Of a stretch of 64,000 bases of DNA, positions 1 through 64,000 are shown one piece after another (the first letter of the stretch is position 1; every line of letters begins with the position of its first letter). The notes below the pieces were generated by a model. That model did not search any database and was not told the DNA's origin. It worked only from the letters and a program-made list of their open reading frames with translations. A program made the translations under genes and the position numbers. This stretch comes from Arctopsyche grandis (lineage: Eukaryota > Arthropoda > Insecta > Trichoptera > Hydropsychidae): contig NC_135362.1 of the NCBI RefSeq assembly GCF_051622035.1, positions 19,554,501 to 19,618,500 of the forward strand. The letters run 5' to 3'.

Positions 1-590
1 GACCAGTCGACCCACAACAGCAAGCGTCGACACACAGCACCAGACCAGTCGACCCACAGCAGCAAGCGTCGACACACAACAGCAGACCAGTCAACATACA
101 GCTCCTGACCAGCCACCACTACACTACGCGGACTTGGAAGATCAACCAGCTGGACGAGCCAGCAACACACTGCCGTATCCAGAGACCTTCCGAACATAGC
201 CGAACAACGAGCCAGCAACACACTGCCGCATCCAGAGACCTTCTGAACATAGCTGAATGCCGAGCCAGCGACACTCTACCATATCCAGAGACCGCTGAAC
301 GACATACTTTTGCCCACAAATACCATACCTTTGTACAACCATAGGCAAACAATAAAACTTTATAAAACTAGCACAACAGTGTTTCGTTAGGCCGGGATAC
401 GGTCAACACACATGTAACCCGCCTACATTGGTACTACTCCGACGTGATCTACGCAACCTTCTGATCATCCAACAGCGCTGTCAACACATCGCTACCCCGC
501 CTACATTGGTGACCCCATCTTTGAACCACACAACAGTGTTTCGTTAGGCCGGGATACGGTCAACACATCGTACCCCGCCTACAATGTATT
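1..590 (+). mobile_element. LTR-retrotransposon remnant (LTR pieces and primer-site-like stretch)
   Basis: The left end is cut by the window. Bases 1-105 hold a 42-bp unit repeated about 2.5 times (GACCAGTC at 1, 43 and 85). Bases 155-310 hold a 53-bp unit repeated three times (CGAGCC at 155, 208 and 261). A possible poly(A) signal (AATAAA near 351) follows, then a segment ending in CCGCCTACA, followed by TTGGT...CCGACGTGATC. The latter looks like the primer-binding region that follows the 5' LTR of insect LTR elements. The stretch GTGTTTCGTTAGGCCGGGA occurs twice (near 379 and 537) and the CCCGCCTACA ending three times, so the end of the LTR has been duplicated or rearranged. No gag or pol reading frame is present. 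That this is an LTR is inference from layout. Confidence 0.55.
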
Positions 591-690
591 ATAATGAATT
601 TAAATATGTACTTTTATAAAACACGAGAGTTATAATTGGGTAATATAATAATTTTTGGAGAGCGTTTTTCTTCAAATTGTAGATGTGATT

Positions 691-839
691 GGCTACGTCC
701 ACACTACCGATATCTACACCCGATATTTTCGAATTTCCATATCCAGTTCCCATATTGCAACCTGTGGTTGCTATTTAGGAACTGGTTATGGAAAAATTCG
801 TAAATATCGGGTGTAGATATCGGTAGTGCGGACGTAGCC
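691..839. mobile_element. MITE, 149 bp, long inverted repeats, ATT flanks
   Basis: The element is almost wholly palindromic. It starts GGCTACGTCCACACTACCGA and ends with its complement (GGTAGTGCGGACGTAGCC), with about 60-bp imperfect arms. ATT is present on both sides (688-690 and 840-842), a possible 3-bp target duplication. It has the same length class and the same flank as the element at 11072-11222. No coding capacity. Confidence 0.75.
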
Positions 840-1349
840 ATTGAATGATATTATTCGTCAAATAGTATCATTCAATCAGTCTACCAATTATAATCCAATA
901 AGTCAGAAAAATATCATGGTCACTTAAATATAATAAAGTCAACGAAACAAATACGTCATTTGTCACGTCAAGCTGTTTCTATATTTTTGATATAATGCAC
1001 GAATTTACACTCTAATATCACAACAAATTACCTGATATATAAACTGCAGACTGGTAAGACCTGGTAAGACTGCCAATACAGTACATATGTATGTATTTAC
1101 GTAGGTGACAAACTTTACGAGTCGTAAACAACGCTTTCCACGAATATCAAGAGGTTGCGTGACTCTGTTCTATAGGACAACCTGTGATGGGCTAATAGCA
1201 CCATATTAAAAATTAAATAATAAATAAATAATTAATACTGAGTTTTAACTTTTAAATTCAAATGATCAATTAAAATTCTTTTAAATTATATATTATAAAT
1301 ATAAAAAAATATTATAAACTAGGTTTAAAAAAATATTATAAACCAGGTT
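840..1349. other. AT-rich spacer, no gene seen
   Basis: AT-rich non-coding sequence. A short tandem CCTGGTAAGA repeat lies near 1055, and AAATATTATAAAC-type direct repeats at about 1305-1345. No supported reading frame. Confidence 0.5.
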
Positions 1350-1358
1350 TAATAAAAT

Positions 1359-1495
1359 GGTTCGGTGATTACTAGTCAAATGTGAACCGGTCACAGGACA
1401 ACCGGTCGCTCTAGATCGGTCACACGTGATCACCCGTCACACTAAAACTGGTCACGAGAAAACTGGTCACGAGAAAACTGGTCACATTCTTTACC
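1359..1495. mobile_element. MITE of the GGTTCGGTG family (GGTCAC subtype)
   Basis: The element starts GGTTCGGTGATTACTAGTCA and ends CTTTACC. The interior contains repeated ACTGGTCACGAGAAA units. Flanking 9-mers match 8 of 9 (TAATAAAAT at 1350-1358, TAAGAAAAT at 1496-1504), which fits a 9-bp target duplication. The interior matches the copy at 23891-24068 closely, including the ACCGGTCACAGGACAACCGG segment. Confidence 0.75.
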
Positions 1496-1504
1496 TAAGA
1501 AAAT

Positions 1505-1884
1505 ATTATAAACCAGGGCAATTCTTTTGCTCTCGTTACCGTCTGTACATATTTAATCCAATTAAATGTGCATCATTACACATTATTCATTATTTCGTCA
1601 TTACACTTCGTCATTACACATTATTGTTTATTTTATTTTTGCAAAACTCAACAATATAAAGATTTGCAGTGAGAACGGTATCGAATTTAATATTGGTTGA
1701 AAAAAACTTTTAGGAAACTAAAAATGTCAAAATAGACATGGTCGTAATATATTTAATATTTCGAGTGAAATTGAGGAAAAGCGCTGGTGGTGGTTTAGCA
1801 CCGAGCACTGAGCACTGAGCCGTGAGTTGTCAGTTCACTGTTCAGTTGTCTGTTGTTTGTTGCCGTTGCCGGTTCATCATCGCC
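1505..1884 (+). promoter_or_regulatory. Upstream region and 5' UTR of the LTA4H gene
   Basis: This is the non-coding stretch between the MITE at 1359-1495 and the start codon at 1885. The last ~90 bp carry imperfect GAGCACTGAGC and TCAGTTGTCTGTTGTT repeats and are less AT-rich, consistent with a 5' UTR. No TATA box or other defined promoter element can be assigned with confidence. Confidence 0.4.
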
Positions 1885-4043
1885 ATGGCACTCTCACCTG
1901 CTGATCCAACTTCTTTTTCATTGCCAGGTTTGGTTTTATTGTGCTTCTAAAATTGGAAACTCTTCCGTTCACTTTCTCTGCGTTTCTTCATTTGTGTGCC
2001 AAAGATCTAATTTAGCATTCGTATACAATTTACAAGTTGTTAGATAAGATTATTTCAATAATAAACCGTAAACTCACATAGCAACTAAATTGATGTTGAT
2101 CATAATCTGTGCACTTTAATAGATCGATAGGTAGATTTGAATAATTTAACTGATTGACTTTTTTATTTTGTTTTTAGATCAACATGTTATTAAGCATATT
2201 CATCTGGTGTGGAATGTGGATTTTTCACGTAAAATCATCAGTGGAAAAGCTCAATTGAAAGTGGAAAAATTAAACGACACCAACAAACAACTGGTATTTT
2301 TTTTATTACTTCTATATAAATTTAAAACTACATAAAAATTCGATATATTATATTATTTTTGATTTACATTTTTTAGGTTCTCGACGTTAGCTTGCTTACA
2401 ATTTTGAACATAAGTCTCATAAATGGAGAGGTGCTCAATTTTAAAGTAGATAGTGAAGTGAAAAATATTGGATCCAAGTTGACAATTGACCTGTCTGAAA
2501 GTGATCATGGATGGTAATCAAAATTGATAAATTCATTTGCTCTGTTGCGATAAGTCTTTGTTTGAGTTTAATAAAGATTGTACAATTAGATATATGTACA
2601 ATGATTTTAGATATAAAATCGTTGATATATTGATATAAAACTGTACAATTTGATTTGTTAGTGATTATCTTTGCAAGTCTTGATTCATTGAAACTTATTT
2701 CAGCTTGGACATTATTATCCAATATGAATCTTCGCCAGATGCTACTGGTTTACAATGGTTAGATCCTTTGCAAACAGCTGGGCGGAAACACCCTTACATG
2801 TTTTCGCAATTTCAAGTAATTACATATGTCAAACCTTCACATATATCACTGTATTGATGTGTATTAATCGAATTGGTTTGTTATTTATAGCCAATACATG
2901 CGAGATCTATCGTTCCGTGTCAGGACACACCTGCTGTTAAATTCACATACAGTGCTGAAGTTACAGCATCCAACGAATTTACCGTATTGATGAGCGCTTT
3001 ACGTACTGGAAAAAAGAAAAGCGTAGATGACACACATAATGTTTTTAGCTTCAATCAACCTGTTCCAATACCTGCATATCTTATCGCTATTGCCATAGGT
3101 GCCCTCGAATCGAGAGAGTTGGGACCTAGGTCAATAAAAGCGTAATATATTGTAAATGCATGTTGTGTTTGTACTGAATATTAAGATATAATGTTTTTAA
3201 CAGATCGACTATCTGGGCAGAAAAAGAAATTATCGATAAAAGTGCGTGGGAATTTGCAGAGACTGATAAGATGTTGAAAATTGCAGAAGAAGTTTGTGGA
3301 CCATATGTTTGGGGTATCTACGACCTTCTAGTTCTGCCACCATCTTTTCCATATGGAGGCATGGAGAATCCTTGCTTAACATTTGTAACACCGACAGTAT
3401 TGGTTTGTATTTTCTTATTTCTGAAAATGTAACTAAGCAATATATGTTCAGTGAGACATGTTTTGGTATTATCAATGAATAATATAAATTGTAGAATCAT
3501 TTTCACTGGTGGTCTATGAAACATTTTTTGTTTGTTTCTTAAATAAACATATTTTTACAGGCAGGTGATCGTTCTTTAGCTGATGTTGTAGTTCACGAAA
3601 TTACCCATAGTTGGACTGGAAATTTGGTTACAAATCGAAATTTCGAGCACTTTTGGTTAAATGAAGGATTTACAGTTTTTATCGAGCGAAAAATATCTTC
3701 TAGACTTTATGGAGAAGCTTTAAACGACACGAGATTCAGAGATTTTTCAACAATATTAGGTTTGGAAGAACTACGAGATGCGGTAATGATGAAATACATG
3801 TTATATAATAATATTGTTACATTGAAATATTTACATATGAATAAAATTTACTCCTTAAATTTAAATTGCAGATATTCGGTCATTTGGGAACAGAAAACCC
3901 ACTTACAAATCTCATTGTTGATTTGAAAGGTTTGAGTCCTGATGATGCTTTCTCTACGGTGCCATATGAAAAAGGTTCAACATTTTTGAGATATTTGGAA
4001 AACCTTTTGGGCGGCCCAGGTACATATTTACATATGTAATATC

Positions 4044-4098
<55 letters not shown>

Positions 4099-4877
4099 AA
4101 CTATCATTCAATTACATGTAAATTTAAAATACTTTCAGAAAAATTTGAACCATTTCTGCGTCATTATTTAAAGACGTTTGCAAAAAAATCTATTGATACA
4201 GACGATTTCAAGAATTTACTCTTGGAATATTTCAAGGATAATAAAGCTTTGGATGAAATTCAATGGGACGAATGGCTGAAAACGCCTGGAATGCCACTTA
4301 TTATTCCAAAGTAATTATTGTTTTAATGATTATAATACTATATAACATAATCTATATCATGTAAATAACGATGATATCCATAGAATTTTTTAAATAATCA
4401 TTGAAATTTTTTGCATTTCACAGATATGATACTACAATGGTTGAAGCTTGTACAGAATTGGCCAAGCGCTGGCTGTCGCCCGATGCCAATTACACAACTT
4501 TCAATTTATCAGATTATCAAACGTTGACAAGTATGCAGCAGAGGCAATTTTTATCAGAGCTGTTAAAAGAAAATGTTTCTTTAGATATGGTTAAGGCTTT
4601 GCAAGATGTGTACAAGATAAATTCTTCAAACAATTCCGAAATTAAGTTCAGATGGCTGCGTTTGTGCATTAAAGCCCGGTGGTCAGATAAAATCAAAGAT
4701 GCCTTGCAATTTGCAAATGAACAAGGACGTATGAAGTTCGTCCGTCCCATCTATCGGGACTTGTATGCATGGGATGAAGCACGCAGTGAAACGTTGGACA
4801 ACTTTAATAACCATAAAAGTTTTATGATGTATTTGACGTCACATACGATAAAGAAAGATTTGCATTTGGACAATTGA
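1885..4877 (+). CDS. Lta4h: Leukotriene A4 hydrolase / aminopeptidase (M1 zinc metallopeptidase)
   Basis: Ten coding exons were read: 1885-1927, 2178-2293, 2377-2513, 2704-2815, 2891-3129, 3204-3402, 3561-3782, 3872-4019, 4139-4310 and 4424-4877. They give about 613 residues, close to the roughly 611 usual for the family. All introns begin GT and end AG and keep the frame. The N-terminus [12 protein letters not shown] is typical of LTA4H. PYGGMEN (residues about 265-271) is the exopeptidase motif. HEITH (294-298) and a downstream glutamate in NEGF (317) form the HEXXH-X18-E zinc site. VPYEKG (from 386) is the catalytic-tyrosine loop. The C-terminal helical domain is exon 10. In this cytosolic family the enzyme trims N-terminal residues from peptides and, in vertebrates, opens leukotriene A4; the epoxide-hydrolase role in insects is uncertain. 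At the position of human Tyr378 this protein appears to have Phe (DAFSTVPY). A (TA)n microsatellite fills part of intron 8. The gene converges on mRpL13, with 99 bp between stop codons. Confidence 0.96.
4046..4096. repeat. (TA)n microsatellite in an LTA4H intron
   Basis: About 25 TA dinucleotides lie between exon 8 and exon 9 of the LTA4H gene, just upstream of the acceptor at 4137-4138. Confidence 0.9.
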
Positions 4878-4905
4878 TAATTAAAAATACATAAATGATC
4901 AAATT

Positions 4906-4955
4906 TTTATTTTACCTAATATTACAATTTTTATAATCTACTGTTATTAAATAAA
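4906..4955. terminator. Convergent poly(A) signals of LTA4H and mRpL13
   Basis: AATAAA on the plus strand (4950-4955) can serve LTA4H. TTTATT at 4906-4911 is AATAAA on the minus strand and can serve mRpL13. The two signals are crossed: each lies beyond the other's, so the mature 3' ends are predicted to overlap by several tens of bases. Confidence 0.5.
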
Positions 4956-4976
4956 ACATCATGCTTTCAAATTTGT

Positions 4977-7218
4977 TTATTTTAGAATATAATTTTCTGG
5001 ATATTCCATAACTTTTGGGAAACTATCAATTACCTCTTGGGGTATATGATCTAATCGTTCTGGAACTGGTTTTAAAGTTGGAATAGTATGTGTAATATTT
5101 CCCATTATATCTAATGGAACCTTATCATTTGAATAAAGGAGCAGTCTTTGCATTACGTGACGTCTTTGTAAATTTCCTCGCATTTGTCGATAAACCGCCT
5201 TTTTTACAATCTGGAATAAAAAAAAAATTGATATTAACGTGTCTTATATTATAACATGTACAATACCTACATATATCTGAGAATCACTCACCAAAGTCGG
5301 ATCTTTGTCATGAAGTTCCCAAGCTAGTGTCCAAGATGCCCCACCAGGGTAACCCGTGTGATGAAAGTATGCTTTTTTGCGCCAATCATCTCCTCTTAAG
5401 GCGATTTTCTTAGTATTGATAGCTACTACGACATCTCCACAGTCAGCCATGGGATGATAAATAGGCTTATAAATTCCTTTTAAATATGATATGATTCTTT
5501 CAGCAGAGAGGTAAGGATCTTGCCATTTACAGTCAAATAGATGCCAAACACGAGCAAATGTAGCACATTGCTAAAATTTAATAAAACACAGATTAAATGA
5601 AAATATAAAACAGAAATGAAAAAAAATCGAAGTCCAAAGTTTCTCTTGTTCAAGATTTTTTCAGTTTTTTTAGGAATGTGTAAAATAATCCAAGTTTTAG
5701 TTTCTATTTAAAGTTTTATATCACTGATCTTCTAAGAATATTATAGATATGATTACCAAACAGCATGATAGTAATGCATATGTGGAGCTATTACGTTCCA
5801 TCGATATTATTTATGAACAGGCTGCAGATAGATTGATCGGTTCGGTGATTATTCCGCAAAATACGTCACCGAAATCTCGATCGCGGAACATCTGGCACCC
5901 TAAAACTTCATCAATCTAACGAAAACTCGAGTGCCAGATATTCCGTATTCCAGATTTTTGTGGCAACGCTTGTGCGCGTGATCGCAATTTGCGCAATAAT
6001 CCGTTTAACAGATTGATCACACATCCTGTTTTTTGAACTTATAAGAAAATTACCGGAATTGTTCTGTTAACAAAAAAAACTGCTCAACGTTCATTAACCC
6101 TTTGTTCGCGGCAATAAATATAGCGAACAAGCCCTGTACGCAGCACCTTTTTCACAGATTTGTTAATTAACACAAAAGTATTATTTTAAACAATAAAATA
6201 CATAATATATCTCGTAGTTTTGGCTTAATTGTCAAATAATCATTCTTCATACAATTGAGACGTACATATCGTCGCCATTCTTCATCAGACGTGACGTCAC
6301 ATAAACGAGGTTTCAGTATGGTACCACAAAAAACCTATTTTGACTGGTATATATTCATTTTAAGCAAATTGAATAGATGGCATTCAACTCTCAGTAATAT
6401 ATTCAACCAATTTTGAACCTTAAAACAGTTGAAATAGGCGCATATAAGGCTCAAAAACCCGTGCAAAGTTCAGAAATTCTATGGAAGGCAGCCGCGCTAC
6501 AGAACTGTCGCCCAAAGCTTCCATAGAAGACGGCCGCGGGCAAACGGTTAAAGTTTATTTTTATTACCGAGCGGTTCTAAGCCCCTCAGTTCAAAACGCC
6601 GAGTGTGTGTACAATACAAGCTCTAATAGTAAGTGAAATTAATCTACGTTTCACAAATAAAACAATCGGATGTATATTTCTGGTTATTTTTTTCGCAAGC
6701 ATCTCATATTCATTACATTCTCAACTTTAATAATATTAGATAATCGCGAAGACATGATATCGGGGCTGATCTAAAAAAGATTAGCCGGTGATATTTCAAC
6801 TTGTCTAATATGTAACGAAGAAATGCGACTTCGCATCCGAAGCGATTGACAGTATTTGGAGTATCGGTGTGTAAAAAAAGGGTCCACATGACAGAACGAA
6901 ACCGATTTAAAAAAAATCCTGGTTCCACAACGCCAATATGAATTTTTGATAGATGTCGTTTTAGTGCGGGGTGTTTCTAAAGTTTAGTCTATTTCTGTAA
7001 TTAATTTTAAAATTCATTCATTCAATGAATTTGAGCTAATACATAGTTCATATATGTACCTACCAAGTAGAGGTTATGTATATTATTAGATTCATTTATT
7101 TATTTGCATGGGGAAAGTACGTGGATTTTGAAACATTGCATAGATAGCTTTAGGGATTATGAACAAAAACTAACGATACTGTTGAAAACAATACCTGAAC
7201 TCGACGAAACGAAGTCAT
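4977..7218 (-). CDS. mRpL13: Mitochondrial large-subunit ribosomal protein L13 (uL13m)
   Basis: There are three coding exons on the minus strand: 7195-7218 (MTSFRRVQ), 5292-5570 and 4977-5210, giving 178 residues, the same length as human MRPL13. The body begins QCATFARVWHLFD and contains the L13 hallmarks MADCGDVVVAINT and HHTGYPGGA, then a C-terminal basic segment (RRHVMQRLLLYSND) and an acidic tail (ERLDHIPQEVIDSFP). The protein is part of the mitochondrial ribosome large subunit. The 24-nt first exon is supported by an ATG, a CAG|GTATTG donor, phase 0 joining and an N-terminus that fits the family; it lies 1.6 kb from exon 2. Intron 1 is loaded with two transposons (5839-6009 and 6098-6547). 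The gene is divergent from PEX11, with 463 bp between start codons. Confidence 0.93.
5839..6009. mobile_element. MITE of the GGTTCGGTG family (TTCCGC subtype) in mRpL13 intron 1
   Basis: The element starts GGTTCGGTGATTATTCCGC and ends GCGCAATAATCCGTTTAAC, an imperfect inverted repeat of about 20 bp, with internal CTCGAGTGCCAGATATTCCG arms. Perfect 9-bp flanking duplications AGATTGATC lie at 5830-5838 and 6010-6018. Non-coding, 171 bp. Confidence 0.85.
6098..6547. mobile_element. piggyBac-like MITE, 450 bp, TTAA target site, in mRpL13 intron 1
   Basis: TTAA flanks the element on both sides (6094-6097 and 6548-6551). The termini are CCCTTTGTTCGCGGC and, on the other strand, CCGTTTGCCCGCGGC. 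CCY-starting ends with TTAA duplication are the piggyBac signature. The interior has no open frame of note. Confidence 0.75.
6552..7194. other. Rest of mRpL13 intron 1
   Basis: Intronic, AT-rich sequence between the piggyBac-like element and exon 1. No further repeat or exon was recognised. Confidence 0.5.
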
Positions 7219-7681
7219 CGCCGGAAAAATTCAGCTCACACATTCAGTTTGACATATGCGGATAATGTTGCCATTGACAATAAATAAATTTTATAACTTT
7301 TGGATTAAATTAGGATTTTTGATAAAGGAATTTATTCTAAAAGTTTTAATTATTTATTAGGAAGCAGAGGTGTATTTTTAAGCTTTGGTTGATTCGAAAT
7401 ATTTTGATCATCAGCAACAGCTATTGATATGACAGAAGAATTGATTGGCAGCAGTGGTGAATTTTCGGTTCAGTTCACACTCCATAGTACATCGTCGAGT
7501 CTGTGTCAATTGGAACCGTGCTCAAGACGATCAATTAGTCCGTTAATTAACTGCTGAATTGGTAGATTAATTTTAGCATTTGGTGGCCGATTTGCAAACT
7601 GTCGCATTCATACACATTTGTTCCTATACATTATCTTGCAAATTAGTAACCAGTGGATTCATCTTGCTAAATTATTAAACT
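7219..7681. promoter_or_regulatory. Shared divergent promoter region, mRpL13 / PEX11
   Basis: The 463 bp between the divergent start codons must contain both 5' UTRs and promoters. No TATA box is obvious at a usual distance. Head-to-head pairing of mitochondrial and peroxisomal genes is common, but co-regulation is only inference here. Confidence 0.5.
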
Positions 7682-8580
7682 ATGGATCAATTAGTGCGAC
7701 TTAATGGGCAAACAGGAGGTCGGGATAAAATAGCTAGGTGATTTTGATATAATTTTTCATACATTATTTTTGCTACAAATTTCGTTTTGTATCTAATACT
7801 AAATTTATCTATAATCCTGTTCTTATCTTTTACCTATTATTTTTTTAGAACTGTACAGTACGCTAGCAAATTTTTGTGGAACCAACTTCAAAATAAGCAA
7901 TCCAATAATCTGTTGATCGAGAAGCTTCAAATTTTAGAGTCTACGTGCAGCTCATTTAGAAAGCGTAAGTTATTAAACTTGTTCGTTTTTTTGTTTTGAT
8001 GATTATCTTTAATTTTTTTTAAATTGTTACAGTACTCCGGTTTGGAAGGTGTGCAGATTCTTTGCATTCAGCGCTCGCACATTTGAACTACCCAGATTTG
8101 GTTATAAGAATTACATTAACTCTAGGAAAAATATCAAATTCCTTATTCTTATTTGCCGATCATGTTGTATGGTTGAGCCGCACCGGTTTGTTAAAGAATG
8201 TGGACTCCACTAAGTGGGTTCAAATTTCAAACAAATATTGGTTGCTGAATGTTGTCATGAATCTTGTCAGAGATTTTTACGAAATCAAGAATATATTGTC
8301 GAACGAAAAAGTGATTGCTTATTTTAAAACTGAATTTCTGCGGAAGCCCCTGAATATTCAGTTATATTTAATAACTATTAAGAAGATAATAGACGTGATT
8401 CAAATGCGTCAGGATGTTTTCATCGATACACTCAAAAATTTTTGTGACTTTTGGATACCCCTAGCAGGTTTGCAGAAAGTCAAACTGCGGCCGTCAGCTG
8501 TGGGTCTTTTGGGAACAATTTCTTCAATAGCTGCCCTGATAGCTTTGCTGAAACCGATAGCCAAACTAACTCCTGCTTAA
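7682..8580 (+). CDS. Pex11: Peroxisomal membrane protein PEX11 (PEX11A/B type)
   Basis: Three exons (7682-7737, 7849-7964 and 8033-8580) give 239 residues, the usual size for PEX11. The N-terminus MDQLVRLNGQTGGRDKIAR leads into RTVQYASKFLWNQL, matching the amphipathic N-terminal region of PEX11 that tubulates peroxisomal membranes. The middle contains LGKISNSLFLFADHVVWLSRTG and WLLNVVMNLVRDFYEI. The C-terminus has a hydrophobic glycine-containing segment (SAVGLLGTISSIAALIALL) near the end, a membrane span. The protein acts in peroxisome elongation and division together with fission factors. It starts 463 bp from the divergent mRpL13 start. Both introns are short (111 and 68 bp). Confidence 0.93.
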
Positions 8581-9228
8581 GTTTTGCATACATTATTGTT
8601 TTATTTGTTATGCCACATGCGGTATTTGTAATAAGTTTTATTATTTATATTTTTGTATTACACAATGGTATTTGTATATTTAACATCGATTTTTATTCCA
8701 AAACATAGTTGCAATTTTTAATGAAGCAATCTGTTTAGATTAAGATTTTTGTATTGTAATTATTCCATAAATAGATGACATTTTTTATTCCATTCGACAA
8801 TAAGTACATATTTTAAGATGCCCAAAAAATAATTGTGCCTTAAATTGACGTTTCAACCTAGTATGTGAAGTAAATGTAATTATTTGAATTAAATAAATCC
8901 AGTAAATTTTTCTAGCTCGATTAATTCTTGTCACAGATGTACATACGTTTAATGAATCTACTGTATTATTTTTGAATTATCAATAAATAAATATGTAAAA
9001 TATTATTTTTATTAATTGAGATACTTTTCTTTTTTTCTTGTCACATTAAAACAGGGTTGAATTTGTATTAAATTTTATTGAAAATTTTTTGCAAGATTAA
9101 CATAGAATACATAAATGGAAAAAAAATCAGCACGAGATGGAATTGTAAAAAATAATTTTCACTTGAGATGCCCTTAAAAACTAACTTACAATTCAGCACA
9201 TAGAAGGCAATTTATTTAAATGTAATGA
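8581..9228. terminator. Convergent 3' region of PEX11 and the proteasome gene
   Basis: AT-rich sequence between two converging stop codons. AATAAA at 8892-8897 (and again near 8982) can serve PEX11. TTTATT at 9074-9079, AATAAA on the minus strand, can serve the proteasome gene about 150 bp past its stop. No other gene was seen. Confidence 0.55.
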
Positions 9229-9927
9229 TTAATCCCTTCTCAGGTCGAAGGATTCTACCCGAACTCCATCCTTGGTTATGATGTTGATGCAAATGCTGTC
9301 GCCGGTGTAAATATCGCGCTCAGCCGCCGAGATAAACGCATCTTTGACAATGGCCAGAGCCTCGTCGCAAGTAACGGTGCGGCGAATAGTGGCGGCGTTC
9401 TTGAATTCCAGTTGATTGTCGAGCAGCGGCTGAAGCAAAGCCCCGGCCGAGCCGGCGGCCCGGAACGAAGAGCGCTCGAAGTTGCCGACGGGGTCGTAAC
9501 TGAAGACGCAGCCCCGGCCGTCGGCGTCCAGGCCGGCGAGCACCGGCGACACGTAGTAGGGGAAGAAGCGCTTGTGGTAGAGCATCGTGGAGAGCATCTG
9601 CGCGGCTGCAGTGGTGGGCATGGGCTTGCGGTGCTCGTGGCGATAGTGCGTGAGCCTCGCTCCCACCAGGCGCTGCAGAGTGAGCGCGTCGCACCAGCAG
9701 CCGGCGGTGGCCAGCACCGAGCATGACGTCAGCCGCACCAGCCGGTCTTGCGTGCGCGTCATCACCAGGTAGCTGCCGGACTGGCTGAGGCGCGTGTCTG
9801 CCGCCAGGATGGCGAAGTCTTCCCCCGACACGGCCACCACGCTTCCGCCGTTGTCCGCGTACGGGCTGAAGCCCCGTTGCGCGGCCAAATCCACATGCTC
9901 TTGCTGTTGAGGAATCACACCCAGCAT
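9229..9927 (-). CDS. Prosbeta6: Proteasome subunit beta type-1 (beta-6 position)
   Basis: A single exon of 232 residues from the ATG at 9927. An upstream in-frame extension to 9963 has only a TTG codon, so it was not used. The family signature is clear: RGFSPYADNGGSVVAVSGED, ILAADTRLS, MLSTMLYHKRFFPYYV, GLDADGRG, FSYDPVGNFER, LLQPLLDNQLEFKN, and KDAFISAAERDIYTGD near the C-terminus. This is one of the inactive beta subunits of the 20S core: no Gly-Thr precursor cleavage site with a catalytic Thr1 is present at the propeptide boundary (residues 18-24 read RGFSPYA). It is intronless and far more GC-rich than LTA4H, mRpL13 or PEX11, especially in third codon positions. It converges on PEX11. A retro-copy is possible but the frame is intact. 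Confidence 0.95.
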   Translation of the reverse strand: MLGVIPQQQEHVDLAAQRGFSPYADNGGSVVAVSGEDFAILAADTRLSQSGSYLVMTRTQDRLVRLTSCSVLATAGCWCDALTLQRLVGARLTHYRHEHRKPMPTTAAAQMLSTMLYHKRFFPYYVSPVLAGLDADGRGCVFSYDPVGNFERSSFRAAGSAGALLQPLLDNQLEFKNAATIRRTVTCDEALAIVKDAFISAAERDIYTGDSICINIITKDGVRVESFDLRRD

Positions 9928-11071
9928 CTTGGCAGCGACGAGAGCGGAGCCGGTTGCTGACAAACGTCAACTGGCGACGGCCTAGCACCGTATATGCCGG
10001 CCATGCTCTCTCACCGAAACACGCTAGTCATCGTAGTCATCGTTAGCATTTGAAATGTAATCGTCATAGAAGTAGAATGCATAGAATGGTCATTGTTAAC
10101 CAAAGTACCGTCTGAAAGTGAGCCATCGAAGAGAGAGACGAAGTTTGGCAAACAATGAACAAACTCTGCCGTGCAGAGTTTTTGTAGCAACATTTTTGGA
10201 GGCTGAGAGCGATTCTATGCATTCTACTTCTATGGTAATCGTACTTCGTTGGCGAGTTCAAAATGTCGATGAAACATTTTATTGAAATCTTGAAAAGTGG
10301 AATCTAGATTTACGTTACTTTATTTTCAAATGGGTAATGTAAATTTAATCTCCGTGCCTTATATTTTGATTTCGGCTCCGGCTTTGCAAATATATTATTT
10401 AGAAAATTGCGAATACGGAATATTTGGAACTCCTCGATCTTCATCAATCAAAAGCTACATAACGAGAACTCGAGTACAATTTTGGAGGCTGAGAGCGATT
10501 CTATGCATTCTACTTCTATGGCAATCGTACTTCGCTGGTGAGATCAAAATGTCGATGAAACGTTTTATTGAAATCTTGAAAAGTGGAATCTAGATTACTT
10601 TATTTTCAAATGGGTAATGTAGATTTAATCTCCGAGCCTTATATTTTGATTTCGGCTCCGGCTTTGCAAATATATTATTTAGAAAATTGCGAATACGGAA
10701 TATTTGGAACTCCTCGATCTTCATCAAACAAAAGCTACATAACGAGAACTCGAGTGCTAGATATTCCGTATTTGCGATTTTTGTTGCAACGATTATGTTG
10801 CGCGATTATATTTTGCGCAATATTTGTGGAGTATTTCTGACGGTGATTAGAGAGAATTACACAATATATGTAGGTACGTAAGAATTAAAATTGCAGTCAT
10901 GGTTTTTTACAATCCGTTATATTATTCGGACATTTTCAGGTCCAAATCGGGCCCCCACCTGCAGAAGTCTGATATTGTTCGATCCGAACTGTGACCGAGT
11001 GCAGCTTGCGGTCAGTGCGCTCTGTTCTACCAACTTGCAATATCTCAAGACGCGTTTTTCAGCTTTTCATT
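9928..11071. other. Upstream of the proteasome gene, with a 280-286 bp tandem duplication
   Basis: About 60 bp of GC-rich leader is followed by AT-rich sequence. Two direct copies of a roughly 280-286-bp unit lie at about 10195-10480 and 10481-10760. The markers GGCTGAGAGCGATTCTATGC (10201 and 10487) and AACGAGAACTCGAGT (10461 and 10741) recur in order. The second copy runs on into GATATTCCGTATTTGCGA sequence related to the GGTTCGGTG-family interior. Short open frames here are by-products of the duplication and look non-coding. Confidence 0.65.
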
Positions 11072-11222
11072 GGCGCCGTCCACACACAAGATATCAACTA
11101 ACGATATTACTAGGTCTAGTTAATACCGTGAATCGAAAGTATGAGAGCATTGCGTTCGAACGCACAGTATTTACTAGATTCAGTAAATATCGTTAGTTGA
11201 TATCTTGTGTGTGGACGGCCCC
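11072..11222. mobile_element. MITE, 151 bp, long inverted repeats, ATT flanks
   Basis: Arms of about 40 bp begin GGCGCCGTCCACACACAAGA and are mirrored at the right end (TCTTGTGTGTGGACGGCCCC). ATT lies on each side (11069-11071 and 11223-11225). It shares length, the CGTCCACAC core of its ends and its flank with the element at 691-839, but the inner arms differ. Confidence 0.8.
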
Positions 11223-11225
11223 ATT

Positions 11226-11554
11226 CGCTAAATAGGAATTTGTATATTGTTATTTATTTATATATTATCTTAGCTATCAAGCTAATTTTAATGTTTTTTG
11301 TTATGCATGTATTTATTTAAATTGGCACACATACAGAATAACATATAATATAAAAAATAAAGCAGTATAGTGAGACAAAAAAATTATAAATACAAATAAA
11401 AATATAATATTCCATGTACAATGAGCACCACATGGTAATAAGAGAAAACAAAAAAGGAAAAAATAACAAAAATATATCAAAATTAAAAAAAAACAATGAA
11501 TGACAATGTATGTAATATCTAAAGGTGAAGAAGCATGTATGTAATATCTATAGT
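11226..11554. other. AT-rich low-complexity spacer
   Basis: Poly-A-rich and ATTTATTT-type simple sequence, with a repeated ATGTATGTAATATCTA (about 11503 and 11535). No gene was seen. Confidence 0.5.
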
Positions 11555-11853
11555 GGTAAACGGATTATTCCGCAAAAAGCGATTTCGCGCACGTCACTAA
11601 AATCTCGATCACGGAATATCTGGTACTCGAGTTATTATTTATTTATTTATTTATTTAGGTAAAAACAGTCACAATTATTTAATAAACACATTTAAACAAA
11701 CACACCTAAATACCTAGGTGTGTTTGTTTAAACCTATACTAAATACATTTTGTTGAGTTCTCGTTAATACAATAATTTTGGGTGCCAAATGTTTCGTGAT
11801 CGAGATTTTAGTGATGTGTGTGAAATCGCTTTTTGCGGAATAACCACCGAACC
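11555..11853. mobile_element. MITE of the GGTTCGGTG family, 299 bp, about 70-bp inverted repeats
   Basis: The left end is GGTAAACGGATTATTCCGCA and the right end, on the other strand, GGTTCGGTGGTTATTCCGCA. Both continue through AAAGCGATTTCRC and CACTAAAATCTCGATCACG. Flanking 9-mers are ATCTATAGT (11546-11554) and ATCTTTAAT (11854-11862), 7 of 9 matching. An inner inverted repeat around AACAAACACACCTA (about 11695-11735) and a (TTTA)n run sit in the middle. Confidence 0.8.
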
Positions 11854-12292
11854 ATCTTTAATAAACGATACATATTTTGATAATTCATAGATTTTTAAGC
11901 TATTAACGTATATATAACTATAAAATATAAAAAAGTTTAAAAATCAATTCAACAATTTTTTTTAATAGTCAATGTTTATCTTGTAAAATAAGTATTTCAG
12001 TATGTAAAACATTTTTGTATTTCTGTTTTGAATAAGGTGTCCATAGTTTCCAAATTGAAAACCAGGAGATTTTACTAAAAAAAATTTTTTTTCTTCTTAA
12101 TACTTAATTATTTTTTCTAATACTAAAAAAATAATTTTCTTTAATGCTCTTATAAAATTCTACTCAGAACTGCTTAAAATTATTCTTATCGACTAGCAAA
12201 GATTTTAAAGTTTTAAATTTAATATTGCATTTTATCACCGGACCACATATTGTTCATTGGAAGATGCATATGTTTCTGGTGGTAATTGGATT

Positions 12293-12454
12293 TGTGGCGG
12301 CTCGCTTATACGACATGGTTGAGTTTGGTTGCCTTCCTGCGAGTGGGGACCAACCCGGCTGGGTTCGGAGAGCCACTACTCACTCTGTCTTCAGCTGTCA
12401 TATAATAAACACGTGCATTAACATGCCAGTCGTCTCATTCGTTCATCCTCCATA
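12293..12454 (+). mobile_element. Solo LTR of the 162-bp TRIM-like family
   Basis: The 162-bp segment runs from TGTGGCGGCTCGCTTATACG to CGTTCATCCTCCATA and equals the LTRs of the elements at 19861, 22569 and 28990 on the opposite strand. It is flanked by a perfect 4-bp duplication GATT (12289-12292 and 12455-12458). It contains ATAATAAACACG, a candidate poly(A) signal. Solo LTRs arise by recombination between the two LTRs of a full element, so this is evidence that the 162-bp unit is a true LTR. Confidence 0.92.
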
Positions 12455-12458
12455 GATT

Positions 12459-12983
12459 ATTAGTTACATTGATGGTTATAAAGACAATTTTTGCTATGAA
12501 AACCGCAAATGCGGAATATTTTGAACTCGAGTTTTCGTTAGTATGATGGATTTATTGGCTGCCAGATGTTCCGTTATAGAGATTTTAGTGACTTTTGGGG
12601 GAGCGCTTTGCGACCAATGATCACCGAACCGTTCCTGAAAAACGAAGACAATATTTGACTACATAATTTGCAAATATTTCTGTAGGAGACATCACTTTCG
12701 CCGAAGGCTTTATATATTTAAATTCATCCATTTGATAAAAAAAAATATTCTGATTTTATTTCCTGACTTACCAGGACAAATACTCAAAAAACAAGTACTT
12801 TACTGGTAAAAGTAGCACAAATGGTCACCTTAGTTTTGAATATATTTTTATTATACTGTTATTTCTATTTTTTTCTTTTTGTTTTCTCTAACTATCTTAC
12901 TCTATTATCATTTTTGTTTCTTATTTTAAATGTTTGAGCTTTTCTTTTTTTTTACCTATATGTGAAAATTATTAATGGTTTAC
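12459..12983. other. Spacer with a degraded GGTTCGGTG-family copy
   Basis: About 12500-12630 contains pieces of the TTCCGC-subtype MITE (AACTCGAGTTTTCGTTAG, GAGATTTTAGTGACTTTTG, GATCACCGAACC). No clear target duplication was found, so this copy is probably truncated. The rest is AT-rich and featureless. Confidence 0.5.
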
Positions 12984-12987
12984 TTAA

Positions 12988-13893
12988 CCCTTTGGCTGCT
13001 ACGAGGTTTTTCAATGTCCAAGCGAAAAATGCTAACATTTGTAATTATTTTGAAAAAAATTAATATAATATTTTTTTTTACATACTTACTTCGCCGAACA
13101 CTCGTAATTTTTATAATACTTTATATACATTTTTAAGAAGCAGTCGTGGACTCGTGCTCTCTCTTTCTGTCTTGCTTTTACATGCGTGCGTGCGAAAGAG
13201 ATACCTACATATATACACTAAATAAGTTTTGACGATTGTTTTCCGAGGCTTTATTCTTTTCAATAATCTATTTTTAGATATCGATGTATCCTTACAACAT
13301 GCGATATATTCGAAACAGTTAGCGGTCTCTCTCTCTTTCTTTCTTGGTTTTAATTGTGTACGTATGAGCGAGACACACAAGGATGCGAAGTTTCTAATAA
13401 TCAAATAATTTTTCAACATGTATCATAAACATTTTGTATGCATTTCAGTTGCATTTGATTGATTGTTTTTTGCCATTTATTTTAACTCTGCAAAATGATA
13501 TCGGACAGTGAAAGTGATGAAAGCGAAATAATAGCTCCTCGCCGAGGAACTCGACAAATCAGCAGCTCTACTGATTCTGAAAATGAATTTATCGATAATA
13601 ATCAATTCCCAAGTAATAACTCCTTATATGACATTGACAACGAACCCGAAATTTACTTTGATGATGAACCCGAAATTGAAGAGCTTTTATTTAAAAAATT
13701 GATAAATATTTATAAAGCTTGATTGAAAAATAAATATAAATACGTATATAAAAAAAATGTTTCGTGCCACTGATGCGCTGGTGGCTCAAAGAAAGTATCG
13801 AAATACGACAATTAATGACGTCAACAACGATCGTCGTAGCAATCTTCGCCGATTTCAAAACAACGATTTATCGTTGTTGTAGCAGTCAAAGGG
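12988..13893. mobile_element. Non-autonomous piggyBac-like transposon, 906 bp
   Basis: TTAA lies on both sides (12984-12987 and 13894-13897), with termini CCCTTTGGCTGCTACGAGG and, from the right, CCCTTTGACTGCTACAACAA. Inverted CCCTTTGnCTGC ends plus TTAA are diagnostic of piggyBac. An acidic open frame (13495-13722) is all that remains of possible coding sequence. No transposase catalytic domain is present. A piece of this repeat probably forms the upstream flank of the spenito leader. Confidence 0.85.
13495..13722 (+). pseudogene. Acidic 75-residue ORF inside the piggyBac-like element
   Basis: It starts at an ATG, MISDSESDESEIIAPRRG, and is rich in Asp/Glu/Ser (NEPEIYFDDEPEIEELLF). Many piggyBac transposases begin with an acidic, serine-rich segment of this sort, so this is most likely the N-terminal remnant of the element's transposase, with the rest deleted. 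It could still be transcribed. No other domain is recognisable. Confidence 0.45.
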
Positions 13894-13897
13894 TTAA

Positions 13898-14223
13898 CAT
13901 AATTATGTTTTTTTACTATCAATCTATGTAACTTTATAAACTGTAAATTTTCCAAATAAATAAATATATTCAAACTCGGCGACAAAATACACCGAAATAG
14001 TTGGTAAAACGAGTCTTGAGATATTGCAAGTTGATGGAACGCTTGCGGCGTCGGGGTGTGGTCACACGGGACGTCGGACAGTGGTCGCATTGCGCGGCGT
14101 TTGGGCCTTCGGAGACTCGCGTTCGAGGCGCAGTGTCCGCCGCACGAGTGGTCGAGCGTCGGAGCGGCCAGTGCGTGGCTTCCGGCGAGAGGAGCGGCCG
14201 TCGACGGAGCTGTCGTCGACCCC
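13898..14223 (+). promoter_or_regulatory. Upstream region / leader of spenito
   Basis: The first ~85 bp are AT-rich. From about 14040 the GC content rises sharply. The reading frame of spenito is open upstream to 14056 but contains no ATG before 14224, so this part is taken as 5' UTR. Confidence 0.5.
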
Positions 14224-16584
14224 ATGCTGAGTTTGGGGCGAGCCGACCGGGACCGAGAGCGGGAGCGAGAGCGCGAGCGGGAACGGGAACGCGACCGCGA
14301 CCGGGAGCGAGACCGAGACCGCGAGCGCGAGCGGGAGCGCGACCGCGACCGCGACCGCATCACCGTCAAGATCCGCAACATGAAGCGCAGCGGGTCGCGC
14401 GACAGCGTCGTGCGCGTCAAGAGGGCGCGCAGCAGCGCCCCGCGCTACGACGACAGCTCCGACGGCGAGCGGCTGTCGGCCGAGCGCGCCCGCCGAGCCC
14501 GCCGCGGCGGCGGTTCGCCATCCCCCCCCCCGCAACCGCGCCGCTATTCGCCCCGCCGCGACGACTACGCCCCCGAGCGCCTGCGCACCCGCGACCCCCC
14601 CGACCGCCACTACGTCTACAAGGTGCTCTGCGTCAGCGCGCTGCACCCCAAGGTCTCCGACGACGCCATCAAGGACGCGCTCTACCGCGAGTACAAGAAG
14701 TTCGGCGAGCTCAGCGTCAAGGTCTCGCACGAGCTGGACGAGCGCGTCGCCTACGTCTGCTTCCGCAGCTCGGAGGACGCGCGCGACGCCAAGCACGCCA
14801 AGCCGCGCGTCGTGCTCTACGACAAGCTGGCCCTCGTCGAGCCCGTCTACGAGAGCGCCCGCACCGACTATCGCCGCGCTCGCAGCATCACTCCCGAGTA
14901 CGAGCGGTACGCGTGGTCGCCCCCCGCCGAGCGCCGCCGCCTGCCGCCCGAGGAGGTGCTCTTCGCCCTGCACGCCGCCTCCTCCGGCCCCGCTCCCCCC
15001 CACACCCACACGCACACTCACACCCACCCGCACCCGCACCCGCACCCGCACACCCACACCCACCGCGAGCTGCGCGACTACGCGCTGCCGCCGCCGCACC
15101 CGCACGCGCCTCCGCACCCGCACCCCCCCCTCCACCGCCCGATCCTGCACCCGCATGCGCATCCCCACCACCCGCACCCGCACTACCTGGCTCCCCGGGG
15201 CGCCTATGCTCCTCGCCCCCACCACCCGCACCCCACTCCCGAGAACAAGAAAGACAAGTTCCCCAACTACCTGCACCACGTGCAGCCGGAAGACGACCCT
15301 CTGGCCACGCGCACGCTCTTCGCCGGCAATCTGGAGATCAACATTTCCGACGAGGAACTGCGACGCATCTTCGGCCGCTTCGGGGTCGTCGAAGACGTGG
15401 ACATAAAGCGGCCTCCGCCCGGCACCGGAAACGCTTTCGCCTTCGTGCGCTATCAGACGTTAGACATGGCCCATCGGGCCAAGGTGGAGCTGTCCGGCCA
15501 ATACATTGGCAAGTTTCAGTGCAAGATCGGGTACGGAAAGGTAACTCCCACGACTCGGATTTGGGTCGGCGGACTCGGGCCGTGGACCTCGGTTCCCCAG
15601 TTGGAACGGGAGTTCGATCGATTCGGGGCCATTAAAAAGATCGAATACGTCAAGGGAGACACTAGCGGTTATATTCTGTACGATTCTATAGACGCGGCTC
15701 AAGCTGCCGTCAAGGAAATGAGGGGATTTCCTTTGGGCGGTGCCGATAAGAGATTGCGTATCGATTTTGCGGACGCTGCTCCCGGTGGGCCCGGGGCGCC
15801 TCCTCCGCATCCTTACAGCCGTCCGAGGGGCGGGGGCGAGCCCGAGCGAGATTACGATCCGCCGCCGTGGGACGAAGGGTATGCCGTGTCTTTGCGGCGA
15901 ACCCGACCCCGCGGTGTGAGACCCCGCGGCCCCGACGAAGAGTGGCGCCGTGGAGAGAGACGCTCCGGGTCCGGAGGATCTCCTCGCCGATCCGACTCCG
16001 ATTCGGACGAAGCCGAAGGACGCCGGGGGGGTGCACCCGCCGGCGTAGCCGCTCTGGCCGCCGCTCGCACTCTTCCCGAAGTAGCGCGCAAGTCGGACAC
16101 GAGTTGGTGTGGCGCTTTGATTCTAAAGAATTCACTGTTCCCGGCCAAGTTCCATCTCACGGACGGCGATCCGGATATAGTCGACGGGTTGATGCGAGAC
16201 GAAGACGGCAAACATCAACTGCGGATCACGCAAAGGCTGCGGCTGGATCAGCCCAAATTGGACGACGTGCAAAAACGCATTTCGACGTGTAGCTCTCACG
16301 CTATTTTCTTGGGACTGGCCGGATCTACGGCTTCCGTAGCGGGAGACGACTCGGGCATTCAAACTAGACCTCTGCGTAACCTCGTCTCTTATCTGAAGCA
16401 GAAGGAAGCCGCCGGAGTGATATCTCTGTTGAACAAAGAGACCGAAGCAACTGGCGTTTTGTATTCGTTCCCTCCGTGCGATTTCTCAACTGAACTGTTG
16501 AAAAGGACGTGTCACAATTTGACCGAAGAGAGCCTCAAAGACGATCATCTCGTGATCGTCGTCGTCAGGGGTGGAGCCGCTTAA
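14224..16584 (+). CDS. nito: Spenito / RBM15-family RNA-binding protein (RRM x3, SPOC)
   Basis: A single exon of 786 residues from the first in-frame ATG (14224); a second candidate start is the ATG of NMKRSGSRD at about 14380. The order is: Arg/Asp/Glu repeat (about residues 9-50), RRM1 (about 130-205, YKVLCVSALHPKV), a long His/Pro-rich linker (about 258-340), RRM2 (about 361-439, TRTLFAGNLEINI with RNP1-like NAFAFVRY), RRM3 (about 444-519, TRIWVGGLGPW), an acidic/basic linker and a C-terminal SPOC domain (about 616-786, WCGALILKNSLFPAKFHL). Proteins of this family recruit the m6A methyltransferase complex to RNA and, in flies, act in sex determination, splicing and Wnt signalling. The order and length match fly Nito (about 790 residues). 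The 5' two-thirds is extremely GC-rich and falls towards the 3' end. Long open frames on the other strand and in other frames are by-products of this composition. Confidence 0.95.
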   Translation: MLSLGRADRDRERERERERERERDRDRERDRDRERERERDRDRDRITVKIRNMKRSGSRDSVVRVKRARSSAPRYDDSSDGERLSAERARRARRGGGSPSPPPQPRRYSPRRDDYAPERLRTRDPPDRHYVYKVLCVSALHPKVSDDAIKDALYREYKKFGELSVKVSHELDERVAYVCFRSSEDARDAKHAKPRVVLYDKLALVEPVYESARTDYRRARSITPEYERYAWSPPAERRRLPPEEVLFALHAASSGPAPPHTHTHTHTHPHPHPHPHTHTHRELRDYALPPPHPHAPPHPHPPLHRPILHPHAHPHHPHPHYLAPRGAYAPRPHHPHPTPENKKDKFPNYLHHVQPEDDPLATRTLFAGNLEINISDEELRRIFGRFGVVEDVDIKRPPPGTGNAFAFVRYQTLDMAHRAKVELSGQYIGKFQCKIGYGKVTPTTRIWVGGLGPWTSVPQLEREFDRFGAIKKIEYVKGDTSGYILYDSIDAAQAAVKEMRGFPLGGADKRLRIDFADAAPGGPGAPPPHPYSRPRGGGEPERDYDPPPWDEGYAVSLRRTRPRGVRPRGPDEEWRRGERRSGSGGSPRRSDSDSDEAEGRRGGAPAGVAALAAARTLPEVARKSDTSWCGALILKNSLFPAKFHLTDGDPDIVDGLMRDEDGKHQLRITQRLRLDQPKLDDVQKRISTCSSHAIFLGLAGSTASVAGDDSGIQTRPLRNLVSYLKQKEAAGVISLLNKETEATGVLYSFPPCDFSTELLKRTCHNLTEESLKDDHLVIVVVRGGAA
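14240..14360 (+). repeat. RE/RD codon repeat in spenito
   Basis: Alternating CGN-GAN codons encode an Arg/Glu/Asp tract of about 40 residues. Imperfect hexamer repetition makes the region open in several frames. Confidence 0.85.
14998..15230 (+). repeat. His/Pro-rich low-complexity tract in spenito
   Basis: CAC-CC and CAC-AC dinucleotide-codon repeats encode HTHTHTHPHPHP-type sequence between RRM1 and RRM2. It probably evolves by slippage and is not expected to be conserved. Confidence 0.85.
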
Positions 16585-19360
16585 AAAGCCCCACCTCTAC
16601 GAGTATTAATAATAACATGGTTTTGTGGTTTTACTTGTAGGTTTTTAACAGTTTAATTCTCTAGTTTTAAAAGTATCCCGATATATGCATTTTTTAAAGT
16701 ATGCTTTTTATATAATCAAGTTTACAATGTGATGAATGGTTCTAATTTTAATTTTTCCTTTTTAGATTCCACGTGTGAAAGTTTCATATATAACAAAAAA
16801 AAAAATGTTATTTAAATTAATATATATATAACATATAAATTTACAATATGTACATTGTGGGGAATGGCCCGTGCAATATTTAAAGTTTTCTTGTGTTACT
16901 CTATATTCGAAGCATATATGTTTTGCTGCAAATTTCCTCATTGGAAGTTGACTGTGGCATTTGTCGAAAGGCCACCTTCTGCTATCATGTATGCTGACCG
17001 TGCCAAGTTTCGCTGAACTTGACTCGAATTCGGTGTGACGAATCAGTTTGTGTCTATTTTGCCGATTATAGATGTGCACAGTGGCTATTCGATATGTAAT
17101 GTGTAACTTTAGTGTAATTTTGGTTAGGTGAGGTGTAGTGTTAGTGTTGATGTGACTCAAATAGAGTTGTTATATATGCAATAACTTTGTTCTTATTTAA
17201 GATCCCGAGTGGTCCGCACCAACCCGATTGTTTTCCCTTCAACATCCCGACGTTCTCCGACAACATGTACCCCTCTGTGTATTAGTTGACATTTAAGATT
17301 CAAACTTATGTGTATTTATTGCCAAAGTTATTGCATTGTGTTCGTGCTGTGACAACAGTAATACCAGCAGAGTTATGCCTTCGAGTACTTGAATTCGAAT
17401 GAAACGTCCATTAAATATGGTTGTGATTAGATCATAGTGATCAGTTTTTGTTTGTGTTTTTTTTTGGGGTGCTAAGATTCGCTTCCTATAATGATTGTAC
17501 GTCAGTGTTGAATATTATAGTGATTCATTGATGCTGTCAATAATAATTCTGGTTATTCGAGTCTCCCATTGAGGTGCTCTCCGACATATGTATCATTCTT
17601 AAGGAATTGTGATCTCGGTGTCTGCCGAATTTAAAGTTTTAAGTGTTCGTGATGTGATCAGTAAGTATATATGGCGCTCTTGTGGTTTGAATATAGTCAC
17701 AGTTTGATCGGTAAGTCCTTGAAAAGGAATAGGAGGAAGAGGTGTCGATCGTCCCGTAATTGGAGTGGTGCTGGTTCCGTCTTCGTTAGCTTTATGCGTA
17801 AGTATATCAGAGTAAGTGTTCATTGAGAATTGAGTGATTTGATTTACGCTTTGAGAAAATATTTTCTGTAACATTTCTTCTCAACCTTTTTTTCACTTAA
17901 CACTATTAACACTCTTAAATGTTTATAAATAATTAATACTGCTGGAAATGGACGTTTTGTGGTAAAAAAAGATTTTCTTCCGTTCAAAAAAAAGGTTGAA
18001 GATATAATATTTTTTATTTGATGTTTGAAAAACTTTAATCAAATAATTTAATAGCATGACAATGCAAATTATATTTTTAGAAATCATATTTTTTTTAATG
18101 GGGAGATGAGAGTTTCTTGCATCTGTTAACATTATATGAAACAAATTACCTCTGAAATCTTAATTTTCGGTAATGTTGCATTAAAATTTAAATAATCCAG
18201 ATGGTATTGAAATTCCTTTTCTCTTTTTGGAATGTTATTTCAATTTCTATATTCTTGTTTTTGGTTTTTATACAACAAAATTAAGATTTTTGATACTTCA
18301 AAGTAGACTTAACCATTTGATAACTTTCTCAGGATTGGGAGGTTGTGTATTTGGCTATTTGGTAAGGAGAGAGTGGAAAATCGTTTTTACAAGGCTTTTT
18401 ATGGTTTTCAAAATGAAAATGCACGCCTTAAATTTAACATTATCTAAATTTAAAAATGTATCCTCTTTAAAAAAGAATTTGTATACTCTTCACCGTCACA
18501 TTGAAGCAAAAAGTTTCGAGACAGTATCTTTGAATTTTTATTCAATTTGCAATCAATTAGAAATATAGAGATATTTATTATCTTTTGTCTGAAGTTCAAA
18601 CGCCTCTAATGACAAGTATTTTCGATTTATCTGTGTTTATCATAGGTGTATTATATAATATACTGCTTGGTATATTCTTTTGTTTTTCTTTTTAATTTCT
18701 AGGTTTGTCCTTTGAGAAATACAATCTGATGGATAGGCTGTGTTTGTGTATTTTCAACTTGGAAGGTATTCTTTTCCAGGTTTCTCGGGTACCGCATATG
18801 GCTTATATTGATTTAGTTTTGAGTTTTAAATTAATCAATAAATGATCAAAAATTACTGTTTCTGGTTTTTTTTTAATCACTTATTTAATTTGTTTTCAAT
18901 TGATAAGTATAATCTGAGAATGAGGTAAGTATTTTCAGTTACAAAGTCAGTTTTCTAGTTGGATATTATTCGTATTCTCGGATAGGATTCGTGGGTGTGT
19001 GCTTCAGGTAAATGACGACAGTCCCCCCCCCCCCGCTATAAGGGGAAAAGCTGTCAGTTTTGACGTCGGCTTGGCTTCTACGGCCGTAGGAAATATTATT
19101 TTAACCATGATCTGGCGACTGGTCACGTCATGGTCGCCGCTAAGTGTGCATTCGTGACAGTATACATGAATGTGTATAAAAAAATGTATTTTATGCGGAT
19201 GAATTCTACTCTGTTACAAATTCTTAAACTATAAAAGTTATTTAAATAAATTGTTTATAAATATTAAAGTTAAAATGTAATTTTCATGGACTACACATTT
19301 TTATAGTGCATATGGATGTGAAACTACATAGATATTGAATACCAAGATGCTACAAGTCCA
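16585..19360. other. Spenito downstream region, no second gene recognised
   Basis: The first part presumably carries the spenito 3' UTR; no AATAAA stands close to the stop. From about 17200 to 19350 the sequence is AT-rich with poly-T runs and a poly-C tract near 19023-19034. Several 60-110-residue open frames start at weak codons, have no recognisable family and look random. Confidence 0.45.
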
Positions 19361-19690
19361 ATGCGCTTAAAGTATGGAACACTGTGATCATGGCATAGCG
19401 AGGAGAAATAGAGAACGGAATACGTGGGTGAGAAATATGACGAGGGAAGTGGATATTGTGGAGAAAAGGAAGAAATTGAAACTGCAATGGTTGGGTCACG
19501 TAGCTAGAAAAATAGACGAAATTAGTTCTAGAATTATGCCCAAGAAATTGTAAAAGGGTGAAAAGAAGGCCGCAAGGAAAATCGGTAGATGAAATTAGGA
19601 AAATGTATGGGGTGAGATCGGGGCTGCTCTAAGGGGTGATTTGAGAAAACTAACAGTGATTAAAGGAAAAAAAATATATCGACAGCTTCT
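19361..19690 (+). pseudogene. LINE reverse-transcriptase C-terminal remnant
   Basis: The frame ARRNRERNTWVRNM continues through VEKRKKLKLQWLGHVARK, the well-known tail segment after the reverse transcriptase of insect non-LTR elements. It is followed by a stop and by out-of-frame homologous sequence (GGTGAGATCGGGGCTGCTCT). It is dead, with neither a start nor a catalytic domain. Confidence 0.65.
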
Positions 19691-19860
19691 GTTAAACAAA
19701 AACGTCGCAAAAGTACGTTTCGTGTGGAAAAAAAAGCAGCGATGGCAGAAATTTTATGCACATTGTATACACGTTCAATAACTAATATTAGATAACAATT
19801 AAAAGTAAAATTAAATTGTCAATAATTTAAGTCTATTGAGTTACATCAGTTAATAGGTAT

Positions 19861-20936
19861 TATGGAGGATGAACGAATGAGACGACTGGCATGTTAATGC
19901 ACGTGTTTATTATATGACAGCTGAAGACAGAGTGAGTAGCAGCTCTCCGAACCCAGCCGGGTTGGTCCCCACTCGCAGGAAGGCAACCAAACTCGACCAT
20001 GTCGTATAAGCGAGCCGCCACATCACTCCCCCCCCAGCATCAGCGATACCAAAATTACAAAGAAACAAATTTTACAAAAGAAAAAAATTATTGTTACACA
20101 AAGAGAAAAATTATTACGTGGGGAGAAAAAAAATTGTTGACGTGGGTCATCCGCGGTGTACATAGGTGTACCGCCCTGAATGGTCGGTAGATTCGAGGGC
20201 GGTGACGTCGCGAGCAGGACGGTGGCTGGTCCGATGGTCGCGCGATGCGATGCTGCGGCGGTGCCGCTCTTCCGAGGCTGATGTCGGTTGGTGGGGCGGC
20301 GGGGGCGGCAGGGGCATCGATGTGGTTGATGATACTCCGAGCTGGACTGTGAGTCGTTGTGGCTCGTGGAGGTGTTGTAGCGCTACCGCCCGTCTCGGCG
20401 TGACGACGCTCGTGGGGACGGACGGGGCCTTGATGATGATGATGGTGCTGAGGTGGTGTATGTCTTGTGGTGCTGGATGACCGTTCTATGTGTAGTGGAT
20501 CGCGCATGACTCCACATCCAGCTGTCAAGATCGTCGTCTCATTCGCTCCCCCATTTTTTAAAGCACCTGTCATCGACGTTGGCTGGACGTCGGTAGGTAG
20601 GTAGGTAGGTAGGTAGCCGTGTCTGCTCGTTTATTGTCACCCGCGGGCCGCGACGCGCTCTGTTGATGGCGATGGGGGCGCGGCGGGTAGCTTCCCGCCT
20701 GGCTCGGCGAGGCAGGGATGAGCGGCATGTTGAAATTGATCGAGGCTGCGTGGCTCGATGTCGGGGGTCACCAGTATGGAGGATGAACGAATGAGACGAC
20801 TGGCATGTTAATGCACGTGTTTATTATATGACAGCTGAAGACAGAGTGAGTAGCAGCTCTCCGAACCCAGCCGGGTTGGTCCCCACTCGCAGGAAGGCAA
20901 CCAAACTCGACCATGTCGTATAAGCGAGCCGCCACA
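19861..20936 (-). mobile_element. TRIM-like LTR miniature, copy 1 (1076 bp)
   Basis: Two identical 162-bp LTRs (19861-20022 and 20775-20936) flank a 752-bp GC-rich interior. The 4-bp duplication GTAT is at 19857-19860 and 20937-20940. Read on the minus strand, each LTR starts TGTGGCGGCTCG and ends CATCCTCCATA, with AATAAA inside. The 5' LTR is followed by CTGGTGACCCCCGACAT (primer-site-like). A purine tract GGGGGGGAGTGA stands directly before the 3' LTR. No gag, protease or reverse transcriptase is encoded. Identical LTRs imply a recent insertion. It shows LTR-specific variants (AGCAGCTCTCC, CCGGGTTGGTCCCC) shared by both ends, as expected when LTRs are copied from one template. Confidence 0.93.
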
Positions 20937-20969
20937 GTATATTACTTTAAGATATAATATAAATATAAC

Positions 20970-21140
20970 CAGCCTGGTTAAACCAGGGCTTTTTTTTTTG
21001 AGAAAAAGGTGCCGAAACTCACTTGTCAAGTTTTTTATTGAAAAAGATTATGTTCAATATTCGTTTGAAACATAAAAAATGCTAAGACAAAAGGGTGCCG
21101 GAACGCCGTTCCAACGCGTTAGATGGGAAAAAAAGCCCTG
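20970..21140. mobile_element. hAT-like MITE, 171 bp
   Basis: Perfect 8-bp duplication AATATAAC (20962-20969 and 21141-21148). The right end is AAAAAAAGCCCTG. The left end starts CAGCCTGGTTAAACCAGGGC, in which CAGGGCTTTTT repeats the right end 14 bp further in, so the left terminus may have a small duplication. CAGGG ends with 8-bp duplication are typical of hAT. Confidence 0.7.
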
Positions 21141-21227
21141 AATATAACTACGAAAGGCTTCAATTTTGAATAATAAGGTAAAATGTTCGAAATAGATCGT
21201 ATAGGAGGCGCACAAAATATCCCGATT

Positions 21228-21228
<1 letters not shown>

Positions 21229-21291
<63 letters not shown>
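21229..21291. repeat. (TA)n microsatellite
   Basis: An uninterrupted run of about 30 TA dinucleotides ending in ATGCATATAA. Confidence 0.95.
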
Positions 21292-21295
<4 letters not shown>

Positions 21296-21329
21296 TATAA
21301 ATTTATATCTGATGATACGCGGGGTGAAC

Positions 21330-21505
21330 AACAATGTTTGTTTTTTTTTTTTTTTTGGAGGAAGGGGGGGGGGGCGCAAATTTTGGATTTGCACCCGAGC
21401 GCCAACTACCCTTAGAGCGGCCCTGGGTGAGATGGATGAGAGCTGCGCTAAACAGAGACGTGTTGGAGAGGCCTTCATCCAGCAGAGGATGATGATAAGA
21501 TGTTA
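21330..21505 (+). mobile_element. hAT-like right end joined to a LINE 3' end
   Basis: Up to 21424 the sequence ends ...GCCAACTACCCTTAGAGCGGCCCTG, a hAT-type terminus (CAGGGCCGC on the other strand) with no left partner seen. It is followed by GAGATGGATGAGAGCTGCGC...GTGTTGGAGAGGCCTTCATC, which matches the LINE tail at about 50290-50400, ending in GATGATGAT repeats. It is probably an insertion into a LINE followed by deletion. Confidence 0.5.
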
Positions 21506-22564
21506 AACGTGTTTTTTTATAAGCCTTTTCTATACTTCACTTGGATCTTTAGGCAGTGCGGGAATAAGTGGTATGTTGACCGTGTCCCACCGCCTATAGG
21601 AACACGCGATTGTGTTTGTTTGGAAGGTGATCTTTATTGGCTCATCAATATTACATTATATGTAACGAAGTAGAAGTATATGTAACGAAGTTGTTTCGTC
21701 GGAGTGAACTATGGTCAAGCTCCCAAAGTTCACTGGCGTTAGTTGCTGATCCACCGGTGCATCTGTTTCAGTTGGACATGTGATCGTGGTGTGTTAAGAT
21801 TATTTTCCGCTTGAATAGAAGTGCATTCCAGAGGGGTATGGTATGGAGTATGCGAGTGTATTGATAACGATAAGGGATAGTACGCGATGTGCTATATTCT
21901 TACAGCTCTTTCGTCTGACAACATTTTGGGTTTGATATCCTACATTCTACCGATCGTTCTCAAACTTTGCCATTTTTTTACAACAATAACTGAAATACAC
22001 ATATATCAAAATATATACAGCACAAAGTTAAGTGTGCGGATTTTATTTAAAGCAAAAATCTTGATGAATTAGCAAAAAAATGTAGTTAATGTTTATGTTG
22101 ATTAAAGAGGTTTGAAGTTGCTGATATTGCAAATACACTGAAATATCAATATACATGTGATGTATTGCCGATTTAGCTAATATTATTTGCAATGAACTGC
22201 GATTATTAAGTACCGCAAGGTTTAAACATGTTCAATTCTGAATCGGCGAGATAATGATGTAGGGTACGACAGTAAAATTACGGGAGGTTTAATGCAAGAC
22301 TGATTTATTTGAAGAGCGGGAAGGAAATGTTGTGAGAATGGTGATCAAATAAATGCACCCAAGAGAGCCGTGCTCTCGAGACATCCTAATTTTCAAAGGT
22401 GCTCAAGATGAACTTACGAAATAGAATTCCATCAAAAAACATCAAGGGGTATTTGTATGTTATCCAAAGGTGTAGGAAACCGTCGGAACATGATTGAACC
22501 TATTCTAACATTCATGATTACAGCCCAAGTCTGTTGCAGTACCTGTACAATGGAATAAATGATA
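21506..22564. other. Spacer, no gene recognised
   Basis: Moderately AT-rich sequence. A GTATATGTAACGAAGT repeat lies near 21655-21690. No open frame with family resemblance. Confidence 0.4.
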
Positions 22565-22568
22565 ATGT

Positions 22569-23649
22569 TATGGAGGATGAACGAATGAGACGACTGGCAT
22601 GTTAATGCACGTGTTTATTATATGACAGCTGAAGACAGAGTGAGTAGTGGCTCTCCGAACCCAGCCGAGTTGGTTCCCACTCGCAGGAAGGCAACCAAAC
22701 TCGACCATGTCGTATAAGCGAGCCGCCACATCACTCCCCCCCCAGCATCAGCGATACCAAAATTACAAAGAAACAAATTTTACAATAGAAAAAAAATTAT
22801 TGTTACACAAAGAGAAAAAAATATTACGTGGGGAGAAAAAAAATTGTTGACGTGGGTCATCCGCTGTGTACATAGGTGTACCGCCCTGAATGGTCGGTAG
22901 ATTCGAGGGCGGTGACGTCGCGAGCAGGACGGTGGCTGGTCCGATGGTCGCGCCGATGCGATGCTGCGCCGGCGCCGCTTTTCCGAGGCTGATGTCGGTT
23001 GGTGGGGCGGCGGGGGCGGCAGGGGCATCGATGTGGTTGATGATACTCCGAGCTGGACCGTGAGTCGTTGTGGCTCGTGGAGGTGTTGTAGCGCTACCGC
23101 CCGTCTCGGCGTGACGACGCTCGTGGGGACGGACGGGGCCTTGATGATGATGATGATGATGGTGCTGAGGTGGTGTATGTCTTGTGGTGCTGGATGACCG
23201 TTCTATGTGTAGTGGATCGCGCATGACTCCACATCCAGCTGTCAAGATCGTCGTCTCATTCGCTCCCCCATTTTTTTAAGCACCTGTCATCGACGTTGTG
23301 GCTGGACTCCAGTCGGTAGGTAGGTAGCCGTGTCTGCTCGTTTATTGTCACCCGCGGGCCGCGACGTGCTGTGTTGATGGCGATGGGGGCGCGGCGGGTA
23401 GCTTTTCCCGCCTGGCTCGGCGAGGCAGGGATGAGCGGCATGTTGAAATTGATCGAGGCTGCGTGGCTCGATGTCGGGGGTCACCAGTATGGAGGATGAA
23501 CGAATGAGACGACTGGCATGTTAATGCACGTGTTTATTATATGACAGCTGAAGACAGAGTGAGTAGTGGCTCTCCGAACCCAGCCGAGTTGGTTCCCACT
23601 CGCAGGAAGGCAACCAAACTCGACCATGTCGTATAAGCGAGCCGCCACA
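22569..23649 (-). mobile_element. TRIM-like LTR miniature, copy 2 (1081 bp)
   Basis: LTRs at 22569-22730 and 23488-23649 are identical to each other. The 4-bp duplication ATGT is at 22565-22568 and 23650-23653. The interior is nearly identical to copy 3 (28990-30071) and differs from copy 1 by small indels that shift reading frames (for example at about 22953) and by a longer CAT run (seven histidine codons against five on the minus strand). A frame starting MRDPLHIERSSST on the minus strand is open in copies 2 and 3, but is changed by frameshift in copy 1, so coding function is doubtful. Confidence 0.93.
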
Positions 23650-23890
23650 ATGTGTTCAAAATTCGTAAATAATAACGTGGTACGAAAACAATAAGTCTTT
23701 TTGAAATTCAATTGCTTTTAGGCAATTAATAAACTGCAAAGTACACTGGCCAACTTGGCGTTTTTTCCATCTATTTCGGTTTTAAAAACGTGAGTTTATA
23801 TTTCATTTAAGTGTTATGTTATATTAATATTAATATTTAGAATTGTAAAAATGCAGAATATTCCAATTTTGAACATCTGTATTTTGAAAC

Positions 23891-24068
23891 GGTTCGGTGA
23901 TTACTAGTCAAATATGAACCGGTCACAGGACAACCGGTCGCTCTAGATCGGTCACACGTGATCACCCGTCACACTATAACTGGTCACGAGAAAACTGGTC
24001 ACACCCTAAAACTGGTCACACCCAAAAGTTAAAAATCAGTCGAATTATATGACTAGTAGTCGTTTACC
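23891..24068. mobile_element. MITE of the GGTTCGGTG family (GGTCAC subtype) near the Seh1 promoter
   Basis: It starts GGTTCGGTGATTACTAGTCA and ends GACTAGTAGTCGTTTACC. The flanking 9-mers TTTTGAAAC (23882-23890) and TTTTGACAC (24069-24077) match 8 of 9. The ACTGGTCAC units are present three times. It ends 209 bp before the Seh1 start codon, so it could contribute to the promoter. Confidence 0.8.
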
Positions 24069-24077
24069 TTTTGACAC

Positions 24078-24277
24078 GCACCTTATGAATATAAAATAAG
24101 TAGGTTGGCAGCAGCGAATGACGCGACGATTCCGAAGTTGTTTAGGCCACATACGTCAAATAGGTTAGGTCGGTTTACGGTTGTAAAAGAGGAGCGCGGC
24201 AATTGCTTTATTTCATTTAGTGAGTGAGTAATCTAGTTTCCTTTAGTGTGGGGCCTTCAGGGCTCCCTCGCAAGGAT
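24078..24277 (+). promoter_or_regulatory. Seh1 proximal upstream region
   Basis: This 200-bp region lies between the MITE and the start codon. It contains TTAGGCCACATACG and GTTAGGTCGGTTTACGG, is less AT-rich than its surroundings, and probably includes the 5' UTR. No TATA box was seen. Confidence 0.45.
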
Positions 24278-25830
24278 ATGGAGGCTCTCTCGTTAGCAGC
24301 GGAGCACCGAGATCTTGTGCACGATGTGGCGTATGATTTCTATGGAGAACGCATGGCTACATGCTCCAGCGATCAGTTTGTGAAGGTCCATATTTGATTA
24401 ATTTGTACAATTTTCATTTTTCCAAGTTTAGATGATTATATTTTTCATTTAACAAATTTTGCACAATAATTATTAATAACTCTGTATTTTGTGTAGGTAT
24501 GGGATAAGGAGTTAGAAGGAAAATGGCGTCCATCAGCCAGTTGGAAAGCTCACAGTGGTTCCGTTTGGAAAGTAACGTGGGCTCATCCAGAGTTTGGTCA
24601 AGTTTTAGCCACTTGTTCGTTTGACAGAACAGCTGCTGTTTGGGAAGAAGCCGGTTTGTTGTTTTGCATACTAAAGTTTTCCAGTCATATTAATGATATT
24701 CTAAAGTATAAATTAACTATTGGTTGAAAAAAATTTAGGAGACATCGGAGGAACTGGGGAAAAAGGTGGAAAACAGTGGTTGAGACGTGTAAGTCTTGTA
24801 GATTCTCGTACTTCCGTTACCGATATTAAGTTTGGCCCTAAAACTCTTGGCCTATATCTAGCAACTTGCTCTGCTGATGGAATAATAAGGTAATACATTC
24901 GTTTTTAAAAACATTATAAACTTGAATGGAACCTTTACATTTCGATGTATTTATAGGATATACGAAGCACCGGATGTTATGAATCTCGCTCAATGGACTC
25001 TGCAGCATGAAATCCCAACTAAAGTGACCCTTAGTTGCCTTTCATGGAATCCATCTCTATCGAGGTTTGGAAAAATATTAATATTGTAAAAATAATTATT
25101 GCAATTGTATTTGTTAATTCTAATTTTAATTAAAGGGCTCACCCACCTATGGTGGCGGCTGGTAGTGATGATGGAGGCCGTGTAATTTTACTGGAATATA
25201 GTGAAGCCGCTCGAAGGTGGGCACGAATTGAGCCAACAGGAGCTTGGCCCGTTTCGAGCGATCCCATACATGATATAGCTTTTGCGCCTAATCTTGGACG
25301 TTCGTATCATTTATTAGCGGTTGCATCTAATCAAGTGCGAATTTTATCATTAAGACCTTTACCGTAAGTAAAATATACAATGTCAAAGTACGTATGTACA
25401 TTTTAATTAAAAGTGGAAATATTCAAATGTAAGTGCTTATAATCTTTAGTGAAGGAGGCGGCCGGTATACAGTTGAAGTGGTTGCTAATATGGATCAACA
25501 CGGAGCACCCGCCTGGCGAGTTTGTTGGAATGTAACCGGTACACTGCTTGCATCATCTGGAGACGATGCCACAATACGACTATGGAAGAGTAGGTTTCAA
25601 CGTCTATACACTTTTTTTTTAGTTTCATGTTTGTTTTTAATTTTACAATTTGTTTTCGCACAGTGCAATATCAACGTCAGTGGGTTTGCGTAAGCGTTTT
25701 GCGTGGTGACAGTATCGGAGCGTCACAGGTTATTGGTGGTCTACCCTCTTTGCCTCATGTACCGTCGACGAATGCCCGATATTATAAACTTGGAAGTATA
25801 ACAAATTCGAATCAGGTTCCTTGGCATTGA
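24278..25830 (+). CDS. Nup44A: Nucleoporin Seh1 (WD40 protein, Nup107-160 and SEACAT/GATOR2)
   Basis: Seven exons (24278-24385, 24497-24653, 24739-24889, 24957-25064, 25136-25363, 25450-25589 and 25664-25830) give 352 residues, close to the fly protein. Introns are 63-111 bp with GT..AG ends. Family signatures in order: [114 protein letters not shown], and [20 protein letters not shown]. These form the WD40 blades of the Seh1 propeller. The protein sits in the nuclear-pore Y complex and in the GATOR2 arm of amino-acid signalling to TORC1. The C-terminal extension is short and low-complexity. Confidence 0.96.
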
Positions 25831-26480
25831 AGGAGTTTTACGAAGTTTTATTTTATACTCTGATTTGTAAAAACTACATATTTTATAATTTGTCTTTATT
25901 AAAATGATATTTTTCAATATTGACTTTTTTTAATTAACTCCAAAATTTTAATAAGATTCAAGTTACTGTAATTTTGATTGTTGTTAAATACCTATTTATA
26001 ATACTAAGAAGTTTAGAATGCTATGGAAACATTCTTTCAGTTGATTCTTCAATGGATTGCCACAGCACGAGGCAAAGCACAACATGAGCAAGCTACTGCA
26101 GACTATAATTAAATCTGAAAGTGCATTATATAAAAAAAAATTGAATGAGAAAAATTATGTATGTACATATGTATATTTCAAACCACAACGAGACATTTTG
26201 ACTTGGGTATGCATGGCTCAAATTTGTAATTCAACATGTTGGAATAAGTTTGGCATGTTTTGCCATTGGCATAATAATTATTTACCGTTAATTTTCACCG
26301 ATTGCGCAGATATATGGTTGAATAATTACCCAGGAGCATTGATTAATATAGACAACATTCGGAAATGGAAATAGAAGGATAGAATTGGCAAGAAATTCCT
26401 TCAGTAGCATGAAAAGTGTTTTGTGTTTCTGAAGGGTGTCTATTAAATTACATTTATGATTTCTGCGTTGCTATGTATGG
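25831..26480. other. Seh1 3' region and spacer
   Basis: ATTAAA near 25898 could be the poly(A) signal. A 105-residue open frame at 26057-26374 begins ATGCCACAGCACGAG-like sequence on a weak codon. It has no family match by eye and adjoins LINE remnant sequence, so it is not called a gene. Confidence 0.45.
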
Positions 26481-27200
26481 TCAGTGTTGCTTTATGAATA
26501 CGAAACATGGACACTGTTAGTGGGAAGCTTGAATAAGACAGAGTGTTACCGGCAGGGCTGCCGAGAGGAATCCCAGGGTCTGGGAAAAAATAATTCCAGG
26601 GCCTATGACAAACTAAAAAAATAGATCTTATAAATATATTTTTTATATATGAAAAATCTATTGAAACTATAAGAAAAATACCTTGTATGTCAGTTGTTAT
26701 TTTTAAAAATAATTGAATAAGAAAGTATGATATGTATGTATAACAGGTACGATTTCACGTGGCCACAAGAATGCATGGATCAAAAAATAATAAACATTTA
26801 TGTAGAATTAAATAAAAACATGTATTTTTATGTAGAATAATATAAAATATCAATATCGGTCAGTCGGATGTCCCGACACGGGACCCCTTTAGTAGTCCGG
26901 GCGCTGGAACTTAACCCCGGCTCCCCTCCCCCTCTCGGCAGCCCTGGTTACCGGAGGATGTAAAATATCTCATGGAAGGAATATGTGGAGAACGAAACTG
27001 ACCTGCTGCTTCACAAAAAGAGACAGCTTGATAGCTTGATATCGCCTTCTACAGACAATAGTGGAAAGAAAAGTAGAGGGAAAACGGAAAACTCGGAACA
27101 TCAGATCATGGATGGGATACTGACTCTTGTATCAGTTTGCTTAAAATAGGACAGAATCTCAACAATAATGCTTGCCCATGGTAGTAGGAAATGAAGAAGA
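26481..27200 (+). pseudogene. LINE reverse-transcriptase remnant split by a hAT-like MITE
   Basis: Before the insertion the frame reads SVLLYEYETWTLLVGSLNKT. After it, the same frame resumes with CYRRM, a stop, then ISWKEYVENETDLLL and, in another frame, LLQTIVERKVEGKRKTRNIR. These are the C-terminal region of insect non-LTR elements. The break is exactly at the MITE at 26553-26946, whose target duplication is GTTACCGG. Confidence 0.75.
26553..26946. mobile_element. hAT-like MITE, 394 bp
   Basis: The ends are CAGGGCTGCCGAGAGG and its complement CCTCTCGGCAGCCCTG. The perfect 8-bp duplication GTTACCGG is at 26545-26552 and 26947-26954. The interior is AT-rich with a GC-rich right shoulder (ACACGGGACCCC...CCCCCTCTCGG). 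No coding sequence. Confidence 0.92.
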
Positions 27201-27768
27201 TTGTAATATTTTTAATCCATTAAAATGAATTAAAAACATAATTTTAAAAGATAGATTTTATTAGAACTGTTATGATTGACATGTCACAGATGTATTTACA
27301 TATGTATATATTCAAGAATTTTAGCATTATCTTTCAGTTTAGTTTTGCTACTTCAAATATTATTCATATATGTATGTATGATACAAATGTAGATTTCTAA
27401 TCGCTTCTATGAAGAACATTCGATTGTTCAAAGTGAACTTGTGCATTGCTTCATATTGCACTAGTTGGCTTGAATAGTATTTATCCATCACATTTTTTCT
27501 GAAAATTTAAAACCTTTCTAGCCATTCATTAAACTTTTCTTTTTTTTTATAAACATTTCTCCACATGAAGCTAACATCATTATATAATTTTAATTCAATT
27601 CACAGTATCAAAATTTGATAACACTTGTAATGTAGTGAATATCTTACAACCTATGTATGTACTTATATTACTCTTTATTCCCGCTTATTGTTTGATCTTG
27701 ATTCCTTGAGCGCACGCTTAATTGATATTTTCTTTTAAAGTTATTTATGAGACTTTCAAAATCTTTAT

Positions 27769-28215
27769 TGCTTTAGCTAAATTTTTCTCACGAATTGTGC
27801 TTCCCTCAAATATCATCATTCCTCTTAATCTGCACAACGAATTGTGTGTATCTACCCAACCATTTCTCGATACACTCAAGGGATACATATGCAAACACTA
27901 AATCTTAAAATATTGTTTTTAATTAATTTTATGGCTTTGCTACATTTTTCTCACGAATTGTGTTTCCCTCAAATATTATTATCCCTCTTAAATCTGCATG
28001 ACTAATTGTGTGTATCTACGAAACCATTTCTCGATACTAGAGACCGGAATCTGAAGGGGCTGTTTATTGTTCAAAGATTGTAAATGTATTGTTAAAGGTT
28101 TGCCGAACCTTTTTTACAAAGGATTTACAACAATGGAACAATAGGCGGCGCGATTCCGGCCCCTTCAGATTCCGGCCTCTACTCGATACACTCAAGGGAT
28201 ACATATGTCAAATAC
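27769..28215. repeat. About 160-bp tandem duplication; second copy holds a MITE
   Basis: Copy 1 is about 27769-27916 and copy 2 about 27931-28215. Shared blocks include TTTTTCTCACGAATTGTG, ATTGTGTGTATCTAC and CTCGATACACTCAAGGGATA. Copy 2 is interrupted at CTCGATAC by the 144-bp element at 28038-28181, while copy 1 is the intact empty site. Confidence 0.85.
28038..28181. mobile_element. hAT-like MITE, 144 bp
   Basis: The ends are TAGAGACCGGAATCTGAAGG and CCTTCAGATTCCGGCCTCTA. The perfect 8-bp duplication CTCGATAC is at 28030-28037 and 28182-28189. The neighbouring tandem copy of the host sequence shows the unoccupied site with a single CTCGATAC. Confidence 0.93.
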
Positions 28216-28248
28216 TAAAACTATCTTACACATGCATGGCACTGTTAA

Positions 28249-28723
28249 GAGGGCTGGACACCAGCGCCTTGTCCATACAAACGTATTACACTTCTCCCTT
28301 CCTCAATTATGTCACTAGAGAAATTATTTTTTAATATGCTATGGATATACACCATTGGGTTGCATCTAACGTTTTATTTTTTTGATTAGTTAATTTTTAT
28401 AGGAGCTAGGAGCCGCCAAACATCAATAAAATCGCCTCTTTTTTACACCCACGAAAATAATCCAGCGTGCTTATTTAACGGTCGATTTAAAAAAAAATAC
28501 GCGCATAGTTGCACAGAAAATATCTTTCTCATACCGATGATGAAATTTTTTTAAAAATTGGTACAGTTTCGGAGGAGAAAATAGGATAATACGAAACCTT
28601 GATTTTGTCAATTTAAAATACGTTTTATCTGGTCGAACCGCAACTTTCGCATTCACTCAATATATACATATATATCGAAGAAAGGAACGGCAACAAAATT
28701 AAGGCTTCGGGTGTACAGCCCTC
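28249..28723. mobile_element. TTAA-flanked MITE, 475 bp (piggyBac-like target)
   Basis: TTAA is at 28245-28248 and 28724-28727. The ends are GAGGGCTGGACACC and, from the right, GAGGGCTGTACACC. The TTAA site suggests piggyBac or another TTAA-targeting superfamily; the GAGGG terminus differs from the CCC termini of the other two piggyBac-like elements here. No coding sequence. Confidence 0.75.
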
Positions 28724-28989
28724 TTAATCACCAGTTGTTTTACCAAACTGTGATTGGTCGAAATTGTTACCCTTATTGAATATATGCTCATGTTAAACAT
28801 TTTGAAGACCACTTGCGATTAAACAGCGTAACTAGTAACTTGTGGTGGCACTTTGAGACTAGTAACTTGTAATACAAACTTGTACATTAATCTCGTGAAT
28901 ACTTACTGCTATTTAAAGAATATAACAATCTAATAAAATCTGTGACTATAACATTTTTACACCATCTCTTACTCGTCCCCGTAACACAC

Positions 28990-30071
28990 TATGGAGGATG
29001 GACGAATGAGACGACTGGCATGTTAATGCACGTGTTTATTATATGACAGCTAAAGGCAGAGTGAGTAGTGGCTCTCCGAACCCAGCCGAGTTGGTTCCCA
29101 CTCGCAGGAAGGCAACCAAACTCGACCATGTCGTATAAGCGAGCCACCACATCACTCCCCCCCCCAGCATCAGCGATACCAAAATTACAAAGAAACAAAT
29201 TTTACAATAGAAAAAAAATTATTGTTACACAAAGAGAAAAAAATATTACGTGGGGAGAAAAAAAATTGTTGACGTGGGTCATCCGCTGTGTACATAGGTG
29301 TACCGCCCTGAATGGTCGGTAGATTCGAGGGCGGTGACGTCGCGAGCAGGACGGTGGCTGGTCCGATGGTCGCGCCGATGCGATGCTGCGCCGGCGCCGC
29401 TTTTCCGAGGCTGATGTCGGTTGGTGGGGCGGCGGGGGCGGCAGGGGCATCGATGTGGTTGATGATACTCCGAGCTGGACCGTGAGTCGTTGTGGCTCGT
29501 GGAGGTGTTGTAGCGCTACCGCCCGTCTCGGCGTGACGACGCTCGTGGGGACGGACGGGGCCTTGATGATGATGATGATGATGGTGCTGAGGTGGTGTAT
29601 GTCTTGTGGTGCTGGATGACCGTTCTATGTGTAGTGGATCGCGCATGACTCCACATCCAGCTGTCAAGATCGTCGTCTCATTCGCTCCCCCATTTTTTTA
29701 AGCACCTGTCATCGACGTTGTGGCTGGACTCCAGTCGGTAGGTAGGTAGCCGTGTCTGCTCGTTTATTGTCACCCGCGGGCCGCGACGTGCTGTGTTGAT
29801 GGCGATGGGGGCGCGGCGGGTAGCTTTTCCCGCCTGGCTCGGCGAGGCAGGGATGAGCGGCATGTTGAAATTGATCGAGGCTGCGTGGCTCGATGTCGGG
29901 GGTCACCAGTATGGAGGATGAACGAATGAGACGACTGGCATGTTAATGCACGTGTTTATTATATGACAGCTAAAGGCAGAGTGAGTAGTGGCTGTCCGAA
30001 CCCAGCCGAGTTGGTTCCCACTCACAGGAAGGCAACCAAACTCGACCATGTCGTATAAGCGAGCCGCCACA
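28990..30071 (-). mobile_element. TRIM-like LTR miniature, copy 3 (1082 bp)
   Basis: LTRs at 28990-29151 and 29910-30071, with duplication ACAC at 28986-28989 and 30072-30075. The two LTRs share the diagnostic CTAAAGGCAG variant yet differ from each other at about four positions (for example GAGGATGGACG/GAGGATGAACG and GCCACCACA/GCCGCCACA), so this copy is older than copies 1 and 2. The interior is almost the same as copy 2. Confidence 0.93.
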
Positions 30072-30262
30072 ACACTATTGTATTTTTTTGGAATTCGTAC
30101 TAAATTGTTACACCGAAATTGTTTTTATTATTGATGTACCTTTGAGTTGTTGTACTACCATCGAGTTGTTAACAGAAGCAAAGCATATGATAAAAGAATG
30201 TTTATAGCCAGTAACTCATTATAATAAATTCACATTTCAGTATTCACTAAGGCTGGTCGGGG

Positions 30263-30694
30263 TGTTCAGTAGTTGTAACGGATACTCGCCGACTTCAGGA
30301 CAAAGAATCAGACGAGCCGTTGTTAATGCGGCGGTGGTGTGATGAGTTCGGGCCATTGATAAGGTCCATTATGAATAGCGGGTCAACCGGAAGAGGGTGA
30401 CGTGACCGATGCGGGCTTCGGCTGCCCCGTCACATCGCACCTGATTTATGTGGATCTTCGGCCGCGCGGCAACAAATCTGCTACCGACGCCACAAATTAT
30501 CGCCCTCGACCGACCAGATATATTGCCACGACGCTCTGACACCCCACATCCCCTACACCCCCTACAAACTAACCCCTACAGTATCAACCCCCCCAACCCG
30601 ATGAAAAAGACTGTTTTTAATTTCGACGCTTTCGCGTCTGCATCCTGTTTCAGTGTATAATAAAACCTCTTCTTAACGGATTCATATAACAGTA
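30263..30694 (+). mobile_element. Possible solo LTR of another family (432 bp)
   Basis: A GC-rich island that begins TGTTCAGTAGTTGTAACGG, carries AATAAA near its right end (about 30658) and ends ATATAACAGTA, flanked by GGGG on both sides (30259-30262 and 30695-30698). The layout resembles a solo LTR with TG...TA ends and a 4-bp duplication, but GGGG is a weak duplication and no second copy is present in the window. Confidence 0.45.
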
Positions 30695-30698
30695 GGGG

Positions 30699-31370
30699 AG
30701 TGTTACTTGCTTCTAAGTGGAATTTTTTGCATCAACAGTATGACAGTATTGTATTATATATATTTGTAGACTTTTGGTATTGAGTTTTAAATTAATTTAT
30801 TCTAAAATCATTTATAAATTTTATCCTTTATCCGAGTTATTTCCTTTGAGCAGGCGCTTGTCGTAAATTTTACGCCATCAAGTTTTCTCCATGTAAATGC
30901 TATTTTATTTATGTAAATGTTAAGGAAATATTGTAAGGTTATGAAAAATAATAAATGACAATACTTTAAAAAATATATATTTTTCTTTCTAAACAAAAAA
31001 CCAAAACAACACTCTAAATATGCTAACATTTCAAAACAAAATATTTTATCGACCTATTCGATCATTAGTCAGAATTATTAATCAGAATCAATATTACCTA
31101 TTAGTCAGAATTAATATTTTCATCCTTACAATTATTACAAACCACCTCAACTACAGAATGCTTCTGGCATGTAAAGGTTTCAACGTAACGCTCAACGGAA
31201 ATTACCAAATATCGATGACTCACAAAAACTTCTAAGCACACCTGATTCGCCTGCAGTTTCGGGAAACACTGACCTTCGAATAGCTCGAAGCTCGATGCTT
31301 ATCACTTAGTGGTAAAAGTAGGAAATGCGATAAAGCGCATTTGTCGTAAATTTTATGACAGCGCGCCCCC
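30699..31370. other. AT-rich spacer
   Basis: No gene or clear repeat was recognised. A motif related to TTGTCGTAAATTTTA occurs twice (about 30858 and 31342). Confidence 0.4.
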
Positions 31371-31375
31371 TGGAA

Positions 31376-31635
31376 TGTTAATAACTAGCTGAACCCGGCA
31401 TGCGTTGCAATGCCACAATATCGCATGCAATTCCCGTTCCGAAACATTTGAAATGATAGCGTTGCAATGACGCTCATTCCCGTTTTTCCCGTTTCCGTTC
31501 CCGTTTTTTTTTCACAGTAATCTTCCCGGTTATGCATACAACAAATCCTGAAAGTTCCATCGTAATCGGTTCAGTGGATTAGGAGCCTATTCGAGACACA
31601 TACACATATATTCATTTTTTATATATATAGATAGA
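31376..31635 (+). repeat. Dispersed insect repeat, 3' end type
   Basis: It starts near AACTAGCTGAACCCGGCATG and ends AATCGGTTCAGTGGATTAGG...TATATATATAGATAG. This combination, with CCCGTT-rich variable middle and (TATA)n tail, is the common tail of dispersed non-LTR elements in arthropod genomes. No coding sequence is present. Confidence 0.5.
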
Positions 31636-31770
31636 CAAATGTATTGAAATTAAAATAATTTATTCATAATTATTTGGTTTGCAAATTGCCGACTTTTTGT
31701 ATGAAACAAGTACAATAATAAATTGGATTTAGTTTTGCCTGATGGAAACAACTGATATGTAAGTAATAAC

Positions 31771-32817
31771 TAGGGCTATGGGATCGGAGCATTTCAAGCA
31801 GAGTCGGAGTTAAAAATTAACTGACTCCGACTCCGTTTTATTATTTTCTTTATTACGGTATGTGTCAACTAGTTTTATTAGTCAATTTTATCGAAGTAAA
31901 TCCACTAATAAATTGAAATTTAATAATTTCTTTATAAAATCATAACTTTAAACTGCATTACAAATAAAATCGTCGAATTGCACGTATTTTGATGTGTTGT
32001 GCCCGAAACCGATTGTTTGCTTCGTCTTATGATATTTTTACTTACCTCCTTTACGTTTCACATGGCTTTCGTGTCAGTGGTCATTTTTATTTATTTTAAG
32101 TTTTACTCTCATTTTTTTATTAAATTGATTTGTTGTGTATAAAATTCATACGGATCGGAAGGTCGAAAGATCGAAAAAGCAAATATCGGAATGCAAAGAT
32201 CGAAAATCGAAAAATCAAAAATAATGTATGCATGGTAAATGGTATTATGTACATATATATAATATATATCAGTGGCATGTGGTGAAATTATCTCTCTTAA
32301 TGTGCGTTGCTTAATGTGCGCGGGCAGGATACGAGAGGAAAAGCCTGTTCCTCTTGTTCCTGTTGTATCCTAATCGCGCAAATTAAGTGAGGCAGTACGA
32401 CGGGGGGAGAGAGAGTTTTACCGCACGCCACTGATATATGTATACATTATACCTGCTTTTCACATGTATTCATGGTAAACGAACATTTTCGGTTTTTTCG
32501 ACCTTTTGATGCGGTGACGGTCATCGAATTCATACACATACACTATGAATGTACTTTTTATTTATACCTATTTGATTACCAATATTTAAATTAATTGGGT
32601 TACATATCATTTTTAGTGATTTTTTAATCTTTTATATTTTGAGTATCGCTATTATTTTCATTAAGTGCGGATCCAGAGGGGGAGACTTTTCATTACTAAT
32701 AATTTTATACGTTGGCAAGAAAAGTCGATCTTACAAAATTGTTCATTCGAGTTGAATTATAACAAAAAGTCTATGTCGGTAAATTTTGATCTGACTGCAC
32801 AGCCCTGGTAATAACTA
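31771..32817. mobile_element. hAT-like element, 1047 bp, with nested insertions
   Basis: Perfect 8-bp duplication GTAATAAC (31763-31770 and 32818-32825). The ends are TAGGGCTATGGGATCGGAGC and, from the right, CAGGGCTGTGCAGTCAGATC. GACTCCGACTC-type repeats follow the left end. A shorter relative lies at 57899-58740. Inside, a second element (about 32270-32434) has ends CAGTGGCATGTGGTGAAA and TTTTACCGCACGCCACTG. That in turn sits between GGTCGAAAGATCGAAAAAG and TTTTTTCGACCTTTTGATGC arms of a third. Confidence 0.8.
32270..32434. mobile_element. Nested MITE with CAGTGGCRTG ends
   Basis: The inverted ends CAGTGGCATGTGGTGAAAT and CAGTGGCGTGCGGTAAAAC (right, complement) match 15 of 19. The flanks ATATATAT and ATATATGT match 7 of 8, fitting a hAT-type 8-bp duplication, though the AT-rich site makes this weak. 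Confidence 0.7.
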
Positions 32818-32825
32818 TTAATAAA

Positions 32826-35800
32826 AACTTATGTAATGGTTGATAAAATTGACAACAATATATACGTATGCTTATGAAATTTGTTAAACGTGAAAAGGTT
32901 TATAATATATTTATAAATTTGCATTGATGAATTTAATGTATAATTAAGTCCTTTAAAATTGCGGTCAATAGTTTGTCAATTTATTAAGAAATATTCGTGC
33001 TAGATAGGAATTTTGAGATGTCCATCGTTTTAGTTTTCCACTATGTTTGATCACCTGGAAAATCTCGAGTAAATTTTTGGACGGAAAAATTCACATTTTC
33101 TACTATATTTTCTTATCGGTTAAACGAGCGCTAACTGTACTCATAAAAGTATCGATATTCTAGTTTCAGTTGACTGGTCAATACAATATACATACATATA
33201 TGTATGTATATATGTAAAAAGCGATTTACTTTTTCGTTGCTTAAGTTGCACAGAAGTACTAAAAAAATATTATATAATATTATATATACAAATTTGTTTC
33301 ATTGAGCCATTCTTCAAAACCATGTTGGCGAAACAACAACAGTCAAAGAAACGTATGATCTCGAATGATCGAAGCGACAGGCGATTTTTTTCAGCGCATT
33401 TGTGTAATCAAAGTCGGTCCACTGAGCGGCAACTCTCCAGTCAGTTTTTTATGCCTCTTGCTTCTCCCCAGTTGACCCTTCGCAGTGATAGCAAACAAAG
33501 AAGTGTCGGCTGATTAAATATTCACCCTTTCGGGACTTCTTTTTCTGGGGCGAGTCGTATTTTTAACATTCTACCCTCTTCCTGCCCATCCCCGTTTGGC
33601 CTCCCCCTGGTTGGCACTTGAGGCGTTTATTAATTTAGTCAGTGGTGGACAGTGTTTATCAACTTTGGGCACGGCCATAATTCAAATCGTCGGGTCGGTC
33701 GACGCAGATAGTAGACCAAAGTTCGCCTTAATTAAATTAAACCGAATTGGAAAACATTTGTCAACTCGTTTCGCTTGTATTCTTTAATGAAACTGGGTAA
33801 AAAGTATGGACGTAGAGTTGTTGTTGACCATTTTGAACGTGATCGAATTATGGAATTAGATATGTCTCACACATAGATTTGCCGAATTTAGGTCAGCGTT
33901 GAATGATTGCTATTCTATTGGTCGTTTTATTTTAAGAATACTTTAGTGGTTGACTGTTTTATAGTGCTTTTGCGCAATTCGATTCAATCAGGTCTTGACT
34001 ATTCGGGAAGTCAAAAATTTCCCAGTGCGTCATCATATTTTGTGATTTTTGATTTGTTTTCTTTTATCTTTAGTAAGGAAACCGTAGCATTCAACGAATT
34101 ATTTAAAATATTCAAGCTTTAGCTTCTGAAATTCATTTGTAAACTAGTTATTTACATATATTGCATAGTGAGCAGTAGAGGTACATATGTATGTATGTAA
34201 AGCAACATGAAAAAATTGATGATTTTCTGAAAATAACGCTTCCCAAATACAAACAACGATTGCGAGCACGGCGCGCTTTGTATGGGGACTTCTGAGCGAA
34301 ATGGCGACTTGGAATTCTCGTTTTATCAGTCAAAACTTATCATAATCGACCCATATAAACTTCATTAGGTGAAAATTGAGTGTATATATTTAAAAAAAAT
34401 AGTATAATTAATAATCTCGAAGCTATTCTCAATAAAGGGATATTTGAAAAAAAAAAAACAAACTTTTTCGAAAAATATGTCGAGAAAAATCGATTGGTTG
34501 GAGGCATAGGACATTATTATTTTATATTATATATTTTATTTTTATTTAACGATATTTTATTTTTTTTAACGTTCCCTTGATACGACGAAAGTTTCCATCG
34601 ATCAAAATCCATTCGAGTTTTTCGCTACAGCTACATACATATGTACATAGCTTTTTTGATCACCAAAAGTGGTGATCAAAAAAGATATCTTGAATTTCAA
34701 ATGCTAATTACTCCAAATTCTCACCATATATTTTAATATAAATATCTAACTAATTTATCAACGAAATCCAGAAACTTAAGTTTTGAAATTTTAAATAAAA
34801 GTAAAAAAAAAGTTTTAAAAATTGTCAGTCATACTGATAGCATACAGACTACAGAGTCGGGATTTATGAGATCGAATAATTGTCAGCTTGTGACGAAAGA
34901 TGATATTTTAGATTGCAAATTTTCGGCACTATTGAATAACTCATACAAAATCAGAATTCTTTCCTAGTTTATAGTCTATTCCCTTTATAAGTCAACGGTG
35001 AAATATTGGAAAAAACCTTTACTTATAAAGACATGGTTTATATGGCGAATGGTGACCGGCTTTAGACATAATTGTGAGATTCGGTACTACCGGTAGTACA
35101 AAATAGACAACCGGTAGTACTGAAATATAATAATTTGAACTTTATGTCAGCTGAATAGTTTTAAATTTAAAAGAAAACGTTTTATCGGTTAGTTTGTATG
35201 AATTAGTCGAAGAATAAGTCAACATACAACATCCCTTTTGACCTGCTATTCAAAGCAGCCGCTAAGTGTATCATAAATTTAAAATCAAAGATAAAGTTAA
35301 AATCAAAATATTGTATTTATATCTAAGACTATTTCAGATTTGCGATCCCTAATGGTGATATATGTATGTAAACATTTGGTATGATAAATGATTGCGTTCA
35401 TAATAATTTTTTGAGTATGCAACTAAGAAAAAGAAGAAGATACATATATATGTACATATGTCAAACACGTCCATAGATTTGCTTAATGTGACATATCTAT
35501 GGTTACTTTGCTTGACGGTGGCTGTTATGTCAAGCAATTGAAGTAAAATACGAATGTACAGAAAATTTTGTGACGTTTTATACGTTCTGGAATTGAGTAT
35601 ACATTAATCAAACATTAATAACGATGAGCAGTTGATATGAAACGGTTAGTTTGTGGATAAACGCGGCTTATACGAGACTCCTTGCGAGATTAAACGTGCC
35701 AGATCGACGGTTCGCAAGTTCGTCGTAATTACGAGATCTCGTCGGTTTATCACATGAGTTGTCTGGCTAAATAAAGGGTGATGACTCAGCGAATGTTGTC

Positions 35801-36600
35801 GATCGTGAGGTCTTTGTCCAGGAGTTGACTTGGGGAGTATCTTAACCGGCTGAACGCTGCAACAAAACTCACTGAAGTTTTTAATGACTCATGCGCTAGT
35901 ATGTGGTAATACTCGCGATCGTTTCGTCGGCTACTACGTCTTGTGCAATTTGACCTAATTTTTGAGAGACGAAACCAAGTCGGATAAATTCACACATGCA
36001 TAATGTGGATGGATGGATAGAAGAGTGATGAATTATCGCCCCTCTTGAATGATGAAATGCTATTTTGCTCGTGTGTGTGTGTGTGAATATTGAGAGCGAT
36101 TTTTGTGATATTCGGTTATGGAGCGACGCACCTGGTTATAGTGAAGAATGTTGCCAAATTTTCTGCGAGCAATTTTCTAGTGGAATGCAAAACATTCGAG
36201 ATGCCGGGAATACCAGACGATGGCTGAAATATCGACAATGCGAAGGCAGGCAATTTTTAAATATTTTCTACAATAAGCAGTCTACTCACGAAAATAAGCA
36301 TTTTATTTTTATCATTCTTAAATTCATATTGAATTTCATTTAATATTTTAAATTAAATAAAAAGCGAATCACATTACACCAAAAAAAGCACGATAACAGT
36401 GCTTTCGAAAATATGTATTATGTGTTTGATATTATATTCGAATCTTGAAATATAATATAATACTATGAAAAAAGTTGCCTTAAATATATAGGTAGAAGGT
36501 TTCTTCATATTATTTTCAATATTATTATTTATTACAATGCATGTTTGAGAAACACATACATATAATATATGTATTATAATATTAATTAATGATATTTATA
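32826..36600. other. Gene-free AT-rich region with unique islands
   Basis: TACATATGTA-type simple sequence near 33190, 34185, 34640 and 35445. Balanced-composition islands are seen at about 33310-33790 and 35640-36260. None has a convincing splice-bounded frame. A 14-bp perfect hairpin is at 34651-34684. Confidence 0.45.
34651..34684. repeat. Perfect 14-bp hairpin
   Basis: CTTTTTTGATCACC (34651-34664) and its exact complement (34671-34684) around the 6-base loop AAAAGT. It is either a short palindrome or a relic of a MITE. Confidence 0.85.
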
Positions 36601-36640
36601 TTTACCATACATACATACATAAATTAGCGGTGGCCGTCAC

Positions 36641-36815
36641 TGCATCGAAAGTGACTTGAACGAAAGCGAAACATCGATATTTTTTCGCGATTTTTATGAC
36701 GATGTGTGAAATAGTCCGTTTACCATGCATACATATGAAGAGCATATGTAGTACCGTTTACCATGCATACTTTCTTTTCGGTTTTTCGACATTCATTCAA
36801 GTCACTTTCGATGTA
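36641..36815. mobile_element. MITE-like element with CATCGAAAGTGACTTGAA ends
   Basis: The inverted ends TGCATCGAAAGTGACTTGAA and TTCAAGTCACTTTCGATGTA enclose repeated CCGTTTACCATGCATAC (near 36718 and 36757) and TTTTCGGTTTTTCGAC. The CATGGTAAA/TTTCGGTTTTTTCGAC pieces recall the arms inside 31771-32817. No clear target duplication. Confidence 0.65.
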
Positions 36816-36857
36816 GTAACCTAGATCCATGTATTTACATATGTACATATGGATGAT

Positions 36858-37071
36858 CCGTTATATTTGAAAGTGTCTTTTCTTAATTTCAAGAAATATT
36901 TCGCAAAACATTATATTATTTTTTTTGCGTTTAACAATATTTAAAAATACTGGTTGCTTGTAATACGTTTATTCTGCTTTTCCGAGATTCTGGATATTTG
37001 TGAATTAAGTCTAACAGAAATAGTGTTTTTGTAACTGAAAATTGGACTTCCGCCACTTTCAAATATAACGG
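36858..37071. mobile_element. MITE with CCGTTATATTTGAAAGTG ends, copy 1
   Basis: Inverted ends CCGTTATATTTGAAAGTG and CACTTTCAAATATAACGG. The interior blocks TATTTCGCAAAACA, ACGTTTATTCTGCTTTTCCG and GAATTAAGTCTAACAGAAAT are shared, in reverse orientation, with 45381-45609. Confidence 0.85.
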
Positions 37072-37124
37072 CTTTTATGTACATATATCAATATGTTATG
37101 CCGACTCTGTGAAATTGCCTATTA

Positions 37125-37157
37125 CACGCATTCGGCAAGAGAATTGCCGAATGCGTG
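37125..37157. repeat. Perfect 14-bp hairpin
   Basis: CACGCATTCGGCAA (37125-37138), loop GAGAA, and the exact complement (37144-37157). It is too short for a usual microRNA precursor; no function is assigned. Confidence 0.85.
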
Positions 37158-40100
37158 AAAAGTGCAAGCACGTCGCCCAGTTCACGCATTCATTGTATTA
37201 CTGTATTTGGAGTGTAGACAGTCATTCGAGGCAAAGAAAAAAGATCTGTAGTTCCGTATACATAAGGTCGCTTTTAGTCGGTTGTGTAAAGGTCTCTTTG
37301 GGGCAGAATAAGTCAGCCCCGGTCATCTATATTCTGTATAAAATTCGAAAAATATACGACAGTCAACGTTTTTCAACATTTCAACTATATTTTGCAAAGT
37401 ATGCTTACATTGTCAATCGATTCATTCATTTTTATCATTAAATATTTTTTTATTAATCACATTTTTGCTTTTTTAGAACACACAATGAACGAAATTGATA
37501 ATTTAAAAATGTCTTGCATAAAATGTCAAAAAATATTAAGTTCAGGGGGATTTAGCCTCCTCGTGCCCAACCTGTTTTTAAAGTCACAAGTCGCTCCTGG
37601 TTTCATTATTGAATGAAACGTTGAATAGCTCAAATAAATTCTTGTAATATGCAAAATGTTTAAAAATTTCATTGTTATGAAAAATTATACAAATGTTGGA
37701 GTAAAATTGAAGAGTGAATGAAACATGTATGTTTTAAATTTATTCTGTGTACTTATTCGATATGTCCCATATGACACATACGACTCTTCATTTTCAGTAC
37801 ACAAGGCGAATGACCAGCGAGCTTCTCGTTTCTTATATTGCCGGAATAATTTCAGGGTGTTTTGTATAAGAACACGTTTGATCAAAACGACCAATAAATG
37901 TCAAGCGGCTGGAGCTGCATTTCGCTGTAATTGCTGTGAGCTGGTGTGGTAGGAGCTGACAAAGAACTTTGTTTACATTAGTCAACCTATTGCGCATTCC
38001 TGGGAGGGTCCTCTCTTTTGCATGCACCAACGTCCAGCTTTTCCTTTTATCATTTATTGCTGCTATATTTTCATTTGGACACGAACAGTGGCGGTCAACG
38101 AGTTTTCATCTCCGTTTCAATAATTCAATAGTGTGCTAAGCGATATTTTACACACGTTTTCATTTAAAAGTTATATTACTCTGGATATCCAATGTTGAGT
38201 ATCGCCGATGTTGATGCAAGCTAGCGTATCGTACTACCGCAAAATCCCAAGGATAAATTTACACAAAGCGTCACCGGGATTTCACTGATGCGATAACAAC
38301 TGATGGGCTCTCGTGTATAGAAGAGTCCAATATTTTAAGTTGTGCCAAATTACATATGTACACCAGTTATATAATGCATAGTCAATTTTCAAATTATTTT
38401 ATTCATTAAATAAACGGACGATTATTTAAAAATGTATCGAAGCATAGTTCATGTGTTTTTATTACGTATTGTTTCGTTGAATAATGTAGGAATTTTTATT
38501 TTATAGTGATTTCAAACATGATTTTTATGTTAAGTTTATCCACTAGTTTTCAAACTTCAAATGAAAAAGTATTTATACATGTTGGAATGTTTCGATTTAT
38601 GCAAAATGCATTATGATATTGTATTTGGTCGGCATTTAAGCAATGAACATATACCTACATGTGCTACAGTTCAAGTGTTTAATCCGGTTCGTTTATGAAC
38701 ATACTAGTTTGTTCGTATATGAAATATATATGTGTTAGTTTGAGAGCTAATCAAAAGCCATCTTAAGATAGATTCTCATTAGGTGCCGATGAAACTTTTA
38801 ACTGTCAAAATTTTTGATATGTCAGAGCTCCAAATATGTAAAATGGGAAATCCTGTGGAAACCGTATTACTACCGTATTTACTACCTTGCTATGATTTTC
38901 ATTTTTGCTAATTTTTGCAATGTTTCAAGCCAGCATATGGAAGATGGAGCAAATGGTTGAGAATGCTTAAACTTACGCCTAATAGTTTGTGCGTGAACAA
39001 ACTACATAGTTTGTCAATTTTTTCTTTTGTGTTAAGTATAACTGGTTAGATTGGTACCTGTATGAACAAATTAGTATGTTCATGAATGAACGAGAACTTG
39101 GATTGAAACATATGTAAAATGAATGAAGGAAAATTTTTAAATGAAAGCTCACGAAACAAATTAAAATTGAACCTGATACATTTTCCAATTAAAATAATTT
39201 AATTTAATTTTAACGAAGGGCTTGATGAAAAAAAACATCATTTAATTAAATTTTGAATCTGCTAGTGTTTGTTCATTTTGTATTCGTTAAATTCGACTCA
39301 ATTTAAATTAAATTGAAATATTAATGTAAAGTAAAGTTAAATAGCTCAAAAACGATGAATATTATTTGTAATTTTTCAGCAAATTTTCTCAAAAGTATTA
39401 TATGAGTTCGATAGATGGCAGTAGTAAATTTTAAGGAAAATTGTAATATTTTTCTTCAGCCAAATAGTATGATAGACTTTTTTCGAAATAAAATAATGTT
39501 TTGGATGTATTCAAGTATGTAAATACTTTAATATTATTTTAACAATATGATATTAGCATTAGTATTTAACTATATTTATATGTAATATGATTAAGTACGT
39601 GTACATACATACATATGTATGTATGTACATACATAAGTCAAGTAAAAAGATGACAGGAATTTTATTTCGATGCAAATTATGCATTTATTTATATACCAAA
39701 AAATTTCAGATAAGAGGTAAACAACGCGATGGGTCAACATATGGGCTTTTAATAGTTTCTTTATTCTGTTTGTTATTTGTTGGACGACATCTCATGGCGA
39801 TAACTGGGTTGCTGCTAATGGAAGAACACTGCCCGATTCGCCGCCCGCCGCTGGAAAACTTTTAGTGCGAATGAAGCTTCCGGTTTATCCAATTTCCGAT
39901 CTAACATCCGGTCCGCTTATCAGCCTCCCGACATCCGCCCCGCCGGCTCATCAGCTCGACCCTCGCAAAAATACCCCTATAATACGTGTCCGTCTACGTA
40001 CATAGGTACCTACATATGTACATATGTGTATAAACCCCGTATGCGAGATCTCATCAAAAGTCCACGTAACGCCATCCACATTGGAACATGTCGCTGTTGC

Positions 40101-43100
40101 GAAATGTAATTAGCCAAAAGGTTGCCGACACCTGCGTTAACATTCATTTTTGAGTCGACGACGTAATAAATTAATTAGTGCACGTCGCCGCGATGCATCC
40201 GGCAATTTCGCATTTGCACATTTGCGGTGCAGCGTGAAATGCATCGCGAAGCTGTGACTCTCATATGTTCTGAAAGTTTCTCAAAATGTCGGAAGCTACA
40301 TTAAAATTAGCGTCAAAGATGCCACACTAATTTGAATTAGTGTGATGCTATCGATGTGATTCCGTCTTATGTAAATATACATATTTATATATTTTTCAAA
40401 CTTTTTTACTTTAGGTTTTTATGCCGACTTGGGTATTGTTTGGCAATCCTTTGTGTCGTATATCAAGTTGAAACGTTTACGAGCGTTTTGGGTGATTTTT
40501 CAGCTTTCGTTCAAGCCATTTCATACTTTTTCGTTCGTTTAATATTTTAGTACTTGGATGACACAATTAATTTCCTGTGGGACTCTACCCAAGTCAAACG
40601 CTCCGAATTAAAATACAAAAAAAAATTGCATTGCCCCAATTCATGATTTTCGATAGCGCTTGCAAATATATATGAGGACTCTATTCTAAAGTATACTTTT
40701 TTAAATCATAAATAAATTTATGAATTTTATTTTATATTTTAAAATCTTTTGATGATCCGAGATAAAACTGAAAGGGAAATTTTTTACATTGTGTTGTTTC
40801 TTAATATTTTGTATGGAATAAATGCTACTATTTATCAAGAGCATTTAAAGACCAAATTTTATTTATAATCATTTTATTCTATCATTATGGCCATCATTTT
40901 ATTATATCATTATTTCTTATATCATTACTATTTATTATATCATTATAAAATAAGTTATTAAAAATTAAATGTTATACTTAAGTAGCTCCCATGCTTTTGT
41001 TTAACTATTACAAATATGTTTCAACTTATCTATCATCATCATCATATCATTTACGGTATTTCACCACTTCTGGATGAAAAATTTTCCAACACGCTTCCAT
41101 TCGTCTCTGGCTTACTCTTATCAATCTCACATTTTTCTAATTTCGTCTACATATTTTCCTTGTGGTCTTCCTTTTCCCCTTTTAAATCCTCTTGAGTTTC
41201 ATTCTATGTAGCACTTATTTTGTCGACCTTTCGTTCATCGCCATTTCAAACTCTATCCACTATATCCACTAACCTTGTCATACTTCTCAGTGAGAAGTTC
41301 TCACCCACATATTTCGTTTCCTATCTCTTCTCGATATGTCGAGCATACAGCGTTCCATACTTATTTGAGTGCATTGCACTTTGTGTAACAAATTGGCGTT
41401 CAATGTCCAAGTTTTACATACATATATATGTGTACGTTATCACTGGCAAAGCATATTGAATCGAAGATCTCTTTCTTCAGACAAAGTGGATTTTTCGATG
41501 TAAAACAGCGTTTATATTTTGATCTAAATGAAATTAATTGGAAAATAGAATAGCGTTAGAAGTAATTATTAATTTCGAATATAGATAAAACCAATTAGTA
41601 TAATATTGACGGTTCTAGCATAATATAATTGTGTTGTTTGATTGTTTAAACATACTTGTACACTTTGTAAAATTAAAAATATTTTATTTTATTTTGTCAT
41701 GTCATGATTTTCAGAGACAAACAAAAATAAAAAGGGGTTTTGTTTAACATTGTCATTACAATTGTTGACATGCATTTATAATGAGTAATTTTAATTAGGC
41801 CGAGCACCTCGACAACCCTCAGCGGAGCAACCCCGACGATATGCCGTTATCTTTTCATCCTCGTTTTCTCGTAATTATTGTTTGAATTCGGGTAATTGTT
41901 ATTTTCACCACAAAACTGCGAGCCGGCAAGAAAAGGCTCTCTCTTCATGGTCTGAGCATTATTTCCGCATGGCAAATACCAATTTTCCAGCGGAAAATCC
42001 TCGCTGATCCGCCGAACACGGCCTCGCGGAAAAACGAACGGACCGAATCTTATACGTGTGCAAAATGCAACTAAAGCCACACTTAACGGGATTTGACGAT
42101 TACGCCGAGCCCGTAGACGATTCCAGATCCTATTACAGTGTTGCCGAAGGCTTAAATTCCCGGGACAAGAAGACGGTTGGCTCCTACGACTTTCGGATTT
42201 TGAGTCGGTGCACCCGTTGAAGACCCCGAGGCTATAAATCACGAACAAGTGTTTTCCTTATTCTGTTTACGGCCGTTCGCCGTATTCCCGCAAAGCCGGC
42301 ATGATTTCCTTTTGGAAATTCTTCGCCATAATATTATTACGGATTAAAATTTTATTTGGGTTGTATCGGGATGAACATCCCCACAAGGCCATCATCGCAA
42401 ATTCAACGTATACCGAATAAATCAAAGGGAATGAGCGATGGAGTATGGCGATGTTAATCTAATTGTGGCCTATCAAAATCTCAAAGCCATTCAACAATTA
42501 TTTTATGTTGAATATTCAGATAGGGATTTGAATAGAAAATTTCAAAAAATTCAGTATGTATAATATCATGTTATCAAGAGTGTAATAACGCCCTAAACTG
42601 TTATATATTGGTCAATTAAATTTTATTTAGTTCAATTTGTTCGAAAACTGTAGAAAATCAATACATATGAACATACATACATACATGTGTACATATGTAT
42701 ATTGGTATGAATATTACATACATATGTGAAAAATATTTTGATATTATTTTACCTACATATATGTATAACATTAAATATACATACATACATACATATGTAG
42801 AAGCAGTCAGAAAACTCTATTCGTTATTTTTGATGTTATATTTTGCATCAATTAATTATGCTATTTAAAATTAAGTTAAGCTGATTTCAAAGTATGACAG
42901 TTGAATAATTATTTATCGATATTATATAGCTATGGTTGAAAATCATATTTTATTTTTAAAATGAATTTATTCTGCTATTTATTTTGTAAAAAAGGCAGTG
43001 CATATCTTATGTATTAAATGTGTTTAACATCATTCGATTAGGTATATGTAAGAATAGATATGTATTTATACGAATATGTATTTTTTCTGTACCTTTTATC

Positions 43101-43959
43101 GATGAGTAATAAATTGCATTTGTAAACTGCTTTCGGGATACGATGGAATTGACAAGTATGAACGAAGACATCCTCTGGGGGATATTCGGATCTTTCCAGT
43201 CGCAGCTTTGTTGTCATGTTGAAAGTCATTATATAAAGTGCATTTTTTACGAAATCTCTTTGGGGGATTGTGAGTCGCCTTCTTTGCATTCTACGATTGC
43301 GATTTGTTTTGTCTTCGGTGCGTATTTTAGATTTTAAGCCGGCTCGGCCATGGAACATTAGCGGTGGGATCGTCAAAATTTATCGATAAATATTTCACAA
43401 GTTTGCGTTTTTGTGACGACCGACGATGACGCAATTTGGCGCGAAATGAAATGGAAGGAAGCCGGGGATTGCAATCTTCTCATTGTGAAAGCGCTACAAA
43501 AGGAGAATCAAAAATCGTCCTTTGACATCAAAAAGCCAAATAAAGCAGTGTTATTATGTTCATTGTGCGAAATTAAAAAGTGAAAATGGAAAGCAATTAA
43601 AAGTAATAGGCGAACGCGTACACAAAAGATTGTCGCATTGTGCTTGCCAAGTGACGAAATATAACGAGCGCGAGAAAGGAAAATTCCTCAAATTCAAATT
43701 TAATAAAGGATCAAACGGCTTTTCTGTTCGCTAAAAAAACGGAGAAGCATTCAATAATGGTTTTGATTATGAAAATGTTTAATATTAATGAGCTTTTCCT
43801 GAATAAAATGAGAATATTATTACCCTTGGTCGCATAAGATTTCTAATACTTAATTTCTAAATTTATAATACTTAATACTAAAATTTCTAATTACACTGTT
43901 CGACTCGAAAAATGGTTCAGAGACGAGATATGACTTTTATGAAAATTCGTAGATATAAC

Positions 43960-43990
<31 letters not shown>

Positions 43991-44181
43991 GTATTAACTA
44001 ACCAGATTTTAAAACACAAATTTAAAATTTAATCTAACAATATTTTCGCATCTACATACATATGTATATTAAAGTGAATTTGTACATGCATATAAATATG
44101 TTCGTCCAAGTTGTTCCAAGATAATACTATACATAAAAACGGACGCGTTGTAAGGATGTATATTTAGCACAACACTAGTAT
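37158..44181. other. Gene-free AT-rich region with unique islands
   Basis: Scattered TACATATGTA microsatellites (for example 39600-39630, 42660-42800, 43960-43990). Balanced, non-repetitive islands lie at about 39740-40260 and 41790-42320. Open frames of up to 133 residues (41847-42248, minus) begin on non-ATG codons and show no family. A LINE 3' tail in minus orientation lies at about 41030-41200. Confidence 0.45.
41030..41200 (-). mobile_element. LINE 3'-end fragment
   Basis: On the minus strand the segment contains GAAGCGTGTTGGAAAATTTT and ends in ATGATGATGATAGA. It is a diverged relative of the tails at 21430-21505 and 50290-50405. Confidence 0.5.
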
Positions 44182-44189
44182 CTACATAT

Positions 44190-44583
44190 GGGTTTGGTGC
44201 ATCCGCTCTAAAATCGCCAGATTAACAGAACGGCAGCTTTAAACGTAATTCTCGTTTTCTCGAATGATAGATTGCACATCAGATGACGAATAACCTTTCG
44301 ATGTGCACAGATGCAATTATTAAAATTGAGTTGGATCTTTCTGGCGAGTTAAATAAGGCAAAATTCGGAACTTATCGAATCTTGCCTTATTAAACTCGCC
44401 TGAAAGATCCAACTCAATTTTAATAATTACCATTTTAATAATTGCATCTGTGCACATCCAAAGGTTACCCGTCATCTGATGTGCAATCTATCATTCGAGA
44501 AGATGAGAATTGCATTTAAAGCAGCCGTCTGTTAATCTGTCGTTCAATTTGTCTGGCGATTTTAGAGCGGATGCGCCGCATCC
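44190..44583. mobile_element. Fold-back MITE, 394 bp, about 180-bp inverted arms
   Basis: The left arm GGGTTTGGTGCATCCGCTCT...ATCGCCAG is mirrored at the right end, and the arms stay alignable almost to the centre (AATTCGGAACTTATCGAATC). CTACATAT is present at 44182-44189 and 44584-44591, an 8-bp duplication consistent with hAT. No coding sequence; transcripts would form a long hairpin. Confidence 0.88.
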
Positions 44584-44591
44584 CTACATAT

Positions 44592-44780
44592 TGTTCGTCG
44601 TTTAAAATCATACGTACGTATGTATTTTTGTATGTATATGCATGTACGTATGTATGTATGTACATACATATGTGCATGTATGTATATACATTTATACGTT
44701 ACGATACTTGAAAGGTCTTATTTGTGCACATATTTAGATATATACATACATACAAACATATGTACAAATATCCAGAAACA
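44592..44780. repeat. Dense TACATATGTA / TATGTACG microsatellite
   Basis: Interleaved ACGTACGTATGTATG, ATGTATGTACATACATATG and related palindromic units over about 190 bp. Confidence 0.8.
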
Positions 44781-44999
44781 TATTGACTCTTAATAAAAAT
44801 TATGATTTGTTAACTATTTCATAATGGAGAATAGGTGCATGAATAAAACTATTAAATGATTTTTTTTAAATGAAACATATTTTATTTTTATTTTTAACAG
44901 GTATACACCCATTTTTATAAAAACGACATTTTTTAGCAACATTGTACATAAGTATTATTCAAGACCAAATACAAATATGAATCATCAAACATTAAAATC

Positions 45000-45235
45000 A
45001 CCATAGATACATCTATGGACAATTTTTGCATCAATTTTCAACTCAAATTTTGCGAGAACTAGGGCAGGATTGCCAATTTAGTGGAACCCTTTCCAATGAA
45101 ATTAGATAAATTCGCGAACTCTGAAAGAAAGTTGGGGTCACATATCCAGCAATAAAGTCAGGGATAGAACCCCTGACTATGTACATAATCGAATGCATTA
45201 AACGCTAACCACTGGTCTATGTTGATGGTTGAATG
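45000..45235 (-). mobile_element. tRNA-headed SINE fragment
   Basis: On the minus strand it starts at GACCAGTGGTTAGCG (A-box-like), then GGTTCTATCCC (B-box-like), and then a body containing CAGAGTTCGCGAATTTATCT, TTTCATTGG and, near its 3' end, CATAGATGTATCTATGG. The body is shared with the other SINE copies in this window. Confidence 0.7.
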
Positions 45236-45380
45236 TACTGATGAATGTACTGTAAAACATATGTTTGGAAAAATGTTATTACAAATTTAATAACATATGA
45301 TTTTCACGTATTAAAATAAGTCCAATTTTAAGATAATAATTTTTGTTCTTTGTCAGATTAAAATTATGTATTACATGAGA

Positions 45381-45609
45381 CGTTATATTTGAAAGTGGTG
45401 GAAGTCATTTTCAGTTCCAAAAACAATATTTCTGTTAGACTTAATTCACAAATTGTTATCACTTATTTTAATTCGATGTCCAGAATTTCGGAAAAGCAGA
45501 ATAAACGTATTTTTACAGGCCACTAGTATTTTTAAATATTGTTAAGCCCAAAACATCTAATATATTGTTTTGCGAAATATTTCACTCATGCCACTTTCAA
45601 ATATAACGG
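45381..45609. mobile_element. MITE with CCGTTATATTTGAAAGTG ends, copy 2 (inverted)
   Basis: Homologous to 36858-37071 in reverse orientation, with the same ends and the shared internal blocks. TACATGAGACG at the left and the complement of TATATGAGCCG at the right suggest the inverted repeat extends a further 8-10 bp to a TA. Confidence 0.8.
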
Positions 45610-48280
45610 CTCATATATAGAAAAAAATATATAGAAACAGAGTAATATTTTTCTCCCAAACACCTCATTTATATGTATGTACATATGTAGGTATTACAGG
45701 TTTTGAAAATTTTTCATAGCGCGAAATCACACAGCGCGGGATGTGGTATGTGGTACGTCGACAAGTACGTCCTATATTTCTTAAAACCGTTACCGATCAC
45801 TGTCAAGCAAGGATAAATACAAGAATACAATTTTACTAAGCACTCAGGGGGTCTTTTTTTGACGCTGTGCACCGGGCATCGCATGATTGTACTGGGTATC
45901 GCATGCAGGGATGTTTAAAAGTATCTAAAAAAAATCATGTACCACGTCCTGCCGTGTGTGATTTCGCCCTTACAGTGAAAATCGAGATTTCCTGGTTCTA
46001 AAATTAGAATACACGCATTGAAACGTATGCATATGTGTGTATTTGTATAATAATTTCAAAATGCCACTAATTAATCAGATATTGTATTTCTATTATATGT
46101 ACATGTTTGGATTACTCCCGCATAAGGATCGACGGCCAACGTGTTCAAGAAAATAGGACAGATGCCCTATTGTTATATTAATTTGGTGTGCGATGTGGAG
46201 GGGCCCGGGATATTCGGACGGGTAATTGACATCAAAATGACTCGACATTGTCGAAGGATCACCCTGTCGGAGAGGAAGGTAGGGAGGGATGAGGAAGATG
46301 AGGGCAGGCGAAGCGGAGAAATAGAGGACACAGCAACAAAATACCTTTCCAGTCTCAAATAATTAATTACTTAAAACCCTCGTTAGCCGGACGGGCGGCC
46401 TTAAGTTGTCGCCCTTTGCCTTGTTCGACGTATTTATGATTTTGACTTAGCGACCGTGCCCGATCAATACGTTATGACTTACCCCACGCATGTACATAAA
46501 TATTATAATATACATATTATACATTTTTGACATGGCAATGCTTTGCGAGAATTAAATGAAACGTTCGTGATAATAAACGTTGGATTTTTTCCACGATTTA
46601 ATTGATTTAGAAGTGGGCGTGTTTCACATTTTGCGGTCGTAAAGGAGTCTTTGCGAATGTTGCGACATTTTACGATATTGAGCGTTACGTACACGTACAC
46701 GTACATGTGATGCGTGCACGCGCGACTTGTTTAATTCTCTTGCCGTAAAGAAGAAGGCTGACGACCGTAATATAAAGGGCATTAAAGAAAATGTAATGTA
46801 ATTACAAGCTATGAGGGTAGGGAGAAGGGATTGGGGGAGTAGAGAGTAGATTTATCTGATGCTGTGCGTGCAAAAACCACGTGGCCATTTTTGGATCGTT
46901 GCTGTTGCAACTCCGGCATAGTGAAACTTTAACATTGCATCGTAATTAATTAAAGGTTTTTATTTTTATTTCATTTGAGCTTTTACAATTTTTGCAGACA
47001 GCTACATACAACGACAGCTCATCCTGTGTACGAAATTTATTATATGTTATCGATAGTATTAATATGATTCACACATGATATCGATATATTTTTTTATAAT
47101 TTAACTTTAACAAAGGTGTAAAATTATGGTAAAGTCTGTATATTGCTAGTAAAATTATGATTTTATTACATCTACTACTAATTTAATTTTTATTTCATAA
47201 TCAACCAAAATTATTTATCACTAAAATTTTCATCCGGCTTACTTTTCTCTAACCATTCTTCTGTCGTATTGCCACTAGGGTTTCTGCCTTGGTCGACTTT
47301 ATGGAATTACAGAATTTTTGATATTCTGTGTCCTGGGAATTCTTATCACGAATCCCGGGAAAAATAATGCATTCAAAACGTTGTTTAAATGATTCAATAA
47401 AGGTGAATGTGAACTCTATGATGAAACTATTATGAAGCGAGTGTAACTTTCTTGTATTGCGTTTCGTCCACAATGGAAGACACTCTTTTAGATTCTGATA
47501 AAGATGAGACAATATTATGAAATGAAGAATTAAATAAGGAGTTATCAAAGACAAAACTACAAAATAACGTAAAGAAAATTGGAAATGAAAATATTCATGA
47601 CGACAGGAGAAACATCAAATAATTAAAAAATATATTTTCGATATAACCAACTTCGACCGAAATTTATAGTTTTTTCCATTGCTGGAAATATTGGTACCAA
47701 ATCTAGAAATAGGCTTTAGGATTCTCATTTAAATATTTTAGTGTTATCAAGAAGATATTTCAAATAAAGTTATTTTTATAATAACATTTTTTTCATTATA
47801 TAGATATATTGTTTATTTTTATAAATCAATAAATTATATATAAATAGAAAATAAATTAAATTTAAAACATATTTTTTTTATATTATGTGTCTCGGTATCG
47901 CGGGAATCCCGAGAATGATCCCGAGCTTCGTCCCGTGTCTTGGGAATGAAAAACCTTCATTTACCACCAATACACCTATCTTTTCCAAATTTTTTTAATT
48001 TATTTAGTAAAATTATACCAGAATGAAAGTGTTTGAAACTAAGAGCTATTTAAAAGATGTTCAGACGTTTAGCAGTCAGATGGACTTTGTAAAGGGTAAG
48101 GCCACGGGCACATTAGTTTTGGCCAGAATTGGCAGAAACAGATTTCTGGATCGAAATTCTTTCAGCCTCTTAGGTACATAAAGCTTGAGACCAACTTAGA
48201 ACCTTTGGAATATGACACTCACCTCTTAGGATATTAAGAAATTGATACTAAAAAAATCTATTTGTAGTATGAAATGAACA
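45610..48280. other. Gene-free region with a unique island
   Basis: An island of balanced composition lies at about 46130-46450. A purine-rich strip (AGGGTAGGGAGAAGG...) lies near 46815-46850. A CACGTACACGTACATG repeat is near 46690. Two GTCCTGGGAATTCTTATC/TCCCGGGA-type segments (about 47330-47360 and 47890-47945) are related. No gene was recognised. Confidence 0.4.
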
Positions 48281-48284
48281 AGAG

Positions 48285-50280
<1,996 letters not shown>

Positions 50281-50284
50281 AAGA

Positions 50285-50405
50285 AAATGTGTGGGATGAG
50301 ATGGATGAGAGTTGCGCAAAACAGAGACGAGTATGTAGAAGCGTGTTGGAGAGGCCTTATCCAGCAATGGATCGTGAATGGCTATAGATGATGATGATGA
50401 TATAT
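50285..50405 (+). mobile_element. LINE 3'-end fragment
   Basis: Contains GATGAGATGGATGAGAGTTG and GCGTGTTGGAGAGGCCTTAT, then ends ATGGCTATAGATGATGATGA. It is the 3' terminal piece of a non-LTR element with a GAT-repeat tail, the same family as the piece at 21430-21505. Confidence 0.65.
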
Positions 50406-50489
50406 ACATATATGTATGTATACAGTAGAAGGCGCAAGTAGTCCTAATGCTGGTCAATTATAAATCGATAAACAATTTATAGAGCAATT

Positions 50490-50805
50490 TTACGGAGAAT
50501 CAATAGAGGCATCTATGGATAAATTTGAGAAATATATTTATTTGCAGTATTTGAAATTGCTGAAATTGAAATTGCAGCATTGCATTTCTTGAAATTGCAG
50601 CATTGCTGAAAACTCAAAATTTGCAAGAAATAGGACAAGGTTGCCAATTTTTTTGAACCGTTTCAATGATAAATTCAGATAAATTGACTAATAGTAAACG
50701 ATCGAACTGGATGGTCTGGTCAGCTGCACCGGGCCAGGGAATGAACCCGTGACCACTTTGATGAAAGGATTACACGTTAACCACTGATCTACATATGTTG
50801 CTGGT
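50490..50805 (-). mobile_element. tRNA-headed SINE fragment
   Basis: The minus strand shows GATCAGTGGTTAACGTG and GGTTCATTCCC boxes, then body blocks (GACCAGACCATCCAG, AATTTATCTGAATTTATCAT, TTGGCAACCTTGTCC) and CATAGATGCCTCTATTG. Confidence 0.65.
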
Positions 50806-52344
50806 TATAAAAAAAATACATTATACAAATTTTATAATTTATAATTTGTAATAATTTAATGATTTATAATTGGTAACTTCTAATAATCTAAACCATTTAA
50901 AAAAATCTTGATGGTTTCTTTAAAATTAATGATTTTTGTCGATTCTTCTTTTTAATTTACTGCTATTTTCATTGTATTTATTATTATTATTTATATTTGC
51001 ATTTTAATTTTTTCTTTTTTTTTGTATTTTATACAATATCCTACATATGTACATATGTTTTATTTATTGCTTTGTATTTTCTTATTTGATTGTCTAAACC
51101 ACCTCTCTCAAGAATTTTAAATAGATAAATACAAAATGTACATATGTATAAGATATATGTATGTACATACGTATATATTTGCTTAGTACTTTTATAGCCT
51201 GTCCGAAATATTATTGAATATTTAACATTCTCTAATTACCAACACATATTACCAACAGGCGACACCTAACGTAGTATGTATATACATACATATGTACATA
51301 AATAATACTAATGACTTTGAAAAAAAATATAAAATAATATTTTTCATTTAGATCAGCATCTAATCCCAGTGTGGAAGAGCCTGTTGGGTGGGGGAGAGGA
51401 TAGGTTTATTGTGCGCGTCATGTCAGATACTAGTTTGGGTCATGTAAATGGCCTCCCTCCCGGTTTTAGTGGCGGATCCCGTCTCGAGGTCTAATAATTG
51501 CTTTTCGCGTTTTATGGGGGCCCATCGTCGTGTTTTTATAAGCGTCGAGAGGGTAGCGGCCAATTCCCCCGACCAGTGGCCAGTTTGATGGCTTCCACGT
51601 ATTTAGTGCACGTAAAAGAATTCCATGTACATACAAACACGACCGTATAAACAATTACGCTCTCGTACAATTCAGTTTCGTGGGGATTCACCGTCTACGT
51701 AGTTTGCCGAGTGCGTTTCCGGTTCCGGCTGCGCTTCGGCGCACTTTACTATTTTTACAGCTTTTGCTATTACATGCCTACATACATATGTTTGTGTGTA
51801 ATGGAACATAAAAATAGTATATATGTATATATGTACATATGTATATATTTATTTTTATAACCATTTGACAAGTAAACTTGAATTCACTCGTCCACACGTC
51901 ACTATTACATATGGAAAAAAAAATTTAATTAAAATCTTGCTGTAATATAATACTTATTATTAAATAGCAAATTGCCAATAAATTATTTCACAATTAACAA
52001 TTTTATACTAAAACTAACAACTATAATATAACATAGTTAACAAAATTAACAAAACTATAATTATTAACTCTAAAATAATATAATATAATTCCAAACAAAG
52101 CATTTTATTAAACTTACATATATAATTACGTCATCTTCCACAGAGGTATCCATTAACACCCCTCAAGAAAGCAGCAATGTTACTAGCATCTTTAATACAC
52201 TCATTTTGATATTTTTCATTTTACAAAAAAAAAGTGTTATTAGTGGACGCACAAAACTGGGCAAATTAAACAATTTTACGAAAACGATAGGACGAACGCA
52301 AAGCACGTTAAAATCGAGACTGTCCCGGGGGAAAAGGGGACGTT

Positions 52345-52895
52345 TGGTCACCCTAGTTAATAACCATTTAGATCTTGCCAGCAGCGTACCGGCCGGGATT
52401 TGAATCCACAACCTCCCTACTGGTTAGCAATGGTTTAGCTAGTGAGCTACGCTGTGACTAATATTTTATTTTTTTTATTTTACATATATACCAGGAAGGC
52501 CTTACAGGTAAATCCCAATGCGCCTTCCTGGCCAATTACAAATTACAAATGCAGCATTTTTATTACAAGTCGTTGAATTACGAGACACTGAAAAACTCGC
52601 AAATTAACGAGACATCTATGAATTGTACATAAATTTTATTGTACATTAATCATACATCAAATAGTGGTGACATAGTATGTAGGAAGGATTTTTAGCCAAT
52701 TTTTTTTCCGGGAACCGTTTCAACAATGAAATCAGAGAAAATTGGCAAACTCTGATAGGAAACGATCAACCTGGAGTCACAAATCCAGGTCTGACCAACA
52801 GCATACTCTGAAAAATACATTTTCATTCGAGGCCCGGGCCAGGTATCGAACCCCGGCGCCTCTCGACGCTAAGCAGAAGCTTATATGTGAAAGAA
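52345..52895 (-). mobile_element. SINE copy followed by a second tRNA-like head
   Basis: On the minus strand, bases 52895-52476 hold a SINE: a GGGGTTCGATACC B box, CAGACCTGGATTTGTGACTC, TTTGCCAATTTTCTCTGATT, ATAGATGTCTCGTTAATTTG and the GGCCAGGAAGGCGCATT tail. Directly past its tail, 52465-52345 is another tRNA-like head, GTAGCTCACTAGCTAAACC with GGATTCAAATCCC. A SINE inserted beside, or recombined with, a second one is the simplest reading. Confidence 0.7.
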
Positions 52896-52899
52896 CGCC

Positions 52900-55800
52900 A
52901 AAGAGTAGGTACTAATTAAGAATTTATGATCTACAGAAAACATGTACATACATAAATGTGGAAAGCTACGCAAGAGATTTAGCTTAAAGTTGTAAATGTA
53001 GAAAAATAAAGGAATTCAACATGTTTTACATATGTACATATATTAAATTACACGTTTGAGCCACATATGAATAACGAATACGTTTCAAGATGTCAAAAGC
53101 TGAGCGGAACTTATTGAATTTTCCCAAGCAATCGATGTCACCATTACGACACCATTACGGCTTAATGGTTTCGTTTCACATCCAGTCTTGAGTTACTTCC
53201 TTCACTAAAAATGTTAAAACTTTAAAAAGTAAGCTCATTTATATAAATTTGAAATTGAAAATCAGATTCATTCCACTACCTGCTAGTAGACGACGCCCAA
53301 AGTCTTCGTAATTATATATGTATGTATTTCCTTTAACCTAGTAAATGCACTGGATATACGGGACGGTCTGATTAGATGCAGCACAGCCGGAATTTCGTTC
53401 AAGTCAAAGTCTAATAGATGTGCCGAAGGAAATGTTTGAACGATAGTTATTAGCTTGCGGAATATACTATGTATGTTATGTTAGCGTTGCAAATTACGAT
53501 GTATACTTGTGTTTGTACCGTAAATAGCGATTGGGTCTATGCGGCGTCTTTTTGCCCATGGAAAGGGCGAAGAAGAAAACTACAATCCACGGTTCGCTCC
53601 AATTTATATAAATGATGACCATCATTGCTTTCCAGCCGATTTGTACCGGACATATTCTGTTACAGCTGACCGACCATTTTTTTCTTATTTTCCGCCCAGT
53701 CTGACCCTGATCGTGCCTTTTCGGCCGAAGCTGAGCTCTCTCGTACCGCGAAACCGAGTTTCGGACGCGTCCCTTTTACAGGGGCGCTCACATTAACCCG
53801 ACAAATAACCCTTTAGTAAAATTGTTTTTAAATGCGATAATTTGGATATATGGAGCAAGAAATGGAAGAGATTTTACTAAGATACGCAACACGCAAATAA
53901 AAAAAATAAATTAAAAAATCTAGTAAATGTACCTACTTGTTTAGATATTTCAATTATTTTATGAGAATATTCATGAAAAAATATTAAAATTTCATCGTAA
54001 AATGTGTCGAGGTTAAATTGAATGAATTACATTAAGCCTTTGTAGCTGTACACAAAACACGTTCGACCGCACGTACGCTTTGCGCCTCTGTCATCAGCGA
54101 CTACATCCTCATTATGTAGAGTCTCGTTCCTTCTCGCTTCCTCTGCTGGTTTATTTCGCATATATACACGATAGTTATATATTACATATAAATATAATGT
54201 AAGGTAATTTATAAGCGTGTGCGCGCACGTATTAATAGAAAAGTTGAGTGCGCACATTACACGCTTACCGATCCAACCCATTCGCGCGTTCGAAATGATG
54301 AATGGGTACGTGTGTCTTTGTGGATGTCTATATGTGTGTACGCTCCAGTGCATGCTTAGGCGCATCTGACGTCACCTATCGCTCAATATCAGGAGCACAT
54401 TTCCCCGACTTCCCCGCTACCCCGCATCTTCTCGACACGACTGATCGACGCGTCCGCCACATATTCACAAACATATATATGTACATACATACATCGCGTC
54501 CGTTTTTATATATATTATTCAACTGTATTTGCAAAAACTGATTCCAGTATTCATTATCCACTAAAATCACTTTTTTTTAAATGGATATAATTACAATTTC
54601 ATGGAGATAGCGAAAATAAAGTGTCTGTTTATTGCATAATATCATAGTAATTGATAGTCTATGTTTTTTTTTACATTGTGATTCAATGAAAAATTTAAGT
54701 AGGTATTATATATAAATTATGTACATATGTATGTAGTTGATCAATGGTTGTCGATTTGCGCCATCAAATGTTTCCTTTTTCTAGTGCGCATGGGGAAATA
54801 AGATGTATCCACCCAATCATCAATATCCAGGGGCTATGGGGTTAGTTTCATCCCTTGGTACCTCACTCCAAACGACCTCATCCTAGACCACGCATCCCTC
54901 AACCGCCTTCCAGATACATACATAGGCCCCGTCCTGGAACGGAAATGTCTGGTCGAGACGCAATGAAATGACGCGTTAAATGCCCCGTATACTATGCATA
55001 TTTAATTTAACTTTCATAAATTTTACTCTAGGTGTAATACATATAAACGAATATCCTAACAGCGTTGAAATTTACAGTTGGAAATGCGCAGGGGGTGGTG
55101 AATGCACTCGTCGGGAAACAAACCGGCGAATAATTCCGAATAGTTCGGCACTTTGCGAAATTCCCGAGATCCACTTGTTCGGAATGGAATTATGGTTACT
55201 CGGTTGTGTACAAAGCTTACGAAGTCTACGCCCTCGCAGCTACGCCACCGGTACAAACTTATCATTAGAGAATTTCATCGATTGATCAGTCATCTTTATT
55301 TGAAAACTTTTACGCTCAATTATTGCATATTGAATAGAAAATTCGTATGATCAAGTTTAAGCGTTCCGTAACCATCCGTAATCAAAACATCAAACGAAAA
55401 TGAATAGGCATATCGAAGGAGATTGAACCGGATAAGTTTTTCATACATACTCCCTTTTTCTTATTTCGCAAAGCTTTTCATATATATTAATCCCGCCGTA
55501 AATGTGGGTCATAAATAAATTGGATTGTACGTCTCATCATATCGCGGTCTCCCCTTCGGCTGCTTGTGAGTGGATGAGAAAGATGAAAGTGGAAAAGGAA
55601 GGTGGCAGACCAACGAGAGGAACGGCATATGACATCATTGTCGTTGTACATACCTATATAAATACATATAAGTACATATATATGTAAGATTTGTATAATA
55701 TCTGTGTTTTTTTTTCGATAAGAAGTGTAACTTTATACAAAATGCTAATGGTTAAATACTAAATAAAACATAATTTAATTTATTTACATACGTGAAAGTA

Positions 55801-56145
55801 TACCGCATTTTTATTTAGGCAATCGTTTTAAAATACATCTCTAGCATTGAATTAAAGGTTTTATTGTATTCGATCATATCCACATTGATACACTTTTTTC
55901 GAACGAAAGTCTATATATGTACATACATGCAATTTTTATTCATCTCATATATGTACATGTGTTTGTACACGTATCTACACACACCCCTATATATGTAAAT
56001 AAATTTTATTTTATTTTTTCAATCAATCATACACACTCGTCTAACAGATTGCTCCAATGCAACAAGTGCGGTATACAGGTTAAGAATTATTTAAAGAGGT
56101 ATGCCCATTTATTAAACACGACATCTATAGTATAGTAAAACGAAT
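52900..56145. other. Gene-free region with unique islands
   Basis: Balanced islands at about 53380-53800, 54020-54460 and 55060-55290. TACATATGTA repeats are near 54480, 54720 and 55640-55690. No frame is bounded by convincing splice sites. Confidence 0.4.
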
Positions 56146-56149
56146 AACA

Positions 56150-56370
56150 GCCACAGAGACATCAATGGACAAATTTTTGCAGTATTTTCAAATCGAGATG
56201 CTAAATAACTAGAATTTTTGTGAAAGGGTTAGGACAGAGTTGCCAATTTGTTGGAACCGTTTCAATTAAATCAAATAAATTGGCAAACTCTGATAGGAAA
56301 CAATCGATCTTGGAGTCGCATATTCAAGATCTGGGATATAACCTGTGACCACACAATTAAAAGCATACAT
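56150..56370 (-). mobile_element. SINE body fragment
   Basis: The minus strand has ATATGCGACTCCAAGATCGA, CAGAGTTTGCCAATTTATTT, AAACGGTTCCAACAAATTGG and TCCATTGATGTCTCTGTGG. The tRNA-like head is degraded. Confidence 0.6.
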
Positions 56371-56399
56371 ACATATGTCATCTTGTGAAACTAACTTGT

Positions 56400-57890
56400 A
56401 AAATAAGTATGTGCATACATATATCTAAAATTAGATTTTGTTTGAGAGATAATGAATACTGTTTTATCGAGCATGTGTAGTATTATATCATTTTTTATGT
56501 CGTTGCTTTTAGAGTTTTGTTCATAAAACTTTAAATAGATGTGGGTTTGGAATATTTCGAAAAGAAAAAATAAAAATATGGGTTTCCTCCAAAATTGGAT
56601 TTATGAGGCTTAAAAGTTGCTGTACATTTGGTTATATAATATATGTATGAAGGCTGAATTTTTTATGAAATTATTAAGTATTGGTTTTTCATATTCAATA
56701 TATAAATCCAATTTTAATGCATATAAATCTTATAATACATAGTTAGCTGAAGAATACACATTGATTTTTTTTGTAATGTATGCTTTGTAACTGGATGTTT
56801 GCTACAGCTCGGTATGAAATATTGAAATAAAAAAAAACATACGTGAAACAGTACTAGTCGTATAAAAAGCGTTGTAGATTTATTTTGTAAGGAGAAAGCT
56901 TTTAGTTTTCTAGTTTCTTTTACCTCTTTCCGGCGGGCATTCTTTAATCCCTCGCTTCTGGAATTAATCCGTAACCGTGTAATCTTCATTGTAGTGGCTG
57001 CGGTTTCTGTATTTGAACTTTTATTTCTATTTTTTTTCCTTCGAGTCGAAAAACGAAGAGAAGTGTTTGCACAGCATTGTTTATTTCGGGCAGTCGGCTC
57101 TTCCTCTATTCCTCCAGGTGTGATTTAAAGGATAAAATTACAAATAAATTTTGCGAGGTATATTGTGCACGTTTGGGGTTGGTCGGCTCCTTCCGTGCGA
57201 AAGCTTTCATTACGTAATTGAAAACTGCGAAGCTTTCGCGACGGCATAATAAAACCGAACAATACAAACAAAACGCGGGTGTCGAAGGCCGAACGACATC
57301 GTCTTCTTCTATTGAGTTACAGTTTCGACAGGGGGTATTCGAGGTGTCGTCGACGAAATTTCACCGAAGGGGTGGTTCGAGGGGGTCGATGGAACCGACG
57401 GGGATGAGAGAGAGGGCGGGGGTGTGAGCTAAGCCGGCGATCTGCATAATTTTCAAGTAAGAGCTTCGGGTCGCGCCGTTTTTTTTCTCTTCTTAATACT
57501 TCATAGAAATGAGAGCATCGCTACGTTGGGGTGGGTAATCCTGGATTAGGGGAGCCGTTGGCTTCCTAGTTCACGGTCCGCTATTTGCTTTACTTTGGAA
57601 TATCATTTTCATCAACATTTCTTATTCGTTCGTCAATGCCAGCGAGCCTGTCCTCTCTTTGTCTCAATGCGAAATTCGTTCGAATATTACGTACACGGGC
57701 GGATTCGCTTTGATCGCGGATGTTCAAAATTTTAAAATTCATGCTGCGAAATATACAAACAGTTTTTGAACGATGGAAGTAAAATAAATGGACCGGGGGG
57801 GGGGGGGGGTGAGAGGGGCGAAATAACACATGTTTTTAATCAAAACAAAATATTTCAGCAAAAAATAATAAACAAAGGGTTTTGATTCTA
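56400..57890. other. AT-rich spacer with one island
   Basis: A GC-balanced island spans about 57040-57600, and a poly-G run lies near 57796-57809. No gene was recognised. Confidence 0.4.
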
Positions 57891-57898
57891 TCAGGGCA

Positions 57899-58745
57899 AT
57901 AGATTCGGAGCATTTCAAGCAGAGTTGGAGTCGTAATAATGAGAACCTATGAAGAAAATTATATAAAATATAGAGTGAAAAAAGAAAAAGTTTAAACAAT
58001 TGAAATCTGACATAGCGAAAAGTGAGAAAAGTCTAAACAAACGCTTTACTTGTTTAGAGCAATTATTCGTGGGAGAATTTTCAAACGAGTCTAATACGAT
58101 ATTTTTTCACCATCGTAATGGCGGAGGATACGTTTACTTATATTGATAACTAAAATGAGCAATATGGCAAAGTATGAAAACGATCGGATAAGAGGCAAAA
58201 TTTTTTCATAATTGTAATAGTAAGTGAAATGTATAAGAAGTATGTAAAAAATCAAACGACTCCGACTCCTTTTTATTATTTTCTCTATTACAGTATGTGT
58301 CAACTAGAGTCTCCAATTTTAATGAAGTAAATCCACTGATAAATTGAAATTTAATAATTTCCTTGTAAAAATCATAAATTTAAAATATTATACATTATAA
58401 ATAAGATCGTTGAATATTTATTTTCTTGTATTTTTATATATTTTTTATTTTAATTTTTTTGTGTATGAAATTCATACGCATATGTATGTACACTATGAAT
58501 GTACTTACTTTTTATTTATACCTATTACGTTACCAATAATTCAATAAATTTGGTAACATGTGAACTATTAGTGATTATTTTTTTAATTCCTTTCATTTTT
58601 TATCTCTTGAATATCGCTATTATTTTAATTATTAATAATTTAATACGTTAGCAAAGTCAACTTTAATAAAATCATTCAAGTTTAAGTCGGAGTCGGAGTA
58701 GAATCACAAAGAAAAGTTCGAGTTGGAGTCGGTAATTTTTTTGTA
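57899..58745. mobile_element. Relative of the hAT-like element at 31771-32817
   Basis: Starts AGGGCAATAGATTCGGAGCATTTCAAGC-like sequence (AGGGC, then CGGAGCATTTCAAGCAGAG) and contains GACTCCGACTCC, CAGTATGTGTCAACTAG, AAGTAAATCCACT and CGCTATTATTTTAATTA blocks in the same order as the first copy. It ends among GTCGGAGTCGGAGT repeats. The nested insertions of the first copy are absent here, giving an unoccupied version. Confidence 0.7.
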
Positions 58746-59829
58746 CATAGACATAAAATTTTATACAAAGTATGAACTTTCAAGAGTCATAAATTTCTTT
58801 AGATTAGACCTATTGTTCAATATTTTCTCATTTACTTATTTTATATTATTTTTTGATATTAATTCGCTAATTGATTTTTTCCAAATTTGAGTCATTTCTA
58901 AATCGTTTTCGCGTCTCCGACACATGTAGTTTTAATCATGTCTATTTAAAAAAAAAAGCATGCACACATAAATATGTAGGAATTGTTGGCTTAATAGTCC
59001 AGGATCTACTCTACACTACATACTATAATAAACTCGTGAACTGATTGCAATTTATTAAGCTTTTGTGCGAACTATACATATGTACACATGTACTATTAGA
59101 GTTACGAGAAAATAGCGATATGCGTATCTTTGCATGATTTCCGTTATTTAAATGAATTCAATGAACTCTCACTGAATCAAAAGTAGCTTTTACATATGTA
59201 AAATAAGTAAGTTAATTATAAACAATTTTGGACGGCAGTTTATGATTAATAATGATACAAACTGATATGTAATATAAAAAGAATCATGTGAAGGATACTG
59301 ACATAGTATATTATATACGATGCACTGAATAAGACGGGAGCGAGCTTTCATACCATGATAACAAGTTGTCCATTAAATAGAAGCGGCTGTAAGCTGTTTT
59401 GTTGCAATAACGTTAAAGCCTCGGGGCCGTAACTGGAGCTTATAGAACTTTGTCCTCAGCCCGCAAAGCTTCGCCTTTCATTTCTCTTGGCTTTTTCATG
59501 CGATTTTATCGAATTATTGGAAATTTTATACCTCGAGATTTCATCCCCGAGATTTTCCGTTTCAAAATAAAAATTTTCTCACAGACGACACTATTTGAAA
59601 ATCGGAGCTGTTTGAATTTAATTATATTTATTTGTATCCAACATATAAAATGATGGTTAGTTATTTATATGAATAAAGGTGTATGTGCAGTTTGTTAACA
59701 TGCAAAAAAATCGATATTGGACAGTACAGACATATTCACACATACCGGCAGAATTATTAAATACTAATAGCTATGAAAGCATTTTCGATACAAATTGAGC
59801 GCAAATGTTTGGAAACTTGTACAAGACAA

Positions 59830-60780
59830 AAGTTGTACTTCTGGTTTTTCGGATTTTGTTTTAATTTTTTTTATTATTTAAATTCAATATCAGTATTATA
59901 TGTACACATAAAATATCAAGAAAATAAAAATAATTAGAAAGGTCAAAAATACAACTTCCGGTTCACGAATTCTGACCAACACCTAATCAGCTCAAGTTAG
60001 TACATAAAGAATAAAAATATAAATTTTTAGCTTGATACGTTCAGGGGTGTGGACAGAATAGTGGCCACAACATTTTTGATCTTTCTAAGAGGAAAAAATC
60101 CCACTTCCGGTTTATTCAAATTGGTGATTTTTTTAATTTTCATCACATTGATACAAGAATTATACTTGAATTTTTTCGTAAAGAGCACAAATGTTTAAGG
60201 GGTCGAAAAAAATAGTGGAAGAAAAATCGAACAAGAGTAAACTGCCACTTCCAGTTGACGGATACTTACCAAATTTTATATATAACTTGGTATTAAGTTT
60301 AAACTTGTAGATATGAAATTTCAGTTCATATAAATCAAAAGGTTTCTGAGAAAAACATAAAAAAAACCTTGATTCTCTAGAGTAAAAGTACTACTTCCGG
60401 TTCAGATAAAAATATTTAAAATGTTAAGGTATAAAAGTTATAATTTCTATTACATGTAAAAAAATTCAGTTCGATTCAGTTGGCCGTTTGGGAGATAATT
60501 GAATTCAAAAATTAAAAAAAGAGGACACCTATGTACATATAAGGGGAGGTACCATTTCAGGTCAACTTAAAAATTTGAAAAAAATTTACGTCGTATCGAT
60601 AAGAATTTCAGTAACCGATACTAAGTTTCAGTTCGATAGGACTAACGGTGTTCAAAAAATCCCCAAAAGATACGGACACACATTTTTTCTAGATCATGAA
60701 AACGTGGTCAGTGATCGATTTCGATTTCGAAGTGACAGTTCGAATCAGTCAAAATCTCGAGTTCGAATTTTTGCATGATC
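59830..60780 (+). repeat. Degenerate repeats of about 145 bp with an ACTTCCGGTT core
   Basis: Core versions occur near 59837 (ACTTCTGGTT), 59954 (ACTTCCGGTT), 60103 (ACTTCCGGTT), 60246 (ACTTCCAGTT), 60394 (ACTTCCGGTT) and 60552 (CATTTCAGGT), at intervals of about 116-160 bp. Between cores, diverged forms of AAATTTCAGTTC, ATTGATACAAGAATTATA and ATAGTGG recur. The array ends with GAAAACGTGGTCAGTGATCG and GAATCAGTCAAAATCTCGAG. No coding sequence. Confidence 0.7.
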
Positions 60781-60784
60781 ACAA

Positions 60785-63125
60785 AACTTCATCTATTGTT
60801 ACCACTTACATAGATAAAGTAAAAACTGCACTGGTACGGTAACATGGTTACGAATGCTGGACTCGCAACGTGAATAACGGAAAAGCGCAAACAGTGGCGG
60901 CGCGTAATTTATTTACATTGTTTTTGAAATTGGGGATTTGGTTTAAATTTCATTAGGGGAATTATGCCGGATTGTTGAAATAAGCATTTTTCCACTGTCG
61001 CATCCAACGAAATTCCGCTGCAAAAACGCATTGGACGAACGCCGCTTGCATAAATGCACAGAATTATATGTATTTTTGTTTTTTCAGCTCGCTCTGTTAG
61101 CGAGTGGTTGCTCGAAACTGCAATCGTACTTCAAAACATGCTTTGAATGCATTAAAACTGCTCAAACTATTATCGAACCCATGATTTTTTTAAATGAATT
61201 GCATCTGTTAACGATCCCAGTTCAGGTAGCTCCTATTGGATTACAAGATTTCATTGTATGTGCACATATTACACGTTTCAAGAGCAATCCGAACTACATA
61301 AATCCGAACTACGTAAAATATCACATTTCATCAAACAGACATCGCATTGAATGCTGACATTCTCAAAAATTGACTTATATAAGAAATAAGTTTTTGAAGT
61401 TTTTAATTAAAAAAGTAAAAAGGTAATACGCTCCGAATGAAACTTTTCACTTAAGAAAACTGTTCAATATCAACACTGACACCCCACTATTACTCACAAT
61501 CAGTCACATTGAAAAATAAATTACATTAATCCAGATTGAAATTGCTTGAATTTTGCGTAAAATTATTATTGAAATACGGCTGCAAATTGATTTACATAAG
61601 TTATTCAGTATTCAGTATTTGAGAGCTTTGGTTTTAAAAACATATACATATTATTAGAGAAGTAATGGTTAGATATACTTAAACAATTATTTATTCACAT
61701 ATCACACTTGAACACCGCTGATTTAAAAACCGAATATATCCGAGTCGATGTGTGACTCGCATGTAATATTTCCCAGATCAAACACTCGCATTTTTAGGGA
61801 TTGCAAGGGGGAGGCAGGCAAGGTGGGCGGCAGGGGCGTCGATGTAATTAGAGAGGGCGGCGATTATTGCGTACCTGCGGGCCCACCATTATACGCCCGA
61901 CCGCCCTTCGTATTACCTAGGGGTTGGGGGTGGGCGTTTGCACGTGCGCCTTTCGTTCGCTTCATCATAGCGACGTGAAGTCGAATAAACGATTAAAAAT
62001 TAAAGATTTTTTATACTAAAAAGGGCGTTCGCGTAATGGGGAGTGAAGAGAGCGAGGGGCGGGGGTACGAAAAACTTCGCACGCGAAATTGCCAGAGCGA
62101 GCTCGCTCCGCTGATAACTTTGTCGTAAAACAGTTCGTATACAACGGGCGTCGTAATAAACCCGATGAAAACTCATATCTGAAGCGCGGGTTTTCAGCGA
62201 AATTTAATATATGGCAGCCGGGGGGAGACAGGTAAGGCTACGCAATATACCCCGTCGTGACACCTGCCCGAGGGCACGTGTGGTTTCGCTCTCTATGGGG
62301 GCTCGCTGTGGAGTGCAGTTTTCCTTTTGAGATGTGTGTGCATTTTGCACTATGCACGTGTATGTATGTACATACATACATGTGCATTGGCGGTTAAGGC
62401 TCACTGGACGTTGATGAATATGTGAGCAATTAATTATATTGACGGTTTTTCGCCAAATCCCGCTTTCAAAGGCTTCAAAGGGTCGACACGTTTCTACGAA
62501 ATTTCAGAAGTACTTTTCGGAAGAATTTTCATTAATATATCTAATATGCATATTTAGAATATTCGCATCAAAGGATATTTGATTTTAAAGACAAAATGTG
62601 AATATTTCATTAGCATTGGCAATTTTTCCTTTTTCTAACATGCTTTAATTCATTTTGGTTCTGAACAACATTCATTTAGCTAACTCCATAAATTTTCCTT
62701 ACTTCGTCTACTCATCTCTTATGGAGTCTTTTTTCATCCTTATATATAATATGTACATATGTACTTTTGGGCTCTATTCCTACACTTATTTTCTTCAAAT
62801 TTCGTTCCTTTTTTTTTTATCCATATCTATTGTTCATTGCCATTTTAACATCTCATGTGAGTTTTATACAAATATATAAATTTATAATCATTTATTTATA
62901 TTCTTATTCTTCAACCCTAATACAAGTTTTAATTTAATTCTAATAATAAATGAAAAGGTTTCACAATTTAAATTATAATTTTATCTATGTACATACATAT
63001 TTACATATAAAAAATACGTTTATCCTACAGTATTTATTAATATTATAAATTTAAAATTTAAGATTATAAATTTAAAATTTAAGATTATAATTTTAAAATT
63101 TAAGATTATAAATTTAAAATCATAT
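60785..63125. other. Gene-free region with one GC-rich island
   Basis: An island at about 61740-62320 (GGGGGAGGCAGGCAAGG; GGGGTTGGGGGTGGGCG) is the most GC-rich stretch of the right half. The rest is AT-rich with TACATACATACATG near 62370 and 62990. Four AAATTTAAAATTTAAGATTA units are at about 63050-63115. No gene was recognised. Confidence 0.4.
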
Positions 63126-63129
63126 TCAA

Positions 63130-63370
63130 ATAATGGTGACAAATAGTAGGATGGTTCTGATAATTTGATGAGGAACCATTTCAACAATTAAATCAGATAA
63201 ATTGGCAAACTGATAGGAAACGATTAACTTGGAGTCACAAATATTCAAGTCTGACCACCAGCACTACAGAAATTCTCCGAATGAATTTTCTTCAATCGAG
63301 GTCATCCCAGAGCTTCAACCTGGGAACCTCTCAGTGGTAAGCATTAGCGCAACCACCGAGCTATATTGTT
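63130..63370 (-). mobile_element. tRNA-headed SINE
   Basis: On the minus strand: TAGCTCGGTGGTTGCGCTAA (A-box region), GGTTCCCAGGTTGAAGC (degraded B box), CTGGTGGTCAGACTTGAATA, TTTGCCAATTTATCTGATTT and AAATGGTTCCTCATC, in the family order. Confidence 0.7.
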
Positions 63371-63374
63371 GGCT

Positions 63375-64000
63375 TAACTTAGACAATAAAGTCTACTGAG
63401 TGGATGATTTCATTACGACTTCATTTCAACGGCGGACAAATTGCCTAATAGCTTATATAAACTTAATTTTATTAAACATATATTAATTTAGAAAATAGTA
63501 AATTTTTGGAATATCAAGCAAGCGGCAATTGACGGGGTGATTTACTTGTTGATAGTTTATAAGAAAGGCGTTCGGAGCGTCCATGTTTGCAGTATGGGGT
63601 AGCATGACGAGGCTCGATTATCCGGGTCGGGTCCGTATGTTACGTCCCGATCCCGGTCTCTATTTGTGGAGAGAGAGGGAGAGTGGGAAGCAAGCAGAAA
63701 GGGCGACGCGACGGCAATCAAAATGGGACGTGCCCGTATTAACGGTTTATGCAAATGAATTAGTTAAATTTTCATTACGATCCTTGATGACCCGAGTTAG
63801 ACGCCCGCAGGGGCAACGACGTCGTCTGTCGGCCCGTTGCGATGTAAACCACATTGCATGTGAGTCGATCAATTCCATCTAAAAACGGGCCAAGAGCTCC
63901 ACTGAACCTAAATGTGATGGTTTTTTAATTTAAGGAACTAAAAAATAGTGAACATATCTTAGGAATTCTCGCGGAAATGAATATACGAGAGTTGCTGTTT
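63375..64000. other. Right edge, balanced island, no gene
   Basis: About 63540-63890 is non-repetitive and GC-balanced. A 99-residue frame (63583-63882) has no family match and no supporting splice structure. Confidence 0.4.

What the first reader, a model, noticed from the sequence alone, without database searches (positions are those of the whole stretch)
19861..30071. A family of about 1.08-kb LTR miniatures (TRIM-like) with three full copies and a solo LTR
Three elements (19861-20936, 22569-23649, 28990-30071) share 162-bp LTRs, a primer-site-like CTGGTGACCCCCGAC just inside one LTR and a purine tract GGGGGGGAGTGA just before the other. Each has a perfect 4-bp target duplication (GTAT, ATGT, ACAC). 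None encodes gag or pol. Paired LTRs in each copy share private variants, the mark of reverse transcription from one template, so an autonomous partner elsewhere must supply enzymes. All are in the same orientation. Copies 1 and 2 have identical LTRs, so activity looks recent.
Basis: partly seen in the sequence, partly recalled or inferred. Interest (0 to 1): 0.8.

Follow-up and report, generated by a model that had tools for sequence, protein, structure and literature searches.

The report
Tiny retrotransposon family with identified helper
Three short gene-less jumping elements in this genome belong to a family of several hundred copies, and natural hybrids with a much rarer gene-carrying element show which element most likely supplies the enzymes that move them.

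Summary
Three 1.08-kb elements lie on the minus strand, with 162-bp LTRs (TGTGGC...CTCCATA), PBS, PPT, distinct perfect 4-bp TSDs, unrelated flanks and no detectable gag/pol; a solo LTR lies at 12293-12454. The 475.7-Mb genome has 395 LTR-PBS junctions and 1,427 LTR-core sites of this family, with 0 in reversed-pattern controls.

It shares LTR ends, a 10-nt PBS, the PPT region and 4-bp TSDs with the miniatures, but little else.

Four natural miniature/helper hybrids were examined; each has matching outer TSDs (ATGT, ATAT, AGGT, ACAC). Two carry a miniature LTR at the 5' end and a helper LTR at the 3' end. The simplest reading is that both RNAs were reverse-transcribed together and one integrase complex joined a miniature end and a helper end.

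The family is a new member of a known kind (TRIM-like; 1.08 kb exceeds the strict <1 kb TRIM limit). The hybrid evidence is the valuable part. The primer looks like tRNA-Trp, but the host tRNA-Trp gene was not located.

The parts
19861..20022 (-). copy 1, 3' LTR (162 bp)
20023..20035 (-). copy 1, polypurine tract (GGGGGGGGAGTGA)
20023..20774 (-). copy 1, interior (752 bp, no coding domain found, GC 0.57)
20764..20773 (-). copy 1, primer-binding site TGGTGACCCC (10 nt shared with helper)
20775..20936 (-). copy 1, 5' LTR (162 bp, identical to its 3' LTR)
19857..19860 (.). copy 1 TSD, GTAT (other copy 20937-20940)
22569..22730 (-). copy 2, 3' LTR
22731..23487 (-). copy 2, interior (757 bp) with PPT at the low end and PBS at 23477-23486
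23488..23649 (-). copy 2, 5' LTR (identical to its 3' LTR)
22565..22568 (.). copy 2 TSD, ATGT (other copy 23650-23653)
28990..29151 (-). copy 3, 3' LTR
29152..29909 (-). copy 3, interior (758 bp; equals copy 2 except poly-G length), PBS at 29899-29908
29910..30071 (-). copy 3, 5' LTR (4 of 162 sites differ from its 3' LTR)
28986..28989 (.). copy 3 TSD, ACAC (other copy 30072-30075)
12293..12454 (+). solo LTR of the same family, TSD GATT on both sides (12289-12292, 12455-12458)

Best explanation
The three elements are independent insertions of a TRIM-like non-autonomous LTR retrotransposon. Shown: LTR/PBS/PPT/TSD anatomy, several hundred copies, no detectable coding domain, a Ty3/gypsy element of CsRn1 type in the same genome with the same terminal recognition sequences, and hybrid integrants of the two. 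Inferred: the miniature RNA is transcribed from its LTR (AATAAA signal at LTR 112-117) and packaged by the helper's Gag, primed by tRNA-Trp at a 10-nt PBS, reverse transcribed by the helper RT-RNaseH from the shared PPT, and inserted by the helper integrase, which reads TGTGGC.../...CTCCATA and makes a 4-bp stagger. In hybrids with a miniature LTR at one end and a helper LTR at the other, miniature plus-strand strong-stop DNA probably transferred onto a helper-derived minus strand in the same particle.
For: Anatomy. Copy number: 395 LTR-PBS junctions and 1,427 LTR-core sites, controls 0. No Pfam hit at E<=1 in the longest interior ORF of each of the three copies. Helper: 40 LTR matches scored of 42 candidates, 12 pairs spanning 5.2-5.4 kb. 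L066: LTR pair identical, TSD CTCT, gag CHCC and integrase GPF motifs; Pfam DUF7041, RVP, RVT_1, RNase H, Integrase_H2C2 and rve, searched in five pieces; nearest solved RT is that of Ty3. In 9 of 9 further pairs checked the TSD is 4 bp and the PBS is ACTGGTGACCCC; three of the nine share TSD GAAC, and their printed flanks look like one duplicated insertion. Shared ends: first 6 and last 7 LTR bases; 22 of 30 bases before the 3' LTR identical, shuffles 9.4 on average with maximum 19 in 5,000, best other of 4,860 helper windows 15; 30 was the most telling of four lengths tried (20, 30, 40, 60). Hybrids with matching TSDs, 4 of 4 examined: C13:18702959-18706613 ATGT; C1:30512801-30518263 ATAT; C1:39439752-39441162 AGGT; C1:5384098-5385585 ACAC. 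Chance that two random TSDs match, from 22 miniature TSDs: 0.017.
Against: No expression, particle or live mobilisation data. The host tRNA-Trp gene was not found, so the primer name rests on a recalled metazoan tRNA-Trp and on papers about the lineage. The spacer before the PBS is C in the ordinary miniatures but AC in the helper. LTR bodies and interiors show no clear similarity; over the last 20 and 60 bases before the 3' LTR the identity (13, 29) does not exceed the shuffle maximum (16, 31). Other families with a tRNA-Trp-type PBS exist in the genome and could also act as helpers. Hybrids B-D were found by looking only on contig C1, so there is no genome-wide rate and no count of hybrids with other families. 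Of 9 odd junctions, one (L017, inside L018) holds helper sequence.
Confidence: 0.86

Rival explanations
1. A different, closer gag-pol family, still unfound, is the real helper; the 5.29-kb element is only one of several families whose RNA occasionally enters the same particles.
For: Other families with a tRNA-Trp-type PBS exist: 109 sites of TGGTGACCCCGACGTG (this count includes some aberrant miniatures). Some of the first 30 loci have ATG-led GC-rich sequence soon after the PBS (L037, L044, L047-L049, L059, by eye), and L047-L049 show 71-72% similarity to 209 bases of the helper interior. LTR bodies of miniature and helper are unrelated.
Against: A pattern search for the miniature LTR end plus PBS followed by a different interior gave 9 sites; only L017 holds helper sequence. 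What follows the PBS in L010 was not identified. All four hybrids examined involve this one helper family, but they were found by looking for it.
Confidence: 0.2
2. The hybrids arose by recombination between genomic copies after integration, so they say nothing about shared particles.
For: The two elements share an LTR/PBS junction of about 18 bp and about 30 bp before the 3' LTR where DNA recombination could start.
Against: 4 of 4 hybrids examined have identical 4-bp repeats on the two outer sides; ectopic exchange would join unrelated flanks (random match 0.017 each). The two LTRs of hybrid A are identical, and so are those of hybrid D over the 136 bases compared, sharing variants absent from copy 2. 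Hybrid B's inner junction has only about 4 bases (AAAA) in common (by eye).
Confidence: 0.08
3. The three window copies are segmental or tandem duplicates of one insertion.
For: Same orientation and within 10.2 kb.
Against: Different TSDs, unrelated flanks, and 4 of 162 LTR differences between copies 1 and 2.
Confidence: 0.01
4. The family is a Helenus-type element with a tRNA-derived pol III promoter in its LTR.
For: A loose box A (LTR 24-36, TGGTCGAGTTTGG) followed by GGTTC at 70-74; the loose pattern was met in 1 of 3,000 dinucleotide shuffles. Animal Helenus also has 4-bp TSDs and Gypsy partners, one using tRNA-Trp (PMC10886601, Results read).
Against: The loose pattern was chosen after seeing the sequence; the stricter pattern fails. 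Rfam gives no tRNA match at E<=10 to the two LTRs searched; ARAGORN finds none in the window.
Confidence: 0.07

Closest known systems
PbTRIM (harvester ant TRIM; PMC3532108, abstract, Results part 1 and Discussion part 1 read)
   Same: LTRs of 152-184 bp, 4-bp TSDs, AT-rich targets, non-coding interior, clusters, many solo LTRs
   Different: Elements 480-781 bp; PBS for tRNA-Leu; no autonomous element found
ta-TRIM and its candidate helper lennie (Echinococcus; PMC4558846, section on the candidate helper and passages read)
   Same: Helper inferred from shared LTR start, PBS and 4-bp TSD
   Different: The section read reports no hybrids, and no intact lennie copy was found in E. multilocularis; here one examined helper copy has open frames and four hybrids were found
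CsRn1 lineage of Ty3/gypsy (PwRn1 PMC2582038; CsRn1_Cv1 PMC3630058; passages read)
   Same: tRNA-Trp PBS, CHCC Gag motif, GPY-type integrase motif, 4-bp TSD typical; CsRn1_Cv1 has LTRs of 179-180 bp
   Different: These are the autonomous kind; the miniature has none of the genes. The helper's PBS matches tRNA-Trp over only 10 nt
Helenus (TRIMs with tRNA-like LTRs; PMC10886601, Results read)
   Same: Small LTR elements, 4-bp TSDs in animals, Gypsy partner inferred from PBS; up to 1,263 bp long
   Different: No recognisable tRNA in the LTR here
Plant TRIMs with putative autonomous relatives (PMC4717578, passages read)
   Same: Tandem arrays and autonomous relatives reported for a few families
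   Different: There the link is sequence similarity to a longer element (for one family, in both LTR and interior); here it is terminal signals plus hybrid integrants

Membership tests
TRIM | Two direct terminal repeats of 100-250 bp | tested here: met
   162 bp; definition from PMC6934838 passage
TRIM | Total length under 1000 bp | tested here: not met
   1076-1082 bp in the window; PMC10886601 counts elements up to 1263 bp as TRIMs. Hence filed as TRIM-like
TRIM | PBS after the 5' LTR and PPT before the 3' LTR | tested here: met
TRIM | No coding capacity | tested here: met
   No Pfam match at E<=1 for the longest ORF of each copy; indels of 1 and 2 bases between copies 1 and 2
TRIM | TSD, retrotransposed copies | tested here: met
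   18 of 21 distinct complete copies in window plus L001-L065 have perfect 4-bp TSDs; two of the other three form a tandem array with ATTT on both outer sides, and one (L027) has unmatched flanks
TRIM | Mobilised in trans | tested here: inconclusive
   Hybrids imply a shared particle and integrase; not shown by experiment
CsRn1 lineage (the helper) | PR-RT-RH-IN order, Ty3/gypsy type | tested here: met
   pieces in order; nearest solved RT is Ty3
CsRn1 lineage (the helper) | CHCC Gag motif | tested here: met
   CRFHQRYGNRSHRCEPPC in the one copy examined
CsRn1 lineage (the helper) | GPY-type motif in integrase | tested here: met
   GPF in QPPYQGPFEVV; F instead of Y
CsRn1 lineage (the helper) | PBS complementary to tRNA-Trp | tested here: inconclusive
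   10-nt match to the tRNA-Trp-type end; host gene not found
CsRn1 lineage (the helper) | 4-bp TSD | tested here: met
   10 of 10 pairs examined, of 12 seen
CsRn1 lineage (the helper) | Placement in a pol tree | not tested
Helenus | tRNA-derived sequence in the LTR | tested here: not met

The most novel reading that the evidence does not exclude
The miniature is a hyperabundant parasite (395 LTR-PBS junctions against 12 helper LTR pairs seen) whose RNA is routinely copackaged with one CsRn1-type helper. The genome preserves that act as hybrid integrants in which one intasome joined a miniature U3 end to a helper U5 end, and as aberrant copies keeping 15 to 29 nt copied from the tRNA primer, which record failed or intermolecular second-strand transfers. 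If so, natural hybrids are a general way to find the helper of a TRIM by computation.
Probability: 0.65. Interest if true: 0.65.

Novelty: new member of a known kind. Interest (0 to 1): 0.57.

Why it matters
In the papers read, helpers of animal TRIMs were guessed from a few shared features or not found: PbTRIM none, bivalve TRIM none, ta-TRIM only a candidate, Helenus by PBS similarity. Hybrid integrants with matching TSDs turn the guess into a physical link between parasite and helper, and the same search can be run on any assembled genome.

Tried and rejected
Segmental duplication: rejected by flanks and TSDs. Hidden coding capacity of the interior: an ORF of about 170 aa is open in copies 2 and 3, but copy 1 differs by indels and none matches Pfam at E<=1. 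Small RNA in the elements: Rfam at E<=1 over 19500-30400 gave only a simple-repeat miRNA artefact between copies 1 and 2, and at E<=10 sub-threshold noise on two LTRs. Host tRNA-Trp gene: an exact 25-mer hit only the aberrant copy L014; a 21-mer with <=2 mismatches hit 15 places, of which the four cut out as loci hold no tRNA by ARAGORN, and L087/L088 read as PBS-bearing repeats; the anticodon-arm pattern hit nothing; a recalled tRNA-Trp query hit only a repeat locus on C12, best match 39 nt at 97%. The helper gag search and the helper LTR-PBS count did not complete, so helper copy number rests. Host species not determined. In one search the script listed 22 'complete copies'; one (L029 2946-4038) is the space between two neighbouring copies and is dropped from the counts here.
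Full report
OBSERVATION. Their sense strand is the minus strand of the window. Each has two 162-bp LTRs that begin TGTGGC (TGTGGT in copy 3's 3' LTR) and end CTCCATA, a PBS (C + TGGTGACCCC) directly inside the 5' LTR, a polypurine tract ending GAGTGA directly before the 3' LTR, and a perfect 4-bp target duplication: GTAT, ATGT and ACAC on the + strand. The 800-bp flanks of the three copies gave only short chance-level matches to each other. A solo LTR at 12293-12454 (+) has TSD GATT. Within copies 1 and 2 the LTR pairs are identical; copy 3's pair differs at 4 of 162 sites. The interiors (752, 757 and 758 bp; GC 0.57 against 0.36 for the window) have no Pfam match at E<=1 in their longest open frames, and the stretch 19500-30400 has no Rfam match at E<=1 inside the elements.

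GENOME-WIDE. The window lies in a held genome of 475.7 Mb in 189 contigs. A 25-mer across the LTR/PBS junction, with up to 3 mismatches, occurs 395 times, and 0 times as the reversed control. A 28-mer from the LTR occurs 1,427 times, control 0. If every junction marks a two-LTR element, roughly 640 LTRs are solo or in partial copies; this is an inference from the two counts. Among window plus L001-L065 I found 21 distinct complete copies (the script printed 22; one is the gap between two neighbours). Of these, 18 have perfect 4-bp TSDs, and of those 18, 14 have identical LTR pairs, two have 1 difference, one has 2 and one (copy 3) has 4. These copies were found as best matches or exact junctions, so they lean young. 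Of the other three, two form the array in L004/L032, LTR-interior-LTR-interior-LTR with ATTT on both outer sides, and one in L027 has unmatched flanks. Twenty-two TSDs (18 copies plus four solo LTRs) are 70% A+T. Insertions cluster: among the 81 exact junctions listed on contigs C1-C3, 5 neighbouring pairs lie within 10 kb against 0.54 expected at random (4 of 20,000 simulations reach it; one search also tried 5, 50, 100 and 200 kb, P 0.00015 to 0.011). The tool lists only the first 100 of 395 sites, so the test uses 81 of 395.

THE HELPER. I searched for miniature LTR ends plus PBS followed by anything but the miniature interior. Nine sites came back. One (L017) ran from a miniature LTR and PBS into a frame that starts with ATG. 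The surrounding locus L018 also carried the end of a different LTR, TGTGGCAACC...CTCCATA. That LTR has 42 candidate sites in the genome, 40 scored, with 12 pairs spanning 5.2-5.4 kb. The copy examined (L066, C13:3745030-3750400) has 201-bp identical LTRs, TSD CTCT, length 5,292 bp, and open frames of 353 and 1,054 codons stop to stop. Pfam on five separate pieces gives DUF7041 (Gag), RVP, RVT_1, RT_RNaseH, Integrase_H2C2 and rve, in Ty3/gypsy order. The closest solved RTs are those of Ty3. The Gag has the CHCC motif and the integrase a GPF motif. Nine more LTR pairs were checked at their ends: 9 of 9 have a 4-bp TSD, the PBS ACTGGTGACCCC and the PPT AAGGGGGGAGTAT; LTR differences are 0 in seven, 1 in one, 2 in one. 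Three of the nine share TSD GAAC, and their printed flanks look like one duplicated insertion. Passages of two papers give tRNA-Trp PBS and CHCC Gag, and one of them also GPY integrase and 4-bp TSD, as marks of the CsRn1 lineage (PMC2582038, PMC3630058). No pol tree was made.

WHAT THE TWO SHARE. The first 6 and last 7 LTR bases, the 10-nt PBS, the PPT, and 22 of the last 30 bases before the 3' LTR (TGGTATCGC...GGGGGGAGT); for that length 5,000 shuffles never exceeded 19 and the best other helper window reached 15 of 30. Four lengths were tried: over 40 bases the excess is slight (22 against a shuffle maximum of 21), and over 20 and 60 bases it stays below the shuffle maximum. Beyond that, LTR bodies and interiors have only chance-level matches. 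So the miniature keeps little but the signals an RT and an integrase read.

HYBRIDS. A came from the search. B, C and D were found by noticing that helper LTR sites lie close to miniature LTR sites on contig C1, the only contig compared in full. On C1 there are 7 helper LTR rows at 6 places: three proved to be hybrids, one is a full helper 117 bp from a miniature LTR, one (20251538) lies 3.2 kb from a miniature LTR and was not fetched, and one (24285821) has no miniature near. The four hybrids examined each have the same 4 bases on the two outer sides. (A) C13:18702959-18706613, TSD ATGT: miniature LTR, PBS, helper leader and part of gag, helper 3' region with a foreign 1.1-kb stretch inside, helper 3' LTR, miniature interior, miniature LTR; the two miniature LTRs are identical. 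(B) C1:30512801-30518263, TSD ATAT: miniature LTR, PBS and first 215 interior bases, a junction with about 4 shared bases, then helper sequence at 98.8% identity over the 1,815 bases read, and a helper 3' LTR; the stretch between the two fetched ends was not read. (C) C1:39439752-39441162, TSD AGGT: miniature LTR and PBS, a short repeated miniature piece, then the helper 3' part and helper LTR. (D) C1:5384098-5385585, TSD ACAC: miniature LTR, a 15-nt tRNA-Trp-like copy, an inverted helper LTR and 3' end, and a second miniature LTR identical to the first over the 136 bases compared; its middle was not fetched. From 22 miniature TSDs, two random ones match with probability 0.017, so matching flanks on 4 of 4 are not expected from exchange between genomic copies. 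Hybrids B and C have a miniature LTR at the 5' end and a helper LTR at the 3' end. Normal reverse transcription gives two like LTRs. Transfer of miniature plus-strand strong-stop DNA onto a minus strand that began on helper RNA gives exactly this arrangement (inference from the textbook mechanism). In either case one integration event used a miniature U3 end and a helper U5 end.

PRIMER. Three distinct events (L011; L012/L013; L050-L055, the last two groups apparently duplicates of single events) carry TGGTGACCCCGACGTGAT after the miniature LTR, exactly 18 nt in the three loci tested. One (L014/L021) carries 29 nt that fit a recalled metazoan tRNA-Trp, and hybrid D carries 15. Ordinary copies and the helper match for 10 nt only. 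In L011, L012, L014 and L050 the copy is joined to an abnormal place: an inverted interior, an inverted LTR, the mid interior, or the PPT. I read these as plus-strand strong-stop DNAs that kept the tRNA copy because second transfer went wrong. [quoted passage not shown] The host tRNA-Trp gene was not located; a recalled tRNA-Trp query found only a PBS-type repeat on C12, best match 39 nt at 97%.

HOW IT WORKS, AND LIMITS. Best reading: TRIM-like parasite, helper in trans, copackaging, shared integrase. Shown: anatomy, numbers, the helper's genes in one copy, shared signals, hybrids. Inferred: packaging by helper Gag, the tRNA-Trp primer, the strand-transfer route. Not shown: present activity. 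Zero differences in 162 bp still allows about 1.8% divergence (rule of three), so the age is loosely bounded.

NOVELTY. Literature searches (listings, plus the sections and passages cited) listed no animal TRIM with helper hybrids by title or abstract start; most listed papers were not opened. Wheat papers discuss template switching in autonomous/non-autonomous pairs (PMC11302176, PMC9744471; passages). The family is a new member of a known kind; the hybrid evidence is the useful addition.

Noticed in passing
LTR positions 24-36 and 70-74 (e.g. window 23488-23649, minus strand): A loose pol III box A and a GGTTC box-B-like motif at tRNA-like spacing; the loose pattern was met in 1 of 3,000 dinucleotide shuffles, but it was chosen after seeing the sequence and Rfam finds no tRNA.
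   Followed up: partly
window 28990-30071 versus 22569-23649: Copy 3's LTRs differ from each other at 4 of 162 sites and from copy 2 at two shared sites, yet the interiors of copies 2 and 3 are identical over about 757 bp apart from poly-G length. Mosaic origin or gene conversion is possible.
   Followed up: partly
L022 near 3792-4192 and L023 3753-4289: Two palindromic integrants with miniature LTR starts (U3 ends) at both outer sides, both flanked by AAGC and both followed by AAGCTAT; two U3 ends integrated together, at similar targets.
   Followed up: partly
L050-L055: Near-minimal elements: miniature LTR, AC, 18-nt tRNA-Trp-like copy, poly-G PPT, LTR start; six loci (all on C2, 39.10-39.45 Mb) with the same layout and the same upstream bases in the three printed (L050, L051, L055), apparently one event duplicated.
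   Followed up: partly
e.g. L036, L038, L040, L043, L057, L061, L062, L063, L065: Other repeats with canonical TGGTGACCCCGACGTG and a further TGGTGACCCC within the next 100 bases or so; probably other LTR-element families with a tRNA-Trp-type PBS.
   Followed up: no
L018, about 7022-8128: A foreign stretch of about 1.1 kb inside the helper part of hybrid A, at a point where helper positions 4692-4695 are repeated, as for an insertion with a 4-bp duplication.
   Followed up: no
C1:36526891-36527052 and helper from C1:36527170; C9:1307000-1307035: Miniature LTRs next to full helper copies: 117 bp between them on C1, and a miniature LTR end 4 bp from the helper on C9; both families may favour the same targets.
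   Followed up: no
window 9229-9966 (-), 14035-16584 (+): Open frames that look from recall like a proteasome beta subunit and a spenito/RBM15-type RNA-binding protein; not tested by any search.
   Followed up: no
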